Of a stretch of 64,000 nt of DNA, positions 1 through 64,000 are shown one piece after another. The position numbers and the translations under genes are program-made. Positions within the stretch are counted from its first letter, which is position 1. Every line of letters begins with the position of its first letter. The notes below the pieces were generated by a model that saw only the letters and a program-made list of their open reading frames with translations, was not told the origin of the DNA and ran no database searches. Origin of the DNA: Paenibacillus sp. BIHB 4019 (lineage in GTDB: Bacteria > Bacillota > Bacilli > Paenibacillales > Paenibacillaceae); the NCBI RefSeq assembly GCF_002741035.1, contig NZ_CP016808.1, positions 6,620,501 through 6,684,500 of the forward strand, read 5' to 3'.

Positions 1-1905
1 CTGCTTCTCGATCTCAAACGTTTCATCGGCAGAAGCCGGAACCGCCCATTCATGCACGATTTCATAAGCAGTACGGTAAGCGCTTTGCTCCACCAGACGA
101 ATCGCTGCTTTCACGCCTTGCGTCGTAATCGCCTGCTCGCCATCCGGCTGCTTGTACATATATTCATTGCCGATATCGCCTGTGTTCTCATACACGCCAA
201 GACCGCGATACACTAGACCGCTCTGCTTGTCCGTCAAATCGAACGAGCCATCTTCACCGATGGCGACATGCAGCCATTCATTTTCCAGCACGACCGAATC
301 CGCACGCTGAGCCGCTGCAACCGCAGCCGCTTCGCCTGCTGGTGCTGCAGCTTCTCCAGCGCCATTGCGAACCCATGCATAAGACGACAGTCCAAGCGCT
401 GGCACGTTCACCGCATCAAACGTCAGCTTAACTCGGCGGCACATATAAGGCTGGCGGAACTTGTCATCCGGCAAGTCGTACCCAAATTGCAGCCCCAAAT
501 CCTCCACAGAGCAAGCAACCGCTTCGCCGTTATGATCGACAAGCACTCTTCCAGTAACATCGACGGCATTCATCCGGCGATTGACTTCTGGAAGCGGCAA
601 GCCTTCGCGGAAGTACAGACGCTCGACATCAAGCTCGATTTCAACAACGCCGCTGCGAGCCCAGCCTGTCGTGTTATAAACAACGAACGGCAGCGCAGCT
701 TCGCCATACGAAGCAAATACCGATGTATCCACCGCTTCGGCAATCGCCTGCGTGCTATCGGTAACGATTGTTTCAGCGACATGGCGGCTCTTGTCAAAAC
801 GAGTAACCATCTCGCGGTGAACCTCATCCACACTGCAGCCGCAAATGCTGTCATGCGGATGGTTTTGCATTAGTGTTTTCCACGCATACGTAAACAAATG
901 ATGCGGGTATTCCTGTCCAAGCTTGTGCGCAATCGTCGCAAGCGGCTCCGCTACCTTTTCGAGCATCGCTTGGCCAAGCTGATTCATTTGCTTCAAATAA
1001 ACACGAGCCGAAGCCGTGTTCACAAGCGTAGACCAGCCATCCGTACGTTGGCTGCGCAGCTCGCCCTTCACGACCGAAAGCTCGCGGTCAAGTCCGCTGT
1101 TTACCGCTGCCAAATAATCCTCAAAGTTGGAGTGGATAAAATCCGTATCCGGATACAGCTTTCTTGCTGTCGCCAGCGCCGCAGACAGATCCTGCTGAAT
1201 AGGCTGATGATCACAGCCGTTCATGAACAGCAGCTCGCCAGTAGCCGCATATTTCTCGGCTTCCTCCAGCTTTTTGTCCCAATAGATCTTCGCCTCTTGC
1301 TCGTCTACCGGAACCTCCATGCCGTTGCAATACCAGTTGGCAAAAAGAATACCCAACACGCGCGAGCCGTCAGGACCTTCCCATTGCAGCTCGGAGAATG
1401 AGGACTCATAGCCCGTATCCGCTACTGTATTGTTAAAGCCCGTCGGCTTCACGCCTCTGCCAAATACCGCATTATCAATGCCTGCTTGACGCAAAATTTG
1501 CGGCGCCTGGCCGATGTTGCCGAAGGTATCCGGGAAATAGCCGACCTTCGCAATGATGCCGTAACGGCTCGCATCCTGATGGCCGAGCTGCAAATTGCGC
1601 AAATTCGCTTCGCTGCTCGTCAGGAAGGCATCCTGCAAAATGTACCAAGGGCCGATCGGAATACGTCCTTCTTTAATATATTTTTCAAGGCGTTCCCGAT
1701 TTTCCGGGCGAACCTGCAAATAATCTTCGAGAATGATCGTCTGGCCGTCCAAATAAAAGCTTTTGAAATCGGGGTCCGTATCCAGCGTATGAAGCAGCGT
1801 ATCCATCAGTTTAACGAGGAGCACATGATGCTTCTCATACGGCAAATACCATTCGCGATCCCAATGTGTGTGGGAAATAATGTGGGCCTTTCTTTTAGAA
1901 GCCAT
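1..1905 (-). CDS. GH38 alpha-mannosidase, C-terminus beyond window
   Basis: Probable alpha-mannosidase of glycoside hydrolase family 38, cutting terminal alpha-linked mannose from mannans or N-glycan fragments in the cytoplasm (no signal peptide). The open frame runs from ATG at 1905 to the window edge, so about 635 N-terminal residues are present and the C-terminal beta-domains are missing. The N-terminus carries HTHWDREW near residues 12-19, the metal-binding motif of the family, and FPDTFG further in, whose Asp is the family nucleophile. A later HPHDSICG stretch matches the second metal-ligand region. The ATG overlaps the TAA stop of the upstream gene by one base (TAATG), so the two are translationally coupled. 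It is the last visible gene of the mannoside operon starting near 10.0 kb. Family call is firm; exact linkage specificity is inferred. Confidence 0.9.
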   Translation of the reverse strand, partial: MASKRKAHIISHTHWDREWYLPYEKHHVLLVKLMDTLLHTLDTDPDFKSFYLDGQTIILEDYLQVRPENRERLEKYIKEGRIPIGPWYILQDAFLTSSEANLRNLQLGHQDASRYGIIAKVGYFPDTFGNIGQAPQILRQAGIDNAVFGRGVKPTGFNNTVADTGYESSFSELQWEGPDGSRVLGILFANWYCNGMEVPVDEQEAKIYWDKKLEEAEKYAATGELLFMNGCDHQPIQQDLSAALATARKLYPDTDFIHSNFEDYLAAVNSGLDRELSVVKGELRSQRTDGWSTLVNTASARVYLKQMNQLGQAMLEKVAEPLATIAHKLGQEYPHHLFTYAWKTLMQNHPHDSICGCSVDEVHREMVTRFDKSRHVAETIVTDSTQAIAEAVDTSVFASYGEAALPFVVYNTTGWARSGVVEIELDVERLYFREGLPLPEVNRRMNAVDVTGRVLVDHNGEAVACSVEDLGLQFGYDLPDDKFRQPYMCRRVKLTFDAVNVPALGLSSYAWVRNGAGEAAAPAGEAAAVAAAQRADSVVLENEWLHVAIGEDGSFDLTDKQSGLVYRGLGVYENTGDIGNEYMYKQPDGEQAITTQGVKAAIRLVEQSAYRTAYEIVHEWAVPASADETFEIEKQ

Positions 1906-4900
1906 TACTGCGCACCTCTTCTTTCTTCATGTTGATCGGGCAGCGTAACCGCTACCTCTACTTGATGCGGGCGATAGACGGCGAGCAGCTTGCCGCTTGC
2001 ATCCGTTGCGAACAGCACAGAGCGTTCCTTTTCCAGTGAAAAAGCGTACCGCCCCTCCGTCGCCGGGTCTTGCACTTCAATTCTCGCGTCGAATCCGGAT
2101 TCGGATACGAATACGAATAGCGCGCCGCTCTTAAATGTAAGCTTGCGCCCATAAACGCCAGGCAACTGGCCGCCTTGCAGCCAATTCAGCTCCTGCTCGC
2201 AGCCTGCCGAGTCAAGCGCATAGCGATACAGCTCCTTAATCGGCTCCGTACGCTCGTTCAGCTCCAGCGGCAGCGGGCTCCATAACAGGCGTCCCTTGCC
2301 TACGGTCAGCTCAACCAGTTGGTCGCCATCATTCGCTGCTCGATGAACAGCGGAAGCATCAACGGCAGCCGCTTCACTCGAAGCAGCACTGCTAATCGGA
2401 ACCTCTTTCCATACTTCGGCTATCCGGCGATTGCCATATGAAACAGGGAAAGTGGCTTCGCCAATGCGCAGCTGTTCCTCGCGCTGCACATTGCGCAGCT
2501 CCGCCCTGCCAAGCAGCCCAGAGCAGCGATCGCTCGCTTTCCAGTAAGCGTCCAAGCTTATTGGTCCCATCCATAATAACGTAACGCCCGCTCGCTCTAC
2601 AAGTGCAATAAGGCGACCAAATGCCGCATCATCTAAGTTATGCGCACTCGGCACAATGAGCAGCTTCGGCGGATTCGCCTCCAGCTCCTGCAGATGATAT
2701 TCCGATGCGCCGCGGAATGGCGTATTTAGCTCATAAGCCAGTACCCGCGTCGCGCGCGTTGTCGCATCAAACGCCAGCTTGCGATTGGAGAAATCGTTGG
2801 AATACGGGAACAATACCGCCGTATTCTCCAGCTGGCGATCCTCGAATAAGTCCCGAATTTGCTCCATAAAGCTGCCAAAATCATACGATACATCCGCTTC
2901 CGGCTTTTCCGTTCCATCTGCTCGCAGCGCGCCGATATGCGATTCATTGGCATTGTCCATATAGAAGTTCGTATTCCAAATCCACTGCACTGCCCCAGCT
3001 CCGCCTGTCGCAAAAGCATACGCATATTTGCGCTCCAGCAGGCTGTGAAGCTCAGCTTCCGAACGCTTCGCTCTGCCATCTGGCGTCTCCACATACATAA
3101 TGCCGGTTTCCTGAACGACATTTGGTTTGTTTGCTGTTTTGGCAAACAAGCTGTCCCACACGAGATTGTCGTTGAGCCACCAGGAGTGGACTGTCGTATA
3201 ATCAGCGGCTTCCTCGTAGAAAAAGGGCGAAGGACGCTGTGCGCCAAGCGCCTCATCCTGGCCGACCGTTACCATATGGTTCGGACATTCGTCTTTAATC
3301 GCCTCATACAATTGCTTCGCCCAGCGATTGTGCATGTCCATCGAGAACAGCACATAATCGAGCCAGCGCGTGCCATTTTTCCCTTGGTGCATATCCTGCA
3401 CATCGAAGTTGATTTCTTCCGGCTCTGGCGGTACAGCCGCTTCATAGCTAGGCAGCTGCTCCGGGGACATATTCCACAGCTCTTGAAGCTGTGCAAGCGA
3501 TCCATGGCGCTTTTTCAGCCAAGCGGTATAGGCCTTCTGTTCAAAAGGGTCGCGCGCTGAACGAGGTCCATTCGAGAAAATGCGCGGCGGATCAAACATC
3601 GATGGCTCATTGATCAAATCCCAGTCGACATTCATCGTCTGCTTGTGGCGGGAAACGATCGCGCGCACGAAGCGCTTCTGCGCCTCGACGCTGCGCGGAT
3701 CGAGATAAGGGTTTAACCCTTCCCACGTTTCCGGCGTAAAGGAGAAGAAGGTAAAGGTTACCTGCAAGCCATGACGTTTTGCCGTCAGCAGAAAAGCATC
3801 AATCGAACGCAGCGCCTCTTCTGACGCATGCCCATCCACCTGCATCACATTGCGGTACGCGGTCCAAATGCCCGTGCGAATCCAGTTGATGCCCGCTTTG
3901 CGCATTTGCGCCATGTCGCGGTCCCATACTGAAGCATTCGGCAGAAACAGAAATTTCCGCGCCACGTCCGACGTCATATACGTCATGCCGACTACAGGCA
4001 GCGGACGCCCATCCTTCTGAAAATAATCCCGTCCGCTCGTCACCGGGCTTCCCTGAGCAAGCAGCTCCTGGTCAAAGCCCCAGAAGCCTTGGCGCAAAAT
4101 CCGCACCTCGCCCAAAGTCGATTCTGCTCGGCACACAACCCTATAGTAGCCGCTTTGCAGCTCAAGCGGCACGGGCAGCCTTAATATCTGCTGCTGCTTG
4201 CCTGCCCTCTGCTGCAAGCGGTATGCCCATTTCTGCTGCGAGTTTTCATGCTCGACCGTTATAGCAAAATCCCACTCCGCGGCTGGGTACAAGTCAGCCT
4301 GTCCAACACTAGCCGCTTGCTGCCTTGGAGCAGCCTCATTATCAGCTGGCTGGAGCTTTGTCTCCTCAAATGCCGAAACCTCGCCGCACTCAAGCTCGCG
4401 GCGAAGCTGCTGCACCTGCAGCGTCAGCATCGCCCGCTCGCCAGGCTCGAAGGAAGCATAGTTCGGCTTCAGCCACAGCTCTGTTACGCCAGCGGCACAA
4501 AAAGCGGCCCAACGGCCCAGCTCGGCTGCTCCGCCTTCCTGCCAGAACGCATTCGTCAGCGGCTGGTTAACGAACAGCCAGCGTGCGCCAGCGAATGCTC
4601 CCTTCGTATTCTCCCACAGCACCACAGGCGCTGCTACCTCGCGCCCTGTGGCGGAAATGCCTTTCAGCAGCGGATAAATATGCGCGTCCATCGGCCCGGC
4701 AGAGCCCATTTGATGCGGCAAATCGCTGCTTTTTGTCACATGCGGCACCAGATTCCAGGTTGGCGTCACACTAAACAGCGCTTCCCTGCCTGCCAGCAGA
4801 GGAAGATCCTCCGCGGCTGCAAGCGCAGCTATCGGAGCAGCGGCCACTGGCAGCATTTCATGAATATGAAGCTCGCGGTGATAGGCTGTCTGCTCCGACT

Positions 4901-5201
4901 CTACCAGCCACTCGCCTGCCTCGCCGCGGCGAACGGGGCGCTTGAACGGCGCGCCGCCCAAGCTGATCAAGCTGCCGCCGCGCCGCAAATAGCCGATAAT
5001 CGCGCTCCATGCTTGTTTTGGAAAATAAGGGGCGTGCATATTAATGAAGCAGCCTTCTTCCGCAGTACCAAGCGCTTCCGCAAGCTCGTCTGCCCGGACA
5101 ACGCGGCCTGCTCCTGCGAGCAGACCATCTAACTGGGCAGAAGGTTCCAAGGCTATCGGGAAGGACGAATCATAAAAAATGATGGCATGGCGCTTGCTCA
5201 T
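1905..5201 (-). CDS. large clan GH-A glycosidase (GH5/GH42-like), 1098 aa
   Basis: Cytoplasmic multidomain glycoside hydrolase. I chose the ATG at 5201 because it forms an ATGA overlap with the stop of the GH125 gene; the frame is open further upstream only inside that gene. Residues ~1-390 look like a glutamine-amidotransferase-like or beta-sandwich accessory region; a TIM-barrel follows at ~400-760. The likely acid/base is the Glu of LINEP (about residue 532) and the nucleophile the Glu of VVQETG (about 698), the pattern of clan GH-A. A Rossmann-like segment at ~820-930 resembles the trimerisation domain of beta-galactosidases. Lying between GH38 and GH125 genes, it probably attacks a beta-linkage in the same mannose-containing glycan (beta-mannoside or beta-galactoside). 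I cannot assign the family number with certainty. Confidence 0.8.
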   Translation of the reverse strand: MSKRHAIIFYDSSFPIALEPSAQLDGLLAGAGRVVRADELAEALGTAEEGCFINMHAPYFPKQAWSAIIGYLRRGGSLISLGGAPFKRPVRRGEAGEWLVESEQTAYHRELHIHEMLPVAAAPIAALAAAEDLPLLAGREALFSVTPTWNLVPHVTKSSDLPHQMGSAGPMDAHIYPLLKGISATGREVAAPVVLWENTKGAFAGARWLFVNQPLTNAFWQEGGAAELGRWAAFCAAGVTELWLKPNYASFEPGERAMLTLQVQQLRRELECGEVSAFEETKLQPADNEAAPRQQAASVGQADLYPAAEWDFAITVEHENSQQKWAYRLQQRAGKQQQILRLPVPLELQSGYYRVVCRAESTLGEVRILRQGFWGFDQELLAQGSPVTSGRDYFQKDGRPLPVVGMTYMTSDVARKFLFLPNASVWDRDMAQMRKAGINWIRTGIWTAYRNVMQVDGHASEEALRSIDAFLLTAKRHGLQVTFTFFSFTPETWEGLNPYLDPRSVEAQKRFVRAIVSRHKQTMNVDWDLINEPSMFDPPRIFSNGPRSARDPFEQKAYTAWLKKRHGSLAQLQELWNMSPEQLPSYEAAVPPEPEEINFDVQDMHQGKNGTRWLDYVLFSMDMHNRWAKQLYEAIKDECPNHMVTVGQDEALGAQRPSPFFYEEAADYTTVHSWWLNDNLVWDSLFAKTANKPNVVQETGIMYVETPDGRAKRSEAELHSLLERKYAYAFATGGAGAVQWIWNTNFYMDNANESHIGALRADGTEKPEADVSYDFGSFMEQIRDLFEDRQLENTAVLFPYSNDFSNRKLAFDATTRATRVLAYELNTPFRGASEYHLQELEANPPKLLIVPSAHNLDDAAFGRLIALVERAGVTLLWMGPISLDAYWKASDRCSGLLGRAELRNVQREEQLRIGEATFPVSYGNRRIAEVWKEVPISSAASSEAAAVDASAVHRAANDGDQLVELTVGKGRLLWSPLPLELNERTEPIKELYRYALDSAGCEQELNWLQGGQLPGVYGRKLTFKSGALFVFVSESGFDARIEVQDPATEGRYAFSLEKERSVLFATDASGKLLAVYRPHQVEVAVTLPDQHEERRGAQ

Positions 5202-6517
5202 AGCAGTCCATCCTTCATCGCCCGATAAACGAGCTGCGAGAACAAGCTGTTCGACCAAGCGAACCATTTCCGCGTGAATATGGCTGGATCGTCCGAATGG
5301 AAGCCTTCATGCATAAAGCCGGTATCGGCATCAGTTGCTTCCAGCATGGCAATCATGGCCAGCTTTTCCTCGTCGTTATCCGCAGTAATACCCTGCATCG
5401 AAAGCGCCATATGCCAAATATAGCCTGGCGGCGTATGCGGGCTTCCGATGCCTTTGGCGATTTTCCCTTCATAATAAAAAGGATTTTCTTTGCTCAGCGC
5501 GAATTTGCGCGTGTTTTGGTAAATTGGATCATCAGCGGTCGTGTAGCCCAAATAAGTAATCGAGAGCAAGCCCGGCGTTCCAGCGTCATCCATCAGGCAA
5601 TAGTTGCCGAATCCGTCCGTCTCATAAGCATAAATAGGGCCAAACTCCGGGTGACGGTAAATGCCATACAGCTGAATGCCATGCTCGACATCATCTTCAA
5701 GCTGCTTAAGCTCCTTCACAAAGTCCATATCGCGGAATACCCACTCGGCCATCTCTCTCATCTGCCGCAGCGTTACAACCGCAAACATGTTCGCCGGAAT
5801 GTTGTAGTGGAAGTCGCAAGCGTCGTCGCTTGGGCGGAAGCCCGACCAGATCATTCCGGTATAATTGACCGGCATGCCCATTCCGCTATTGCGCAGCGAA
5901 TCGGTAGGAATGCCATTGTCCCTTACAAAACGGTAAGGGGAAAGCTCGAAGTGGCGCTGCTCGGTTTTCCACAGCTCCACAATGCGGCGCATCGCTGCCT
6001 TAAAGCCCGAGTCAAAAATATCGGTCAGCTCTGTCTCTTTCCAATACGCATAAGCTAGGCGCATCGAGAAGCAGATCGAATCCAGCTCGAACTTGCGCTC
6101 CCATACCCAAGGCGACATGTCCGTCTCATCCGTCGTATTCCAATGCCAGTCATTGGCCGACTCATTAAAGGCATTCGCATAAGGATCAATCTGAATATTG
6201 GCCATATGGCGCTTGATCAAGCCGCTAATGATACGCTGCAGCTCCACATCATTTTTCGCCAGCGGCACATAATGAATGACCTGCTCGACCGAGTCGCGCA
6301 GCCACATCGCGGGAATATCTCCCGTAATGATGAAGGTTGTGCCATCATCCATTTTTTTCGTCGTCGTTTCCAGTGTGTTAGGAAAGCAGTTTTTGAACAG
6401 CTGAAGCAGCTTCGGGCGGTGCGCCAGCTTCTGCTCGGCTTCTTGCAATACCTCTTGAACCGCTTGCGGCAGAGCAAGCTCTGGCAGCGGGATTTTTGGC
6501 AATCTGAATTGTTCCAT
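5198..6517 (-). CDS. GH125 exo-alpha-1,6-mannosidase, 439 aa
   Basis: Metal-independent exo-acting alpha-1,6-mannosidase of family GH125 (formerly DUF1237), removing alpha-1,6-mannose from yeast-type mannan or N-glycan cores. The signature GDIPAMWLRDS lies at residues 66-76, the length of 439 is typical for the family, and the (alpha/alpha)6 barrel repeats run through the rest. No signal peptide is present, so it works on imported oligosaccharides. An AAAGGAG site precedes the ATG. The gene overlaps the next one by ATGA and follows the permease gene after 27 bases, so it is in the mannoside operon. GH125 next to GH38 is a common pairing in bacteria that use alpha-mannans. Confidence 0.93.
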   Translation of the reverse strand: MEQFRLPKIPLPELALPQAVQEVLQEAEQKLAHRPKLLQLFKNCFPNTLETTTKKMDDGTTFIITGDIPAMWLRDSVEQVIHYVPLAKNDVELQRIISGLIKRHMANIQIDPYANAFNESANDWHWNTTDETDMSPWVWERKFELDSICFSMRLAYAYWKETELTDIFDSGFKAAMRRIVELWKTEQRHFELSPYRFVRDNGIPTDSLRNSGMGMPVNYTGMIWSGFRPSDDACDFHYNIPANMFAVVTLRQMREMAEWVFRDMDFVKELKQLEDDVEHGIQLYGIYRHPEFGPIYAYETDGFGNYCLMDDAGTPGLLSITYLGYTTADDPIYQNTRKFALSKENPFYYEGKIAKGIGSPHTPPGYIWHMALSMQGITADNDEEKLAMIAMLEATDADTGFMHEGFHSDDPAIFTRKWFAWSNSLFSQLVYRAMKDGLL

Positions 6518-6544
6518 GGTGGGTGTAGCTCCTTTGACTATTAT

Positions 6545-7462
6545 TTATTCCTTAACAGCGCCTACCGTCAAACCTTGAATGAAATAACGTTGGAAGAACG
6601 GGTAAGCGAATACGATCGGTCCGGTTGCCAGCACAACCATCGCCATCCGCGATGTATCCTGCGGCATCGATTGCAGGACGCCTACGCTTAGCGACGCATT
6701 TTGTGAGTTTTTCATAATAAACTGCATGCTGTTCTCAATCCGCATTAGCATCGATTGCAGCGGCACCAAATTTGGCGAATCAATGTACAAGAGCGCATTA
6801 AACCAGTCATTCCAATAGCCTAGTGTACAGAACAGGCCAATGGTCGCAAGACCTGGCAGCGATAATGGCAGAACAAGGCGGAAGAAGATGCCGAACTCGC
6901 CCGCGCCGTCGATTTTGCCTGATTCAATAATCGCATCCGGCACCATCGTCGAGAAAAATGTCCGCAAAATCATAATATAAAAGGCATTGACCGCAAGCGG
7001 CAAAATGAGTGCCCACAAGGAATCCTTCAGCCCCAGCAGCTGCGTCATGACGATATAAGTAGGTACAAGACCGCCATTAAACAGCATCGTGAAGAAGGCA
7101 AAGAAGGCGAAAAAGTTGCGATATTTAAAGTTGCGCCGTGATATCGCATAGGCAAACAATGCTGAGCATACGACACCGATAATCGTGCCTACAATTGTAA
7201 TCGTAATCGTCACGCCATAGGAGCGGAGCAGTTGGTCGCCTGCCTTGAATAAATAGCGGTAAGCTTCCACACTCCATTTCTCCGGAATAATCTGATAGCC
7301 ATTGCTTGCCAGCGTCGCCTCATCCGTGAAGGAAATAATCGTCACGAACAGGAAAGGAAATACGCATAACAAGGCAAAAATACCGGCCACGGCATGAAAA
7401 ATAAAATTCCACGCTGGCGAGAGCTTATGAAAATCACGGCTCTTAATCGTTCCAACAGACAC
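6545..7462 (-). CDS. carbohydrate ABC transporter permease, YtcP/LplC type
   Basis: Inner-membrane permease of a CUT1-type carbohydrate importer, ~305 aa with six predicted helices and the C-terminal ending in TVGAVKE typical of LplC/YtcP proteins. The start is taken as GTG at 7462 because an AGGGGG site sits eight bases before it; the frame is open to a TTG at 7516 without a good ribosome site. The sequence GAGEFGIFFRLVLPLSLPG, about two thirds along, is the EAA loop that contacts the ATPase. No ATPase gene is in the operon, as usual for this family, which borrows a shared MsmX-like ATPase. It partners with the next permease and the lipoprotein and presumably imports alpha-mannosides. Confidence 0.92.
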   Translation of the reverse strand: MSVGTIKSRDFHKLSPAWNFIFHAVAGIFALLCVFPFLFVTIISFTDEATLASNGYQIIPEKWSVEAYRYLFKAGDQLLRSYGVTITITIVGTIIGVVCSALFAYAISRRNFKYRNFFAFFAFFTMLFNGGLVPTYIVMTQLLGLKDSLWALILPLAVNAFYIMILRTFFSTMVPDAIIESGKIDGAGEFGIFFRLVLPLSLPGLATIGLFCTLGYWNDWFNALLYIDSPNLVPLQSMLMRIENSMQFIMKNSQNASLSVGVLQSMPQDTSRMAMVVLATGPIVFAYPFFQRYFIQGLTVGAVKE

Positions 7463-7533
7463 AGCCGTTTCCCCCTTTTGTTTTGGACTTCTGTTCCGAG
7501 AAAATTTGTTAAGCAAGGTTGCTGACGTCCATC

Positions 7534-8472
7534 CTAAAACAATGCGTTGTCTTTATTGAACTTGCGTACAATGCCATTGGATGTAATAACAAGAATGAAG
7601 CCGATAATCGACTGGTACAAGCCGGCAGCCGTCGTCATGCCAATTTCTCCCGTCGATTTAAGCCCGCGGTAAACATAAGTGTCAATAACGTTCGTCACGC
7701 TGTAGAGCGTACCCGAATCGCGCGGCACTTGGAAAAAGAGGCCAAAATCGGCATAGAAAATTTTCCCGATCGCCAGCAGCGTCAGAATCGTCATAAGCGG
7801 CATCAGCATCGGAAGCGTCACATTGCGAATTTGCTGCCATTTGTTGGCCCCGTCAATCATCGCCGCTTCATAAAGCGACTTGTCGATCCCCATAATAGCG
7901 GCCAAATAGATGACGCTGTTATAGCCGACCGATTTCCATAGGAAGACGACGACAATCATAACCGGCCAATAACCCGGGCTCGAATACCAGTTTACCGGGT
8001 CCATGCCCAGCATCTCGGCGATTTGGTTGAACACCCCTCTGTCCAAGCTCAGAAAGCTGTAGACGAAGTAGCCTACGATAACCCACGATAGAAAATAAGG
8101 CAAAAACATGCCCGTTTGATAAAGCTTGGCGAGCCGCTTGTTCGTAATTTCGGCAAGCATAATCGCCATCGCTACCGCAATGACAAGGCCCAGCACAATA
8201 AACACGACATTGTACAGCACCGTATTGCGGGTAATGATATAGGCGTCATTCGTGCTAAACAGAAACTTGAAGTTTTGAAAGCCGACCCATTTGCTCTCGA
8301 TAATGCTGGACAGAAAGCCGTTACGGCTGTAGCGGTATTCCTTGAAGGCAATAATCATGCCCGCCATCGGCAGGTAGGAAAATAGAATAAACCAGGCTGT
8401 AGCTGGAAGCACCATTAGCAGCATAGCGGTATTTTTGTTCATATCCTTGAAAAAACGTCCTATAGCTCCCAC
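7534..8472 (-). CDS. carbohydrate ABC transporter permease, LplB/YteP type
   Basis: Second membrane subunit of the same importer, ~312 aa with six helices. The GTG at 8472 (sequence starting MGAIGRFF) has an AAGAGGTG site six bases upstream and is preferred; the frame continues to another GTG at 8481. The EAA loop (IDGANKWQQIRNVTLP) precedes the last helices, and the C-terminus ends with NKDNALF, typical of LplB-like proteins. It lies 71 bases before the LplC-type gene and after the binding-protein gene, the standard lplABC order. Substrate is inferred from the flanking alpha-mannosidases. Confidence 0.92.
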   Translation of the reverse strand: MGAIGRFFKDMNKNTAMLLMVLPATAWFILFSYLPMAGMIIAFKEYRYSRNGFLSSIIESKWVGFQNFKFLFSTNDAYIITRNTVLYNVVFIVLGLVIAVAMAIMLAEITNKRLAKLYQTGMFLPYFLSWVIVGYFVYSFLSLDRGVFNQIAEMLGMDPVNWYSSPGYWPVMIVVVFLWKSVGYNSVIYLAAIMGIDKSLYEAAMIDGANKWQQIRNVTLPMLMPLMTILTLLAIGKIFYADFGLFFQVPRDSGTLYSVTNVIDTYVYRGLKSTGEIGMTTAAGLYQSIIGFILVITSNGIVRKFNKDNALF

Positions 8473-8550
8473 TTTCTTCACCTCTTCGCAGTCGGATTAA
8501 TGAGAGAAGGCATGAAGCGAATACGATCCATTCGCCCCACGCCTTCCGCT

Positions 8551-10026
8551 TTACTTGCCGTTCGCGGCTCTCCACTCATCAAGCTGGCGCTGCGCTTCCT
8601 CAATAATTTTATCCAGGCCTGCCGCTTTAAACTTCTCATTGGCACGCGGCAAATAAACTTCAGGGTCAACCGTACCGGTCATTAGAGCTGCCCAGTACTC
8701 TTCTTTTACGTTTTGTACGGAAGCAATTTCGGTTGTCACTTTCGATGTATCAAAGTTGAAGCCAAGCAGCGGGGCTACTGTACCCGCATCATTAAATTTC
8801 TTGAACTCTTCCCATTTGTTCGTCGGATCTGTCGTATTCAAATACGTAATCATCAGATTGCCGAGCGAGAAGGTTGGCATATCGTAGTTTTTCGACTCGT
8901 CCAAATTGTCCATGACGGTGTCGCTTACTTTTTTGTAATGCACGCCTTCAATACCGGAATCGATCATATTGCGCAGGACAGGGTCCGTATTAAGCAGGTT
9001 TAGGAACTCCATCGCTTTTTCTGGGTAAGCCGAGTTAGCCGAAATAGCTTGCATCGAGCCCATAACCGACCAGTTGTAAATGAGCGCATCGCTCGCTGGC
9101 GTCGATACAACCGGGTAGCCGTAGCTTGCCGACCATAGATTGTCCGCGAATGGCTGCGAAGTGGCACGGTCTGCAAACCATTTGCCCGTCGTTTGCGCAT
9201 CCGTCATGGAATCCATCGTTGCGGCTTCCGTCGGAATGTAGCCTGCTTTGTAATATTTGTGCATCGTGCCGAGAATTTGCTTCATCTCTGGCGTGTCGAG
9301 CACGTTTACGATTTTGTAATCTGTCGTGTCCAGTGCAACCGCCATTGGCAGCTTCTCAATAATGTAGTCATACTTCACATACGGCATTTGGTTCTTATCT
9401 ACCGCAAGCGCGTATACGTCTGGTTCATTTTCTTTAATCGTTTTCAGCAGCGGCTCCAGGCTTTCCAGCGTGTACACGCCGGACATGTCCAGCTTGTACT
9501 TGTCGAGCAGCTGTTTATTGAAGCGCCATACTTCCTGTGCTGGCAATTCTTTATTGGCAGGGATGCCGTAATTGTGGCCATCCACCTTCGAGCCTTCCAG
9601 GAAAGCCGGGTCCAATGCGCTAACGATGCCTTGGCCTTTCTCCTTCAGCAAATCGTCGATTTGCAGGAAAGCGCCTTTTCTCGCATTTTGCACATAATCA
9701 AATGCCCATGACGCTGTGAACATAATGTCAACCGGATCGCCGGACGCTGTCATGACTTGCAGCTTCTGAGCGTAATCGCCCCAGTCCACCATATTCATTT
9801 TAATCGTAACGCCAATTTTCTCAGCCGTGTATTTGCTCACCTCGGCCATAACTTTATCTACATCTTTTTGCGGCGTGCCAATGGTGTACCAGATGAGTTC
9901 AACCGGCTTTTCAGCTGTTCCCTCTTCACCGCTGCTTTCGTTTTTACTTCCGCAAGCGCCAAGCACAAGCGATGCAACCATCAGCAAGGCAAGCAGCGGC
10001 ATAAATCTTTTTCTCTTGTTACTCAT
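8551..10026 (-). CDS. extracellular solute-binding lipoprotein of ABC importer, 491 aa
   Basis: Sugar-binding lipoprotein that delivers substrate to the two permeases below it. The start is ATG 10026, with GGGGAGGAAAC directly upstream; the frame extends 75 bases further but without a ribosome site. Residues 1-24 form a lipoprotein signal with lipobox LVLGAC, so Cys is the lipidated residue, followed by a Ser/Glu-rich linker and a two-lobed family-1-like binding fold of the large LplA/YtcQ type. First gene of the mannoside operon; the promoter must lie in 10027-10130. Expression is probably activated by the YesN-type regulator encoded immediately upstream. Confidence 0.92.
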   Translation of the reverse strand: MSNKRKRFMPLLALLMVASLVLGACGSKNESSGEEGTAEKPVELIWYTIGTPQKDVDKVMAEVSKYTAEKIGVTIKMNMVDWGDYAQKLQVMTASGDPVDIMFTASWAFDYVQNARKGAFLQIDDLLKEKGQGIVSALDPAFLEGSKVDGHNYGIPANKELPAQEVWRFNKQLLDKYKLDMSGVYTLESLEPLLKTIKENEPDVYALAVDKNQMPYVKYDYIIEKLPMAVALDTTDYKIVNVLDTPEMKQILGTMHKYYKAGYIPTEAATMDSMTDAQTTGKWFADRATSQPFADNLWSASYGYPVVSTPASDALIYNWSVMGSMQAISANSAYPEKAMEFLNLLNTDPVLRNMIDSGIEGVHYKKVSDTVMDNLDESKNYDMPTFSLGNLMITYLNTTDPTNKWEEFKKFNDAGTVAPLLGFNFDTSKVTTEIASVQNVKEEYWAALMTGTVDPEVYLPRANEKFKAAGLDKIIEEAQRQLDEWRAANGK

Positions 10027-10130
10027 TATGTTTCCTCCCCAAACTATGTTCTGTACTCTATGTTTTAAATTAACGGATGCGGCTATTTTCATATAGACCA
10101 CAAACTAAAGGTATGATGTACAAATTAAAG

Positions 10131-10166
10131 AAAAAAACTACTCCATCCAGCGATTAGAGTAGTCCT
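10131..10166 (-). terminator. rho-independent terminator after the response regulator gene
   Basis: Read on the minus strand, GACTACTC and GAGTAGT pair around a loop of about 13 bases and are followed by seven Ts. The 5' arm includes the last codons and the TAA of the response regulator gene. It separates the two-component operon from the ABC operon, which therefore has its own promoter. Confidence 0.8.
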
Positions 10167-11680
10167 TTGTATTCCGTCGGGGAAATTCCGACGTATTTCT
10201 TAAATTGTTTGTAGAAATAGCCTGTCTCCCAATAACCGACGGTTGCTGCAATTTCCTGCACCTTGAGCTGCGTCTCCTTCAGCAGCTGCTGGGCTTTGCC
10301 AATACGGTATTTATTAATATATTCGGTGAACGTTTCATTCGTTTCCTTCTGGAACAGATGTCCGAGGTAAACCGGATGAATATTATATTGCTGGCTCAGC
10401 AGCTTAAGCGACAACGGCTGGGCGTAATGCTCATGCACCTCGCTCAGCACCAGTTGAATGACCGGGCTTTTCACATCCTTCAGCAGCGATTCCACCGTCA
10501 AAGTCGCCGCTTCCTTCACAACCGCCATCAGTCCGTCAATCGAAGGAAGCTGCATAATTTTCGTGAAGCCCGCCTCATAAAGCTCCGGCTGATCGGCTTG
10601 CTTGATTTCCTTGAGCTCCATCTTGAAGCGGATCATCAGCTCAATCGCCATGCTTTGCATAAAAGCAGGGGTAATGCCCTCCCTGGCGTGGCAGCGCTCG
10701 AATTCGGCCTCAATGGCCTCATGCAGCTTCTCTACATCCCTTCCCTTAATCAGCTTCGCAAAGGTTGGCCAATCGAGCGGTGCAGCGGCCTCATTCGCCG
10801 TCCCCGGCGGCCCTGCCTGCACAAGCAAATCGTAATCCAATATTTCAGGGTCATCATATAGCAGAAAATATTCCTGCGCTTTCTTCGCATTCGCATAGCT
10901 GCGCGGTGCTTCTTCCCCCATCGGTTCAGCGCTGCCGATGGAGAGGCGCATGGCGCTATGTGCCAGCTTCGGCTGCATGCCGCGCAGCTTCTCTATCGCC
11001 TCGCGCTTGCCCGTCTCTGGCTCATCGAGCATAAATACGATGACCAAGTCGCCATCGATATCGACAAACGGCAGCATCGATGGGTCTTGCACAGCCAATC
11101 GCTCAGCCGCTTCATACGCTGGCGAGGCCGTCTCGTCCGTCCGCACTACAGCGGTTACCACATAGGGCCGGTCAAGACTGAGCTGCAATAATTCCATTCT
11201 CTCCTGCAGCTCACTGGGCGCAATGCGTCCCGTCAACCAGCGATACAATATATTATCGCGCAATATACGAATATCGTATTCGCTGAACAACCGATCCGCC
11301 TTGCTTGCATTCAGCTTGTCAATCGTGCCGGCGAGCGTTTCCTGCAGCTCGTCGAGATTAATCGGCTTGAGCAAATAATTTTCAACGCCAAGCTTGAGAC
11401 CCTCTTTTATATAATCGAATTCATTATAGCCGCTTAAAATAATAACTTTAAGATCCGGGCGAAATTTACGCGCTTCCCGAATGAGGGCGAGGCCATCCAT
11501 CGTCGGCATTGAAATATCTGTCAGCAAGATGTCTGCGGGCAGATCCATTAAAGCCGCCAGTGCCTCCTGGCCATTTTCCGCGCTGCCGACGATTTCCAGG
11601 CCGAAGGCCGACCAGTCAATAATGTCATATAGCCCATCAATAATGAACGGTTCATCATCCACAATGAATACTCTATACAT
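10154..11680 (-). CDS. YesN-type response regulator with AraC DNA-binding domain, 508 aa
   Basis: Cytoplasmic transcription factor: receiver domain at residues 1-125 (acidic pair DD at 8-9, phosphorylated Asp55 in LLTDISMP, Lys in LLKP), a middle region without clear fold, and a C-terminal AraC/XylS double helix-turn-helix (~405-508, with VGYWETGYFYKQFKKYVG). The ATG at 11680 overlaps the stop of the kinase gene by eight bases, so kinase and regulator are co-translated. Regulators of this class usually activate the neighbouring lipoprotein-permease operon in response to the external sugar, so its likely target is the promoter upstream of 10026. Confidence is high for class, inferred for target. 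Confidence 0.93.
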   Translation of the reverse strand: MYRVFIVDDEPFIIDGLYDIIDWSAFGLEIVGSAENGQEALAALMDLPADILLTDISMPTMDGLALIREARKFRPDLKVIILSGYNEFDYIKEGLKLGVENYLLKPINLDELQETLAGTIDKLNASKADRLFSEYDIRILRDNILYRWLTGRIAPSELQERMELLQLSLDRPYVVTAVVRTDETASPAYEAAERLAVQDPSMLPFVDIDGDLVIVFMLDEPETGKREAIEKLRGMQPKLAHSAMRLSIGSAEPMGEEAPRSYANAKKAQEYFLLYDDPEILDYDLLVQAGPPGTANEAAAPLDWPTFAKLIKGRDVEKLHEAIEAEFERCHAREGITPAFMQSMAIELMIRFKMELKEIKQADQPELYEAGFTKIMQLPSIDGLMAVVKEAATLTVESLLKDVKSPVIQLVLSEVHEHYAQPLSLKLLSQQYNIHPVYLGHLFQKETNETFTEYINKYRIGKAQQLLKETQLKVQEIAATVGYWETGYFYKQFKKYVGISPTEYKGLL

Positions 11681-13493
11681 GCTCTGCCTCCTTGTCATAG
11701 GGAAAGGACAGCGTGACCGTCGTCCCCTCCCCTTCTTTGCTGTCGATATCGAGCCCGTATTCGCTTCCGTAGAGCAATTGCAGCCGCTCATGCACGCTTC
11801 TAAGCCCGAAAGAGCCGCCTCCGGCTTCCTCTGGCAGCGCCAGACTTTGCCTGATTTCTTCCAGGCGCTTGCTGCTGATGCCGCTGCCGTTATCGGCAAT
11901 CGTCACCCAAATGCGCTCCTCCTTGCGCCGCACCTCCAATTGAACTTCATTATCCATGCTGCGCGGCCGCAGGCCATGTACGACATAATTTTCAATAAGC
12001 GGCTGGAGCGCCATCCGCATCACCTGTTTGTCGCCGAGCCCCTCCTCGCAGCTGATCGCAAAGGAAAGCCTGTCTTTATAGCGAATGCGAAACAGCTCCA
12101 AATAAAGGCGCGCCGTTTCCAGCTCATCCTTTAAGGTGTTGCTTCCCTTCGGCTGCACAAAGCTCTTGAACAGCACCGACAAGCTGTAAATCATCTCTCC
12201 CACATCCTTCGCCCCTTGCGAGACGGCCCGCATGCGAATAACCTCCAGCGTATTATATAGAAAATGCGGATTGACCCGCGCCTGCAAAGCCGCAAGCTCC
12301 GTATGCTTTTGCTTGATTTCCGCCTTGTACACCGTGTCGATATGGCGGCTCAGCTCATCGAGCATATCATTGAAGCTGCGCGAAATTTGCCCCAGCTCAT
12401 CGCCCCGGTCATCCTGGATACGCGCGGTAAGCTCGCCGCTTTCCACCTTGCGCATGAAGCGAATAATTTTATTCGTCCGTTTGGCAAAATTGACGACGGC
12501 TAGCGTCGGCACCAGCAGTACGACGGCAATGCAAAGCGCGCTGATCAGCATAATCATCTGCTTCAGCCCGTGGGCCGCTGCCGCGACCTCGGCCTTCGGC
12601 GCGACACCGACGACGATAAAACCCGCCTGATTTTGCGTCAGCGTCGTGACATAAGACTCCTGCTCCAGCATCGCCGTTCCATAGAGCGTGTCCAGCTTAT
12701 CCATATAGGGATATATTTTTCCATAGTACGTATCCGAGGAATCAAACAGCACTTCCCCAGCCGGGTTCAGTACAACAATGTAGCCTTTTAGCTGGCCCTC
12801 ATAATTTTTCAGCGCCTGCCTAATTTGATCCGATTTATAGTAGACGAGCAATTGGCCTAGCCCCTTCAGCGTCTGCTTGTCATTAATCGGGAGCCGAAAG
12901 GCATACAGCTCGGGATCACTTTGCTCAATGGCGCGCCGCACCCAAATATTTGGAACGGACACACGGGTGTCTTCCTGTGCCATCGCATCGGGAATATAGG
13001 AGCGCGAGGCGTTGGACGAAATCAGCTTCGTGACATGATTTTTCTTATACACATATAAAAACTGCCGATTGGAGCTATACAGCAGCAAATTTTCGATATC
13101 CGGGTCGTCTTCCAGCTTATTATCAAAATAGTCGAGCCCTTTCGGCAAACTTGTACTCGTCTCATCGATATTTTGGTCGAGCCTGAATTTCATATAGTCA
13201 TCGAAGGGATTTTGCAAAAAATAAGATAAGTTCAGCGACAGCGGCTCATTGCGGTATACATCCACCATCATCGACTGGACAGAATCATATTTGCGGGTCA
13301 TATAGCTGTTTACGCTGTCCATCGCTTTTTTCTGGTTTTCCAGCTCATTGCGGACGATCGATTGCGACATAAAATCATACATAAAATAGGCGAAGGTGAC
13401 AATCGTCCCCGTCGTAATCAAAACAAACAGCAAAATCATTTTCATAAACAGATTATTTCTGACGTATTGGTCGTACAGCCGTTGCAGCTTCAA
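11673..13493 (-). CDS. YesM-type sensor histidine kinase, 606 aa
   Basis: Membrane sensor kinase paired with the next regulator. The start is a TTG at 13493 with a strong AAGGAGGGAG seven bases upstream; longer readings have no ribosome site. One helix at ~12-35, an extracellular sensing region to ~300, a second helix at ~305-325, a HAMP domain, then the YesM-type phosphoacceptor in NPHFLYNTLEVIRMRA, and an HATPase_c domain with NGSGIS and the G2 box GGGSFGLRSVHERL. It presumably senses the sugar, or its binding protein, at the cell surface. Confidence 0.92.
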   Translation of the reverse strand: MKLQRLYDQYVRNNLFMKMILLFVLITTGTIVTFAYFMYDFMSQSIVRNELENQKKAMDSVNSYMTRKYDSVQSMMVDVYRNEPLSLNLSYFLQNPFDDYMKFRLDQNIDETSTSLPKGLDYFDNKLEDDPDIENLLLYSSNRQFLYVYKKNHVTKLISSNASRSYIPDAMAQEDTRVSVPNIWVRRAIEQSDPELYAFRLPINDKQTLKGLGQLLVYYKSDQIRQALKNYEGQLKGYIVVLNPAGEVLFDSSDTYYGKIYPYMDKLDTLYGTAMLEQESYVTTLTQNQAGFIVVGVAPKAEVAAAAHGLKQMIMLISALCIAVVLLVPTLAVVNFAKRTNKIIRFMRKVESGELTARIQDDRGDELGQISRSFNDMLDELSRHIDTVYKAEIKQKHTELAALQARVNPHFLYNTLEVIRMRAVSQGAKDVGEMIYSLSVLFKSFVQPKGSNTLKDELETARLYLELFRIRYKDRLSFAISCEEGLGDKQVMRMALQPLIENYVVHGLRPRSMDNEVQLEVRRKEERIWVTIADNGSGISSKRLEEIRQSLALPEEAGGGSFGLRSVHERLQLLYGSEYGLDIDSKEGEGTTVTLSFPYDKEAEHV

Positions 13494-13720
13494 TAGCAGG
13501 CTCCCTCCTTGCGCAGCACTTGAGGAGCCTGCACATGCATTATAAGTTATTACTATACTCTGAGTTGCAAGAAATCGACAAGTACCCGGGTGCAAAACGG
13601 AATAGATGCTTTCGTACTAGCGTAAACGGCTTTCGCCATCCTCTGGCAGCAAAGCTAACGTTTCGTGGTGAAATATAAGCCCATTATAAGGGTTCAGCTT
13701 ATCACTTCTTATATTTTAAA
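13494..13720. other. intergenic region upstream of the kinase gene
   Basis: No gene seen. On the minus strand there is a TATAAT at about 13682-13687 inside an imperfect inverted repeat (ATAAGC / GCTTAT), a possible weak promoter for the kinase operon, but no convincing -35 element. The rest shows nothing I can name. Confidence 0.35.
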
Positions 13721-13721
13721 A

Positions 13722-13767
13722 AAAGCAGCAGATGCTAGCGATATTCGCTCACATGCTGCTGCTTCTT
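13722..13767 (-). terminator. strong rho-independent terminator of the metal-importer operon
   Basis: On the minus strand AAGCAGCAG-CATG...AGCG pairs with CGCT...CAT-CTGCTGCTT around an ATAT loop with one small bulge, followed directly by a run of seven Ts. It lies 40 bases after the methyltransferase stop and closes that operon. Confidence 0.85.
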
Positions 13768-13807
13768 CAACTTGAACTCTATGGTATAGTATGCAATGTC
13801 TGGTACG

Positions 13808-14509
13808 CTACGTATCCCAGGAAATCAGGGCAACATCATGAATCGCCCCGCTTTTGCGCTGCACAGCGAACGTGTCCATTTGATGGGCGATTTCCATTTC
13901 CTGCAAAATATCGCAAAGCACCTGTGCGCGGCTGCGTTCCAGCTGCTTTCCGCCATACATAACCCGCAGCGGATGGGCAAAAGGCAGCCCGATCGACTGC
14001 ACGAGATAGACGCGCCTCCTCGCAGTAAGATTCATCTGGGCAAGGCTCTCCTTCATATCGCGTATCCGGTAAAAAGCATTGGCGCTGAACAGCACATCGC
14101 AAGCCAGCCCCGAAGACTCTTCCCACTTCGCATGTATCGCCTCCGGCACAGCTTGCGCCAAACCAGACTGCTCCCAGCTTCTTGCCAGTATTTCATACAT
14201 CGCCGCCGAAGGCTCCACAACAGTAAGCTTGCCCACATATGGAGCAAGCAGCTGCGTAAATCCGCCCGTTCCCGGGCCTACTTCAAGAAGTTCATCCCCG
14301 CTCCGCAAGCTTGCTATAACGGTGCCCATCAGCTCCGCCGTATACGGAGCAAGCGGATTGCGTTCATCATAAACAGGCGCATGCTGCTGCCAGTAGCTTT
14401 CCTCCTCGGCATCATTGCCGACGCGGGAATCGCTTTGGGCTGCCTGCTCCCAAGCGAGCGTCCAGTAGGCTGCTGGCGTCAAGCCAGCTTCGCTGTACCA
14501 TTCCTTCAT
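13808..14509 (-). CDS. class I SAM-dependent methyltransferase, 233 aa
   Basis: Small cytoplasmic methyltransferase. Motif I is LLEVGPGTGGFTQLL, followed by an acidic motif (VVEPSAAM) that would hold the ribose of S-adenosylmethionine, and a motif IV region CDVLFSANAFYRI. The ATG at 14509 has AAAGGAG ten bases upstream and gives a protein starting MKEWYSEAGLTP; the frame is open nine codons further. It starts 75 bases after the ABC ATPase gene with no terminator between, so it is the last gene of the cobalamin-riboswitch operon. Its substrate is unknown. Possibilities are a metal-ligand or corrinoid-related small molecule, but nothing in the sequence decides this. Confidence 0.85.
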   Translation of the reverse strand: MKEWYSEAGLTPAAYWTLAWEQAAQSDSRVGNDAEEESYWQQHAPVYDERNPLAPYTAELMGTVIASLRSGDELLEVGPGTGGFTQLLAPYVGKLTVVEPSAAMYEILARSWEQSGLAQAVPEAIHAKWEESSGLACDVLFSANAFYRIRDMKESLAQMNLTARRRVYLVQSIGLPFAHPLRVMYGGKQLERSRAQVLCDILQEMEIAHQMDTFAVQRKSGAIHDVALISWDT

Positions 14510-14583
14510 CCCGCACACGCTCCTTTCCTTATGCAAAGTCTATATATAAGTTGAACGATTGATTAGCATGAGGGCTATGGTCA

Positions 14584-15354
14584 TCACTGCGAGAAAGCTT
14601 GAAAAGCATTCACCAGCTGCTGCGTATAAGGATGCTGCGGGCGCTCCATGATACACTCGCTCTCATTAAGCTCAACGATACGTCCCTCTTTCATAACCGC
14701 AATTCGGTCGCACATATGCCTCACCAGCGCCAAATCATGCGAAATAAACAAATAAGTCAGCCCATATTCCTTGCGAATGCGCTGGAGCAGTTGGGCAACC
14801 TGCGCCTGCACCGAAACGTCAAGCATCGATGCCGGCTCGTCCAGCACGAGAAACTTCGGCTCCAGCATCAAGGCCCGCGCAATGACGATTCGCTGAATTT
14901 GCCCGCCGCTTACCTGATGGGGATACCGCGTCAGCACCTCTGCCCGCAGCCCGACAACCTCCATTAGTTCAAGTGCCTTCTCCCTGGCTGCTGCCTTATT
15001 CATGAGTCTATGCAGCAGTACTGGCTCAAGCAGGCTTTCCAGCAGTGTCTGCCGGGGATTAAGCGCGGAGTGCGGATGCTGAAACATGATTTGCAGCTCC
15101 CGGCGCAGCGGCCTCATCTGCTTCATGGAATACCCGCTTATATCGGTTCCTCTATATATAATACGGCCGCCATCAGCCGAAATCAGCTTTAGCAGCAGCC
15201 GCGCAAGCGTTGATTTACCGCTGCCGCTTTCCCCAACTAGCCCCAGCGACTCGCCTTCAGCGATATGAAAGGATGTTGGCTCCACCGCCTGATGACCTTT
15301 GCCTGTTAGCCAGCTGCTGCGATACCGTTTGTGCAGCTCAATGATTTCAAGCAT
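14584..15354 (-). CDS. nickel/peptide-type ABC transporter ATPase (NikE/DppF-like), 256 aa
   Basis: One of two ATPases driving the importer. Walker A GESGSGKST at ~43-51, signature HQVSGGQIQRIVIARAL, Walker B FLVLDEPASML, and H-loop SHDLALV are all intact. Start is ATG 15354, which overlaps the preceding ATPase stop by eight bases (ATGCTTGA); longer readings lie inside that gene. It lacks the extended C-terminus that the NikD/DppD partner has. The operon order, binding protein, two permeases, two ATPases, is that of Nik/Dpp/Opp importers, and the cobalamin riboswitch in front points to cobalt or nickel rather than peptides. Confidence 0.9.
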   Translation of the reverse strand: MLEIIELHKRYRSSWLTGKGHQAVEPTSFHIAEGESLGLVGESGSGKSTLARLLLKLISADGGRIIYRGTDISGYSMKQMRPLRRELQIMFQHPHSALNPRQTLLESLLEPVLLHRLMNKAAAREKALELMEVVGLRAEVLTRYPHQVSGGQIQRIVIARALMLEPKFLVLDEPASMLDVSVQAQVAQLLQRIRKEYGLTYLFISHDLALVRHMCDRIAVMKEGRIVELNESECIMERPQHPYTQQLVNAFQAFSQ

Positions 15355-16414
15355 ACAGGAAGCACCTCGCTTTGTGCTGGGAGACTGCTTGCGGGACGGC
15401 TGCATGCAGGGCGGTTGTATGCGGGGCTGCCGCATGCTGGCCCTCAGCATTGCCGCCTACTTGGTCAACTGCCTTATTCGTTATGTTGGTGTGAGCTGCC
15501 TTGTATAAGCCAGGCCGCTCGGCTTTGCAGCGCGGCATCGCAAAACTGCAGCGCTCATAAAACTTGCAGCCAGCAAGCTTATCCGTCAAGCTTGGCGCTG
15601 TTCCAGCTATCGGTATCATTCCTCTGCTCGGCATGGATGCGATTAAGCCGCGCGTATAGGGATGCATCGGCTGTGCAAACAGCTCCTTCGCTGGTCCCTG
15701 CTCAATGATTTGACCAGCATACATGACGCCCACTTCATCGCAAAGCGCCCGCGCTGCATCCAGATCATGCGTAATGAGCAGCAGCGCCGCACCTGTGCGC
15801 CTCGTTATATTGGCCAGCATGTCCGTCACCTGGACACGGATTAAAGCATCAAGCCCTTTCGTCGGCTCATCGGCAATAAGCAAAGACGGGCTCCCGGCAA
15901 GCCCCATTGCCGCCAGCACTCGCTGTTTCATTCCACCGCTCAGCTGAAAGGGATAACGCCGCAGCTGCTGCTCGGCATCCGGCATATGCATGGCATGCAA
16001 TAGACCAGCAGCCTGTGCGTTAAGCTGCTTGTTCCCCGCTCTGCCTGCATAAGCGCGAATCGCCTCGCGCAGCTGACTGCCGAGCGTCATCACCGGATTG
16101 AGCGAGCTTGCCGGATTTTGCGGGATGAGGGCGATTTCCCTCCCCCGTATTTGCCTCATTTCTTTTGGGCTCAGCTTTAGCAAATCCATGCCTTTATACA
16201 GAATGCTTCCACTGACGGAAGCCTGTGCGGGAAGCAGCCTCACCAGCGACAGGCCTAGCACCGACTTGCCGCTTCCGGTCTCGCCAATCAGTCCAAAAAT
16301 GCGGCCACGCTTCAGCTCAAGCGAGGCCCCATCTACTGCCTGAACCAGCCCTTCCCTTGTCTGAAAGGATGCATTAAGCTGCTTGATTACGATAAGCGTT
16401 TCGCTCAATTTCAT
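15347..16414 (-). CDS. nickel/peptide-type ABC transporter ATPase (NikD/DppD-like), 355 aa
   Basis: First ATPase of the importer. Walker A GETGSGKS at ~42-49, signature FQLSGGMKQRVLAAMGL, Walker B LLIADEPTKGLD, H-loop THDLDAA. The oligopeptide/dipeptide C-terminal region with its Cys pair (GCKFYERCSFAMPRC) is present. After it comes an odd tail of about 50 residues rich in His, Ala and Thr (several HT, HAAAPHTT, LHAAVP stretches), unusual for the family and possibly metal-binding. It begins 6 bases after the permease gene. Confidence 0.9.
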   Translation of the reverse strand: MKLSETLIVIKQLNASFQTREGLVQAVDGASLELKRGRIFGLIGETGSGKSVLGLSLVRLLPAQASVSGSILYKGMDLLKLSPKEMRQIRGREIALIPQNPASSLNPVMTLGSQLREAIRAYAGRAGNKQLNAQAAGLLHAMHMPDAEQQLRRYPFQLSGGMKQRVLAAMGLAGSPSLLIADEPTKGLDALIRVQVTDMLANITRRTGAALLLITHDLDAARALCDEVGVMYAGQIIEQGPAKELFAQPMHPYTRGLIASMPSRGMIPIAGTAPSLTDKLAGCKFYERCSFAMPRCKAERPGLYKAAHTNITNKAVDQVGGNAEGQHAAAPHTTALHAAVPQAVSQHKARCFLYA

Positions 16415-16419
16415 TCCTC

Positions 16420-17238
16420 CTACAGCAGTGAATGCTCTTTCTCCGTCCGTGTATCCAGCTTATCCCGAAGGCCGTCACCCAGCCAGTTGATACATAGCGA
16501 TACAGCGGCTATACAAAGTCCGGGAGCGATCATCAGATGCGGATAGCTGCGAAAATACGGCCGGGCATCATTCACCATCACTCCCCAATCTGCCGCTGGC
16601 GGCTGCAAGCCTAGACCGAGAAAGCTAAGCGAGGCGATAGATAAAATAACTCGCCCAATTCGAATGGTGAACAGCACGATGAGCGGTCCTAACAAATTGG
16701 GCAGCATATGCCTGGCGATAATATACGCATGGCCCGCTCCTAAAGCACGGATGCCTTCCACGTAGCTTTCTTCGCGAATTTTCATAACCTCGCCGCGCAC
16801 GACCCGGGAGAAATCCGCCCATGAGGTGAAGAGCAGCGCGATAAACAGGCTTTTCACCCCAGGACCGAGCGTACCTGCAATGGCCAGCATAAGGGCAAGA
16901 CCCGGCAGCCCCTGAAAAATGCTCACGACAATTTGAATGGCTTCATCAATCCAACCGCCAGCATAACCGCTAATGGTGCCCAGCAGCAGGCCGACGAGCA
17001 TTGTAGCGAGCGTAACAGCGGCCGCGAGCAAGATCGACACCCTTCCGCCATACAAAATGCGGCTCAGCACATCCCTTCCCAGTGTGTCCGTCCCTAGCCA
17101 GTGTGCGGAGGATAACGGCGCAAGCCTTTCTGCCATATTTATCTGATTCGGGCCATAAGGAGCAAGCAGCGGTGCCAGCAAGCTGACAAGCAGAACGAAG
17201 GCAAGCAGACCCGCGGCTACCCTATAGGACATCTTCAT
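16420..17238 (-). CDS. nickel/peptide-type ABC permease (NikC/DppC-like), 272 aa
   Basis: Membrane subunit of the importer with an N-terminal helix (residues ~5-25), the conserved HWLGTDTLGRDVLSRI stretch of NikC/DppC proteins at ~44-62, and five more helices containing the EAA loop (GAGHAYIIARHMLPN). Start ATG 17238 overlaps the stop of the preceding permease as ATGA. Forms a heterodimer with the NikB-like protein. Confidence 0.92.
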   Translation of the reverse strand: MKMSYRVAAGLLAFVLLVSLLAPLLAPYGPNQINMAERLAPLSSAHWLGTDTLGRDVLSRILYGGRVSILLAAAVTLATMLVGLLLGTISGYAGGWIDEAIQIVVSIFQGLPGLALMLAIAGTLGPGVKSLFIALLFTSWADFSRVVRGEVMKIREESYVEGIRALGAGHAYIIARHMLPNLLGPLIVLFTIRIGRVILSIASLSFLGLGLQPPAADWGVMVNDARPYFRSYPHLMIAPGLCIAAVSLCINWLGDGLRDKLDTRTEKEHSLL

Positions 17239-18176
17239 CGCAGCTTCCCTCCCAGCCTAATTTGCGGATGGGCAAGCCCATAACATAAATCCGTTGCCAA
17301 ATTAAACAGGACGTAGATGAGACCGGTAAATACGACATAACCCTGAATGACCGGATAATCTCTGCGAAAAATACCGTCCATTGCAAAGCGCCCGATGCCC
17401 GGCACTGCAAATATAACTTCCACGATGACGGAGCCGCCAACAATCGCTCCAAAATAACTGCCGATAACCGTGAGCAACGGAATACAAGCATTGCGAAGCG
17501 CATGTCGAAGCACAATAAAGCTCTCACGCAGCCCCTTCGCCCGGGCTGTCAGCATATAATCTTTATTCAGCTCCTCCAGTAGCGCCGCACGCGTCAGCCG
17601 CATCAATATGGCGCCTGTACCGGAAGCAAGCACCGCCGCTGGCATAAGCAGATGCTTCCAGGTGCCATAGCCGCTAGTTGGGAGCAGCTGCAGCTTCTCC
17701 GACCATAAGGCAATGAGCATGATCGCCAGCCAAAATCCAGGAATCGAAACCAAAATCAGCGCAAGCGCCCTGCCGATATGATCGAATAGCCGATTGCGCC
17801 GGATCGCCATGAGCATGCCGGATGGCACTCCAAGCAGGACGGCAAACAGAACAGCTAACAAAGATAGGCTTAATGTTGCTGGCAGGCGGCGCAGCAGCTC
17901 GCCGCTAACCGATTCCTTCGTCATATAAGACGTGCCAAGATCACCTTGCAGCGCCTTTGATAACCAATGGCCATACTGAATGAGCAGCGGATCATTCAGC
18001 CCCATCTCTTCTCTTTTCAAAGCCATTTGCTCTGCTGTCGGCTGGCTGAAGCCGTTCATGCTGAGCAGCTCGACAGCCGGGTCACCCGGAGAGGCGACGC
18101 TTAAGGCAAAGGCTATAAACGTAATGCCAATCAGGACGGGAACCGCCGCCGCCAACCTCCGAATGAAATAGGCCAT
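17235..18176 (-). CDS. nickel/peptide-type ABC permease (NikB/DppB-like), 313 aa
   Basis: Membrane subunit with the N-terminal MAYFIRRLAAAVPVLIGI helix typical of NikB/DppB, a periplasmic-side loop (PGDPAVELL), and an EAA loop (RESFIVLRHALRNACIP). Start ATG 18176 is chosen because it lies two bases from the end of the binding-protein gene (stop at 18178-18180); the longer frame lies inside that gene. Confidence 0.92.
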   Translation of the reverse strand: MAYFIRRLAAAVPVLIGITFIAFALSVASPGDPAVELLSMNGFSQPTAEQMALKREEMGLNDPLLIQYGHWLSKALQGDLGTSYMTKESVSGELLRRLPATLSLSLLAVLFAVLLGVPSGMLMAIRRNRLFDHIGRALALILVSIPGFWLAIMLIALWSEKLQLLPTSGYGTWKHLLMPAAVLASGTGAILMRLTRAALLEELNKDYMLTARAKGLRESFIVLRHALRNACIPLLTVIGSYFGAIVGGSVIVEVIFAVPGIGRFAMDGIFRRDYPVIQGYVVFTGLIYVLFNLATDLCYGLAHPQIRLGGKLR

Positions 18177-18177
18177 C

Positions 18178-19806
18178 TTATTGCACCCGCTCCAGCTGCG
18201 GCAGCGTTGTACCATAGACAAGTGCCCCATATCCGGTAATTTCTTTGCTGTACGCAATTAAGCTCGCATCATTAAACAGCGGAATCGTCGGCAATTCCTC
18301 GGCTGCAATGTCCTGCAGCTCGTTATAAATCGCACCGCGGTCATCCATATCCAGCGTCGTCTTCACCTGCTTCAACAGCTCATCCACACGGTCATTGCTG
18401 TAACCAAGCGTATAACTGATATTGCTTGAGCCTTCGCTCGCCATATAATTGTTCAAAATCGAATATGGATCGCCATTCGGCAGCCCCTGTATGGCCAGTG
18501 CCAGATCGAAGTTTCCTTGTGCCTGTGCTTCCTTGTAAGCCGCACCATCCAGTATTTGAATCGTCACGTCCAGCTGCAGCTCTTGAAGCACAGCCTGGAG
18601 CAGCTCGGCTTGCGCTTTATACGGATAACGATCGAGCCCATAGGTAGGCACAATTAGCGTAACCGCCTGCCTGCTGTCGCCAAGCACTTCATGCGCCAGG
18701 GCGATTGCCTTTTCTGAATCATGGACGACTGGAATGTCTTTGTAAAAAGGCGATGTTGCATTCAAAATGTTCGCCGTAGCGGTCGGATAGCCCAAATAGA
18801 GCTCCTTCACCAGCTGCTCGCGGTCAATCATCAGGCTCAGCGCCTGACGCATTTTCACATCATTGAATGGCGCTTTGGCACCGTTCGGATGCAGGTAATG
18901 GGAAATCGTCGATTTTGCCGTCGATACAGCAAAGCGTTCATCCTTCAGCAGCTCCTCGGCAAGGGCAGGAGGAATTGCGCCCAAATCCATAACGCCCAAA
19001 ATCTCCCCAGATTTCAGGGCAGCAAGCCTTGTATCAGGGTCCGGTATGACGCGGACGCGGATTTTTTGGGCTTTTGCTTTTTCGCCATAATAACCATCGT
19101 AAGCCTCTAACAGCGAAAATTGATCCTTCTCATGCTGCACAAGCTTGAAAGGGCCTGTCCCTTGCGGCAGGCCGTTAAAGTCGCCATTTTCGTCAAAATT
19201 ATTCGGGCTGTACATCGGGCTTGAGAAGTTGATCATCGAATACAGCAGCGTCGGCTGCGGATTGTCGAAAACAAGCTTAATCGTGCTATCATCAACCTTC
19301 ACGACTTCCTGAAGGCTTGGGTATGAATGGTTGATGTCGAGCGTATAGAACGGCGAGCTTTTCGGGCTCACTTGCTTGTAACGGGCAAAATTTGCAAGCA
19401 CCGCGTCCGCGTTGAATGGCGCGCCATCATGGAAGGTGACGCCTTTGCGCAGCATGAAGGTCCATTCCTTGGCATCAGCAGACATTTCCCACGCCTCCGC
19501 CAGCTTTGGAGCAGGCTTGCCATCCTCGGAAGCGGAAATCAACGGCTCCCATACATACAGAATGGTGCTCGTGTAATAAGCATCCTGCGGGCCCGGTGCC
19601 AAATCCCGCGGCGCAGCCAGCACGATTTCTTCAGAAGCAGCTGCTGTAGAGGCGGACGGAGATGCAGACTGCTGCGACAGCTTATTATTGCTGCCTGATT
19701 CATTGGAACCGTTAGCACCACTGCACCCCATTAGCGCCAGCAGCAAGCATAGGCTAAATAAAATACCTATTGTTTTTTTGTTTTTTGCCATTTGTGTACG
19801 TTTCAT
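18178..19806 (-). CDS. SBP_bac_5-type metal or peptide binding lipoprotein (NikA-like), 542 aa
   Basis: Extracellular lipoprotein that captures the substrate for the Nik-type importer. Lipoprotein signal with lipobox LALMGC at about residues 22-27, Ser/Asn-rich linker, then a family-5 binding fold (typical stretches KLAEAWEMSADAKEWTF and RKGVTFHDGAPFNADAVL). Start ATG 19806 follows a purine-rich GAGAGG site. First gene of the operon, 180 bases downstream of a cobalamin riboswitch and its terminator. Riboswitch control makes cobalt (or a cobalt chelate) the best guess for the ligand; peptide or nickel binding cannot be excluded. Confidence 0.88.
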   Translation of the reverse strand: MKRTQMAKNKKTIGILFSLCLLLALMGCSGANGSNESGSNNKLSQQSASPSASTAAASEEIVLAAPRDLAPGPQDAYYTSTILYVWEPLISASEDGKPAPKLAEAWEMSADAKEWTFMLRKGVTFHDGAPFNADAVLANFARYKQVSPKSSPFYTLDINHSYPSLQEVVKVDDSTIKLVFDNPQPTLLYSMINFSSPMYSPNNFDENGDFNGLPQGTGPFKLVQHEKDQFSLLEAYDGYYGEKAKAQKIRVRVIPDPDTRLAALKSGEILGVMDLGAIPPALAEELLKDERFAVSTAKSTISHYLHPNGAKAPFNDVKMRQALSLMIDREQLVKELYLGYPTATANILNATSPFYKDIPVVHDSEKAIALAHEVLGDSRQAVTLIVPTYGLDRYPYKAQAELLQAVLQELQLDVTIQILDGAAYKEAQAQGNFDLALAIQGLPNGDPYSILNNYMASEGSSNISYTLGYSNDRVDELLKQVKTTLDMDDRGAIYNELQDIAAEELPTIPLFNDASLIAYSKEITGYGALVYGTTLPQLERVQ

Positions 19807-19856
19807 TTTCTCTATTTCCTCTCCCTCTAGCAAAATCATCTTCCTGCAATAATCCG

Positions 19857-19903
19857 CAAAAAAAAGACAGCTCTACCTCCAGTTATAGGAAAGATAGAGC
19901 TGC
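19857..19903 (-). terminator. riboswitch-controlled intrinsic terminator
   Basis: On the minus strand GGCAGCTCTA-TCTTTCC pairs with GGAGG-TAGAGCTGTC, followed by eight Ts. It lies between the cobalamin aptamer and the binding-protein gene, the place of a transcription-attenuating expression platform. Ligand binding would favour this hairpin and switch the importer off. Confidence 0.88.
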
Positions 19904-19984
19904 CTGTTATTGTTATTTTTCATCATAGCAAATAAGCATGCGCGCTAACACTTCCCTATCCTCCGTAGGTTACAGCAGTGTTGT

Positions 19985-20160
19985 CAGAACAGGCAGGTCT
20001 CCTGGCTACCGGAAATTGTGCTGGAAGCTGCCTTCCCAATCCCGCTAAGCGAAATCAGTGGCCTTGTAGCTTCAGCTAATCCGTAACAGTGGCGGGACCG
20101 CGTCGGTTTTGCACCGAACTTCCCTTTTAAGCTCCAGCCGCAGCTGTTGCACCTTATTCC
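19985..20160 (-). promoter_or_regulatory. cobalamin (AdoCbl-type) riboswitch
   Basis: Read on the minus strand the region holds the ordered conserved parts of a cobalamin aptamer: AAAGGGAAGTTCGGTGCAAA, the GTCCCGCCACTGTTAC core, GCCACTG, GGGAAGGC, and the B12 box AGCCAGGAGACCTGCC at 20007-19992. Family recognition is clear by eye. It precedes an intrinsic terminator and the Nik-type importer operon, so B12 should repress the importer. Predicted cobalt importers are a known class of genes under this riboswitch. Confidence 0.95.
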
Positions 20161-20301
20161 CACAATTTTTCAGTTGTTTGCAAATCTGGTTGATTATATA
20201 CCAGCCCTTTCATTTAAGCAACCTTTCCACTCCACTTTCCTTTCGTAATTATCTGATATAAAATAAAGCACATAGCATTTCGTAACTGGAGGGAACTACT
20301 G
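20161..20301 (+). promoter_or_regulatory. divergent promoter region for the first OYE gene
   Basis: Plus strand carries TATAAAAT at about 20259-20266, a plausible -10, without a clear -35. The ribosome site GGAGGGAAC precedes the ATG at 20302. Confidence 0.4.
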
Positions 20302-21420
20302 ATGAAACCACAATTTCAGCCTTTATTTGAACCATTCACTTTCGCAAGCGGCATGTCCGTGCATAATCGAATTGTCATGGCGCCCATGACAACCTGCTCG
20401 TCCAATCCGGACGGCACCGTGCCTGATGAAGAGCTTGCCTACTACAGCCGCCGCAGTGCTGGGCCCGGTATTGTCATTACAGCGTGCGTCTACGTGAGCC
20501 GCAACGGCAAAGGCTTTCCCGGCGAATTTGGCGCGGATACCGATGCTATGATTCCAAGCCTCAAGCGTCTGGCCGATGCTATTAAAAGCCAAGGTGCGAA
20601 AGCGATTTTGCAAATTTTCCATGGCGGAAGATCATGCTTCCCTGGCCTAGTGCCCAATGATGATTTGGTGAGTGCCAGCAGCATTGCCCAGCAGGAGGGC
20701 GGAATTGTGCCACGCGAGCTGACCGAGGAGGAAATCAAGTCGATTATCGCCGACTTTGGCGAAGCGACACGCCGTGCGATTGAGGCTGGTTTTGACGGCG
20801 TTGAAATTCACGGTGCCAACGGCTACCTGCTGCAGCAATTTTATTCCCCGGCTTCCAATGTGCGTACCGACGACTGGGGCGGCTCTGTTCATAAACGTAT
20901 GGCGTTCCCGCTCTACGTCGTTGAAGCTGTTAAGAAAGCAGCCGCTATGGCGCCGCAGCCGTTTCTTGTAGGCTATCGCTTCTCGCCGGAGGAGCCGGAA
21001 GAAGAAGGATTAACGATGGAGCATTCGTACCATCTGGTTAACGCTCTAATCGAGATGAAGCTGGATTATTTGCATGTGTCGCTTCAAGATTTCTGGTCGA
21101 AGCCGCGCAGAGGCGAGCAGGATTCGCAAAGCCGGATGGCTTGGTTCGTCGAAAAATACAGCGAGCACATTCCGTTCATCGGTGTCGGCAGCATCACAAC
21201 CGCAGAAGAAGCGCTTGAGGCGAAAAACTCCGGCGTGCCGTTTATCGCTCTTGGCCGCGAGCTCATTATGGACCCGGATTGGACGGAGAAAATCAAGCAA
21301 GGCAATGAGCAGAATATTGTGACTACGCTGTCCAAGCAGGATCAGGAGCGCCTCGTCATCCCGAATGGCTTATGGGGAGCCATTACCCACGCGCCAGGCT
21401 GGTTCCCGATTACGGAATAA
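20302..21420 (+). CDS. NADH:flavin oxidoreductase, Old Yellow Enzyme family, 372 aa
   Basis: FMN-dependent ene-reductase. The N-terminus (VHNRIVMAPMTTC) and the barrel motif VEIHGANGYLLQQFYSP, with the substrate-binding His/Asn pair, place it in the OYE family; DDWGGS follows as usual, and GVGSITTAEEALEA near the C-terminus binds the flavin phosphate. It would reduce activated C=C bonds of enals, enones, quinones or nitro compounds with NAD(P)H. RBS GGAGGG lies nine bases before the ATG. It ends just before a strong terminator. It has a relative 2 kb downstream with a different (His/His) active-site pair, so the two are probably not redundant. Confidence 0.92.
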   Translation: MKPQFQPLFEPFTFASGMSVHNRIVMAPMTTCSSNPDGTVPDEELAYYSRRSAGPGIVITACVYVSRNGKGFPGEFGADTDAMIPSLKRLADAIKSQGAKAILQIFHGGRSCFPGLVPNDDLVSASSIAQQEGGIVPRELTEEEIKSIIADFGEATRRAIEAGFDGVEIHGANGYLLQQFYSPASNVRTDDWGGSVHKRMAFPLYVVEAVKKAAAMAPQPFLVGYRFSPEEPEEEGLTMEHSYHLVNALIEMKLDYLHVSLQDFWSKPRRGEQDSQSRMAWFVEKYSEHIPFIGVGSITTAEEALEAKNSGVPFIALGRELIMDPDWTEKIKQGNEQNIVTTLSKQDQERLVIPNGLWGAITHAPGWFPITE

Positions 21421-21471
21421 GCGCTAAAACCCATGCTATTGCTTTACTAGGTTACTAGGCTCTAATAGGCA

Positions 21472-21518
21472 TAAAAAGGCTCCAGCTTATCATTCATGAG
21501 GCTGGAGCCTTTTTATGA
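21472..21518. terminator. bidirectional rho-independent terminator
   Basis: AAAAAGGCTCCAGC and GCTGGAGCCTTTTT pair perfectly around a 13-15 base loop. With Ts on both strands it can serve the OYE gene on the plus strand and the small gene at 21566 on the minus strand. Confidence 0.9.
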
Positions 21519-21565
21519 AAAGAGAGGTTTAACCACTTGCTTGCAGCATGCAATGCTTCAAGCAA

Positions 21566-21859
21566 CTACTCTTGAGAAGCAGCGAGTGCTATCGCTTCTT
21601 GAGCCAGCAGCTTTAATTGGGCAATTTTCATCGGCGGTTCAACGATTGGCGTTGAATGATCTGCAAAAAAGCTCCAATCGTTATTTTCAGCAATAGCATG
21701 AATTTCTTGCACTAGCTCCCGCAAGGCTTCGATTCCCTCAATATGAAGATAGGTTTGAGCAAGCTCCCGAAATCCTTCCTGATCCAGGCTGACATGAGAA
21801 GTACCTGCACAAGCGATATAATGCTCAAAATAATGTTCCGGATATTTTTCCTCAGTCAA
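21566..21859 (-). CDS. small protein of unknown function, 97 aa
   Basis: I do not recognise this protein. It starts at a TTG (21859) with a perfect AGGAGG seven bases upstream, and ends before the shared terminator, so it looks like a real, separately transcribed gene. It is acidic, mostly helical by composition, with no signal peptide or membrane segment. There is a cluster of His/Tyr/Phe at the N-terminus (YPEHYFEHY) and one Cys. It sits between the two OYE genes on the opposite strand. Confidence 0.7.
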   Translation of the reverse strand: MTEEKYPEHYFEHYIACAGTSHVSLDQEGFRELAQTYLHIEGIEALRELVQEIHAIAENNDWSFFADHSTPIVEPPMKIAQLKLLAQEAIALAASQE

Positions 21860-21973
21860 ATGAATACCTCCTGTTTTCTAGTTCATAAAATAACCATTCG
21901 GTTGGACAACTTTGTTGTTATTATAGCATCCCATGTATATTTTGCTCATGAAAACCATCGTCCAAATAACAAT

Positions 21974-22008
21974 TTGACATTTCTATAAAAATAGATATAC
22001 TAAGCCTC
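21974..22008 (+). promoter_or_regulatory. promoter with embedded operator for the ArsR-type gene
   Basis: TTGACA (21974-21979) and TATACT (21996-22001) are separated by 16 bases. The spacer contains the dyad TCTATAAAAATAGA (21982-21995). Only seven bases separate the -10 box from the ATG, so transcription should start at or next to the start codon (leaderless mRNA). A repressor on the dyad would block RNA polymerase. Confidence 0.75.
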
Positions 22009-22320
22009 ATGGATACTTTGTCAATACTTAAAGCTGTGTCTAACGAGAAACGGTACCATATTTTAAAATGGCTGAAAACGCCTGAGGAGCATTTTGGGCC
22101 TCAATGCCATCTAACCGATGCGTGTCAGTTTGCTGGAGGCGTATGTGTCGGTTCGTTTGCAGAAAAAACGGGACTTGCGCAATCCGTTATATCCGGCTAT
22201 TTAGTGAAAATGCATAAAGCAGGCTTGCTAGAGTCGAAACGGATCGGGCAGCACACCTATTACAGGCGTAATGAAGCTAACATTCAGTTTTTCAAAGAAA
22301 TGATTCAGGATGAGCTGTAA
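22009..22320 (+). CDS. ArsR-like winged-helix regulator with three cysteines, 103 aa
   Basis: Small DNA-binding protein: N-terminal helices (LSILKAVSNEKRYHILKWL), a recognition helix in LAQSVISGYLVKMHKAGLL and a wing (KRIGQHTYYRR). Between helix 2 and the recognition helix there is an insertion with Cys33, Cys39 and Cys46 (approximate) in HFGPQCHLTDACQFAGGVC, well placed for metal or thiol-based sensing. No Shine-Dalgarno site is visible and the promoter implies a leaderless transcript. The same dyad lies in its own promoter and in front of the next OYE gene, so it probably represses itself and that reductase, released by electrophiles, oxidants or metal. Inducer is inferred. Confidence 0.85.
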   Translation: MDTLSILKAVSNEKRYHILKWLKTPEEHFGPQCHLTDACQFAGGVCVGSFAEKTGLAQSVISGYLVKMHKAGLLESKRIGQHTYYRRNEANIQFFKEMIQDEL

Positions 22321-22354
22321 CCTTGCTTAATCCTGCTCATTTCATGCTTTTATA

Positions 22355-22368
22355 TCTATTTTTATAGA
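22355..22368. promoter_or_regulatory. second copy of the ArsR-type operator
   Basis: TCTATTTTTATAGA is the reverse complement of the dyad in the regulator's own promoter (21982-21995), 39 bases before the OYE start codon. A further partial half-site ATAGA follows at 22372-22376. Confidence 0.65.
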
Positions 22369-22406
22369 ATTATAGATTTTTTATTCAATTAGGAGGTATT
22401 TTATTC

Positions 22407-23510
22407 ATGAGCTCAATTCAATCGTTGTTCAAGCCTTTCACAGCAGGTCCGCTTACACTGCCTAACCGTATTGTAATGGCACCAATGACCCGCGGTTTTT
22501 CTCCAAATGGCGTTCCGGGCGAAGATGTAGTTGCCTACTATAGACGCCGCGCCGAAAACGGCGTTGGCTTAATTGTGACAGAAGGTACGCTGATTAACCA
22601 TCCGGCTGCCACTGATAATCCAAACATTCCCAACTTTCATGGCGAAGCTGCATTAAATGGCTGGGCAAAAGTCGTTGAAGCCGTTCACCAAGCTGGCGGC
22701 AAAATCGTTCCGCAAATTTGGCATGTTGGCACAACCCGCAAGGTCGGCTCCCATCCGAACCCGGAAGCACTGCCGATTGGTCCTTCAGGTGTTACCGCCG
22801 AGGGCGAGGTTGTTAATGAGCCTTTGACCGAAGCCGAAATTAAAGGCCTTGTTGCAGCTTACGCGCAAGCTGCTGCTGATGCAAAACGGATTGGCTTTGA
22901 CGGCATTGAGCTTCATGGCGCACATGGCTATTTGATCGACCAATTTTTCTGGGAGAAAACGAATAAACGGACGGATCGTTATGGTGGCGACATGCTGTCC
23001 AGAACACGGTTTGCGGTCGAGATTATTGAAGCTTGCCGCCAAGCTGTAGGTCCTGATTTCCCGATTATTATCCGCCTGTCGCAATGGAAATCGTCCGAGT
23101 ACACAGCGAAGCTTGCGAGCACTCCTGAGGAATTGGGACAGTTTCTTGCTCCGCTTGTTGAAGCTGGCGTAGATATTTTCCACTGCTCAACCCGCCGCTT
23201 CTGGGAGCCGGAATTTGCAGGCTCGGACCTAAACTTTGCAGGCTGGACGAAAAAGCTTACCGGCAAACCAACGATTACTGTTGGCTCCGTAGGTTTGGAC
23301 GGCGACTTCATGAGCCTCTTCACCGAAGGCAAAGGAGCAGAAAATGCCAATGTGGATGATTTGGCCTCACGCCTGGATGCAGGCGAATTTGATCTCGTAG
23401 CTGTCGGCCGTGCCCTGCTCGTCGATCCTGCCTGGTCCGATAAAGTCCGCGACGGACGGCAAGATGAATTAATTCCGTTTACGCCGGCTGCTTTGCAGAC
23501 GCTGCATTAA
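22407..23510 (+). CDS. NADH:flavin oxidoreductase, Old Yellow Enzyme family, 367 aa
   Basis: FMN-dependent ene-reductase like the gene at 20302 but of another subgroup: the active-site pair is His/His (ELHGAHGYLIDQFFW), and the flavin region is NRIVMAPMTRGFS. It contains the usual NKRTDRYGGD loop after the active site and a C-terminal flavin-phosphate segment (ITVGSVGLDGDF). RBS AGGAGG is nine bases before ATG. It follows the ArsR-like gene and shares its operator, so reduction of the compound sensed by that regulator is its likely role. Confidence 0.92.
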   Translation: MSSIQSLFKPFTAGPLTLPNRIVMAPMTRGFSPNGVPGEDVVAYYRRRAENGVGLIVTEGTLINHPAATDNPNIPNFHGEAALNGWAKVVEAVHQAGGKIVPQIWHVGTTRKVGSHPNPEALPIGPSGVTAEGEVVNEPLTEAEIKGLVAAYAQAAADAKRIGFDGIELHGAHGYLIDQFFWEKTNKRTDRYGGDMLSRTRFAVEIIEACRQAVGPDFPIIIRLSQWKSSEYTAKLASTPEELGQFLAPLVEAGVDIFHCSTRRFWEPEFAGSDLNFAGWTKKLTGKPTITVGSVGLDGDFMSLFTEGKGAENANVDDLASRLDAGEFDLVAVGRALLVDPAWSDKVRDGRQDELIPFTPAALQTLH

Positions 23511-23532
23511 GAACCTATTGCTCACAACCTAA

Positions 23533-23583
23533 TAAATCCCCAGCTCCTCCTTTTTCACGGATTGGAGGAGCTGGGGATTTTAT
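23533..23583. terminator. rho-independent terminator after the second OYE gene
   Basis: AAATCCCCAGCTCCTCC pairs with GGAGGAGCTGGGGATTT around a 13-base loop, followed by Ts on the plus strand. It may also stop transcription arriving on the minus strand from the FkbH/NRPS operon. Confidence 0.88.
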
Positions 23584-23591
23584 TGTTTCTA

Positions 23592-23845
23592 CCTACACAA
23601 AGCTAGACTTGGCGGACACAGCAACCGCTATTCCAACGGAATCACGGGTTAAGGCGCAGGACGCGGACTCAGGAGCCGCTAATGTGCCGCCAATAGCCAT
23701 TTTGACGGGATAATGAGGGTTATAACGGATTTCCTGTCCGCTCACCTCACGGCCTGGAATTGGCTCAACAGCCAGAATAGCGGAACCTCAGTCCTCCAAA
23801 TAAGGAGTGGCAGGGCGACTGCGGCTTGCATTCACACCCTAGCTA
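23592..23845 (-). pseudogene. unidentified gene relic with in-frame stop
   Basis: On the minus strand a frame reads about 80 residues, interrupted by one TGA and ending in TAG at about 23592. Pieces such as ILAVEPIPGREVSGQEI and VKMAIGGTLAAPESA look protein-like, and there is no start codon with a ribosome site. I do not recognise the family. It fills the space between the OYE terminator and the end of the nucleotidyltransferase gene. Confidence 0.35.
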
Positions 23846-23854
23846 TTTTATCTA

Positions 23855-24595
23855 CTAATTTTGCCTCGCGAATAACGCTCTAGCCTCTTGATAGCTCTCC
23901 AATGTCCCGATATCAAAGCGCTTCCCTTCAAACTTGTAGGCATGAACCTCTTTATGCCGAATCAGCCAAGGCACAAAATGGCCCGGTGCATCAGCGTTGC
24001 TGCCCTCCGCCAAATATTGCTTGATTAATGGCAGTGTGGACTGCCCGTAAATATAAAACGGCGGACATGCCAAATTGGATTTGGGCTGTTCGGGCTTTTC
24101 CTCAAAAGCTATGACTTTTCCATTGCCATCGGTTTGTATGACACCTGTGCGCCTCAGAAAATCGATATCATCCATCTCATGGGCTGCAATCGTATCTGTC
24201 CCTGAGCTTTGATAGAAATGAACCATTTCGGTTAGTTCAAAGTCGAACAAATTGTCGCCCGCCATAACTAGAACATCATCGTCCAGCTTTTCCTGTTCCA
24301 GAACAAACTGCAAGTCGGCAATAGCCCCTAAACGGTCCTCATTGCTTGTCGTCAGATCATCAATGACTTTAATCGGCTTGGAATAGTCTGATTGGCTCTC
24401 CCAATGAACAAAGTGCCCATAAAAACGATGGTTAGTCACAATAAAAATCTCGTCAATCAAGCTAACTCTTTCAATCTTCTCCATAATATGATCCATGATT
24501 GCTTTCCCTCCAACCTCCAGAAGAGGCTTTGGAAAGTCCCTGGTCAAAGGATACAGGCGAGTTGCGTAACCCGCCGCTAAAATAATGGCCTTCAT
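23855..24595 (-). CDS. sugar-phosphate nucleotidyltransferase, 246 aa
   Basis: Nucleotidyltransferase that would join a sugar 1-phosphate to an NTP, making an NDP-sugar and pyrophosphate. N-terminal signature MKAIILAAGYATRLYPLT with the catalytic Lys in FPKPLLEV, the metal Asp in VLVMAGDNLF, and EEKP near residue 160. Length of 246 fits RmlA/GalU-like short forms. Last gene of the FkbH/NRPS operon, 27 bases after the kinase gene. Kinase plus nucleotidyltransferase is a salvage route to an activated sugar, presumably the donor for the two glycosyltransferases upstream. Confidence 0.85.
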   Translation of the reverse strand: MKAIILAAGYATRLYPLTRDFPKPLLEVGGKAIMDHIMEKIERVSLIDEIFIVTNHRFYGHFVHWESQSDYSKPIKVIDDLTTSNEDRLGAIADLQFVLEQEKLDDDVLVMAGDNLFDFELTEMVHFYQSSGTDTIAAHEMDDIDFLRRTGVIQTDGNGKVIAFEEKPEQPKSNLACPPFYIYGQSTLPLIKQYLAEGSNADAPGHFVPWLIRHKEVHAYKFEGKRFDIGTLESYQEARALFARQN

Positions 24596-24622
24596 TCGTA
24601 TTTCCCTCGCTTCTAACCCCTG

Positions 24623-25807
24623 TTATATAATTCGCGCGCCATCATCGGTTTTGCTGAAGCTTACCTGATATAAATCCTTATACGCTGGATGCTGCTTTGG
24701 ATATTGTGCATCAATGGCGGCTTTGATCTGCTCCTTATATGCGGGATCTACGAGCCCAATGCAGCAGCCTCTATAGCCCGCTCCGCTGAATCTGGCTCCA
24801 TATACGCCTTCTGTATGCTTAAGGATACGGAAAATGCTAATCAGCTCGGGACAGCCGCAATCATAATTATGAATGGAGCTTTCCCCTGATTCAAGCATCA
24901 GGCTGCCGAATTTTTGCAGGTCCCCCTGTTTCCACGCCTCGGCGCCTTGCCTTACACGTTCATTCTCGGTGAAAAAATGCTCCGCCCGCTTTTGAAATCT
25001 GCCTTGCAAGCCTGACTTATGCTCCCGGTAAACCTCATGCTCAATATCTCGGAGCTGGGTCCCTTTCAGATTTTTCATCGGCAACCCGGCCATCTCGTGC
25101 AGGAGCCATGCGGCCACTTTGCATTCATCTACACGGTTGTTATAGTCGGTTCCGATTAAGGCTTTGCTCACACCGGAATAAACAATAACAACTTCAAATT
25201 CCGGCATCGCTTGCGGCCTTTCGATTAATTCATAGCTTTTGGTTTTCGTATCCATTACGGTCAAATAGCCTTCGCGGCTTAAAATATTGATCGACTGGTC
25301 CAGTATGCCATTGTTTAGCCCAATAAAATGATTCTCCACCCAGTGGCTGTAGTTAATGAGCTCAAGCGAAGGGAGTTTGATTCCGTTCACGTCGCAAAGG
25401 GCCAGCAAATAGGCGGTAGTTACCGCTGCTGAAGAGCTCAAGCCGCCAATCGGATGCTTGCCTCTAACCAATGCGCAAATGCCGTACTTTAAAATATTTT
25501 GCTTTCTTAAAGCCAGGACGGCTCCCCTTAAATAATTGCCCCAAAATCCCGGCACCATCGCCGGAACCTGATCCAGATGAAAATATTCCTCGTCGGGGAA
25601 ATCCAAGCTTTGCACTCTTATATATTCTTCTTCATTCTGAACATAAACCATATCCACAGAAATATCCAGCGTCATCCCGGCTACCAGCCCGGCTTGATGA
25701 TCGACATGAGCCCCGAAGGGACAAAAGCGAAGCGGCGATTTAATCGTTTTTACCTGATTTTTAAGATGGGGATATTTAAGCTTTAACCGCTGTTCCAAAT
25801 GGTCCAT
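24623..25807 (-). CDS. GHMP sugar 1-kinase, galacturonokinase/galactokinase-like, 394 aa
   Basis: GHMP-superfamily sugar kinase. The N-terminal substrate motif is PFGAHVDHQAG instead of the GEHTDYN form of true galactokinases; GAHxDHQ is, from memory, the form found in plant galacturonokinase. The ATP loop is HPIGGLSSSAAV, and the third motif GARFSGAGYRGC is intact. Expected reaction: sugar + ATP to sugar 1-phosphate, possibly with D-galacturonate. It starts 52 bases after the second glycosyltransferase, with a GAGGGAG ribosome site, and is followed by the nucleotidyltransferase. A pectate lyase gene lies 10 kb upstream on the same strand, which would fit galacturonate supply. The substrate is inferred. 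Confidence 0.8.
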   Translation of the reverse strand: MDHLEQRLKLKYPHLKNQVKTIKSPLRFCPFGAHVDHQAGLVAGMTLDISVDMVYVQNEEEYIRVQSLDFPDEEYFHLDQVPAMVPGFWGNYLRGAVLALRKQNILKYGICALVRGKHPIGGLSSSAAVTTAYLLALCDVNGIKLPSLELINYSHWVENHFIGLNNGILDQSINILSREGYLTVMDTKTKSYELIERPQAMPEFEVVIVYSGVSKALIGTDYNNRVDECKVAAWLLHEMAGLPMKNLKGTQLRDIEHEVYREHKSGLQGRFQKRAEHFFTENERVRQGAEAWKQGDLQKFGSLMLESGESSIHNYDCGCPELISIFRILKHTEGVYGARFSGAGYRGCCIGLVDPAYKEQIKAAIDAQYPKQHPAYKDLYQVSFSKTDDGARII

Positions 25808-25859
25808 TTCCTACACTCCCTCTTTTTGTGAAGGCAACGTATATCGTAAATATAGGCAA

Positions 25860-26726
25860 TCAGCCCTTCTTCAGCCGTTTTAGCAGCAGCGCTCTTTTCT
25901 CGGGCGAAATGCTGTCCAAAGCAGAGACGCGCTCCTTCCCGGCACCTTGCTCGGGCGCCGCCTCCGCAGCCGTTTCCCGAAACATCGCTTCGAACGCTTC
26001 CCCAACGGCAGCGAGAGGAATTTTCGTCAAATACTTGTCCTTATAAGCTTTCAAATGGGGCTGGCTAACTCTCTGCTCGACCGTCCGCAGCCCTCTTGTC
26101 GACTTCATATGGGCAATGGTTACATCTGCCGTCAATTCTATACCGGTGTAGGATACCAAATCTTCCTTAATTGCATAGACCTGATAGCTGCCCTTATTGA
26201 TTAAACGCGACAATGCCGGGCTTTCCTTATGGTTTTCCGTCCCGTAATACATTTCCTCGCGCCATTCCCGTATGAATGCAGGAGCCTTGGCGATGGAATT
26301 GATCACAAAGAAAGAGGCGATATATTCACAAAAGGCTTCCTGCTCTTCGCGGCGGCAGGCGACGAAATCAACGTCTTCCGGTATTAAACGGGTGAAATCG
26401 GCAAGGAACAGGCAATCGGAATCGATCATGACGGTTGGCAGCGAATCCTTTTCAATGACCTGCAGCAGAAAAGCGGTTTTGGAGTATACATTTTTGCGCC
26501 AGTCCTCATCGTGAAGCAGCACATGCTTCGTGTTCAGCTCGGTTGATACAATTTCCATCTGCGGAAAAACAGACAAATATTTTTTATCGTCCTCGGATAG
26601 TCCCGTATCGTAAACGTACAGCTTATGAATCCGGCTTAAATCGACATTGTCATAAAAGGAATTGACAAACAGCTTTCCAAAGTCAAAATAATCACTGTTC
26701 AATACAGTCATTACATTAAATATCAT
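25860..26726 (-). CDS. GT-A-fold glycosyltransferase with NRPS-linker-like C-terminus, 288 aa
   Basis: Probable nucleotide-sugar-dependent glycosyltransferase. It begins with the typical beta-strand/alpha-helix pattern (MTVLNSDYFDFGKLFVNS) and has DSDC near residue 100 as the likely metal-binding DxD motif; HMKS near 205 could be the late His of the family. The last 20 residues, SISPEKRALLLKRLKKG, are not part of a GT fold; they resemble the helix found at the start of NRPS condensation modules and at the end of the GT4 protein in this operon. The ATG lies inside the end of the NRPS gene (11-base overlap), so the two are translationally coupled. Donor and acceptor are unknown. Confidence 0.75.
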   Translation of the reverse strand: MIFNVMTVLNSDYFDFGKLFVNSFYDNVDLSRIHKLYVYDTGLSEDDKKYLSVFPQMEIVSTELNTKHVLLHDEDWRKNVYSKTAFLLQVIEKDSLPTVMIDSDCLFLADFTRLIPEDVDFVACRREEQEAFCEYIASFFVINSIAKAPAFIREWREEMYYGTENHKESPALSRLINKGSYQVYAIKEDLVSYTGIELTADVTIAHMKSTRGLRTVEQRVSQPHLKAYKDKYLTKIPLAAVGEAFEAMFRETAAEAAPEQGAGKERVSALDSISPEKRALLLKRLKKG

Positions 26727-29700
26727 AGCTCTTCCCCCTGCTAAAAACTTTCTTACTCGCCAGCTGTTTATTTATCCGCTCCAGTTCCCGATCTTCCTCC
26801 TGCTGGATGCGATCCTTATCCCTTATAAACAGCGGCCCCGGAATGGCATCGGGCAAAATATCGTCCATATACCGGAGCGGATTATACCTTAGTCCGAGGA
26901 AGCTCCAGGCCGCCATAAACAAGCCGATTAAAATAAACAGCAGGCCGATTCCCCGTGTCGGTCCCGTGCCTACGAGCCAGCCCAGGCGATTCACAAGCTC
27001 CGGATGATCGACAAACAGCGGCTTGAAAATGTTGTCCGACAGCAGGCCGCCAATATAGTAGCCCAGCGGAATGGTAGGCAAAGCGAACAGCTGATTGATC
27101 GAAAAAACCCTCGCCAGCAGCTCGGCCCGCACCTTGGATTGGATCAGCGTCTGCCAGTGGGCATTTGTCATCGACAGGGAAACACCGTAAGCGAATACGC
27201 CCGCCATAACCAGCCCAACGATCGGCGTTAGCCCCATTACGATGTAGGAAAGGCCGATTAGCAAGCTAAAACCAATCATGCCCTCCGCCCTTCTGCGGGT
27301 ACCGCCCCATAAACCCATAGCGATTCCGCCTGCCAGTCCCCCTATGCCGATGGCCGAGGTCACCATTCCGAGTACAACGGTAGAGCCAAAGGTTAATACG
27401 AGCGGAGTAATAAGGACGTTGGCCATGCCCAGCATCAAATTGGAAACCATAAAAAACAAAATCAATGCCACGAAGCTTTTGCGCTTCCTTATAAAATTCC
27501 AGCCTCCGGCCATTTGGGCCCAAAAGGGCTCTTCAATTTTGCGGAATAAGGAATTTGGAAATCGAATAAAGAGCAAAGTCGATATCGCAAACAGAAAGGA
27601 TAGGAAGTCGATGAAAAGAATGCCCGGCAGCTCAAAAGTCAATACGAGAACGCCCCCAAGCAGCGGTGCCAGCACCTCACTTGAAGAGGTAGCCAGCTGC
27701 ACAATTCCATTGGCTTGGCCGAGATAGCGCTTTGGCGCAATTTGGGCAACTGCCGCCAAGTAGGCCGGACGCTGAAAGGCATTGGCGATCGATATAGCCG
27801 CCACCGCGACATAAATATGCCAGGTCTGCAGCGAGTTGCTGTAAAAGAACAAAGCAATCATAATCGTGACCAGCGCGGAGCAAACATTGCTCCAAATGAG
27901 AATCAGCCTGCGATCCTGCTTGTCCGCTAGAGTACCCGCGAAAGGAAGCATTAGTATCCCGGGCAGGCGATGGAACACCAGCGTTGCGGCAAAATCCATA
28001 ATCGCGCCTGAATGGCTGTAAACCCATAAGCCCATCGCAAAACCTGTCAAGCTGGAGCCCATCATCGAAATAAACTGACCAAATACAAAAATGAAAAGCG
28101 TTCGCAAATTCGTCAGCACTTCCGGCGATGATGCCGTTTCCCGGGTATTTGGGTTATGGTTGTCCTGGTCCCCTCCGTTCTCCTGGTTCTCCTTCTGCTG
28201 CTGCCACGCTTTCAGGCCGGCTCCAATGCTATCCGCTACGGCATGGGACTGGTGCTTGAAAAAATAATGTCCCGCATTCGGGATCAGGTCGATATCCACA
28301 TGGCTGCTGAAAAACTCCCAGTCCTTATACTGCTCCTCGTAAAACTCGGTCGTCCTGTCCCGCTCGCCGACAATGCAAAGCAGCGGCGCCTTTAATTTCG
28401 CGGGCTCAGCAGCGGCATACCGATCCGAGTAATACCGTTCGCTTTCACGACGGTCATGCCTGAGGCTGCGGATAATAAAATCCCGCTCTTCCCCTGAGAG
28501 CGTCTCGCTGAAGCCGCCCAAAGAACGGAGCATATCCATATAGGCACGGTTTGAAATACGGCGGTCCCGTGGCAAAAGCTTGTTCCAGAGCTTGAACAGC
28601 TTGCCCGGCAGCTGCGATACAGGAAAATTCCCTCCCATCACGACACCAGCAAGGCTCATATTCTCTTGCTCCAGCAGTCTAGCTATTTCAATAGCTAGAG
28701 CGCCTCCAAGACAATGCCCGTAGACAACGATGGAGGGTGCTGCCACTTTGTCCTTTATTTCCTGCACACAGCGCCTTGCAACTTCTTCCAAGGGCTCAAG
28801 AGCTTCATCTTTTTTGCTGAAGTCATGCCCAGGAACTTGAACCGCGTACAGTGCGTATTGATCCGCCAGCGCATCCGCTAGCGGCTGATAGGAAATCGCG
28901 CTCCCCCCGGCAAACGGAATACATACGATGGCCACCTCCTCGGAGGCGTCCTTGTCTCTCGAAAGACGGTGGAGAACATCCCCGCTGTCCGTACTGCCCC
29001 GAGAAACGATAGCAGACAGTTCCCCAATCGTCGGATATTTGAACAGATCAATAATGCTCAGCGCATGATCGATTCCCCGAACGACCTGGACCGCCTTGAA
29101 GGAATCCCCTCCCAGACTAAAGAAATCATCGTTAATTCCTATTTTCTCGACGTTCAAAACCTCGGACCATACAGCGGCCATTCTCGCTTCCAATTCGTCC
29201 CGCGGCGCTTCATAGTCGCTTTCCGAAGCTGCTTCTACGGCATTCGGAGCAGGCAGAGCGCTGCGTTCCACCTTGCCGTTAGCGTTCAAGGGCATTTTAT
29301 CCAGTTCCATAAGTACGGCAGGAATCATGTAGCCTGGAAGCTTTTCCTTCAGACTGTTCCGCAATGCGGATAGGCTAACCGGCTGTGAGCCGTCCTGCAC
29401 ATAATAGGCAACGATCCTTTTGTCGCCGCTGGCCTCTTCACGGACGGTCACAAAAGCATCCTTGATGCCGGGGTATTCGAGCAGCGAGGATTGAATTTCT
29501 CCTAGCTCAATTCGGAATCCCCTGATTTTCACCTGCTCGTCAGCCCTGCTCAAAAACTCAATATGGCCGTTTTCCAAATAACGCACAATGTCTCCAGTCC
29601 GGTAAAGGCGTCCGCCCTTCTGCGCGTCAAATCGATTCGGAATAAACTTTTCAGCGGTTAACTCCGGCCTGCCTAAATATGCTCTGGCAACACCAGGTCC

Positions 29701-32289
29701 GCCAATGAATAGCTCGCCGGGAACTCCTATAGGCGCGAGCTGCAAATGTTCATCCAGCACATAGATGGATACATTCGCCAGCGGACGGCCCAGCGGCAAA
29801 ACCGATGTATGCTGCACGGGCCTTTTGTCGGTTACGGTATAGGTCAGCATGGACACCGTCGTTTCAGTCGGCCCGTAATGGATCTGGATCTGCGTTTCAG
29901 GCTTCGCTGCCCTGATGTCATCAATCATGTCCCAATAGGAGGGCTCGCCAGCAAGAATAAGCCGTTTATTAGGAATGATATCGTGAAGGTTCGCCCGCTC
30001 CCGCAGCGCCTTGAAATGGCTTGGCACCATTTTGATGACATCGATTCCGTGTTCCCTGAAATATTTGGCATATTGCTGCGAGTCAACGGATTGGTCATAG
30101 GTCAATATATGAAGCTGCCCGCCCGTATTTAAAGCAGCCCAAACGTTAATGGTGGCGAGGTCAGCCGCAAAGGTGGAAGCAATCGCGTATTTAAGCCCGG
30201 GCTCCACATCCAGCCGCTGCATCACGCCAAAATAGTAATTGAGAAAATTCCCATGCTCGACCGCAACCCCTTTTGGCTTGCCTGTAGAGCCAGATGTATA
30301 GATGATGTAAAACAGATTGGCAGGCTGCAGCGGCACCGCCATATTGTCGCCGCTTTGCCCAGCAATTGCAGGCCAATCGGCATCAAGATAAACCCATTCA
30401 GCAGTTGCTGCATCGCCTAAAGAAACCGTTAAATGCTCCTCTGCAACGATAATATCAATAGAGGCATCGTCCAGTATGTACTTGATGCGGTCAACGGGAA
30501 ACAGCGGATCGAGTGGAACGTAAGCTCCGCCTGCTTTCAAAATGCCCAGAATGCCTACTACGGTTTCCAGTGAACGCTCCGCAAACAAGGCGACTCGTTT
30601 CTCAGCGCCAACTCCTTTCGCGGATAAATAGCGGGCAAGCTTGTTGGCTCTTTGATTGAGCTCCTCGTAAGTGTAGGATCTGCCCTGGCAAGCTGCCGCT
30701 ATCGCATCTGGGCTTATCAGCACCTGCTCCTCAAAGAGCTTGTGAACATACGGAACATCAGGATGATTTTTGTATTCGGAAAAGCTCCATTCTGAGAGCA
30801 GCGTTTGTTTTTCAAGTGGGGTAAGCGTCTCAAGTTCATGAGCCTTTAAGCTTAAGCTGTCAGCCATAGAGGAAACAATCTCCATGTAATGGCCGGCCAT
30901 GCGCTGTATCGTTTCAGGAAGGAATAGATCGGTGTTGTAGGTCAAGAAGCAGGTCATTTCGCCTTCAATGTATTTGACGGCAAGATTCAAATCAAACTTG
31001 GTCGTATTGTTGCTGCGCAAAAAAGGACGGACTTCCAGCTCACTCAGCTGAAGAACGGTTTTCTCCATGCTTTGATAATTAAACATCGCCTGAAAAACCG
31101 GGGAATAGCTCAAATCACGCTCAAGCTGCAATTCCTCCACCAGCTTTTCAAACGGAAGCTCCTGGTTTGCGACTGCACCCATAACCGTTTTTTTGACGGT
31201 TTGCAGCAGCTCCCTCATTCGGGGATTGCCAGACAATTGAATTCTAATCGCAAGGGTATTGATGAACAAGCCCATTAGGCCTTCCACTTCTTTATGGGTA
31301 CGCCCCGCAATCGGCGAGCCAATAACAATATCATCAGCCTGCGTATAGCGATTAAGCAGGATAGCAAAAGCCGTTAATGAAAAAACAAAAGGGGTTATCG
31401 CTTCCGCACTTGCAAGCGTATGGATTTTGTCCGCTATTCCCTCTGGAATAATAAATTTATGAACTTTCCCATTATAGGTTTGAACATCTGGACGGGGAAA
31501 ATCCGTCGTCAATGGCAGACACGGAGGCGCTCCTGCGAGTGTCTCCTTCCAGTATTGAACCTGTCTTTCTGTTACTTTTCCCTCTAATAGATTCCTTTGC
31601 CATACGGCATAATCCATATATTGTACGGGAAGCTCTGGAAGCTCCGGCTGCTGCCCAGCAGCATAGGCATTGTACAGCACTTCAATTTCCTTGTTCATGA
31701 CACGGAGGGACCACATATCCGACACGATGTGGTGAACGACGATAATGAGATAATGCTCCTTTTTTGAGGCAGACAGCAAAGTTACCCGTATAGGCAAATC
31801 GTTGGCCAAGTCAAAAGGGTTATGGACCTCATCGTGGACAAAGTCCTCGATTTCCCCCTCCAGCTTCGTTCTGGTGAAGGCCTTCACGGATTTCTCAGCA
31901 ATCGTCATAACCGGCTTGGGGTGACGGCAGCAATAAACCTCATCCTCATGATTTTGGTAAACCATTTGCAAAATCTCATGCCTGTCCATAATCGCGTCAA
32001 AGGTTTGCTGGAGCGCCTTCACGTCCACCCTGCCCATCAGCTTGGAAACGAGATGGGTATTATAGGCGGCCTTGTTCGTATGCCACATGTCAAGAAACCA
32101 GAAGCGCTTTTGCGCATAGGAGGCGATAAAACGGTCTTCGCCGTTCCTCTCCAGCCGGGTTATCTTCAAGCTTGGCGCCGGCTGCTCTGTACTTTGTTTT
32201 TTCATCCTCAGAGCGAGCAATGCCTTCTGTTTGTCCGAAAGGCCACTCCATTTATCAGCAAGCGCTTCGTTCTCCAATCCTTTACTCAT
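26716..32289 (-). CDS. NRPS with C-A-PCP-TE domains fused to an MFS exporter, 1857 aa
   Basis: Single-module peptide synthetase joined to a transporter. Start ATG 32289 is preferred over 32295 because GGGG lies eight bases before it. Order (approximate residues): N-terminal helix LSDKQKALLALR (17-28); condensation domain (~45-480) with HHIVSDM, where Met replaces the final Gly of HHxxxDG; adenylation domain (~510-1010) with YTSGSTGKPKG, YGPTE and NGKVE; carrier domain with LGGDS (Ser ~1063); thioesterase (~1115-1360) whose nucleophile motif is GHCLGG, Cys ~1193 instead of Ser, with a late His in NAGHYF; then about twelve membrane helices of an MFS exporter (~1395-1830). Hand-derived specificity code DLIKIAHVSK is closest to Asp-type codes. 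It would condense the FkbH-PCP acyl group onto its own amino acid, release and possibly export the product. Its start overlaps the GT4 gene. Confidence 0.9.
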   Translation of the reverse strand: MSKGLENEALADKWSGLSDKQKALLALRMKKQSTEQPAPSLKITRLERNGEDRFIASYAQKRFWFLDMWHTNKAAYNTHLVSKLMGRVDVKALQQTFDAIMDRHEILQMVYQNHEDEVYCCRHPKPVMTIAEKSVKAFTRTKLEGEIEDFVHDEVHNPFDLANDLPIRVTLLSASKKEHYLIIVVHHIVSDMWSLRVMNKEIEVLYNAYAAGQQPELPELPVQYMDYAVWQRNLLEGKVTERQVQYWKETLAGAPPCLPLTTDFPRPDVQTYNGKVHKFIIPEGIADKIHTLASAEAITPFVFSLTAFAILLNRYTQADDIVIGSPIAGRTHKEVEGLMGLFINTLAIRIQLSGNPRMRELLQTVKKTVMGAVANQELPFEKLVEELQLERDLSYSPVFQAMFNYQSMEKTVLQLSELEVRPFLRSNNTTKFDLNLAVKYIEGEMTCFLTYNTDLFLPETIQRMAGHYMEIVSSMADSLSLKAHELETLTPLEKQTLLSEWSFSEYKNHPDVPYVHKLFEEQVLISPDAIAAACQGRSYTYEELNQRANKLARYLSAKGVGAEKRVALFAERSLETVVGILGILKAGGAYVPLDPLFPVDRIKYILDDASIDIIVAEEHLTVSLGDAATAEWVYLDADWPAIAGQSGDNMAVPLQPANLFYIIYTSGSTGKPKGVAVEHGNFLNYYFGVMQRLDVEPGLKYAIASTFAADLATINVWAALNTGGQLHILTYDQSVDSQQYAKYFREHGIDVIKMVPSHFKALRERANLHDIIPNKRLILAGEPSYWDMIDDIRAAKPETQIQIHYGPTETTVSMLTYTVTDKRPVQHTSVLPLGRPLANVSIYVLDEHLQLAPIGVPGELFIGGPGVARAYLGRPELTAEKFIPNRFDAQKGGRLYRTGDIVRYLENGHIEFLSRADEQVKIRGFRIELGEIQSSLLEYPGIKDAFVTVREEASGDKRIVAYYVQDGSQPVSLSALRNSLKEKLPGYMIPAVLMELDKMPLNANGKVERSALPAPNAVEAASESDYEAPRDELEARMAAVWSEVLNVEKIGINDDFFSLGGDSFKAVQVVRGIDHALSIIDLFKYPTIGELSAIVSRGSTDSGDVLHRLSRDKDASEEVAIVCIPFAGGSAISYQPLADALADQYALYAVQVPGHDFSKKDEALEPLEEVARRCVQEIKDKVAAPSIVVYGHCLGGALAIEIARLLEQENMSLAGVVMGGNFPVSQLPGKLFKLWNKLLPRDRRISNRAYMDMLRSLGGFSETLSGEERDFIIRSLRHDRRESERYYSDRYAAAEPAKLKAPLLCIVGERDRTTEFYEEQYKDWEFFSSHVDIDLIPNAGHYFFKHQSHAVADSIGAGLKAWQQQKENQENGGDQDNHNPNTRETASSPEVLTNLRTLFIFVFGQFISMMGSSLTGFAMGLWVYSHSGAIMDFAATLVFHRLPGILMLPFAGTLADKQDRRLILIWSNVCSALVTIMIALFFYSNSLQTWHIYVAVAAISIANAFQRPAYLAAVAQIAPKRYLGQANGIVQLATSSSEVLAPLLGGVLVLTFELPGILFIDFLSFLFAISTLLFIRFPNSLFRKIEEPFWAQMAGGWNFIRKRKSFVALILFFMVSNLMLGMANVLITPLVLTFGSTVVLGMVTSAIGIGGLAGGIAMGLWGGTRRRAEGMIGFSLLIGLSYIVMGLTPIVGLVMAGVFAYGVSLSMTNAHWQTLIQSKVRAELLARVFSINQLFALPTIPLGYYIGGLLSDNIFKPLFVDHPELVNRLGWLVGTGPTRGIGLLFILIGLFMAAWSFLGLRYNPLRYMDDILPDAIPGPLFIRDKDRIQQEEDRELERINKQLASKKVFSRGKSYDI

Positions 32290-33613
32290 GGTCATTACCC
32301 CGGCTTTGATTTTTTTTATTTAACCTTAAGGCGAGCAGCGCCTTCTGCGCAGGAGTAAGCTTGTCGGTCATTTGGGCAACGGCATTCTCTTTGAAGGCAG
32401 GGACGAGCTCTGGCTGCTGCGTATTTTCCGCTCCGACTTGCAAATTCAGCAAATACGCTTCAACCTGCCTGCTGCCTCCCCGATTTTCGATGTAATCCAG
32501 CGCCGCCTCTCTGGAGCGCCGAGATATATCCTCATAGTGCTCCCTTTCATGCAATAAACGCTCCAATGCTTCTTGCCAAGGCTGTATATGCTGCTTCGGA
32601 ATGTCCGATACGGGCAGGCTTCGCTCATCAACGGCTTGCTTATAGCCCTTAATCGGATTTACCGGAAGCACATACTCCACTCCCAGCTTGGCTTCTGGAT
32701 TTCCTCCGACGTCACTTGCCAAAACAGGGATGCCTCGCAGCATAGCTTCTACGATCGTTCTTGATTTGGCCTCAGCCCACAGCGACGGTACGAGCATAAC
32801 GCGGGTTTGGCAGAAAAGCTTGTTCATATCGTCTACTGGATCAAATATCCGAACATTTTTGAGCTCCATTAGCGCTTTCATATCATCGGAGGTTGTACCC
32901 CAGGTCGGTATGGCCGCAAATGCATCGTTAGGAAACGCACGCGCCAGCTCCAGAAAAATGGAAATCCCCTTGTAGGCACACGGATTAACCATCGCAATAT
33001 AGCCTTTATCGAAATTTCCAAAGTCGGGAAAAGGACCATCGCCAAACAAAGAAATGGGCAGCACCTCTGCTTTGAGCTTGGCCCATTGCCACATATAGTC
33101 CTTCAAATAATCGCCAACGACAACAATGGCAGCCGCTTTCCGCAGCAGCTCTGTTTTATCAGGCCCCTCCAAAAAACAATCCGGCCCAAAGGGCAAATAA
33201 AGGGTTGTCCTGGCAAGGTACACGACTCTGGAAGCCGCATAGTTCACGGCGGCCTCCAGCAGTAAATGCCCAACGTCCTCTGTCGAAATTAAAATTCTGT
33301 CGGGCGCAAATTCGTTCATTTGCCGAATCAAATAATCCCTCAACCTTGCGCTGTCCATCGCTGCTCGTACTTTCACAGCATGAATAGCGACACCTTTAAG
33401 GTTGAAAACGGAAACTTCGGGGCTCGAGGCTATAACCTCAAGCTCGTCAACACCCCGCTGGTCTTGTTCTGAGGCACTATTGACCAAAGCTGTAGAAACG
33501 ACGCGGCAATCGTGCCCTAAGCGGCTTAACGCTTCCATCAGCGTTCGATTGGACTTATTGGCTCCGCCAAGTGCAGGGTAATAGGATGCATTTTGAGCTA
33601 GTAAAAGCTTCAT
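32282..33613 (-). CDS. GT4-family glycosyltransferase with NRPS-linker-like C-terminal tail, 443 aa
   Basis: GT-B fold glycosyltransferase: N-terminal acceptor lobe with GGANKSNRTLMEAL, C-terminal donor lobe with SLWAEAKSRTIVEAMLRG and PVLASDVGG, the E-x7-E region of GT4. It would transfer a sugar from an NDP-sugar, in the cytoplasm. After the GT fold, the last ~30 residues (KLTPAQKALLALRLNKKNQ) match the first helix of the NRPS encoded next: QKALLALR is identical in both. The codons differ at synonymous positions. The stop lies eight bases inside the NRPS gene, and the ATG is seven bases after the FkbH-PCP gene. Role: probably glycosylation of the glyceryl or amino-acid product, perhaps while carrier-bound. 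Confidence 0.85.
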   Translation of the reverse strand: MKLLLAQNASYYPALGGANKSNRTLMEALSRLGHDCRVVSTALVNSASEQDQRGVDELEVIASSPEVSVFNLKGVAIHAVKVRAAMDSARLRDYLIRQMNEFAPDRILISTEDVGHLLLEAAVNYAASRVVYLARTTLYLPFGPDCFLEGPDKTELLRKAAAIVVVGDYLKDYMWQWAKLKAEVLPISLFGDGPFPDFGNFDKGYIAMVNPCAYKGISIFLELARAFPNDAFAAIPTWGTTSDDMKALMELKNVRIFDPVDDMNKLFCQTRVMLVPSLWAEAKSRTIVEAMLRGIPVLASDVGGNPEAKLGVEYVLPVNPIKGYKQAVDERSLPVSDIPKQHIQPWQEALERLLHEREHYEDISRRSREAALDYIENRGGSRQVEAYLLNLQVGAENTQQPELVPAFKENAVAQMTDKLTPAQKALLALRLNKKNQSRGNDHE

Positions 33614-33620
33614 CTTTGCC

Positions 33621-35792
33621 TCACTCGCTCTCTTCCCGAAGCAGCAGCTCGATTTCTTCTTCTGTCAGGTTTTCCAAGGCCGCTAATTGTTCAGCAATGG
33701 CGTCCTCATCAAAGCTGCTGAGCAAGCTCGTTTCGACCGCCTCGGCAAGTCCGGCAATCGTAAGCGACCCTTCGAACAGCACCGTCATCGGCAAATCCAC
33801 TTCAAATTCCTCCCGAATTCGGGACAAAATCTGAATCGCTTTGATCGATTCGCCGCCAACCTCAAACAAATTATCCATTACTCCGATTTGCTCAATGACT
33901 AAAACATCTTCCCAAATGGTTAATATTCTTTTCTCAAATTCATTCCTTGGAGCTACGTATTCTGCCCGTTCGCCAGTCTTGCCCTGCGAGGCCGCTTCTA
34001 CTTTCGCGTGGATGCTTCTAGAAGTATTCAAGTGCCGACCAATATCATCCAGCACATCTAAAATAGCCGTATCCGCCCCGCTCGCCGTTTGCTCCGCAGC
34101 TGCATGTACCTCCTCGCGGTAGTGGTCGGCTTTTTCCAGGTAGGACGCAAAGTTTATGGTTCTGGCAAACTCCGCCGTGAACGCATATACTTGGTGATCA
34201 GTCGAAGCCGTGACGTCCTGTTCTCCGATTAAGCTTAAAAATTGACCAGCTGGCTGGTTTTTGGAGGTTGGAACAAAAATGACCTCCACTTCACCCAGAC
34301 CATTGTCCGCCGCCCATTCGCCAAGTCTAGCAAGCATCATATATTCTATCCCTTTGCCTAGAGCTCTACAGCTAAGAAGGAAGCTGTCCACCCTAAGCTT
34401 TGAACCCTGCTTGCGGCAAACGGCCAAGCCGACCATTCCATAGTCTCCAAATCTATCACTTGCGGTTACCGTGAAGCAGCTTACATGGTCTTCGCTGCAC
34501 CGTTTTCTGAGCTCGGCTTCCGAATGCCTGATTGTAGTGAAATTAAATTGATTCACCCTTTGAGTCAACTGAGCGGCTCTTGCCAGCTCCTCATCAACCA
34601 ATGGGGCAATGCTTACGTTCAGCTCCAACCCGCTTATAAACGCTTCGTAGGACAGCATTTCCTGCTGGAACTTATTCCGCTCCGTATTTTGTTTAACCTG
34701 TTCCGTACGGCTTTCGTCTGCCGCAGTCGTGTTTATACGGTCAAATGCCCAAACGTTGCTTAAGTAAAGCGGAATGTCCTCGTCCTTTTCAGGCAAGCAT
34801 AACGTCAGAACTTGGGGACACCGCGCTTTAACCTCCATACATTCGACAGGGTTGTCGTCGATAAAGATGAAGCTGTCGAGGCCCAGATTCAGCTCTTTAG
34901 CCAATGCTTCCAAATTATCCGATTTGCGCTCCCAGTTGATTCTCGAAGCCGCAATGTGTTCGGGTTTGATCAGCATATCAGGCCGGCTCAGCGCCTCTAT
35001 GACATCGCTTTCATTGTTTTTGCTGCAAAGACATAGAAGCATCCCTAAGCGCTGCTGCTCCAGCATAAATGCCTGCAGCTGCTTCCGATAAGGGTCCACC
35101 GCTATCCCTTCAACGCCGTCTTCCCCGCAAATGCCCTTCCACAGCGTCTGGTCGCAATCCAGCACGATTACTTTATAAGGCAGGCTCACAGCCGAATAGA
35201 TTTTTCTGGCAATGACCGTACCTAACGCATCAAAGAAAATTTGTTTGTATGGAATATGTCCCATTTTATCTGAATGAAAATCATAATAATCCGCTACGGG
35301 ATAGAGATCCAAAATGTCAGAAGAAGCCACCGGTAAAATGCCGTTCAGTCCTTGAAGCCCTTGATATAGTCGGCCCTCTATTTCCTTATAATCACAAGCT
35401 GTCTCGGAGCTCCATTCCATCAATGGCGAAGGAGGGCAAATACACACAATATGAATGGCTGATGTGCTCTCTACTGATGTTTTCAATGCATTCAGCAGAT
35501 CAACGATGTTACGGTCAAGCTTGGATTGTATTAAAGCATCCTTCCTGATCTCCGTTTCCAAGCCGTCCTCCACCCTGAACCAATCATCAAAACGAATGAG
35601 AATAACGTTGATCCCGTTGTTTTGGCGCATAGCGCTATAAGGATCTAGCAGCTGCTTGAAAACCTGATTCTCATATTGAATGGCAGTGTTTATTCCGAGC
35701 TTGTCCAACCAAAAAACGAGTGATCTTCTGACGGGTTCTGCGGTAAACGTTGCCGAAAATACGAGATTTAAATCACGACTGATCATATTCAC
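33621..35792 (-). CDS. FkbH-like glyceryl-loading enzyme fused to a carrier domain, 723 aa
   Basis: HAD-superfamily FkbH protein with its own peptidyl carrier domain. Start is a GTG with AAGGGGAG seven bases upstream. Residues ~10-190 are the FkbH N-terminal region (VFSATFTAEP, FKQLLDPYS, FDDWFR); the HAD core has LDCDQTLWKG (Asp212, Asp214) and FIDDNPVE (~310-317); a GNAT-like part follows (~380-545); a linker; then a PCP (~612-690) with VGGES, Ser649. FkbH proteins dephosphorylate 1,3-bisphosphoglycerate and load D-glycerate on a carrier thiol. No fkbG, fkbI, fkbJ or fkbK partners for methoxymalonate are nearby, so plain glyceryl-PCP is the likely product and the donor for the NRPS condensation domain. 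The C-terminus LENLTEEEIELLLREE looks like a docking helix. First gene of the operon. Confidence 0.88.
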   Translation of the reverse strand: MNMISRDLNLVFSATFTAEPVRRSLVFWLDKLGINTAIQYENQVFKQLLDPYSAMRQNNGINVILIRFDDWFRVEDGLETEIRKDALIQSKLDRNIVDLLNALKTSVESTSAIHIVCICPPSPLMEWSSETACDYKEIEGRLYQGLQGLNGILPVASSDILDLYPVADYYDFHSDKMGHIPYKQIFFDALGTVIARKIYSAVSLPYKVIVLDCDQTLWKGICGEDGVEGIAVDPYRKQLQAFMLEQQRLGMLLCLCSKNNESDVIEALSRPDMLIKPEHIAASRINWERKSDNLEALAKELNLGLDSFIFIDDNPVECMEVKARCPQVLTLCLPEKDEDIPLYLSNVWAFDRINTTAADESRTEQVKQNTERNKFQQEMLSYEAFISGLELNVSIAPLVDEELARAAQLTQRVNQFNFTTIRHSEAELRKRCSEDHVSCFTVTASDRFGDYGMVGLAVCRKQGSKLRVDSFLLSCRALGKGIEYMMLARLGEWAADNGLGEVEVIFVPTSKNQPAGQFLSLIGEQDVTASTDHQVYAFTAEFARTINFASYLEKADHYREEVHAAAEQTASGADTAILDVLDDIGRHLNTSRSIHAKVEAASQGKTGERAEYVAPRNEFEKRILTIWEDVLVIEQIGVMDNLFEVGGESIKAIQILSRIREEFEVDLPMTVLFEGSLTIAGLAEAVETSLLSSFDEDAIAEQLAALENLTEEEIELLLREESE

Positions 35793-35898
35793 GAAACTTC
35801 TCCCCTTGCTTAGATTTAGGATAGCATTTTTACAGCCTTCTCTAGCTTTAAGCCGCTACATCTGGGAGTTTATAAATTTTTACAACAAAGTCAATTTT

Positions 35899-35931
35899 AT
35901 CGTAGACTATCGTCGAATCGTTGTCAACGAA
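35899..35931 (-). promoter_or_regulatory. promoter of the FkbH/NRPS operon with palindromic operator
   Basis: Minus strand: TTGACA (35927-35922), 17-base spacer, TACGAT (35904-35899), about 107 bases upstream of the GTG. The -35 box lies in the 13-base perfect palindrome TCGTTGACAACGA (35918-35930), extended by GAAT/ATTC arms. A repressor binding here would cover the -35. No regulator gene is adjacent. Confidence 0.6.
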
Positions 35932-36083
35932 TTCCCTTTTTTTGTCGAGTATGCCAATTATCTTGTTTATTTGACAGCAGAGGATTATATTATATTTGTG
36001 AAGTGGGCGATGAGCTTATAAGCCGCAGCATGTGATGAAATGTGTGGAATAGAGCAGCTAAACTTTATTAGGAGTTGAATGAT

Positions 36084-36473
36084 ATGAAGGTACATCACAT
36101 AGGGTATGTCGTAGAGGATTTAGATAAAGCTTTACAGGAGTTTATCGCGCTTGGGTACGAGGCAGATGGCGAAAAATGCCATGACGATCAACGGAATATT
36201 TTAATTCAATTTATTAAAAATGGCAGCTATTTGGTAGAGCTGGTCTGTCCGCTGAATGACAATTCTCCGGTTAAAAATATTTTGAAAAAGGTTGGCAGCA
36301 CACCCTACCATTTCTGTTATGAAACGGCGAACCTCTTGGAGAAGACCGAGCAATTGAAGAAGCTGGGCTATCTAGTCATAGCCGAGGCTTTGGCAGCTCC
36401 GGCTATCGGCAATAAGAGAGTCGTATTCTTATTCAAAAATAATATGGGCATTATAGAATTGGTCGAGGAATAG
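36084..36473 (+). CDS. VOC-superfamily protein (glyoxalase / methylmalonyl-CoA epimerase-like), 129 aa
   Basis: Small metal-dependent-type fold of two beta-alpha-beta-beta-beta repeats. MKVHHIGYVVEDLDKALQEF at the start holds the first His; YLVELVCP and YHFCYE hold further possible ligands, and MGIIELVEE carries the last Glu. ATG 36084 is nine bases after AGGAG and is preferred to 36075. Family members include glyoxalase I, epimerases, and antibiotic-binding proteins. It is divergent from the FkbH/NRPS operon over a 290-base gap and could be a tailoring epimerase or a resistance/binding protein for its product, or unrelated. Confidence 0.8.
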   Translation: MKVHHIGYVVEDLDKALQEFIALGYEADGEKCHDDQRNILIQFIKNGSYLVELVCPLNDNSPVKNILKKVGSTPYHFCYETANLLEKTEQLKKLGYLVIAEALAAPAIGNKRVVFLFKNNMGIIELVEE

Positions 36474-36475
36474 AC

Positions 36476-38143
36476 TCAGATCGTTTCCTTGTACAGCTGA
36501 GGGGACTTCCACGATTTGACGGAGCCATCGCCAGCTTCCATATTGGCATGAAAAAAACCTTTACCGTCTATGAATGCTGGGACACCGTGCTGCTTTCCCT
36601 CAATAGCAGCCTGCAGCGCTAGAAGGGCGAGCGGTTCGGCTGTATCGAAATTCGCATACTTGCTGTTTCGGGCAGGGAGAAAATAGCCGAAATGAAATTT
36701 TTTCGCTATGATATTGTCTCCTATTTTTCTAGCCATCTCCAAGTATTTCGGATGTCCGAATGTTAAATATACATCAAGCATCGCATAAAGAGCTCTTGGA
36801 TCATCACATGGCGACCTGAAATCCATATCGGCGTCCACTCCAGGCTCACGGCCTATATCGCCAAGATTATTCCCTTTAGCCATGCTTCTTGCCGCTTCCC
36901 ACAGGCTTTCATCACCCGTATGTATAAATGTCCTTACATAGGCGAGTAAAAATTTGCTGGATGCAGGGAATGGGCATAGGACAGAGGATTTTTTCCCATA
37001 ATAACCGTCCCGTTTAAGCTCGTAGCCAGATAAATCCGTGCCATCCGTAAGCATCGGCCTAAAGCTGTTTGATTCGGAAACATAGCCGTATTTCAACAAA
37101 GCAGATAGACCTTGTCTTGACCATTGTGCAAGCTCCTTCACGACTTCCCCAAGCTCACTTGCAAGCTGAAGCTGCATAATGGGATTTTCATAATAGACGG
37201 TATTGGCCTGCTCCTCCAGCAGCATTTTCCCTTCCAGCGCCGCCTCGCCAAACTCGGGACCAAATTGCCGCTTCGCCCGATCCCCGAATCCGGAGAGCGT
37301 ATTGCTGTCATCCTCCGTATGCTGGACTTTCTTAGCCTGGTTGAACTGATAGGCGCCAAGTCCAGTGATTGGATTTCTCGCCTTGTTATACTGGCGTGCG
37401 AGCCTTTTCAGCCACAGCAGTGCGCCCTTCTCGCCAGCGAGCTTGTACAGCATGCCCGAAGCGTAGATCAGGTCATTGCCCGCATTCAGAAAGGATAGTC
37501 CCTTAACCTCTGAGAAAGGCTCGGCTTCTTGAAACGGACTTGCCCAAAGCCTGCTGCTCTTCAAGCCATAGCTGCCATGGCGGCTAATTTCTAAAGTATT
37601 CCAGTTGAATACATGCGCATTCCATAACGCTCTTATATATTTGACGGTTGCTGCAGGATTAACCTCATACATGAATTCATAATAGGGAAAATGGTTTTTC
37701 AGCTCATGCACCATTCCGCTTTTTTCTATTGCCCCGGAAATATTTAGCGTTTTTAAATCAATAAATCGGTGCCCTCCCCACTGCATGAGGCCGCACTCGC
37801 TTTGAAGATGGTCAAAATGGTACTGAATGGCTGCCTTGCCGGCCTGTTTATATTGCTCATCTCCTGTAAGAAACGTCAGGGCTGCAAAGGTGCGAAAAAG
37901 ATTTTGCTGGCTCGCAAGGTTGGATAACACCGCCTCAGAACCTCCGGGAAACCGCCATTTGATATGCTCCTTTGTCCTTACATTGATTCCGTCCGCAAAT
38001 AGAGGACTAGGCTCGGACCGATAGCAGTCCCGTCCCTCCTTAAGCACATTGTCTGCAAACGCTATGACCGCGTTCAATCTATGCTGATCTCTCGCACTAT
38101 CTTCCACCGATTCACACCATCCTCTTGGATTTTCGGTATTCAA
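36476..38143 (-). CDS. pectate lyase, PL2-like, 555 aa
   Basis: Probable cytoplasmic pectate (oligogalacturonate) lyase. The long helical-barrel sequence, the SPLFADGINV and GGHRFIDLKT stretches near the N-terminus, VHELKNHFPYYEFMYEVN, and SPCDDPRALYAMLDVY near the C-terminus match my memory of family PL2 (PelW-like) enzymes, and 555 aa is the usual length. No signal peptide, consistent with action on imported oligomers. Start is a TTG at 38143 with GGGG eight bases upstream. It lies between the VOC gene (convergent, two-base gap) and a relic zone. It could supply galacturonate for the GHMP kinase downstream. Family assignment is moderately sure. Confidence 0.65.
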   Translation of the reverse strand: MNTENPRGWCESVEDSARDQHRLNAVIAFADNVLKEGRDCYRSEPSPLFADGINVRTKEHIKWRFPGGSEAVLSNLASQQNLFRTFAALTFLTGDEQYKQAGKAAIQYHFDHLQSECGLMQWGGHRFIDLKTLNISGAIEKSGMVHELKNHFPYYEFMYEVNPAATVKYIRALWNAHVFNWNTLEISRHGSYGLKSSRLWASPFQEAEPFSEVKGLSFLNAGNDLIYASGMLYKLAGEKGALLWLKRLARQYNKARNPITGLGAYQFNQAKKVQHTEDDSNTLSGFGDRAKRQFGPEFGEAALEGKMLLEEQANTVYYENPIMQLQLASELGEVVKELAQWSRQGLSALLKYGYVSESNSFRPMLTDGTDLSGYELKRDGYYGKKSSVLCPFPASSKFLLAYVRTFIHTGDESLWEAARSMAKGNNLGDIGREPGVDADMDFRSPCDDPRALYAMLDVYLTFGHPKYLEMARKIGDNIIAKKFHFGYFLPARNSKYANFDTAEPLALLALQAAIEGKQHGVPAFIDGKGFFHANMEAGDGSVKSWKSPQLYKETI

Positions 38144-38309
38144 GCTTCGATCCCCACTATCCTTTTCTCTAGGGTCAAAACAGCTTTTTTAGCAGGTTCA
38201 TAGCTAATATACCATAAATTTACCAAATTTGTGATGGAGCAAGCTTCAACCCACACGTGTGACTACAGTGCTAATTTCATAGTATTGCAGGAGCTAAAGT
38301 GATATTTTG

Positions 38310-38478
38310 CCGATCCAAGCACTCTGACTATAAACACAATTGTCCGAATATTTCTTGGTTCACCATAAAAGATCATACCGAAAAATAGCTCCTCCCGATG
38401 CTCCTATTCCTGTCCATACGGCATAGGCTGTCCCCAATTGCAATCTTTTTTATCATATAAGCTACCACTATTTTTTTC
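38310..38478 (-). pseudogene. relic of a SugE/EmrE-type SMR transporter
   Basis: Minus strand reads VVAYMIKKIAIG, then after a frameshift LGTAYAVWTGIGASGGAIF, then after another shift MIFYGEPRNIRTIVFIVRVLG. These are the consecutive last helices of small multidrug-resistance transporters (consensus PLGTAYAVWTGIGA...FGEP). At least two frameshifts and no start. The 5' part abuts the end of the GH43 gene. Confidence 0.75.
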
Positions 38479-38479
38479 G

Positions 38480-39427
38480 TCATCCCCACTTAGCCAGGAT
38501 AGCATCGTACTCACTCTTAGTGACCGGCATCACCGTTCCGTGACGTTTCTTTAAACGACCAAAAGAATATTCATCTGCCGCCGGCTTACGCCAGCATTTT
38601 CCGGTTGTATCGCCGATATTCGTTGTGACGAGTGGCAAGTAGCCGCGATTCGTTCCATACTGATCAACCAGAAGCCCCCACTTCTCTTCGCCGTTAAACT
38701 TGAAAAACTCTGGACCTTCCACATCCTTTCCAGTTAACCCCAACCCTAATGACTCAAGTGTCGAAATAATTTTCCACTCCCCCATAAGGCGCTCGCTGGA
38801 TTCAATCGTGATTTGCCCATCGCCCGAAGCTCGATAATACATACCGCCTGCTTTCATAATCGTGGTGTCGATAATCGTACGATGTTCACCTCGAGTGATG
38901 TACAGCTCAGACGGTGTAAAGGTTCGAAAATCCCGTGTTTTGCTGGCGTAGATGTGCAAGCCCTTTTCCTTGCCGTTACTGGCCACTATGCTGGAAGCCC
39001 AGAAAACCAGGTAATCATCTTCCTCTTCATCATAGATCGCTTCCGGCGCCCAGGCACAGCCCGTTTCCTTTGGAGCGACCTCAACCATTCGAGGCTCAGA
39101 CCAATTTATCAGATCGGACGACTCCCAAATTATGAGGGAGTGGCTTCCAGTAACCGTTGCTTGAGACTCTTGCCAACCGCCGCGATGATAGATACTAAGA
39201 TCAGTAGCCATTAAATAGAATTTGTTGCCGTCGTTGCTACGAAGCAAATATGGATCTCGAACTCCCTTTTCGCCGATTGTTGAGCGCAAGACGGGTTGAT
39301 TTTGATGTAGATCCTGCCAATGAAGCCCATCTTGGCTCAAGGCGAAATAGATCTGCTCCCCGTCCTCTTGTTCACCGATAAAGTGTGCAAATAAATAGCC
39401 GTAAAATGGCTCTTTCGTATTTTCCAT
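38480..39427 (-). CDS. GH43-like glycosidase, 315 aa
   Basis: Five-bladed beta-propeller glycosidase without signal peptide. Likely catalytic residues: Asp of GVRDPYLL (~residue 58), the acidic residues around CAWAPEAIYDEE (~125-136), and the Glu of DVEGPEFFK (~235) as acid. Such enzymes remove arabinofuranose, xylose or galactose. ATG 39427 follows GGGGG by four bases. It sits alone in a zone of relics (SMR transporter downstream, sugar permease upstream), so it may be the surviving part of a lost uptake operon. Reading frame is intact end to end; length is normal for compact GH43 proteins. Confidence 0.75.
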   Translation of the reverse strand: MENTKEPFYGYLFAHFIGEQEDGEQIYFALSQDGLHWQDLHQNQPVLRSTIGEKGVRDPYLLRSNDGNKFYLMATDLSIYHRGGWQESQATVTGSHSLIIWESSDLINWSEPRMVEVAPKETGCAWAPEAIYDEEEDDYLVFWASSIVASNGKEKGLHIYASKTRDFRTFTPSELYITRGEHRTIIDTTIMKAGGMYYRASGDGQITIESSERLMGEWKIISTLESLGLGLTGKDVEGPEFFKFNGEEKWGLLVDQYGTNRGYLPLVTTNIGDTTGKCWRKPAADEYSFGRLKKRHGTVMPVTKSEYDAILAKWG

Positions 39428-39449
39428 GTGACCCCCATCTTGTTCTTGG

Positions 39450-39791
39450 CTCCCCTTGTCCTTGGACAGAACTCAGAATTACGCCTTTAATAAAAAATCT
39501 CTTTGCAAACGGATACATAAAAACCGTTGGAATCGATGCAATCACCAAAGAAGCCTATTCTGGCATCTTCATTGTAATCATACCTCTGTCTTGTGTCTGA
39601 GACAATCGTTCAGAAATTGCAGAGTTCGTTATTGCGACCATGCTAGATATCTGGTCTGCCGCGTAACTCGTCTGAAGTGGTTTTAGAAATATCTTCATCC
39701 ATGCGAAAAACAAGGGGGTACCTCCGCCAAGAAGGAGGGAAAACCTAGCATACGCATGTTTAATATCACCGTCCACTTCACTAGTCACCAT
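39450..39791 (-). pseudogene. relic of a LplC/YtcP-type sugar permease
   Basis: Minus strand frame from 39791 reads LKPLQTSYAADQ...TQDRGMITMKMPE, then TAG, then continues in the same frame as ASLVIASIPTVFMYPFAKRF and FIKGVILSSVQG. This is the C-terminal third of a CUT1 permease with one stop codon replacing a sense codon. Further decayed membrane-like sequence (GTVCLTLVPLLIMGIL) is readable up to ~39890. It ends at the GH43 start, so it was once the gene before GH43. Confidence 0.7.
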
Positions 39792-39891
39792 AAATAATCG
39801 GGTGAAGGATGCCCATGATTAGCAGAGGTACCAACGTTAAGCACACTGTGCCAATCCAGACACCCCCGTCAGGTACATGATCCCGTATCAC

Positions 39892-40239
39892 AGCTTGACC
39901 CCAAATTAAAAAGAATCATGGAAATATACGGCTTAAATGAAAACCGTATATAACCCGACTCTCTTTATTAATGTGATTTTTCATTTTAATTGAGAAAAAG
40001 CGCATTTTAGAAATATACAGAATTTATGCATAATATACACTTGTTAAAATTCAAAACGCATAATCGAAATTGGATTATGACCGACTGCACCGCCTACTGC
40101 CTGACTTGACGTGCTTTCTTTATTCGTATTAAAAGCAATTATCTTTGCTATATCACCATAAGTTATATATTCACCGTACTACGAGGTTACTCCCGTCACT
40201 CGCTATTGTAATTAAACCTATGGGCGACGCATATTGTGT
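39892..40239. other. gene-free AT-rich stretch
   Basis: No gene seen. It holds one inverted repeat, ATATACGG / CCGTATAT (39924-39951), with a 12-base loop and no T-run; function unknown. Confidence 0.5.
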
Positions 40240-40600
40240 TGAAAAGTATTATATAAATCCAATTCCAGAGTCGATTCCCGCACCTAGTCGATTCATAATA
40301 TTTTCTACACCAACGTTATCAAATCGCCCGCATACACTGTCGGCCTCCGTGCCGAGGTTGTGGATCAATATCATCTCATTGCCAACTTTGAATCATGCAA
40401 GGATATATCCTTGCAGGTCTTCTTTAAGGAACGCAAATGCATAAGAATTTCGTTTTCAATACAACGGGCTGCTAATGTCGTGAGCTTCGTCCCCTTACCA
40501 GTCTGGAAAATTTCAATCGCTTTAATAAGCCCCATTGATCAAGATCAGATCCTCCTTCTCCTTCCCTATATTGTCGAATTTTTTACATTGTGAGCACAAC
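40240..40600 (-). pseudogene. relic of a sigma-K (sigK-like) sporulation sigma factor
   Basis: Minus strand, with several frameshifts, reads [16 protein letters not shown], then [18 protein letters not shown] and [19 protein letters not shown], then KDISLHDS, then after a stop [16 protein letters not shown]. These are consecutive parts of region 2 and the following segment of sigma-K (consensus [38 protein letters not shown]). Regions 3-4 and the start are gone. It lies just downstream of the GH5 gene. Confidence 0.85.
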
Positions 40601-40666
40601 CCGATGTCATTTATTTATTCTTAGCGCTCTGATTAATCTTCAGAAATTCTAATAATGAGATTTATT

Positions 40667-42373
40667 TCAATTCACTCTTACAAACTTCCATTGCTGACTC
40701 GTATTCCCCAAGTATCCGTATTGTATGAGTTGTGCACTATCGTCAAGTGAACCAGCAAAGAGATCAATTGCTTTATTACTTTTTGTATTAATAATGCTCC
40801 AATATCCATTACCAAGTGTGTTAATTTTAAAGCGCTGGGCTGAGGTCCCATTGTCGGTCATTAGCTGTATTTTTTCCCAATCATAATTTGTGCTGTTACG
40901 GACCTCGATCACCTTATTTGTTGCTGAAGCACTTTTAATCATGTAATTTCCGCCGCCCATATTAGTTACGATCCACTGCTGAGCTTTACCGCCAAGATCG
41001 CTCCATTGCTGCAGTTGTACTCCATTAACATCTTGCCCCCAAGGAATGTCTATGACCTTTCCTGAACTTCTGGAAACAATCTTGTAAGTCTCTCCAGATA
41101 CTATGCCGTTTGATATTCCATTAATTGGGTATGACTGCGCACGCTCATAAAACCATTCAAAGATGAACCTCGACATTCCATCTCTTGCTGCATTTCCATC
41201 CCACTTTAATCCCCCAGTAGGATCACCATTCGAGCTTCTTGGACCAGGTTCGAACAAGTCACCACTAGTACCACCAACCATATTTACATTACCGGCGGCA
41301 GTGAAAATGGCTTTTGTATTTTTTCCAAATCCTTCAGAAGATCCATTAAACAACCCCCAGTACTCATCGTCCCCAGAGAGCTTCTTCCACCATGCTGTTT
41401 CCGAAATAAGGATGGGATACGCTGAAGCACTAACGGCTATGTTTTGATTCCATATAGCCTGCAGCTTAGCCCGATCATCAAACGCTCCTCCGTAAGCGGG
41501 GTACCAGTGAACCGCATACCCATAATTGTTAAGAGGATCCGTAATGGGATAATTGACGGTTTCATTATAAAACTCATCATAACCGAGACCAGCTGCCCAA
41601 ATGACGTTATCCGCACCTGTATTTCGAATGGTAGCAATGATTTCATTCTGGAAATCCTTTAAAACGTTCCAATGATCCACAAAGTCTGGATCTGATGTGT
41701 TATTGTAATCTCCTCCCCAATGTCCGTTTGCATACGATTGAATAGGCTCATTAATGAGTTCGAACATCACATTGTCTGCACTTTTAATACCGGTTTGGGA
41801 AGCAAGATAACCCCATATTTCTTTAAATTTTGCTAAGTTCTCACTTGTTGTACTATGTCCATTATCGAATGTTAGATTAAAATCGATTGCTACATATACT
41901 CCTTTTGTTCTCGCATAATTAATAAATGGGATTACGATGTCCTGTGTTGCTGCCTGTAAACCGGCAAAGTTATAGGTACCCGCTGCGACGTCACCTAAAT
42001 AGTCCGTGTCTATGCAAAGGCGAACAAAATTTGTATACCAACCATAACTGTTTCCATACTTGGGTGAGGTGTTCGTCAATGTGTCTGTCACGTCCTTAAG
42101 ATAAGCCAGCACAGAATAATGGACATTATTATCATTTAAATTTAAATAGTAATTACTGCTACCGTAAGTGAAATAACCTGCCGTTGGTTGAAACCATCCA
42201 CTTAAAATTACAGGTTCACCGTTACTATTAACCAATTTATTTCCGCTGACATGAAGCTTTGATATAGGAGGCATACCCTGCCACCCATAAGTAGGTGTAT
42301 TAGAAACAAAGACTTGAGCGAACAAAACTATCGAGAAAATTGAAAACATAAATCTTCTATAAGGCCTATTCAC
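40667..42373 (-). CDS. secreted GH5-like glycosidase with ricin-type (CBM13) domain, 568 aa
   Basis: Exported polysaccharide-cleaving enzyme. Residues 1-29 are a signal peptide; the barrel spans ~35-400 with acid/base Glu in FELINEP (~residue 215) and nucleophile Glu in ISETAWW (~335), the GH5/clan A pattern. Residues ~425-568 form a beta-trefoil lectin domain with repeated QQW motifs (LQQWSDLGGKAQQW, SQQWKF). Start is a GTG with AGGAGATGAG seven bases upstream. The gene follows the SLH glycosidase after ~94 bases that show no strong terminator. Substrate (mannan, xyloglucan or cellulose) cannot be read from sequence. Confidence 0.83.
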   Translation of the reverse strand: MNRPYRRFMFSIFSIVLFAQVFVSNTPTYGWQGMPPISKLHVSGNKLVNSNGEPVILSGWFQPTAGYFTYGSSNYYLNLNDNNVHYSVLAYLKDVTDTLTNTSPKYGNSYGWYTNFVRLCIDTDYLGDVAAGTYNFAGLQAATQDIVIPFINYARTKGVYVAIDFNLTFDNGHSTTSENLAKFKEIWGYLASQTGIKSADNVMFELINEPIQSYANGHWGGDYNNTSDPDFVDHWNVLKDFQNEIIATIRNTGADNVIWAAGLGYDEFYNETVNYPITDPLNNYGYAVHWYPAYGGAFDDRAKLQAIWNQNIAVSASAYPILISETAWWKKLSGDDEYWGLFNGSSEGFGKNTKAIFTAAGNVNMVGGTSGDLFEPGPRSSNGDPTGGLKWDGNAARDGMSRFIFEWFYERAQSYPINGISNGIVSGETYKIVSRSSGKVIDIPWGQDVNGVQLQQWSDLGGKAQQWIVTNMGGGNYMIKSASATNKVIEVRNSTNYDWEKIQLMTDNGTSAQRFKINTLGNGYWSIINTKSNKAIDLFAGSLDDSAQLIQYGYLGNTSQQWKFVRVN

Positions 42374-42466
42374 AATCTCATCTCCTTTTATGTTAATTAG
42401 TAAAAAACAAGAACTAAGGAGCCTCCATTAAAAACAGGTGACTCCTCTTCGTACTAAATTTTTCAG

Positions 42467-45400
42467 TTAGAGTCGATTAAACGTCGTTAAAACACGATAA
42501 AGAATAACTGCCGCTTCCGCTCTTGTTGTGCTGCCTTGCGGATTAATTTTCCCGCTTCCACTTCCCTTGACGATTCCCTCGCTTACCAATGCTGCTACTG
42601 CTTCTGCCGCATAGGATGCGATATTCCCCTTATCGGAGTATCCATTCAAATCAGACTCATTTCCATTTCTCGTCTCTATGCCTGCAATTTTTAAAGCACG
42701 CGAAACGAGTACCATCATATCTTGCCTGGAGATCTTGTGGTTTGGCTGGAACTCATTTGCCCCGGATCCAAGCGTCATCCCTAGTTGTTTGGCAATGCCC
42801 AAAGCCTCATAGTAATACGCATCTTTTGACACGTCATCAAAGTTGTCCGTTACGGTTGCCTTTAATTTTAAAGCGCGAACTATCAGTGTAACGAACTCAG
42901 CTCTCGTCACGCCTTGTCCTGGCTCAAACGTTGTCTCGGAGGTCCCCTTAATGATTCCGTGTTGTGCCAATGCTCGAATCGCTTCCTCTGCCCAAGCATA
43001 GCCGCTCAGATCGGTAAATACAGAGGAGCCCGGTTCGGTCCCATTGTTGTTTCCGCCATTATTATCAGTGCTATTCCCGTTGTTCCCATTGCCTGTACCT
43101 GTTCCACCATTGTTATTGCCATTACCGCTTCCACTATCGCTTGTCACGGTTACAGCGGCTTGTGCCGTTTTACCTCCAACTGCTGTTTTCACCGTTACGG
43201 TAGCTGTTCCCGGTGTAATGGCCGTTACTTTCCCGCTACTATCTACCGTTGCAACACTTGTATTGCTTGATATCCATGTTACTTGCTTGTTGGCAGCATT
43301 TGCTGGCAGCACGGTTGCGGTAAGATTTCCAACAGTCCCTACTGTCAGATTCATTGCGCTCTTATTCAATGTCACACCAGTTACTGCTTCTGCATTTGAG
43401 CTTGTTAACGTTACGCTTCGCTCATTCCAAATCGAGCTCTCGCCACTTGCGTTCTCTGCAACCACTGCAAAATAATAGGTTCCATTTGGCAATCCTGCTA
43501 CTTCGTATGGGCTTCCCGTTACGTTAGAGATGGTTCTGTCATATTGTCCTGATTTTGTTCCGTACTTAATCTTATATGAAGCAGCTCCAATAGAAGGTTG
43601 GAAACGAAGCTCTACTTTCCCTCTATTCTCCCTTTCCGCATACAATAGTGGGGAGCTTGGCACTGCTTCCGTTTTAAAGGAAATAACACCACTCGTTGCT
43701 TCTGAGGAGTACACTAGATCCTTTGTATACGCCGTTACTCTCCAATAATAAGCCATGTTTGGAAGCAACACATTCGGCTCCGTCGTATACCTGTTATAGA
43801 TCATCCGGTCTCTTACGATAACGGGATTAGACATATCCGCATTTGGCGATACTTCAAACTTATAGAAGAACGCATTTTTCGATGGCTGCCACGAGAATAC
43901 CGCGCGCGTGGACACGTCCTCCGCACCGTTTGCCGGCTCTGTCAAATTAAAGCTAGTTGGAGAGTTTCCAGGTGCTTTTGTTGTAAAGGTGTGAACAGGA
44001 CCGTTCATTGGACGCTCTCCGCTAGCATTGGCAGCAAAAACGGCCCAATAGTAGGTCGTATCGTAATCCAATCCCGTTTCAGGCTGATAGTAACCTTGTG
44101 AATTTGGACCGAACATCCCGGTGCCTCGCACATTCGTAATCCCCGATTGATTAATGACAGGATTGGATAAATTCTCATTCTTTGAAACAACCACCCGGTA
44201 AGATGTTGCATGGTACGCCGAGGACCAGGTGAATTCAGGTGTAATCGATTCATTTGGCGCGCCTACGGATGGCATATATGGACCAAACTGACCCGGTACA
44301 TCTGCATGTTCACCAACAATGAAGGCATACTTCGTGTCATAGGAGACAGCTGTACTTCCTTTCTCATTCTCGGCTGTAGCACTCCAGTAGTACTTTTGAC
44401 CAATGCTTAGAGGCGATTCCACCGTGTAACTTGTTCCCGTAATTCCAGATTGCTCAATAACCGGATTCGTCATATCTTGGTTTGCCGATACGGAGACCGT
44501 ATAGCTCTCTGCTCCCTGTGAAGTCGACCATGTCAGAGTAGGAAGGGTGATCGCCACTTCACCATCATCCGGTGTTATAGGGAAGAAGAAGCTTGGTGGA
44601 GCATCTAGTTTCTTAATTACAGCCATCCAGGACTCGTTTGCGGCAACATCATTGATTGTTATATACAAATCCTCTTTGGACTGGGGTGTAATGCTGTATT
44701 GATACTCTAAGCCGTTCGTTTCTGAGGAGGTAATTTTATATAAATCCACTTGGATAGGCTGACCGCTATACGGCTGGTTACTCATGTCTAGATTTACTGA
44801 ACCTGATGTATTGTTTTTAACGAAAATAACTTTTGATTCCTCTTTATCTTTGCTGGCAGCAGCCGTGAAATCTTCTGTATAGTCCGTGGAAACGCTTACG
44901 TATTTCCCCGACATTTGAGAGAACATATAGTAAACCCACCATATTTCTCTTCTTGCCGCAGGATTTTCCTCATTGACATTAGTCGTAAGCAAATCACTCA
45001 TCCCGTTGGCGTTGCCTGCTTCCATTGTGCCTTTAATATTTTGCGTAATTCCTGTGCGAATGACATTAGCCATACTTCTTGTCCAATCATCAGATGCCTT
45101 GGAACCTGCATTATTTTCTTCCCAAATAATATATTTGCCGTTCGCTTCAGGATATTGAGATTGGTACGCCGCCACTTTATCTTTCCAGTTCTGCATGACA
45201 CTAAGAGGGGCATATGTGTCACTTGTCCAGTAAGCATGCCAGGAAGGCCCTTCTAAACTCAGATTATTATCGCTCACGTAAGGAATATAGAAATCAGGAA
45301 TGCCATCAAAACCTACCGCTCCTGGACCAACAATAGGAATATACTCTGAAAATACCTCTCTGACGGCTTCCCAATTTCCTTTGAATGTTTCTTCCGTTCC

Positions 45401-47353
45401 CGTCCAGTATTCATTGGTCAGGTCGGCAAAATCAGGAGTAACTCTGTTGTCTTTGTAGTATTGAAGGACATCTTTTACATATTGCTTAAAGCGTTCTTGC
45501 TGAAGCTCTGTCTTAATCGGTTTATTCTCAAAAGTATCAATTGGACCACCACTGCCAGTTGCCCATGATGGATTCATGCCAAGTAGGAAATACCACTTGT
45601 GTCCCAGCGGTGCTACGCGTTTATATGATTCTAAACTTCTCTGAAGAATGCTGCTTTCATAGGGATAATAGGATCCGTCCAAATCACCAATGGCTTGGAA
45701 GTTCTGCGCTGGGATCGTTTCCCTGCTAAGTAGTGGGCCAAGCAATGTTAATCTGCTGTCAGGCACATCATAATTCGGAGTAAGAATATAACCGAACATA
45801 CTTGGATCGGCTTCCCGTTCCTCTGAGTCAAAATCAACGGTTACGGTAGGATTGGCTTTAACGGTTACGGTTACAGTAGTAGAATGGCCACCGCTTTCAG
45901 CTGTAATCGTTGCTTCCCCGACTTTTTCACCCGTAATAACACCAGTAGCATCGATTGCTGCCACTGCGGAATTTGAAGAACTGTAAGTAATTGCTTGATG
46001 ATTAGGGAACTGTACGCCGTTAGAATCCACCTGCAAAATAATGGTTTGGATCGTGCTATTTTCACTTACCGTATAATTATTGGATTCGAACATAATGGTA
46101 TCAATCGTAGGATTTGCGCTATATGCCCATACAGACAATTTGTCAAGATTAATCGCATCGGAATTGTCATTATTTGTAAGGCATTTGAAAGAGACCGTGT
46201 TTTCACCAGTATGCAAAGGAACCTTTATAATCTTTTCATCCCATGTGTTCCAAGTGGAATCTGTCCCTTTGAAACTCACATTGGAATTTGCGCCTCCGTT
46301 CACGGAAAGCCCTACCGTTCGATCATTTGGCCATCCGCCAACTTCTCCCGCGCTGTATCTTAGCGCAACAAAATACTCTCCGTCTGTGGGAACATGAATC
46401 GTAAATGTCGTCGTTGCCGTGCTGCTATTATCGTATCCCCCTACAAATCCGGTACCAGTATAGCCCGTATGCCCTTTATCAAATCGCGCTCCACCTGACA
46501 GGCTGGCATCTTCAGCTTGATAAACAACAGCATTAGGGTGAGCTTTCGTAGGCATGGTTATTTCTGCGGATACAACAACCTCAATTGTTGTCTGTAAAGT
46601 ACTGTATTGGGCCGTTACAATCGTTGTCCCTTCAGCCACTCCAATTATCTCGCCAGTATTCGCGTCCACTTTGGCTACGCTTTCATTTTCAGATGAGTAA
46701 ACAATACCCGAAGTTAACGCATTGGTAACTCCATTATCATAAGTTGCTTGTACTTCAGCAGTCTGCTTCCCGCCTACACTAACCGAAAGGGACTGGCTGG
46801 AAAATTGGACTGAAGTTATTGTTGTTGGAGCTCCATCCATCCAGTAATAAAAATAGTCGATACATATCCCATTTCCTGCACCGTTCGTTTCAATGGCAAT
46901 TGAATTTGTTCCGGGCTTCAGCTCTGCATCCGTATTAAAGTATTGCCAGTCGTCCCATGAGCTAGTCCCGGGGAAGGTAACCGTTGATTTCTCGCCATTG
47001 ACGTAAACATTGATAGATCGGTCATTGTTCCAACCGTTGACTGGTCCAGCGATATAGTTGAAAGCAAGTTTATACTGACCTGCGGTTGCTGCCGATACCG
47101 TGTACGTTATTTTAGATGCATTTCCACCATCGAGCACTCCGAAACCAGTACCAGAGTATGCATGATCTGTAGCGTCACCTGCATTATTCACAAATACGCC
47201 ATTCTCACCTTCTACGAGTACTGCACTTGCTGCTGCATCAACAGGCGGTACTGCTGTTCTTGAAGCTGCCGCAAATACCACATGGGTTGGCAGCATCACA
47301 AGAAGCATCGACATGACCATAAGTGTAGATAAGGTTGATCTTAATTTTTTCAT
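42467..47353 (-). CDS. SLH-anchored multidomain glycosidase, 1628 aa
   Basis: Large surface enzyme. Signal peptide (1-29); two carbohydrate-binding modules of the CBM35/CBM6 kind (~45-170, ~275-415), both with GWNNDRS / GWPNDRT and a closing Trp/Tyr-rich strand; two Ig-like Big_2 domains after them; a catalytic barrel (~510-880) of clan A type with likely acid/base in DLTNEYW and nucleophile in YIIWEEN; three to four fibronectin-III-like domains (~900-1370); another Big_2 domain; a Gly/Asn-rich linker; three SLH motifs (~1495-1628) that hold it to the cell wall polymer. I cannot name the GH family. It has its own 62-bp promoter module shared with the ABC and GH31 operons. Confidence 0.85.
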   Translation of the reverse strand: MKKLRSTLSTLMVMSMLLVMLPTHVVFAAASRTAVPPVDAAASAVLVEGENGVFVNNAGDATDHAYSGTGFGVLDGGNASKITYTVSAATAGQYKLAFNYIAGPVNGWNNDRSINVYVNGEKSTVTFPGTSSWDDWQYFNTDAELKPGTNSIAIETNGAGNGICIDYFYYWMDGAPTTITSVQFSSQSLSVSVGGKQTAEVQATYDNGVTNALTSGIVYSSENESVAKVDANTGEIIGVAEGTTIVTAQYSTLQTTIEVVVSAEITMPTKAHPNAVVYQAEDASLSGGARFDKGHTGYTGTGFVGGYDNSSTATTTFTIHVPTDGEYFVALRYSAGEVGGWPNDRTVGLSVNGGANSNVSFKGTDSTWNTWDEKIIKVPLHTGENTVSFKCLTNNDNSDAINLDKLSVWAYSANPTIDTIMFESNNYTVSENSTIQTIILQVDSNGVQFPNHQAITYSSSNSAVAAIDATGVITGEKVGEATITAESGGHSTTVTVTVKANPTVTVDFDSEEREADPSMFGYILTPNYDVPDSRLTLLGPLLSRETIPAQNFQAIGDLDGSYYPYESSILQRSLESYKRVAPLGHKWYFLLGMNPSWATGSGGPIDTFENKPIKTELQQERFKQYVKDVLQYYKDNRVTPDFADLTNEYWTGTEETFKGNWEAVREVFSEYIPIVGPGAVGFDGIPDFYIPYVSDNNLSLEGPSWHAYWTSDTYAPLSVMQNWKDKVAAYQSQYPEANGKYIIWEENNAGSKASDDWTRSMANVIRTGITQNIKGTMEAGNANGMSDLLTTNVNEENPAARREIWWVYYMFSQMSGKYVSVSTDYTEDFTAAASKDKEESKVIFVKNNTSGSVNLDMSNQPYSGQPIQVDLYKITSSETNGLEYQYSITPQSKEDLYITINDVAANESWMAVIKKLDAPPSFFFPITPDDGEVAITLPTLTWSTSQGAESYTVSVSANQDMTNPVIEQSGITGTSYTVESPLSIGQKYYWSATAENEKGSTAVSYDTKYAFIVGEHADVPGQFGPYMPSVGAPNESITPEFTWSSAYHATSYRVVVSKNENLSNPVINQSGITNVRGTGMFGPNSQGYYQPETGLDYDTTYYWAVFAANASGERPMNGPVHTFTTKAPGNSPTSFNLTEPANGAEDVSTRAVFSWQPSKNAFFYKFEVSPNADMSNPVIVRDRMIYNRYTTEPNVLLPNMAYYWRVTAYTKDLVYSSEATSGVISFKTEAVPSSPLLYAERENRGKVELRFQPSIGAASYKIKYGTKSGQYDRTISNVTGSPYEVAGLPNGTYYFAVVAENASGESSIWNERSVTLTSSNAEAVTGVTLNKSAMNLTVGTVGNLTATVLPANAANKQVTWISSNTSVATVDSSGKVTAITPGTATVTVKTAVGGKTAQAAVTVTSDSGSGNGNNNGGTGTGNGNNGNSTDNNGGNNNGTEPGSSVFTDLSGYAWAEEAIRALAQHGIIKGTSETTFEPGQGVTRAEFVTLIVRALKLKATVTDNFDDVSKDAYYYEALGIAKQLGMTLGSGANEFQPNHKISRQDMMVLVSRALKIAGIETRNGNESDLNGYSDKGNIASYAAEAVAALVSEGIVKGSGSGKINPQGSTTRAEAAVILYRVLTTFNRL

Positions 47354-47446
47354 AATTCTGCGCTCTCTCCTGTCTAATAGACTCTTACCATAATGAAAAA
47401 AAACGGCCCTCCTTCGGTACTCTAATGCTTTCTTAATTCAGTTTTG

Positions 47447-47508
47447 ATTGTAGCACTAAAGAAAGCGCTTTATTATCCCAATAATCTAAGATCATTGGAC
47501 TTATATAA
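47447..47508 (-). promoter_or_regulatory. promoter module P3: activator box, cre, -10 (SLH glycosidase)
   Basis: Minus strand: TTATATAAGTCC (47508-47497), then a cre-like AATAAAGCGCTTTCTTT centred at 47466/47467, then -10 TACAAT (47452-47447). No good -35 hexamer. The layout is identical in length (62 bp) to modules at 50772-50833 and 57295-57356. Confidence 0.65.
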
Positions 47509-47532
47509 GGTAATTTCTGTACTCTTACAAAC

Positions 47533-47571
47533 AAAAAGCCTAGACCGATTAATATCAGATCTAGGCTTTTT
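47533..47571. terminator. bidirectional terminator after the CUT1 permease genes
   Basis: AAAAAGCCTAGA and TCTAGGCTTTTT pair perfectly around a 15-base loop, with a T-run on each strand. It lies six bases after the permease stop and separates the ABC operon from the SLH glycosidase gene. Confidence 0.9.
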
Positions 47572-47576
47572 GTGAA

Positions 47577-48467
47577 CTATCCTTTTACTGCACCATTGGT
47601 CAATCCACTTACAATATACCTTTGTACAAAAAGGAAGATAAGCACTACAGGTAAGATGCTGACTGTACCAAATGCCATAGTGTTGTTCCAAGAAGTGCTC
47701 TGGAATCCTAAGAAGGTATAGATGCCAGCCGTAATCGGCCGCATGCTTTCCTTACTAATAAATGTCATGCCGTAAGCCAGATCTCCCCATGCAAACAAGA
47801 AGGAGAATACCATTGCCACAACTACGCCAGGTATCGCAATAGGAAGCATAATACGATAGAAGGTTGTGAAAATATTACACCCGTCAATTTTAGCCGACTC
47901 TTCAAGCTCTTTAGGCAAAGTTACAAAATAGGTGCGTAGAGTCACGATCGAGAAAGGAATACCTGCGGTTGCATTGGCCAATATGGTGCTCCAATAGCTT
48001 GCTCCTAAAAGTCCCATATGCTTGAATAGGATAAACAATGGCGTTAATAGCAGCGAGGCCGGTAGCATCTGCGTAACCAGAAACAGGAGCAAGAATAAAT
48101 ACCTTCCTGGGAATCTAAATCGGGCAAGTCCATATGAAGCAGGAATAGCTAGTAGAGTAGAAATACAGAGTGCACCACTAGCAATTATCCCACTGTTTCT
48201 AAATCCTTTAAACAGATCATAAGAGGATCCAGACAATTGATCTAAATAAGAATCAAATTGAATATGTTCTGGAAACCAACTAGGGTGTGTCTGGAAAATT
48301 TCAGCTTCTGTTTTGAGTGAAGTTATGATTAGCCAGTAGACTGGGAACAGGAAAAAAGCAACGATTACCATACTGAGGACAGGCACCAGCCATCTCCTCG
48401 ACCTTGGTGTTCTATTTGCTTTAGGCTTCGCTGGCAGAGTTAAGGTTGCTTGGCCGGTGCTCTTCAC
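47577..48467 (-). CDS. carbohydrate ABC permease, MalG/CUT1 type, 296 aa
   Basis: Inner-membrane subunit with six helices; EAA loop in KIDGCNIFTTFYRIMLPIA and C-terminus RYIVSGLTNGAVKG, as in MalG-like proteins. Starts with GTG (48467) after AAGGAGGAAC, overlapping the preceding permease stop (GTGA). No ATPase gene nearby. Neighbouring GH31, GH5 and SLH enzymes suggest a hemicellulose-derived oligosaccharide as substrate. Confidence 0.92.
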   Translation of the reverse strand: MKSTGQATLTLPAKPKANRTPRSRRWLVPVLSMVIVAFFLFPVYWLIITSLKTEAEIFQTHPSWFPEHIQFDSYLDQLSGSSYDLFKGFRNSGIIASGALCISTLLAIPASYGLARFRFPGRYLFLLLFLVTQMLPASLLLTPLFILFKHMGLLGASYWSTILANATAGIPFSIVTLRTYFVTLPKELEESAKIDGCNIFTTFYRIMLPIAIPGVVVAMVFSFLFAWGDLAYGMTFISKESMRPITAGIYTFLGFQSTSWNNTMAFGTVSILPVVLIFLFVQRYIVSGLTNGAVKG

Positions 48468-49348
48468 GAACGTTCCTCCTTATTTACAATTCGAAGATAA
48501 AGAATGCCAACGATAAGAAGGACCAAGAACATAACATTGGATACTGCTGCACCTTGACTATATTTAAATTCGTCGAATGAAAGCTTGTAGGCATACGTCG
48601 ACATCATTTGTGTTGCATTTACTGGTCCACCGTGGGTCGTAATAAGAACCAATTCGAAAACCTTAAACGTATAGATGAAACCTAATACAAGCAACGACAT
48701 GATTGCAGCCTTGAGCAGTGGTAGTGTAATTTTGTAAAATCTCTGGAAAACGTTAGCTCCATCAATGGCAGCACTTTCATAGATATCGCGAGGAATTGTC
48801 GTAAGACCCGTTGTCAGCAAGATCATGTTGAAGGGAATACCAATCCAACTGTTTGCCAATATAAGAACAATCATCGCTGTGACTGAATTAACAAGCCAAT
48901 CAATCGGATGATTGATAACGTGCAATTGCATCAAAAGTGCATTAGCTATACCATCTGAGCTAAACATGAACTTAAACATCATTGCTGTAATCGTAGCTGG
49001 CAGCAACCAGCTTATCATAACAAGTCCTCTTAAACGCGGCGCCAACCGGAAGGGAAGCGAGAATAACAAAGCCAGTCCCAATCCGATAATAAATTGAATG
49101 ATAATACTGCCTAATGTGTAGATCAATGTATTTATTAATGATTTGCCAAGAATACCTTCTTGAAATACTTCACGATAATTATCCCATCCAACGAAAGGTT
49201 GGTCGCCTGATGCGATATTCATTACGTTGACATCAATAAAACTCAAGCGAACATTATCAATGATTGGATAGCCAACAAAAAACAACATATAGATTAGGGC
49301 GGGGAGTACGAATAGATATCCCGCTATTCGTTCTTTGGACATTGCCAT
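48464..49348 (-). CDS. carbohydrate ABC permease, MalF/CUT1 type, 294 aa
   Basis: Partner permease, six helices, first helix GYLFVLPALIYMLFFVGYP, EAA loop in AIDGANVFQRFYKITLPLL. ATG 49348 with GGAAGGTG upstream. Lies 84 bases after the binding-protein gene and overlaps the next permease by four bases. Confidence 0.92.
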   Translation of the reverse strand: MAMSKERIAGYLFVLPALIYMLFFVGYPIIDNVRLSFIDVNVMNIASGDQPFVGWDNYREVFQEGILGKSLINTLIYTLGSIIIQFIIGLGLALLFSLPFRLAPRLRGLVMISWLLPATITAMMFKFMFSSDGIANALLMQLHVINHPIDWLVNSVTAMIVLILANSWIGIPFNMILLTTGLTTIPRDIYESAAIDGANVFQRFYKITLPLLKAAIMSLLVLGFIYTFKVFELVLITTHGGPVNATQMMSTYAYKLSFDEFKYSQGAAVSNVMFLVLLIVGILYLRIVNKEERS

Positions 49349-49432
49349 CGTTCATTACACCTTCCGGTTATAAATCGGAGTACATGAAGTACATACATGT
49401 ACTCCGTTGTTAAATGGTTTATTCGTGAATTT

Positions 49433-50725
49433 TTATTTCCCTAAAATCTTATCGATCTTCTCTTGAACCTTCTGAGTAATCTCATCAATGGATCCATGCA
49501 GCGTCAACGATTCGTTCAACGCTTCCGACAGTGCATTGGAGATTTCCGGCCATTTAGGATGAGGACCACGCGGCTGAGCATAGTTCATATTTTCCGTAAA
49601 CACTTTGAGCTGCTCGTTCTCCGACCAATATGGATCTGCAGCGACATCTTTACGGGGCGGGAAGTAGCCAAAGCTTTCATCGAACGGCTTCATTACTTCT
49701 GGTGAAGCTACGTATTTGATGAATTCAATTGCCTCTGCCTCGTTGTCACCTTTAACAACGCCAAGATTTTCTCCACCTAATACGGATGCGAACTCCTTAT
49801 CTTTTGGAACCAATGCAAGTCCAAATTTCAAATCAGGAGCTGTAGTCTTTAATTCGGGCAACTGCCAAGGACCATTAATCATCATCGCAACTTTACCTGT
49901 TGCAAACTTCTTCATCAGATCGGATTGCGTCCAGTTAATGACTTCTTTACTCATAGATCCATCTTTAACAAGGTCAGCCAAAAAGCTATAAGCATTTTTG
50001 CCTTCAGGAGTATTAACATTATTAAAGCTTGCACCTGCTGACAACAACCACGGGAGAAATTGGAATGTACCCTCTTCATTGGCTGGTGCACTAATCCCAA
50101 ATCCGGTTACATCGCCCTTAGTAAGGGTTTTCGCAGCCACCTTGAGTTCGTCCCATGTTTGAGGAGGCGTGACACCTGCATCTGCCAACAGCTTCTCATT
50201 ATAAAACAGTGCAAGGTTATTGCTTCCAAGCGGAATGCCGTATTGTTTGCCATCATAAACCGTCGAGCTCCAAGGACCCGGGAAGAATTGATCCTTGTCC
50301 GACCAATCTGCAAGTCGATCTGTGATATCCGCAAATAATCCCATTGCAGAATATGCTGCCGTATCAGGGTTATCAATAATCACCAAGTCTGGAAGATCAG
50401 AAGATGCCAATCCAATAGACAGCCGTTTTTTGAAATCTGCAAATGGAACATATACAGGATCAATGACAACTTCAGGATGTTCCTTATTAAAACCATCTGT
50501 AAGCGTTTTAATTTTATCAAAACGTTCTTTACCTTCGAAATAGAACCACAAAGTCATCTTTTTCGTTTCGGCAGACGATTTCTCGCCTGAAGCCGCTGCC
50601 GAAGGCGTAGCTTGTTGATTGCTTGTGTTACTAGTTATTTCATTGTTGTTGCCGCACCCGCCAAGCAGAACCGATGTTGCAAGAACCATTGTAAGACCCA
50701 TTGCTCCGAACGTCTTCTTTCTCAC
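49433..50725 (-). CDS. family-1 sugar-binding lipoprotein of CUT1 importer, 430 aa
   Basis: Extracellular lipoprotein with signal ending in lipobox VLLGGC (Cys ~24), Ser/Ala linker, then a MalE-like two-domain fold (KMTLWFYFEGKERF start, IKYVASPEVMKPFDE near the hinge). Start is GTG with a GGGGGAAG site. First gene of the importer operon and preceded by promoter module P1. The YesMN pair encoded just upstream is the obvious activator candidate. Confidence 0.92.
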   Translation of the reverse strand: MRKKTFGAMGLTMVLATSVLLGGCGNNNEITSNTSNQQATPSAAASGEKSSAETKKMTLWFYFEGKERFDKIKTLTDGFNKEHPEVVIDPVYVPFADFKKRLSIGLASSDLPDLVIIDNPDTAAYSAMGLFADITDRLADWSDKDQFFPGPWSSTVYDGKQYGIPLGSNNLALFYNEKLLADAGVTPPQTWDELKVAAKTLTKGDVTGFGISAPANEEGTFQFLPWLLSAGASFNNVNTPEGKNAYSFLADLVKDGSMSKEVINWTQSDLMKKFATGKVAMMINGPWQLPELKTTAPDLKFGLALVPKDKEFASVLGGENLGVVKGDNEAEAIEFIKYVASPEVMKPFDESFGYFPPRKDVAADPYWSENEQLKVFTENMNYAQPRGPHPKWPEISNALSEALNESLTLHGSIDEITQKVQEKIDKILGK

Positions 50726-50771
50726 ATTTCTTCCCCCTTGAACAATTCGTTATGTGATTAACTACACTCTT

Positions 50772-50833
50772 ATTGTAGAATTTTGAAAGCGTTTCGAAAA
50801 TTTTAAATAACTAATAATGGTGGACTTATATAA
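50772..50833 (-). promoter_or_regulatory. promoter module P1: activator box, cre, -10 (CUT1 importer)
   Basis: Minus strand: TTATATAAGTCC (50833-50822), AT-rich spacer, cre-like TTCGAAACGCTTTCAA (50798-50783), -10 TACAAT (50777-50772). The -35 position has only TTTCGA, so an activator is probably needed. CcpA on the cre would cover the core promoter and repress. Confidence 0.7.
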
Positions 50834-50847
50834 ACTACATTTGAACC

Positions 50848-52365
50848 TTATTTCTTATTTATTCGCTGATATTCGACAGGAGAAATCCCCATACTATCCC
50901 TAAATACACGAGAGAAATACTTAGCATCCGGATAACCGATTTGTTGCGCAATCTCGAATACCTTCATCTCTGAATGGATCAGCAATTGTTTCGCCAGATT
51001 GATTCGCATTTCTTTCATGTATGTGGAGTAACTTTTCCCAACTTCCTTGTTGAAAAGCGTACTTAAATACTCAGGTGTTATTCGAAGCAGCGAAGCAATC
51101 TCATCTAATGTAATTCCTTCCATGTATCGGCCATGAATGAGCTGCAACGCTTTATTCACACTTAAACTGTACACCTTATCTTTTTTAAAGAGAGCTGCTG
51201 TTTGATCTTCTATGGACAAAAGTGCATGAATAAATTCCGATTTCATCTGTACGCTCTGTATCCTATCAAGCCATTCATTCTGCCTTTTAAAAGCAACCTC
51301 ATCACCGTATTCAGCAGCGAGTAGGCTCAACAAAGTAGAAATAAACCGAACAGTCGCATCAATGATTTGCTGTGGATGATATAGAGCGGAGTAACAATAA
51401 TGATTCCAATCCCTGAAAACTTGCTGCAGCAACTCACGATTAGAATCGGTGATGGCCGATTTGATCCGATTATCCAACTGCTCGGGATAATGAAAAGGCT
51501 TTCTTTTCAGTCTTTCAATCTCGTTTTCACTATAAACCGCGATATCGGTATCTATGATTGACCATTTTCGATTGTGCCGTAACTTTCTATAACCGTCTCG
51601 CAGATCAATTAGGTGCCCAATCTGTACCATGCTGATAGTGACTTGCGATTCCATCTTGATCGAAGCAAGTAATTGTTCTATTAATAAGTCATTTTGTTCA
51701 ATTAACAAATTAACGGATTGATCTGGGGCGTTAACAAACAAAAGCCAGCTTGCTGTATTCCAAAGGGACAGCTTCTCTTTCAATGTGCTCTTAATTTCTG
51801 CAGAAACCTCCAGAAAGCTAGAACCGGCATACCATTGAATGATTTGAAAAGAACGATTAGGATTAATCGAGATGGTTCGCTCCAAATATCGGCATACAAG
51901 ATAGGGATCCACATCGTCATGCGTAAGAGTTTTAACAATTAAATATTCCGCTTGATCAACTAAGGGGAGATTAGGCAGTCCCAGCAATTGTTGATCGAGT
52001 AGCTCTTGCTCGATTTTCAATAATGAAGATCTAATATCACTGGCTGTGATCGGTTTTTCCAAATAATCGACGACACCTAATTGCAATGCCTTTTTGGCAT
52101 ATTCAAACTCTGAGAACCCGGTCAGAACAATGGTTTTATGCGTATGCCCCTTCACCTTTAGTTTATCGAGCATCTCGATACCCGACATGACGGGCATTTT
52201 AATATCCGTAATGACCAGATCCGGTCGCATACGATCTATACATTCGTATCCTTCTTGCCCATTTTCGGCTTCTGCAACGATTTTATAGGTCGGACTTATT
52301 TTTTCAATCAGGCGAACAATGCCTTCCCTCGAGTTAGCTTCATCTTCTACCACAATGATCTTCAT
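50848..52365 (-). CDS. YesN-type response regulator with AraC domain, 505 aa
   Basis: Receiver domain with EDE at 7-9 and phospho-acceptor Asp54 in LVITDIKMP, Lys in YLEKP; middle region of unknown fold; C-terminal double helix-turn-helix (~400-505, IGYPDAKYFSRVFRDSMG). ATG 52365 with GAGGGAGGAC upstream overlaps the kinase stop as ATGA. Likely activates the three promoter modules P1-P3 that surround it. Confidence 0.93.
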   Translation of the reverse strand: MKIIVVEDEANSREGIVRLIEKISPTYKIVAEAENGQEGYECIDRMRPDLVITDIKMPVMSGIEMLDKLKVKGHTHKTIVLTGFSEFEYAKKALQLGVVDYLEKPITASDIRSSLLKIEQELLDQQLLGLPNLPLVDQAEYLIVKTLTHDDVDPYLVCRYLERTISINPNRSFQIIQWYAGSSFLEVSAEIKSTLKEKLSLWNTASWLLFVNAPDQSVNLLIEQNDLLIEQLLASIKMESQVTISMVQIGHLIDLRDGYRKLRHNRKWSIIDTDIAVYSENEIERLKRKPFHYPEQLDNRIKSAITDSNRELLQQVFRDWNHYCYSALYHPQQIIDATVRFISTLLSLLAAEYGDEVAFKRQNEWLDRIQSVQMKSEFIHALLSIEDQTAALFKKDKVYSLSVNKALQLIHGRYMEGITLDEIASLLRITPEYLSTLFNKEVGKSYSTYMKEMRINLAKQLLIHSEMKVFEIAQQIGYPDAKYFSRVFRDSMGISPVEYQRINKK

Positions 52366-54116
52366 TTTACGTCCTCCCTCAAGTTCCAATTCGGTATTTG
52401 AATGGTGACTGTTGTTCCTTCGCCTTTGATACTGTCCACGTGGAACATGGCATGATTTGCGTAATAAATCTCAAGACGATTCATTACATTTTGCAAACCG
52501 ATTCCCTTTGAATCCGTTTGCAAAGAATCCAATGCCGCAGTGTCCATACCAGTGCCATTATCCGTTATTGCTACGGTGATATACTTATATTCCGTAATTG
52601 AAATCGTAATTTCGAGAAGCCCCCCCTGCTTGCGTCCTTCAAACCCGTGAATAATGGCATTCTCAATGATGGGCTGTATTAGCAATTTGGGGATAGGGTA
52701 TGACATTGCTTCTTCCGGACATTGCGTTACACAACGAAAGGATGAACGAAATCTATATTGCTGCAGATAAATATATTGATCCATCCATTGAAGCTCCTCA
52801 CGAATGGTCACCAATTTATTACTGTCTTTAATACTATAGCGAAGAATTTTCGCCAATCCCTTTAGCATTTCGCTAATTTGATGCTCTTCTTTTTCAATGG
52901 CTAACCAGTTGATCGAATCAAGTGTGTTATACAAAAAATGCGGGTTGATTTGAGCTTCTAGAGCTCGAATCTCCGCTTCCTTTTGCTTATCAACCGCTTC
53001 TTTCGTTTCAAGCATTGACTCGTTAATTCTTTGCATTAATTTATTAAATCCAAAGGCTATATGTGAAATTTCATCCTTCGATTGGTTGCTATCTACTTGG
53101 ACATCTAATATACCTTGTTGGGCAGTCCGCATCCCTCTAAGAATATTGCGAATGGACGAGGAAAGACGACCTGAAAAATAATAGATTAGAATGACGGTAA
53201 TGAACACGGCTAACACGCCAATAAAGATGCTCAGTCTCCTCATAACATACATTTCATTGAACAATTCATTTTCATCAATGAGGTTATAAATGATCAGTCC
53301 ACTCTTAGCGTTTTCAAACTCATTCTCAATGGTGGAACTGGTAGTCACATTAAGAACCGGATTACCAATAGCAGCTTTATCCGGTGACGATACGATAATC
53401 CCCTGCTTGTTAACCAAATAATTCCGGTTTTCAATAGCAGCAGAAGTCTCTGAACTGACCTCTGTCAGATTAATCGCTTGGGCAAGTACAGATTCATATA
53501 TGGTAATGACTACAACGCCGATTCCACTCAGATTTAAGCTGTTATAGTCGATTAGCTTATGAGCCATATGGAAACCGTATTTTTCATTATTATTAATGTT
53601 GTCTATTTTCTCTGGCTCATAAATTAAAGTTTTAGAATGATCTATCGCTTGATAATAGATCGGTAAAGTTCTAACATCATCCACGTTAGACCAAAGATTA
53701 TCAAAAGGTGACCCTGTCTGCCGATCGTAGCTAATATTCGATCCGCCCGCTGTAAAGATAGACACACTGCGAATAGCAGATTTTGCATACGAATAACTGG
53801 CCAGCAGATTAATTAGCTGCCGTTTATTAATTTCTAGATTGGCACCTGATAAATTTATATTATTTACCAATTGAACAACTTCGTCATTCGTTATAATTTG
53901 TTTAATAATATCATCGTAAGCCTGAATGGAAGTGTCCATATTCTTGGATGTCTGTAATAGATTAGCTTGGACAAGGACATCAATTTTGTTCTTCATTGCT
54001 GAACTTGAAACGTAATATGATATGATTTGTACGAGAATAACGGGTAAGAGACTGACCAACATGAAAGAAACAATTAATTTATTTCGAAAACTAACTCCTC
54101 GAAATGCCAGCATCAT
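52362..54116 (-). CDS. YesM-type sensor histidine kinase, 584 aa
   Basis: Membrane kinase: first helix at ~15-38, extracellular sensing part to ~285, second helix ~290-312, HAMP, phosphoacceptor in NPHFLYNTLDSINWLA, ATP-binding motifs DNGTGMD and SKGIGLQNVMNRLEIYY. The ATG at 54116 with GGAG six bases upstream is chosen; the frame continues to a TTG at 54128. Paired with the regulator by ATGA overlap. Confidence 0.92.
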   Translation of the reverse strand: MMLAFRGVSFRNKLIVSFMLVSLLPVILVQIISYYVSSSAMKNKIDVLVQANLLQTSKNMDTSIQAYDDIIKQIITNDEVVQLVNNINLSGANLEINKRQLINLLASYSYAKSAIRSVSIFTAGGSNISYDRQTGSPFDNLWSNVDDVRTLPIYYQAIDHSKTLIYEPEKIDNINNNEKYGFHMAHKLIDYNSLNLSGIGVVVITIYESVLAQAINLTEVSSETSAAIENRNYLVNKQGIIVSSPDKAAIGNPVLNVTTSSTIENEFENAKSGLIIYNLIDENELFNEMYVMRRLSIFIGVLAVFITVILIYYFSGRLSSSIRNILRGMRTAQQGILDVQVDSNQSKDEISHIAFGFNKLMQRINESMLETKEAVDKQKEAEIRALEAQINPHFLYNTLDSINWLAIEKEEHQISEMLKGLAKILRYSIKDSNKLVTIREELQWMDQYIYLQQYRFRSSFRCVTQCPEEAMSYPIPKLLIQPIIENAIIHGFEGRKQGGLLEITISITEYKYITVAITDNGTGMDTAALDSLQTDSKGIGLQNVMNRLEIYYANHAMFHVDSIKGEGTTVTIQIPNWNLREDVK

Positions 54117-54187
54117 TTTCATCTCCAATTATAGTGTCTATGCATCTTTTCCATCACTATACGACAACAGCTATCAAAAAGCATAGT

Positions 54188-54223
54188 AGCCAAAGCAACT
54201 GCGTTGCTGCAGATGCTTTGGCT
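54188..54223 (-). terminator. hairpin after the GH31 gene
   Basis: AGCCAAAGCA and TGCTTTGGCT pair around a 16-base partly self-complementary loop, 22 bases after the GH31 stop. The T-run is about eight bases further on, so termination may be weak. Confidence 0.55.
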
Positions 54224-54245
54224 CATTATTTTCTGCTATCAAGTT

Positions 54246-56255
54246 TTATGCATTAATTAGGAAATGAGCATCGTCTCTGAAGAAGAGTGGCATCCATTCA
54301 ATTGGAGCTTTACATTCTATCCAATTTCCGCCTTCGTAAATTTTCCCGCTTCCCACATCTTTCCATACAGCTCCTGCAGGAAGATAAATTTTTCTGCTTC
54401 TTGCCCCTTGTTCAAGAATTGGAGCAACGAGAATATCCGGTCCAAACATATATTGATCCTCTATAGACCAGGCTTCCATATCAGAAGGGAACTCGTAAAA
54501 CATCGGCCTCATGACAGGTGTGCCTTTTTCACTCGCCTCCTTCATAAGTCCTCTAATATATGGCCGAAGTGTCTCTCGAATCCGCATATATTTCGTGAAT
54601 ATTTCATAGGCCTCATCCCCGTAGCTCCAGACCTCGTTCTCTGCACCGCTCCAGCACATGCCTCCGCCTGTGATGCCAATCGGTGCGCCAGCCGGTTCAC
54701 GATCACCATGTAAACGAAATACCGGAGAAAATGCTCCATATTGGAACCATCTAATCAGGCATTCCCGAAAATCTGGATCATTGGGATCGCCGCCATGGAA
54801 TCCTCCAATATCCGTCGTCCACCAAGGGATGCCAGCTATCCCCATGTTAAGACCAGCTTTTAGCTGATTATGCATAGAGGTGAAGCTAGAATCGATATCA
54901 CCTGACCATACAAGAGCACCATAACGCTGGCTTCCTGCCCATGCACAACGAACCAGATTCACAATACCTTCCTGTCCCTCAGCTTGCATACCTTCATAAA
55001 AGGTTTGCGCATAATTCAAAGGATAAATATTACCTACCTGCATATTAGTTCCGGTATGATAACGGTAATTATCAAAATCATAAACGGAATACTCAGGCTC
55101 TGCTTCATCCAGCCAGAAGATTCGTACACCTTTGTCATAATAGTTCTTTTTAGCAATCTTCCATACATGATCGCGGGCACCTGGATTGGTCGAGTCATAA
55201 AACACGGTATCTCCAAGGAAATCCATCGTAGTTCGAATACCCCGATCCGTTCTGACTAGGTAACCTTTTTGCAACATTTCGGCGTAATTCTCGCTAGTCT
55301 TGTCCACTGTAGGCCATATCGAAACCATTAATTCGATATCCAATTCACGCAGCTCTCGTATCATTCCTTCTGGATCGGGCCAGTATTCAAGATCAAACTT
55401 CCACTCCCCTTGCTTCGGCCAATGGAAGAAGTCTACGACAATCACATCGATTGGAAGACCTCTCCTTTTATATTCATGGGCAACCACCAGCAGCTCTTCT
55501 TGCGTTTGATAACGAAGCTTGCATTGCCAAAACCCAAGACCATATTCCGGCATCATTGGAACAGTACCCGTTACACTCGCATATGCCTCTTCGATTTGAG
55601 CCGGTGTATCGCCTGCTGTAATCCAATAATCCACCTGTTTAGTTAACAGTGCCTCCCATTCTGTCATATTCTTTCCGAAAGTCACTCTCCCTATTGCTGG
55701 ATTATTCCACAAAAATCCATAACCATTGCTCGACAACGCAAATGGAACACTTGCCTGCGAGTTTCTCTGAGCCAGCTCGAGGGTACAATTCTTCATATCC
55801 AGATAAGGATGCTGATATTGCCCCATACCAAATATTTTCTCATCCGGATCGGACTCAAAGCTTAATTTTAACTGATAATCCCCGCCAGGAATCGCTTTAA
55901 ACTCACGGGCATTAATCATCAATGCACTACAAAATTGTTTGACATCGTTACGATTGCGAACATATTCTTCCAATAAGACCTTATCGTCCTGATTGTAAAA
56001 GGTAATCTTGCCTCCAGCTGTCGATACAACTGCACGAATTTTGCCATTTGTGATGGAGGCTGAATCTTCATTAATCTGAATGGCTGACAGTGATTCTTCC
56101 ACAGGTGCCAGCAGCGCCCATAACTCCGATTGCATCTCTGAATGCCTTGTAGCCCTAATGCGTAAACTATTTGCTCCCCACGGCTCTATCCAAAGCTTCT
56201 CTGCATCGAACTGCCATATTAAACGATTGCCTTCTTTCTGAAATAAACCTCGCAT
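54246..56255 (-). CDS. GH31 family alpha-glycosidase, alpha-xylosidase-like, 669 aa
   Basis: Cytoplasmic retaining alpha-glycosidase: N-terminal beta-sandwich, catalytic barrel with nucleophile Asp in IFWLDEAEPEY (~383) and acid/base Asp in LVWSGDIDSSF (~453), followed by WWTTDIGGF and the substrate-binding HGDRE motif, then proximal and distal beta domains. The DEAEPEY form resembles YicI-type alpha-xylosidases rather than alpha-glucosidases. ATG 56255 has AGGAG eight bases before it and is preferred to the GTG at 56264. It follows the epimerase-like gene after 11 bases. Xyloglucan or isoprimeverose degradation would fit; that is inference. Confidence 0.88.
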   Translation of the reverse strand: MRGLFQKEGNRLIWQFDAEKLWIEPWGANSLRIRATRHSEMQSELWALLAPVEESLSAIQINEDSASITNGKIRAVVSTAGGKITFYNQDDKVLLEEYVRNRNDVKQFCSALMINAREFKAIPGGDYQLKLSFESDPDEKIFGMGQYQHPYLDMKNCTLELAQRNSQASVPFALSSNGYGFLWNNPAIGRVTFGKNMTEWEALLTKQVDYWITAGDTPAQIEEAYASVTGTVPMMPEYGLGFWQCKLRYQTQEELLVVAHEYKRRGLPIDVIVVDFFHWPKQGEWKFDLEYWPDPEGMIRELRELDIELMVSIWPTVDKTSENYAEMLQKGYLVRTDRGIRTTMDFLGDTVFYDSTNPGARDHVWKIAKKNYYDKGVRIFWLDEAEPEYSVYDFDNYRYHTGTNMQVGNIYPLNYAQTFYEGMQAEGQEGIVNLVRCAWAGSQRYGALVWSGDIDSSFTSMHNQLKAGLNMGIAGIPWWTTDIGGFHGGDPNDPDFRECLIRWFQYGAFSPVFRLHGDREPAGAPIGITGGGMCWSGAENEVWSYGDEAYEIFTKYMRIRETLRPYIRGLMKEASEKGTPVMRPMFYEFPSDMEAWSIEDQYMFGPDILVAPILEQGARSRKIYLPAGAVWKDVGSGKIYEGGNWIECKAPIEWMPLFFRDDAHFLINA

Positions 56256-56266
56256 ATTATACACTC

Positions 56267-57211
56267 CTATTCAATAATGCCATCTGCATGAATTGCTTTA
56301 ATCGTTCCTTGCTTGTTACCGATTGTAATCGTAAGATACCAGTCATAATAAGACTTCGGTTGTATAGCCCTTATGCTTTTCCATTGCATGGCTGTGTCAA
56401 GCGAATCAAAAGCCCCGGTGCATGGTTCTAGAGCTGTTACATACTTTCCGTTCATTATTCCTTCCCATACACCTAGGTAAGGTACTTCATTAATGGGGTA
56501 TGCCATCCCGATGGTATACCCTGACTCAGCGCCTTGTAGAGCACACCAGCCCTCTTGTATATGACCAAGTCCATAATACTTCTCGCATTTCCCTTCATAT
56601 TTCGGATATAGGCGATTAATATCATAATCTAGCCCATTCACCGTTGTCTTTGGCCAGTCATGAATAGTCCCAAACAACCCCAGTCGATTCTCTATGCTGC
56701 ACGTGGACATGACCTTTTGTATAGAAGAAGGAAGCACTACACGCATATCTTTATCACATACCCATAAGGCGTGAGGAGCCCAAATAAAGGGCATTTCATA
56801 CTCCGAAAAATTATGCACACGATAGGAAATACGAATGGCATTCTCATTCACAAATTGAATCGTTTTCTCCAGCTTGTAAGGAAATCGGACACCATGGACA
56901 CTTAAATTAATCGCAAAATCGGAAATATGCTCTTGCTCCCATGAGAGTGACCAAACCTCCCCGTGATCAGGAATCCGAGTCCCTTGCCAAGGCGGAGAGG
57001 GATAATAACAGGATTCAATGGATGGAAATACTTCATCAAATCCACTGACATCTCCTGATGCGTAAGAATCGTCATATTTTGAACGCTTATACGGCACATC
57101 TGCATCATTTTGATATAATAGTTCTTGATCTCTTTTTTTATCGTAAATACTTTGAATTTTTCCGCCGCAGTCTGGTAAAATAGTCATTCGCAAAGCTGTA
57201 CTTTCCATCAT
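56267..57211 (-). CDS. aldose 1-epimerase-like protein, 314 aa
   Basis: Galactose-mutarotase-fold protein (beta-sandwich). DVSGFDEVFPSIESC, the HGEVWSLSW stretch with a likely catalytic His, APHALWVCD with a second His, and LEPCTGAFDSL with a likely Glu base support a mutarotase-type role. It would interconvert anomers of the sugar freed by GH31 encoded 11 bases downstream. Promoter module P2 lies ~85-145 bases upstream. Confidence 0.78.
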   Translation of the reverse strand: MMESTALRMTILPDCGGKIQSIYDKKRDQELLYQNDADVPYKRSKYDDSYASGDVSGFDEVFPSIESCYYPSPPWQGTRIPDHGEVWSLSWEQEHISDFAINLSVHGVRFPYKLEKTIQFVNENAIRISYRVHNFSEYEMPFIWAPHALWVCDKDMRVVLPSSIQKVMSTCSIENRLGLFGTIHDWPKTTVNGLDYDINRLYPKYEGKCEKYYGLGHIQEGWCALQGAESGYTIGMAYPINEVPYLGVWEGIMNGKYVTALEPCTGAFDSLDTAMQWKSIRAIQPKSYYDWYLTITIGNKQGTIKAIHADGIIE

Positions 57212-57294
57212 TATTGCTTTAATCCCTTTATAATCGGAATAGTAGATTGAAATAATCCGTTAACCCCCTCTACACTTACGTCCTTCTTGCATTT

Positions 57295-57356
57295 ATTTTA
57301 TCTATTATGAAAGCGCTTTGAAATTTCAAATAATTAATAAAGGTGGAGAAATATAA
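57295..57356 (-). promoter_or_regulatory. promoter module P2: activator box, cre, -10 (epimerase-GH31)
   Basis: Minus strand: TTATATTTCTCC (57356-57345), spacer, cre TCAAAGCGCTTTCAT (57321-57307), -10 TAAAAT (57300-57295). Total 62 bp as in P1 and P3; the AT-rich spacer TTATTAATTATTTGAAATTT is also very close to that of P1. Confidence 0.68.
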
Positions 57357-57376
57357 GATGATTATTGAAACTAAAA

Positions 57377-57416
57377 TACAAAAACAACCCTTCTCCATCT
57401 GCGGAAAAGAGTTGTC
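57377..57416 (-). terminator. rho-independent terminator after nrdJ
   Basis: Minus strand: CAACTCTTTTCC and GGAGAAGGGTTG pair around GCAGAT, followed by five Ts. It lies about 125 bases after the nrdJ stop, separating it from the GH31 unit. Confidence 0.75.
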
Positions 57417-57444
57417 TTGTTCTGTTTCTATAAATGAAGTATTC

Positions 57445-57501
57445 TATCAATTAAAATAAAACATTTCTCAATTAAAATAAAACATTTCTCAATTAAAATG
57501 A
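57445..57501. repeat. 21-bp tandem repeat, about 2.7 copies
   Basis: TCAATTAAAATAAAACATTTC occurs at 57445-57465 and again, identical, at 57466-57486, with a third imperfect copy starting at 57487. It lies between the nrdJ stop and its terminator. Function unknown. Confidence 0.9.
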
Positions 57502-57540
57502 AAAATCACAATAAAACATGACTTTCCCTATAAAGAATCT

Positions 57541-60324
57541 TTAATTACATCGGCTGTACCCGCAATTGCTGCACTGCTTGCAGCCTTCTATATTAATCAA
57601 TGATGCTGAACCGCAAGAAGGACAAAGGTCGAGCGAGCTTGCGCTGCTGCTGCGGCTTTTTGCTGTGTCTGAAATGACGTTAATTGCCACTATTGATGCA
57701 GCTGTTTTTGATGCAGCTGTTGCGGATGAACCTTTATTCAAGCCCTTGCCAGCATCACCTGCTTCAGTTGCATCCCCGCTTTCCTCCCGCTGTTCAACTT
57801 CTGCCTGCTGCAAGTCAGCCGCCGCTATATGCTGCTCCAACGCTTTCGCTACGGCATCAGCGATCGATTCCACGCGGTTTGCGCCAAAGCCAATCGCACC
57901 TGTGCCGCCGATCCCCTTCAAGTGCTTGATCAACAGCTCCACCTTATGACCGTGATCCCCATAACGAAGAAATAAAGAGCAGACCCGGCCCAGCGCTTCC
58001 GCCATGGCGAACACGTCGGAGCCAGCTTTGCCGACATTCAGAAAAATTTCACCCGGCGAGCCGGAGAGATCATTGATCGTAATATACGCCATGCCGAATG
58101 GCGTATTTACTTTGTAGGTGGCACCGCGCAGCACCTGCGGGCGATTTTTGTACGCTTTGTCCAGCGTTTTCGGACTAACAGCAGTTGTAGCTGTAGGAGT
58201 TGTTGGCCCTGCTGCGTCCTGTACATTCTCAGCATTTGGAGCATCTGGAGAAGCGATTGCCTCCATAATAGCATCGGCACCACGATCATCCAATCGAGCT
58301 GCTTTATCCTCGCTATCCGCCGCAGATGACGGCTGAGGCTCCACTTCTTGCTCTTGTTTTTTCTCCTTCTCATCCGTCGTCGACAGCACCTGCACATCCC
58401 TGCTGCCGTCGCGATAAATGGTCACGCCCTTGCAGCCAAGATCGAACGCCAGCTCATAAAGCTCCTTCGTCTCTTCCACCGTAAAGTCATTCGGGCAGTT
58501 CGCCGTCTTCGAGATCGAGCTGTCCACCCAGCGCTGGATTGCTGCCTGTACCCGAATATGGTCCTTCGCAGACAAGTCCATCGCGGCTACAAAATAATCC
58601 GGCAGCTCCTCGCCAGGATGCGAATCCTTCCACTGCTGGGCAATCGGAACGAGCTGCTTGTCATAGCCAAGCCTGCTTTGGCGGAAATATTCAAAAGCAA
58701 AATACGGCTCAATGCCCGTCGAGGTGCCGACCATCGTTCCCGTACTGCCCGTTGGCGCCTGCGTCAGCACGGTTACATTTCGAATGCCATGCTGCTCTAT
58801 AGCAGCTCCAATCTCAGGATAATGCGACGTCAAGCTTCGCATAAAGCCGCTTTGCAAAAATTTATCTGCCTCAAAGGCTGCAAAAGCGCCTTTCTCCGCC
58901 GCAATTTCCGTAGAAGCGAGATACGCCTCGCGGGCCATAAACCCGTACAGCTTATCGAGAAAATCGAGCGATTCTGCGCTGCCATAACGGATTTGCAGCT
59001 TAATTAGCAGCTCCGCAAGCCCCATCGTGCCGAGCCCGACGCGGCGCTCGCGCTTCTGGTTCGCTTCATTTTCAGGAAAATGATACGGTGTGGTGTCAAT
59101 GACGTTATCGAGGAAACGTACCGACCAACGCGTCACCTTCGCCAGCTCCTCCCAGTCGACATCATGCTGCTGCTCATTATAGAAACGCGACAGATTGACC
59201 GCTGAAAGATTGCAGACGCCCCAGCCGGGCAGGCCCTGTTCGCCACATGGATTAGTACTAGTAATCCGATTGAAATACCAACTATTCGACATCTGATTAT
59301 AATATTCCATAAAAACGACGCCGGGCTCTGCCGACTTCCACGCTGATTCAATAATCATGTGCCAGATTTCGCGGGCGCGGACTGTTTTGTACAAAATCAC
59401 CTTTTTGCCGAGTGCCCGCCAAGCGTCCATATCTCCAGTCCAAAGCTCGTTGTACTGTGCATCCTTCGTATCGGGGAATACGAGCTCCCACTCTAAATCT
59501 TCCTTTACGGCTTTCATAAAAGCGTTGCTGACGCATACAGATAAATTCGCGTTCGTCACCTGGCCCATCGTCTGCTTGACAGTAATAAAATCCAGCACAT
59601 CGGGATGCCAGTCGTTGATCATCAGCATTAAGGCGCCGCGGCGGCTGCCGCCCTGCTCAATCAACCCCGTCGTATAGCTGAACAGCCCGCCCCATGATAC
59701 CGCTCCGCTAGAGGCGCCATTAACTCCTGCGACAATGGCGCGGCGCGGACGAAGCGACGATAAATTAATGCCAACGCCGCCCCCGCGCGCCATAATTTCC
59801 GTCATTTCCGTCAACGTCTGCATGATGCCGCCGCGGCTGTCTGCCGGAGAAGGCAGCACATAACAGTTAAACAGCGTCAACTCCTCGCTTGCACCTGCTC
59901 CCGCTGCAATTCTGCCGCCCGGCACGAGCTTCCAGTCATCCAAAATATAGCGAAAACGCTCCGTCCATTCCGCCTGCTTCTGCTCGCTGCCTTCGACTCC
60001 GGCCACCGCCTTCGCCAGACGATCCCACATTTCGTCCGGAGTCTGCTCAATGGTCAGCGTCAGCTTCTCAACCGCCGCCGTTATACGCTCACCGTTTCGG
60101 AGCTGCACCTCCACCTGGTCCCCCTCACGGGCAACGATCTCTCCGACTTCCTTCGTCGGAAACTTTGGATCATCTTTTGTCAGCACCAGCACGATATCGC
60201 CAGGCTTTGCGCTGCTGGAATCAGCATTTTTCCAGGCATAACGATCGAGAAAAATTTTCTCGCTGAGCCCCTCCAGCCTGCCGCTGCCTCTCCTATTTTC
60301 ATTCAAGGTTTGTTTCTTCTCCAT
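57541..60324 (-). CDS. nrdJ: vitamin B12-dependent (class II) ribonucleotide reductase, 927 aa
   Basis: Adenosylcobalamin-dependent reductase that makes deoxyribonucleotides with or without oxygen. Recognised by the class II core: GVGINLSSLRPR, TSTNPCGEQGLPGWGVCNLS with an active-site Cys, and APTGSTGTMVGTSTGIEPYFAF. After the core comes a low-complexity Glu/Gln/Ala linker (~640-720), a TSCPD-like domain (VNTPFGMAYITINDLSGSPGE), a second Ala-rich linker, and a C-terminal zinc-ribbon-like Cys cluster (LCPSCGSASL, CKQCSNCG) that probably serves as the redox shuttle. I take the ATG at 60324; the frame is open another 22 codons and a start at MRGEAALL is possible. Preceded by two NrdR-type boxes. 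Its cofactor need ties in with the B12 riboswitch importer at 14.6-20.2 kb. Confidence 0.94.
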   Translation of the reverse strand: MEKKQTLNENRRGSGRLEGLSEKIFLDRYAWKNADSSSAKPGDIVLVLTKDDPKFPTKEVGEIVAREGDQVEVQLRNGERITAAVEKLTLTIEQTPDEMWDRLAKAVAGVEGSEQKQAEWTERFRYILDDWKLVPGGRIAAGAGASEELTLFNCYVLPSPADSRGGIMQTLTEMTEIMARGGGVGINLSSLRPRRAIVAGVNGASSGAVSWGGLFSYTTGLIEQGGSRRGALMLMINDWHPDVLDFITVKQTMGQVTNANLSVCVSNAFMKAVKEDLEWELVFPDTKDAQYNELWTGDMDAWRALGKKVILYKTVRAREIWHMIIESAWKSAEPGVVFMEYYNQMSNSWYFNRITSTNPCGEQGLPGWGVCNLSAVNLSRFYNEQQHDVDWEELAKVTRWSVRFLDNVIDTTPYHFPENEANQKRERRVGLGTMGLAELLIKLQIRYGSAESLDFLDKLYGFMAREAYLASTEIAAEKGAFAAFEADKFLQSGFMRSLTSHYPEIGAAIEQHGIRNVTVLTQAPTGSTGTMVGTSTGIEPYFAFEYFRQSRLGYDKQLVPIAQQWKDSHPGEELPDYFVAAMDLSAKDHIRVQAAIQRWVDSSISKTANCPNDFTVEETKELYELAFDLGCKGVTIYRDGSRDVQVLSTTDEKEKKQEQEVEPQPSSAADSEDKAARLDDRGADAIMEAIASPDAPNAENVQDAAGPTTPTATTAVSPKTLDKAYKNRPQVLRGATYKVNTPFGMAYITINDLSGSPGEIFLNVGKAGSDVFAMAEALGRVCSLFLRYGDHGHKVELLIKHLKGIGGTGAIGFGANRVESIADAVAKALEQHIAAADLQQAEVEQREESGDATEAGDAGKGLNKGSSATAASKTAASIVAINVISDTAKSRSSSASSLDLCPSCGSASLINIEGCKQCSNCGYSRCN

Positions 60325-60400
60325 AAGTAACGCCGCCTCTCCTCGCATTTGCAAAAACCCGCCTATTTGCCTCCTAACACGGTGTCCCACTCTAGGCTAA

Positions 60401-60449
60401 ATCCGATATATTGTGTCTAATTATCATTATAACATACTACATATTGTGT
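60401..60449 (-). promoter_or_regulatory. nrdJ promoter with two NrdR-type boxes
   Basis: Minus strand: ACACAATATGTAGTAT (60449-60434) and ACACAATATATCGGAT (60416-60401) resemble the NrdR box ACACWATATATWGTGT, 33 bp apart, i.e. about three helical turns. Between them lies an extended -10, TGTTATAAT. Two boxes on the same helix face over the promoter is the known NrdR arrangement. Confidence 0.72.
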
Positions 60450-60651
60450 TTCTCCTTCGTTTCCAGCCAAAAACGCCCAATTTTCCCGTTGACCAAAGCC
60501 TGCGCTTTCCTTTGCTTGTCCTCACGCTTTTTTTGGCCCTTTCTTATGAATAGGCGATGAAAGGGCCATACTAGAAACAAAGATTTCAACCTACTCATTT
60601 TGTTCGATTGGACGATGATGATTGGCTTAAACGATGAAAGGAGCTGCTCCC
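60450..60651. other. divergent intergenic region between nrdJ and the helicase gene
   Basis: No gene. The plus strand must carry the promoter for 60652; no clear hexamer pair seen. AAAGGAG at about 60638-60644 is the ribosome site of the helicase. Confidence 0.4.
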
Positions 60652-62484
60652 TTGTCTTTAGATAATAAACAACCGCTACACGGATCTTCCGCCGCTCCAG
60701 ATGCTGCTCTCGTCACCCGCAAGCTTCATCCGCTCGTAGATTTGCAATATGACCGTTCGACCTTTGACGAGCTGCAAAACCGTATCGCCAAAAACGGGCC
60801 ATGGGACGACTGGACCTTATATCAGCTATCGATGGAGGCGGAGCAAGCGAAGCGAATTGAAAGCTTCGAGCAGCTGCAATGCTTGCGCAGCCTGCCGATG
60901 CTTGAGCCGATGCCCCATCAAATCTCGACCGCGCGCAAGGTGCTGCATGAAATGGGCGGACGCGCCATTCTCGCTGATGAGGTGGGACTCGGCAAAACGA
61001 TCGAAGCTGGACTCGTGCTGAAGGAATACATCGTCCGCGGGCTCGTGCGCCGTACGCTCATTCTGGTGCCAGCCTCGCTTGTGCTGCAATGGGTGCGCGA
61101 GCTGAATCAGAAATTCGGCATTTCCGCCGTTGCCCAGAAAAAAGCCCATACGTGGCATTATGACGTCGTCGTCGCTTCGATGGATACAGCTAAACGCGAT
61201 CCGCATCGCGACGTCATTCTCGGCACTGACTACGATATGGTCATCATCGACGAGGCGCATAAGCTCAAAAATAAAAAAACGACCAACTACCAGTTCGTCA
61301 CCGAACTGCGCAAAAAATATTGCCTGCTGCTCACCGCAACGCCGGTGCAAAACAATTTGGACGAGCTGTACAATTTGATCACTCTGCTCAAGCCCGGCCA
61401 GCTCGGCCGCCAAAGCGAGTTCGCCGCCAACTTTGTCGTGGACAAGCGTCTTCCCAAAAACGAGGAGCAGCTGCAAACGGCACTGTCCAGCATTATGATC
61501 CGCAATCGCCGCGGCGACGGCGGCATTTCTTTTACGAAACGTTTTGTGAAAAATATTCCGCTGCAGCTGTCAGCTGACGAGCAGGCGCTTTACGACGCCG
61601 TGACTGCCTTCGTGCATGAACGCTACGATGAGAGCGGCCCCGACCTGAGCAGCATGCTGTCGCTGGTTACGCTCCAGCGCGAAGTTTGCAGCAGCCGCGA
61701 CGCTGTCTTCCTGACTCTCGTCAATATGTTCAAAAAGACGGCTGAGGATTCGCCCGTCCGCGCAAAAATATGGGAGCTCGTCGAGTTTATCAAAAAAATT
61801 GAAGCCAATACGAAGGCGGAGAAGGCGCTTGAGCTCGTTAAAGGCATGAATGATAAAGTCATTATTTTCACCGAGTATCGGGCTACGCAGGAGTATTTGC
61901 TGCAATATTTCCGTTCTCACGACATGATTGCCGTCCCTTACAGGGGCGGGATGAACCGCGGCAAAAAGGATTGGATGATGGACTTGTTCCGCGGGCGGGC
62001 CCAAGTATTGATTGCAACAGAGGCGGGCGGCGAAGGCATCAACTTGCAGTTTTGCCACCATATGATCAACTTCGATCTGCCGTGGAACCCGATGCGCGTA
62101 GAGCAGCGGATTGGCCGCGTCCACCGGCTCGGACAAACCGAGGATGTCAAAATTTACAACCTATGCACCCTCGGGACGATAGAAGAGCATATTGTGCATT
62201 TGCTGCATGAAAAAATTAATATGTTTGAGCTTGTTATTGGCGAGCTGGATCATATTTTGGAGCGTTTTGAGAAAAAGGATGGCTCGCTGGAGCAGCAGCT
62301 TGCCCGCATGCTGCTTGAATCAGGCGGCAGTGAAACGGAGCTGCGCGAGAAAATCAGCGATCTCGCCTCCTCGATTACGCAAATTCGCGAAGAGGTGCAG
62401 CAAGGCCCTGAGCTTCAGGCAAGCGCGCAAATAGTGTCACAAATGACGGCCCTCGGGCAGACGGTGGAGATTAGACATGAATGA
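60652..62484 (+). CDS. SNF2-family helicase, YqhH-like, 610 aa
   Basis: ATP-dependent DNA/RNA-protein remodelling helicase of the SNF2/RapA kind. Motif I DEVGLGKTIEAG, motif II IIDEAHKLKN, motif III LLTATPVQNN, motif V ATEAGGEGINLQ, motif VI RIGRVHRLGQ are all intact. I chose TTG 60652 because AAAGGAG lies eight bases upstream; the ATG at 60634 overlaps that site and has none of its own. Gene order with YqhG matches yqhH-yqhG of Bacillus subtilis. Cellular role of the pair is not known to me. Confidence 0.88.
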   Translation: MSLDNKQPLHGSSAAPDAALVTRKLHPLVDLQYDRSTFDELQNRIAKNGPWDDWTLYQLSMEAEQAKRIESFEQLQCLRSLPMLEPMPHQISTARKVLHEMGGRAILADEVGLGKTIEAGLVLKEYIVRGLVRRTLILVPASLVLQWVRELNQKFGISAVAQKKAHTWHYDVVVASMDTAKRDPHRDVILGTDYDMVIIDEAHKLKNKKTTNYQFVTELRKKYCLLLTATPVQNNLDELYNLITLLKPGQLGRQSEFAANFVVDKRLPKNEEQLQTALSSIMIRNRRGDGGISFTKRFVKNIPLQLSADEQALYDAVTAFVHERYDESGPDLSSMLSLVTLQREVCSSRDAVFLTLVNMFKKTAEDSPVRAKIWELVEFIKKIEANTKAEKALELVKGMNDKVIIFTEYRATQEYLLQYFRSHDMIAVPYRGGMNRGKKDWMMDLFRGRAQVLIATEAGGEGINLQFCHHMINFDLPWNPMRVEQRIGRVHRLGQTEDVKIYNLCTLGTIEEHIVHLLHEKINMFELVIGELDHILERFEKKDGSLEQQLARMLLESGGSETELREKISDLASSITQIREEVQQGPELQASAQIVSQMTALGQTVEIRHE

Positions 62485-63676
62485 GAAGCAGGTACACAAG
62501 TTTGTCCAGCGATATTTGGAGGCGACGCAGTGCCAGGTTTTGGAGAAATCGCCCTGCCATTTCACCGTAAAACTGTCTCCTGATGCGGATCGGGAGCTGA
62601 CGAACCGCCCCTACTACTGGAGCTTCGTTGACCGTACGAATGCTGCTCCCGAGACGATGACCTACCTGCTCGTAACCGACCGCGAAAAATATGACGCCGC
62701 TCAAGCCGGGACATTGCCCGCGCAGCAGCGCTTGCCAGGCGGCGCCGTTGGAGCGGCGGACATAGTAGCGGGCGCACAAGGAAACGCAGGTGCAGCAGCG
62801 CTTCCCGGTGCAGCAAGCAGCGTGAGGCCTGATTCGGGCATTGGCAGCGTCTCCGCCAAAGCAAGCCCAAGCCCAGCCGCACCCGCACACGGAAACGCGG
62901 CTGGTTCAGCATCGGCGTCGCCAGCCGTCTCTTCATCTGGCGCTGCCGAAAGTGCCGATAGCAGCGCAAATCCAGCTGCTGCTGGAACGGGCCAAGCGGC
63001 AGCAGCTGATGCTGCGCTTGGCCGCTCGCTCGGCTTCGTGCACGGCAATATCAATCAGACGGGGCTGCGCATTCCGCGCGAGGAAATGTATTTTGGCTCG
63101 CGCAAGCTGGATCAGCTGTTTGGTGCGGCAAAATCGAAGGGCAGCTACGTCTTTCTTTTTCAAGAACCGGAACGTGGTGCCGCCTCGCCCTACAGCTCTA
63201 CCCCTTACACCGCCTGGCTCGGCATCAATATGCGCGTGGAGTTCGCCTGCGACCGCAAGCGCGAGGAAATACACAGCTACGGCATTTCGCTGGCAACGGG
63301 GCATTGCACCGAGCAGTTCCATGATCGGCTTCAGCGCCTCAGGCTCACGCCGCGCCTGCCCGCGAACATTCATTTGGCGAAAAACGGCCTTTCCTTTAAC
63401 AAGGCGCTGTCTATTATGGAGCAGGCGCTCGAACGCAAGCTGAGAAGCTACGATTATGAATGGGCAGGCGCCGCAACCGAGCGGCTGGAAGAGGAGCTGG
63501 AACGCATCCGGCTGTATTATGAGCCGTTAATTGAGCATGCGGCTGACGATGAGCTGAAGCAAAGCGTACGCGAGCAGTACGAACAGCGCCAATCGGAAAT
63601 CCGCTGGCAATATGAGCCTCGCGTGACGGCTTCCGCCATTAACTGCGGTATTTTCCACCTGGAAGGTATCGAATAG
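62477..63676 (+). CDS. YqhG-family protein with long low-complexity insert, 399 aa
   Basis: Residues 1-75 (VHKFVQRYLEATQCQVLEKS, ADRELTNRPYYWSFVDRT) and ~185-399 (VHGNINQTGLRIPREEMYFG...) match the two halves of YqhG of B. subtilis, which is about 260 aa. Between them, ~78-182, is an Ala/Gly/Ser/Pro-rich stretch of about 100 residues not expected in the family. The start overlaps the helicase stop by eight bases with GGAG seven bases before. A helical Glu/Arg-rich segment lies at ~325-375. Function unknown. Confidence 0.8.
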   Translation: MNEKQVHKFVQRYLEATQCQVLEKSPCHFTVKLSPDADRELTNRPYYWSFVDRTNAAPETMTYLLVTDREKYDAAQAGTLPAQQRLPGGAVGAADIVAGAQGNAGAAALPGAASSVRPDSGIGSVSAKASPSPAAPAHGNAAGSASASPAVSSSGAAESADSSANPAAAGTGQAAAADAALGRSLGFVHGNINQTGLRIPREEMYFGSRKLDQLFGAAKSKGSYVFLFQEPERGAASPYSSTPYTAWLGINMRVEFACDRKREEIHSYGISLATGHCTEQFHDRLQRLRLTPRLPANIHLAKNGLSFNKALSIMEQALERKLRSYDYEWAGAATERLEEELERIRLYYEPLIEHAADDELKQSVREQYEQRQSEIRWQYEPRVTASAINCGIFHLEGIE

Positions 63677-63706
63677 ACGAAGATCAGACCCGATCCGCAC
63701 CATTGT

Positions 63707-63779
63707 GGCAAAAAAAGAACGGGACAGGCTGCTGCATGCCTGACACATTCCAACAGCCTTCTCCCGCTCTGCCTTTTAT
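63707..63779 (+). terminator. probable terminator after the yqhG-like gene
   Basis: GGGACAGGCTGCTG pairs imperfectly with CAACAGCCTTCTCCC and is followed, after a short gap, by TTTTAT. Moderate quality. Confidence 0.5.
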
Positions 63780-63833
63780 AATGAAGCTGCGAGTTAATAA
63801 TAGGCAGCATTCGCCACTTTAGCGATCTGCCTC

Positions 63834-64000
63834 ATGAAGAAAAGGGTGAATTTATTGCTGAGCCAAATTCGGAAGCTAATGATCGGCGCATTATTATTAA
63901 GCGCTTTATTATGGACAAGCAGCCTCCAGCCCCCGCAAGCTGCCGCCATGCCAGAGCAGGAACAAGCAGGCCAATCGTCCCTCCTCGCCCATGTTCAAGC
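63834..64000 (+). CDS. N-terminus of a secreted protein, cut by window end
   Basis: The frame from ATG 63834 encodes a signal peptide (KLMIGALLLSALLWTSSLQPPQAAA split around residues 14-40) and runs off the window. An alternative TTG at 63855 has AAAGGGTG six bases upstream and gives a more usual signal length (MLSQIRKLMIGAL). Too short to identify. Confidence 0.6.
   Translation, partial: MKKRVNLLLSQIRKLMIGALLLSALLWTSSLQPPQAAAMPEQEQAGQSSLLAHVQ

Follow-up and report, generated by a model that had tools for sequence, protein, structure and literature searches.

Closest described systems

Vioprolide, cystomanamide and the suomilide, varlaxin and dysinosin members of the aeruginosin group are made on NRPS lines in which FkbH replaces an adenylation (A) domain and loads glycerate onto a carrier protein (PCP), as excerpts of three papers describe (PMC8949500, PMC10143770, PMC9581180). 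Xylose on Choi and fructose are the sugars named in these excerpts for FkbH-loaded lines (PMC8949500, PMC10143770, PMC9581180). Excerpts of a docking review state that a carrier protein is not limited to one downstream partner but can recruit several, and that the receiving element can also be found on MT, thioesterase (TE) or halogenase domains; its main text contains no word beginning with "glycosyl" (PMC9113145).

The locus described here lies in a 64,000-nucleotide stretch of contig NZ_CP016808.1 of Paenibacillus sp. BIHB 4019 (the window). Its operon resembles these lines in its FkbH-loaded PCP, and some of their products are glycosylated according to the same excerpts. The described lines are longer, however, and contain FkbH as a domain within NRPS modules, whereas the window operon has a separate FkbH-PCP protein. 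It lacks the multimodular backbone of the aeruginosin, vioprolide and cystomanamide lines and has a single C-A-PCP-TE module, with no other NRPS in the window. A glycosyltransferase with a docking tail and a TE-MFS fusion are not mentioned in the excerpts on those lines. Short docking elements are also used in SLiM-beta-hairpin systems, but the element found here is a short helix at a glycosyltransferase C-terminus, unlike the SLiM-beta-hairpin docking domains. The GT4 fold is common to the first glycosyltransferase and BshA. BshA glycosylates the hydroxyl of the hydroxy acid L-malate, whereas the window enzyme has an extra linker and helix, and its proposed acceptor is carrier-bound. The window TE resembles those of ObiF1 (obafluorin) and SulM (sulfazecin) in its cysteine nucleophile and its aspartate in position II; type II hydrolases such as RifR likewise have position II. 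The substrates of ObiF1 and SulM carry a beta-hydroxyl or sulfamate nucleophile, but none is predicted on the aspartate-like residue here. An MFS domain follows the window TE, whereas an MbtH-like domain follows the ObiF TE in the excerpted account (PMC6668435). The titles and abstract starts of open-licence papers yielded no description of a pathway with this gene set, of an NRPS-MFS fusion or of docked or on-line glycosylation, in keeping with the earlier note on this DNA, whose author knew of no such pathway.

Organization of the operon

Six open reading frames with intact frames occupy 23855..35792 of the minus strand. They are separated by gaps of 7, 52 and 27 bases and joined by overlaps of 8 bases (with the NRPS starting at its third codon; 14 otherwise) and 11 bases. 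The genes, domains and catalytic motifs are read from the DNA itself, with domain calls from Pfam and NCBIfam profile searches. Both the tight packing and the domain calls made in the earlier note hold. The features are as follows.

35899..35927, minus: promoter-like site TTGACA-17-TACGAT, 5' of the loader gene (consensus match only)
33621..35792, minus: FkbH-PCP loader, 723 aa (TIGR01686, PF00550, motifs)
33624..33677, minus: acidic C-terminal motif of the loader, LENLTEEEIELLLREESE, candidate donor docking element (sequence; putative function)
32282..33613, minus: GT4 glycosyltransferase 1, 443 aa (PF13692/PF00534; model pLDDT 88.6)
32312..32365, minus: C-terminal docking-type helix of the GT4, residues 417-434, DKLTPAQKALLALRLNKK, after a disordered linker (HMM 21.7 bits)
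26716..32295, minus: NRPS-exporter fusion C-A-PCP-TE-MFS, 1859 aa (Pfam)
32197..32247, minus: N-terminal helix of the NRPS, residues 17-33, SGLSDKQKALLALRMKK, the element in common with the glycosyltransferase tails (class used to train the helix HMM)
30796..32133, minus: condensation (C) domain (PF00668, 353 bits; HHIVSD at residues 188-193)
29272..30735, minus: A domain, code D-L-I-K-I-A-H-V-S (PF00501/PF13193; motif anchors)
29011..29181, minus: PCP of the condensing module (PF00550, LGGDS)
28225..28929, minus: TE, Cys1195 / Asp1313 (position II) / His1343 (ObiF1, 6n8e, 153 bits; residues aligned)
27085..28086, minus: major facilitator (MFS) exporter domain (PF07690, 96.9 bits)
25860..26726, minus: glycosyltransferase 2 (gene 3), 288 aa, DSD motif at residue 102 (GT-A fold model)
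25863..25916, minus: C-terminal docking-type helix of glycosyltransferase 2, residues 271-288 (HMM 18.6 bits)
24623..25807, minus: divergent galactokinase-like sugar-1-kinase, 394 aa (GHMP Pfam; GAHVDH replaces GEHTDY in alignment to 1pie)
23855..24595, minus: sugar-1-phosphate nucleotidyltransferase, 246 aa (PF00483, 131 bits)

Three other genomes share the gene order of the window genome, with proteins about 85-95% identical, and comparison with these relatives gives dN/dS of 0.05-0.14; the operon is therefore more than chance, and its six genes are confirmed as a unit. The catalytic motifs found are HAD DxDxT, CSKN, both PCP carrier serines, the HHxxxD of the C domain and the GHCLGG of the TE. 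Within the window, NRPS-type matches are confined to the C-A-PCP-TE-MFS protein and the loader's PCP, as had been claimed; beyond it, adenylation-like matches begin at a distance of about 0.2 Mb, and those that include a condensation part at about 0.7 Mb. A promoter scan of the region returned 26 sites of the listed kind against 17.0 expected (sd 4.0). The neighbours of the operon are carbohydrate-active enzymes.

Loading, condensation and release

The loader consists of an N-terminal region, an FkbH domain (residues 206-526) that scores 283.8 bits against TIGR01686, above the curated cut-off of 146.65 (NCBIfam), and a PCP (residues 622-686) that matches PF00550 (Pfam). It carries DCDQT at 212 (HAD DxDxT), CSKNN at 256 and GGESI at 646 (carrier). 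These matches support the proposal that the protein loads glycerate, with 1,3-bisphosphoglycerate as the putative source of the glyceryl unit.

The Pfam domains likewise agree with a single condensing module fused to an exporter. The NRPS probably starts at its third codon (1857 aa), as its relatives do. Its adenylation code was read via motif anchors across a two-residue insertion, and comparison with a code table suggests with low confidence an aspartate-like amino acid. The MFS domain scores 190 bits against TIGR00900, under the cut-off of 319.6 (NCBIfam). To our knowledge, no NRPS/MFS transporter fusion has a described product.

The best PDB match of the TE is by far ObiF1 (next, 69 bits). 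Cys1195, Asp1313 and His1343 align with 6n8e chain positions 1166, 1274 and 1304, each of which is 20 above Cys1146, Asp1254 and His1284 in the excerpted ObiF1 paper (PMC6668435). The nucleophile in GxCxG is a cysteine (GHCLGG), and the alignment excludes a serine thioesterase. Because of this cysteine and the ObiF1-like triad, release may not be simple hydrolysis. No hydroxylase or sulfotransferase is found among the six genes (Pfam). The cysteine nucleophile and the triad had escaped the earlier note.

Glycosyltransferases and sugar activation

The presence of two glycosyltransferases, as first proposed, is borne out for the GT4 by Pfam and for gene 3 by its GT-A model. The nearest folds of the GT4 model in a structure search are GT4 enzymes such as BshA, PimA and PglA, and no PDB sequence matches it at E <= 0.001. 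The model places helices at 409-417 and 421-442 behind a low-confidence linker. Gene 3 has no Pfam or NCBIfam match, and PF03407 is present in several of its relatives. Foldseek aligns its model (pLDDT 88) with GT8-family and other GT-A enzymes at TM of about 0.5-0.6. On this model gene 3 is a GT-A glycosyltransferase, which excludes a non-enzyme; a helix at 275-287 follows a disordered stretch at 257-267.

Pfam agrees with the kinase and nucleotidyltransferase being a sugar-activating pair, with the refinement that the kinase is divergent from galactokinase. It scores 196.6 against the galactokinase equivalog, below the cut-off of 226.65 (NCBIfam), and another kinase of the same genome carries GEHTDY. 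The low score together with GAHVDH excludes a normal galactokinase, and since the enzyme is a divergent relative, the sugar may not be galactose. Galacturonokinase is a tentative alternative suggested by a plant motif. No NCBIfam equivalog is over its cut-off for the nucleotidyltransferase among the best 25 of 40 matches.

A cassette that recurs in Paenibacillaceae

Among 394 genomes of the family, 22 loci were found, and all 22 have the order loader-PCP, glycosyltransferase, C-A-PCP-TE-MFS; the count is a lower bound, as two candidates per genome were scored and further copies are possible. The core of the operon is a conserved, recurring three-gene cassette, which excludes a one-off. The TE cysteine motif is present in all 22. 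The loader is FkbH in four cassettes and A-PCP in the other 18. The conserved neighbourhood that the earlier note suggested looking for thus extends to the full gene order in three other genomes, but not to the 18 A-PCP loci, where no homologue of FkbH, gene 3, kinase or nucleotidyltransferase lies in the fetched stretch. The cassette glycosyltransferases come from different families (13 GT4-like, nine UGT-like), and acidic C-terminal stretches also end loaders of other cassettes. We know of no smaller glycosylating NRPS lines than these cassettes.

A helix common to glycosyltransferases and NRPS

A helix HMM was built from 104 NRPS N-termini without any glycosyltransferase, and scores of at least 5 bits were counted as matches. 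It matches 115 of 120 inspected GT4 relatives, 21 of 22 cassette glycosyltransferases (the remaining one reaches 4.3 bits) and 20 of 36 gene 3 relatives. It matches none of 23 other GT4 ORFs of the same genome, none of 142 shuffles and none of the 22 loaders; among 181 other ORFs of 21 context loci it matches three, all gene 3 orthologues. These controls exclude chance or a general GT4 feature. UGT tails score weakly, at 4.3-9.6 bits in eight of nine and 14.4 in the ninth. A beta-hairpin docking domain is excluded, as the element is short and Pfam finds no TubC_N (PF18563) at the window NRPS N-terminus; PF18563 is listed in one relative, P0092.

The helix also occurs as a linker within fusions, namely UGT-helix-C-A-PCP-TE-MFS (P0017) and GT4-helix-C (L124), and in a partial protein (P0162) a C-domain start lies behind GT4-helix. 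Like the cassette and the shared helix, these fusions are read directly from the sequences. Directly after FkbH-PCP stands a helix-tailed glycosyltransferase in L122 and L124, two lipopeptide-type lines; by these comparisons they are the only such cases among ten stretches around other FkbH genes. When tails were scored against NRPS N-termini, the own cassette type was best in three of three groups (53.9 vs 41.3 and 27.8; 55.4 vs 38.0 and 27.3; 31.2 vs 25.1 and 23.3), to which shared ancestry within a type may contribute.

Proposed pathway and alternatives

The earlier note treated glycosylation as ordinary tailoring and overlooked the docking-type helix on both glycosyltransferases. Since this helix is common to both enzymes and to the NRPS start, the sugar may be added to a molecule still on the assembly line. 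We favor, with a probability of about 0.55, a pathway whose exported product is a small glycosylated N-glyceryl amino acid, the sugar being added by loader-docked glycosyltransferases before condensation. Its docking function, timing, acceptor, sugar, amino acid and product are what we infer from the gene set and the helices. The constant gene order with glycosyltransferases of two families, the HMM matches, the fusions, L122 and L124 and the own-type scores speak for this pathway; the glycine-like loader of L053, the weak UGT tails, the tail-less GT4 members, the FkbH stretches lacking such a glycosyltransferase and the five loci outside Paenibacillaceae speak against it. FkbH would load glycerate onto its own PCP. 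Because their C-termini carry the same kind of helix as the NRPS start, both glycosyltransferases would dock on the loader in the manner of the NRPS and attach sugar to the glyceryl group on the PCP, with the NDP-sugar supplied by the kinase and nucleotidyltransferase. The C domain would couple glycosyl-glycerate to one amino acid, and the cysteine TE would free the product, which the fused MFS domain would then export. The minimal predicted product is sugar(s)-O-glyceryl-aspartate-like residue, a molecule so small that mass spectrometry should confirm it quickly.

Ordinary post-assembly tailoring, in which N-glyceryl-aspartate is released and glycosylated as a free product, is possible though unlikely, with the helix then serving proximity or being a gene-fusion relict. 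In an excerpted account, tailoring enzymes, glycosylating ones included, have the freshly assembled peptide as their substrate (PMC8949500), and tail-less GT4 relatives exist: the tail is absent in four of 19 GT4-family members of cassette genomes (four candidates per genome scored), and one such GT4 (L155) adjoins an NRPS. That this NRPS itself has no N-terminal helix speaks, as a single case, for docking. Alternatively, the helix may do no more than keep the complex intact or bring the glycosyltransferase close to the finished product. Against tailoring of the free product, however, gene 3 relatives keep the helix in alignment while the preceding linker varies, NRPS N-termini share the helix whereas loaders and other ORFs do not, and the glycosyltransferase gene lies between loader and NRPS at all 22 loci. 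An exporter fused to the releasing TE would also leave little time for tailoring in the cytosol.

We give a small chance to glycosylation of the NRPS-bound dipeptide or its amino acid instead of the loader-bound unit. The code of the condensing module is nearly constant while the loaders vary, and such an acceptor would also account for the L053 loader, whose code reads glycine-like by eye (positions 299/301 of L053 and L058 were read in this way) and which would thus offer no hydroxyl to a glycosyltransferase. The code reading is uncertain, however, and what the tail copies is the N-terminal, receiving element of the NRPS, so by position it should meet the loader and not the NRPS's own PCP. 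It is very improbable that the operon makes a precursor of glycolipid, cell wall or polysaccharide, which glycerate transfer would decorate and for which the NRPS-MFS would be only an exporter or ligase: GT4, GT-A and NTP-sugar pairs occur also in polysaccharide loci and the operon has carbohydrate-active neighbours, but its six genes include no flippase, polymerase or lipid-carrier transferase (Pfam), its MFS is fused to a TE, and fusion to a thioesterase is seen in many of the nearest relatives of its GT4.

Loader-docked glycosylation before condensation, if true, would make glycosylation a programmable NRPS step, in which a helix of about 18 residues could recruit a glycosyltransferase to a carrier protein. 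A more speculative and rather doubtful extension is a general NRPS glycosylation system, in which GT4, UGT and GT-A families each acquired the NRPS receiving helix, have a common loader and add sugar to the starter on its carrier ahead of condensation; here the ObiF-type cysteine TE would cyclize the chain to a reactive lactone, anhydride or depsipeptide ring and pass it directly to the fused exporter.

Wider occurrence

The TE-MFS part has 393 protein matches at E <= 1e-20; among the 120 listed, there are entries whose names point to Bacillota, Actinomycetota, Chloroflexota and proteobacteria. The TE cysteine motif is found in 103 of 120 NRPS-MFS relatives; 17 have no pattern match, and none matches with serine. 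Outside Paenibacillaceae, the contexts viewed came from three plasmid records and a Bacillota genome, with longest-ORF calls that are unreliable in GC-rich DNA. All five loci there (in two Embleya, S. clavuligerus and the other Bacillota genome) have NRPS-MFS relatives without a match to the glycosyltransferase queries in their flanks, a comparison that other glycosyltransferase families would escape. A scan of genome contigs returned a single locus. Among 8000 candidates scored, 2326 GT4 relatives were found at E <= 1e-8, including the 120 inspected above; many GT4 and GT4-thioesterase proteins, as yet uncharacterised, form a large group marked by this tail. Judged from database entries and not from sequence, relatives of the NRPS-MFS protein, the GT4 and gene 3 are apparently linked on 10 other contigs, with all three on six of them.

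A docking-type helix on the glycosyltransferases

The six-gene operon on the minus strand (23855-35792) appears to encode an NRPS line in which docking makes glycosylation part of the assembly. This reading is inferred, as are the order of steps, the acceptor, the sugars, the amino acid and the product. At the start of the NRPS N-termini stands a short segment, for example SGLSDKQKALLALRMKK, and the glycosyltransferases close with the same kind of segment at their C-termini: DKLTPAQKALLALRLNKK in the GT4 glycosyltransferase and DSISPEKRALLLKRLKKG in the 288-aa protein (gene 3). An HMM was built from 104 NRPS N-termini, with zero glycosyltransferases in training, and at least 5 bits was taken as a match. 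It matches 115 of the 120 GT4 relatives listed (2326 were found in all), 113 of them at residues 390-429, and 21 of 22 cassette glycosyltransferases, the remaining one scoring 4.3 bits. UGT tails give weak scores, a point against the docking reading. Among gene 3 relatives 20 of 36 match; most of the 16 missed are without a tail in the alignment, while P0262 is tailed yet missed. None of 142 shuffled sequences, 22 loaders or 23 other GT4 ORFs of the genome matches, so that among the genome's 24 GT4 ORFs the window's own is the sole match. Three matches occur among 181 other ORFs at 21 context loci, and they are the three gene 3 orthologues. Both the GT4 and gene 3 models set the helix apart behind a low-confidence linker, and in the gene 3 alignment the helix is kept and the linker is variable.

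Other results weigh mainly against docking. A GT4-alignment search of 394 genomes (E <= 1e-50) found 19 members in 16 genomes, of which 15 carry the tail (13 in cassettes and two in L124, a locus of G348) and four do not (L154-L157, L154 judged by eye). The fetched stretches of three tail-less loci (L155, L156, L157) contain NRPS-type genes; none was matched in that of L154. At L155 the NRPS beside the tail-less GT4 is also without the N-terminal helix, a joint absence that, as one case, would fit a paired element. SIS, HAD, GHMP kinase and NTP transferase genes adjoin this GT4 and NRPS, a combination familiar from heptose-nucleotide pathways. Visual inspection also picked out SIS-like termini close to the GT4 at L154 and L156. 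At five NRPS-MFS loci outside the family, the flanks held no match to the window's glycosyltransferase queries.

Conservation of the operon

The operon is real and conserved. ORF reading of the window recovered all six genes of the earlier note at the same positions and with the same gaps. Pfam/NCBIfam domains run in gene order from FkbH-PCP through GT4, C-A-PCP-TE-MFS and the 288-aa protein, which has no Pfam match, to a GHMP kinase and an NTP_transferase. The set keeps its order in three further genomes (G002, G047, G048), with dN/dS of 0.05-0.14 for all six genes in each of the three comparisons. A syntenic locus in P. algorifonticola is 91% identical to that of the window, whose genome measures 7.25 Mb. 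In 51 genus genomes the FkbH-PCP query (E <= 1e-60) returned full-length orthologues from the window genome and these three only, plus one distant FkbH in a larger open frame. FkbH matches at E <= 1e-40 are present in 71 of 394 family genomes, many within large open frames.

Gene 3 is, as far as its model tells, the second glycosyltransferase that it had been guessed to be. The AlphaFold2 model (pLDDT 88) matches GT-A glycosyltransferases at TM about 0.5-0.6; among these are members of the GT8 family, the catalytic domain of UGGT and enzymes of the histo-blood-group type. The DxD aspartates are invariant in an alignment of 36 sequences including gene 3 itself, and PF03407 is present in several relatives. 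The earlier pathway logic of glycerate loading, two glycosyltransferases, sugar activation and export is mostly right, and the docking-type tail on the glycosyltransferases is the new element beyond it.

The cassette and its recurrence in other lines

The NRPS-MFS query hit 22 places in 16 of 394 family genomes (E <= 1e-290, with scoring of two candidates in each genome and all 22 neighbourhoods read). The order loader-PCP, glycosyltransferase, C-A-PCP-TE-MFS is constant at all 22. Loaders are FkbH-PCP in four and A-PCP in 18, and glycosyltransferases are GT4-like in 13 and UGT-like in nine. Within the fetched stretches, only the four FkbH loci show a gene 3, kinase or nucleotidyltransferase homologue. 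The host genome has a second cassette with an A-PCP loader and a UGT-like glycosyltransferase (C1:5718441-5727325, at 5.72 Mb; L009/L010), whose NRPS is 41% identical to that of the window. By eye, a P450-like protein lies upstream of it and a beta-lactamase-like protein downstream, the latter also found at L055, L059 and L060.

Fusions occur as well. P0017 is a single UGT-helix-C-A-PCP-TE-MFS protein. L124 begins with an 1853-aa protein (AMP-binding domain, carrier, C, FkbH-PCP). Directly after it comes a GT4 with the helix tail, and next a 2686-aa protein in which a second GT4 is succeeded by the helix and C-A domains. At L122 (G332) a similar FkbH protein precedes both a UGT with the helix tail, scoring 8.0 bits, and an NRPS that has the N-terminal helix. 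The order FkbH-PCP, glycosyltransferase, C domain therefore recurs with different glycosyltransferase families. It was present in two of the ten FkbH stretches read (L064, L122-L130), and these comparisons found no such glycosyltransferase in the other eight. Among the 120 GT4 relatives, 78 are at least 640 aa long, 73 of these with a motif of the GxSxG type located after the helix region, and most are listed with a thioesterase domain. Such GT4-helix-thioesterase fusions of about 640-700 aa (P0149 and similar) are many and uncharacterised, and named entries include Bryobacteraceae and Rhodospirillales MAGs.

Adenylation codes

Codes were read via motif anchors and by eye, and their assignments, by comparison with a code table, are presumptive. 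GT4-type A-PCP loaders have a tyrosine-like code, DAST[VI]AAVC, in seven of nine loci, the other two not being read. UGT-type loaders have DVWQ..LVF in eight of nine and a glycine-like code in one, which was counted against docking. The module code, DL(T/I/P/S)K(I/M)AHVS, is nearly constant across 22 of 22 cassettes. DLTKIAHVS is commonest among the 120 relatives (33), followed by DLIKIAHVS (11); 18 were unread and others partly read. The module may activate an aspartate-like amino acid, at low confidence because a two-residue insertion precedes the key aspartate.

Thioesterase and export

The PCP-TE stretch aligns best with ObiF1 (6n8e, 153 bits), followed by 6vap (thioesterase, 69), 2k2q (surfactin thioesterase subunit, 66) and 8w2d (64), presumably SulM. 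The aligned Gln-Ala-Asn of 8w2d agrees with the Cys-to-Ala version of the SulM Gln-Cys-Asn motif described in PMC11298585. Cys1195, the position-II Asp1313 and His1343 of the operon TE align with ObiF1. The products are a beta-lactone for ObiF1 (PMC6668435) and a beta-lactam for SulM (PMC11298585). Among NRPS thioesterase domains, PMC11298585 names only ObiF1 and SulM as having the position-II aspartate; this residue is also present in type II hydrolases, RifR among them. A strained-ring product is therefore possible. A beta nucleophile is not among the predictions, and the triad by itself is no proof of ring closure. That docked glycosyltransferases of three families acting on a carrier-bound starter, ObiF-type ring closure and fused export would all be combined here is improbable, and slightly more so after this look at the triad.

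The TE-MFS part has 393 protein matches (E <= 1e-20). Two large multimodular NRPS frames of a 3.8-Mb Bacillota genome (L070 and L071, G700) end in a cysteine TE-MFS unit, and the final adenylation code of each differs from the DLTK type.

Sugar activation and neighbouring genes

The operon kinase is galactokinase-like but scores under the curated cut-off, and GAHVDH stands at its galactokinase GEHTDY site; another kinase of the same genome has the standard motif. The NCBIfam matches listed for the nucleotidyltransferase include no fitting equivalog. Gene context makes galacturonate a candidate sugar, since a pectate lyase and further carbohydrate-active enzymes are encoded nearby. The adjoining region (36476-47353) holds this pectate lyase (PF06917), a GH43/GH32-like protein, a GH5 with ricin-B lectin and a 1628-aa S-layer protein with CBM35. 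On the other side of the operon lie the following features:

19975-20172, minus strand: cobalamin riboswitch (RF00174, 102.9 bits)
20302-21420, plus strand: old-yellow-enzyme-type FMN oxidoreductase (Pfam/NCBIfam)
22407-23510, plus strand: second old-yellow-enzyme-type FMN oxidoreductase (Pfam/NCBIfam)

The riboswitch precedes genes for a solute-binding protein and a peptide-type ABC transporter, and the oxidoreductase pair sits between it and the operon. At the oxidoreductase site the three relatives (G002, G047, G048) have a 367-aa ORF that agrees in size and strand.
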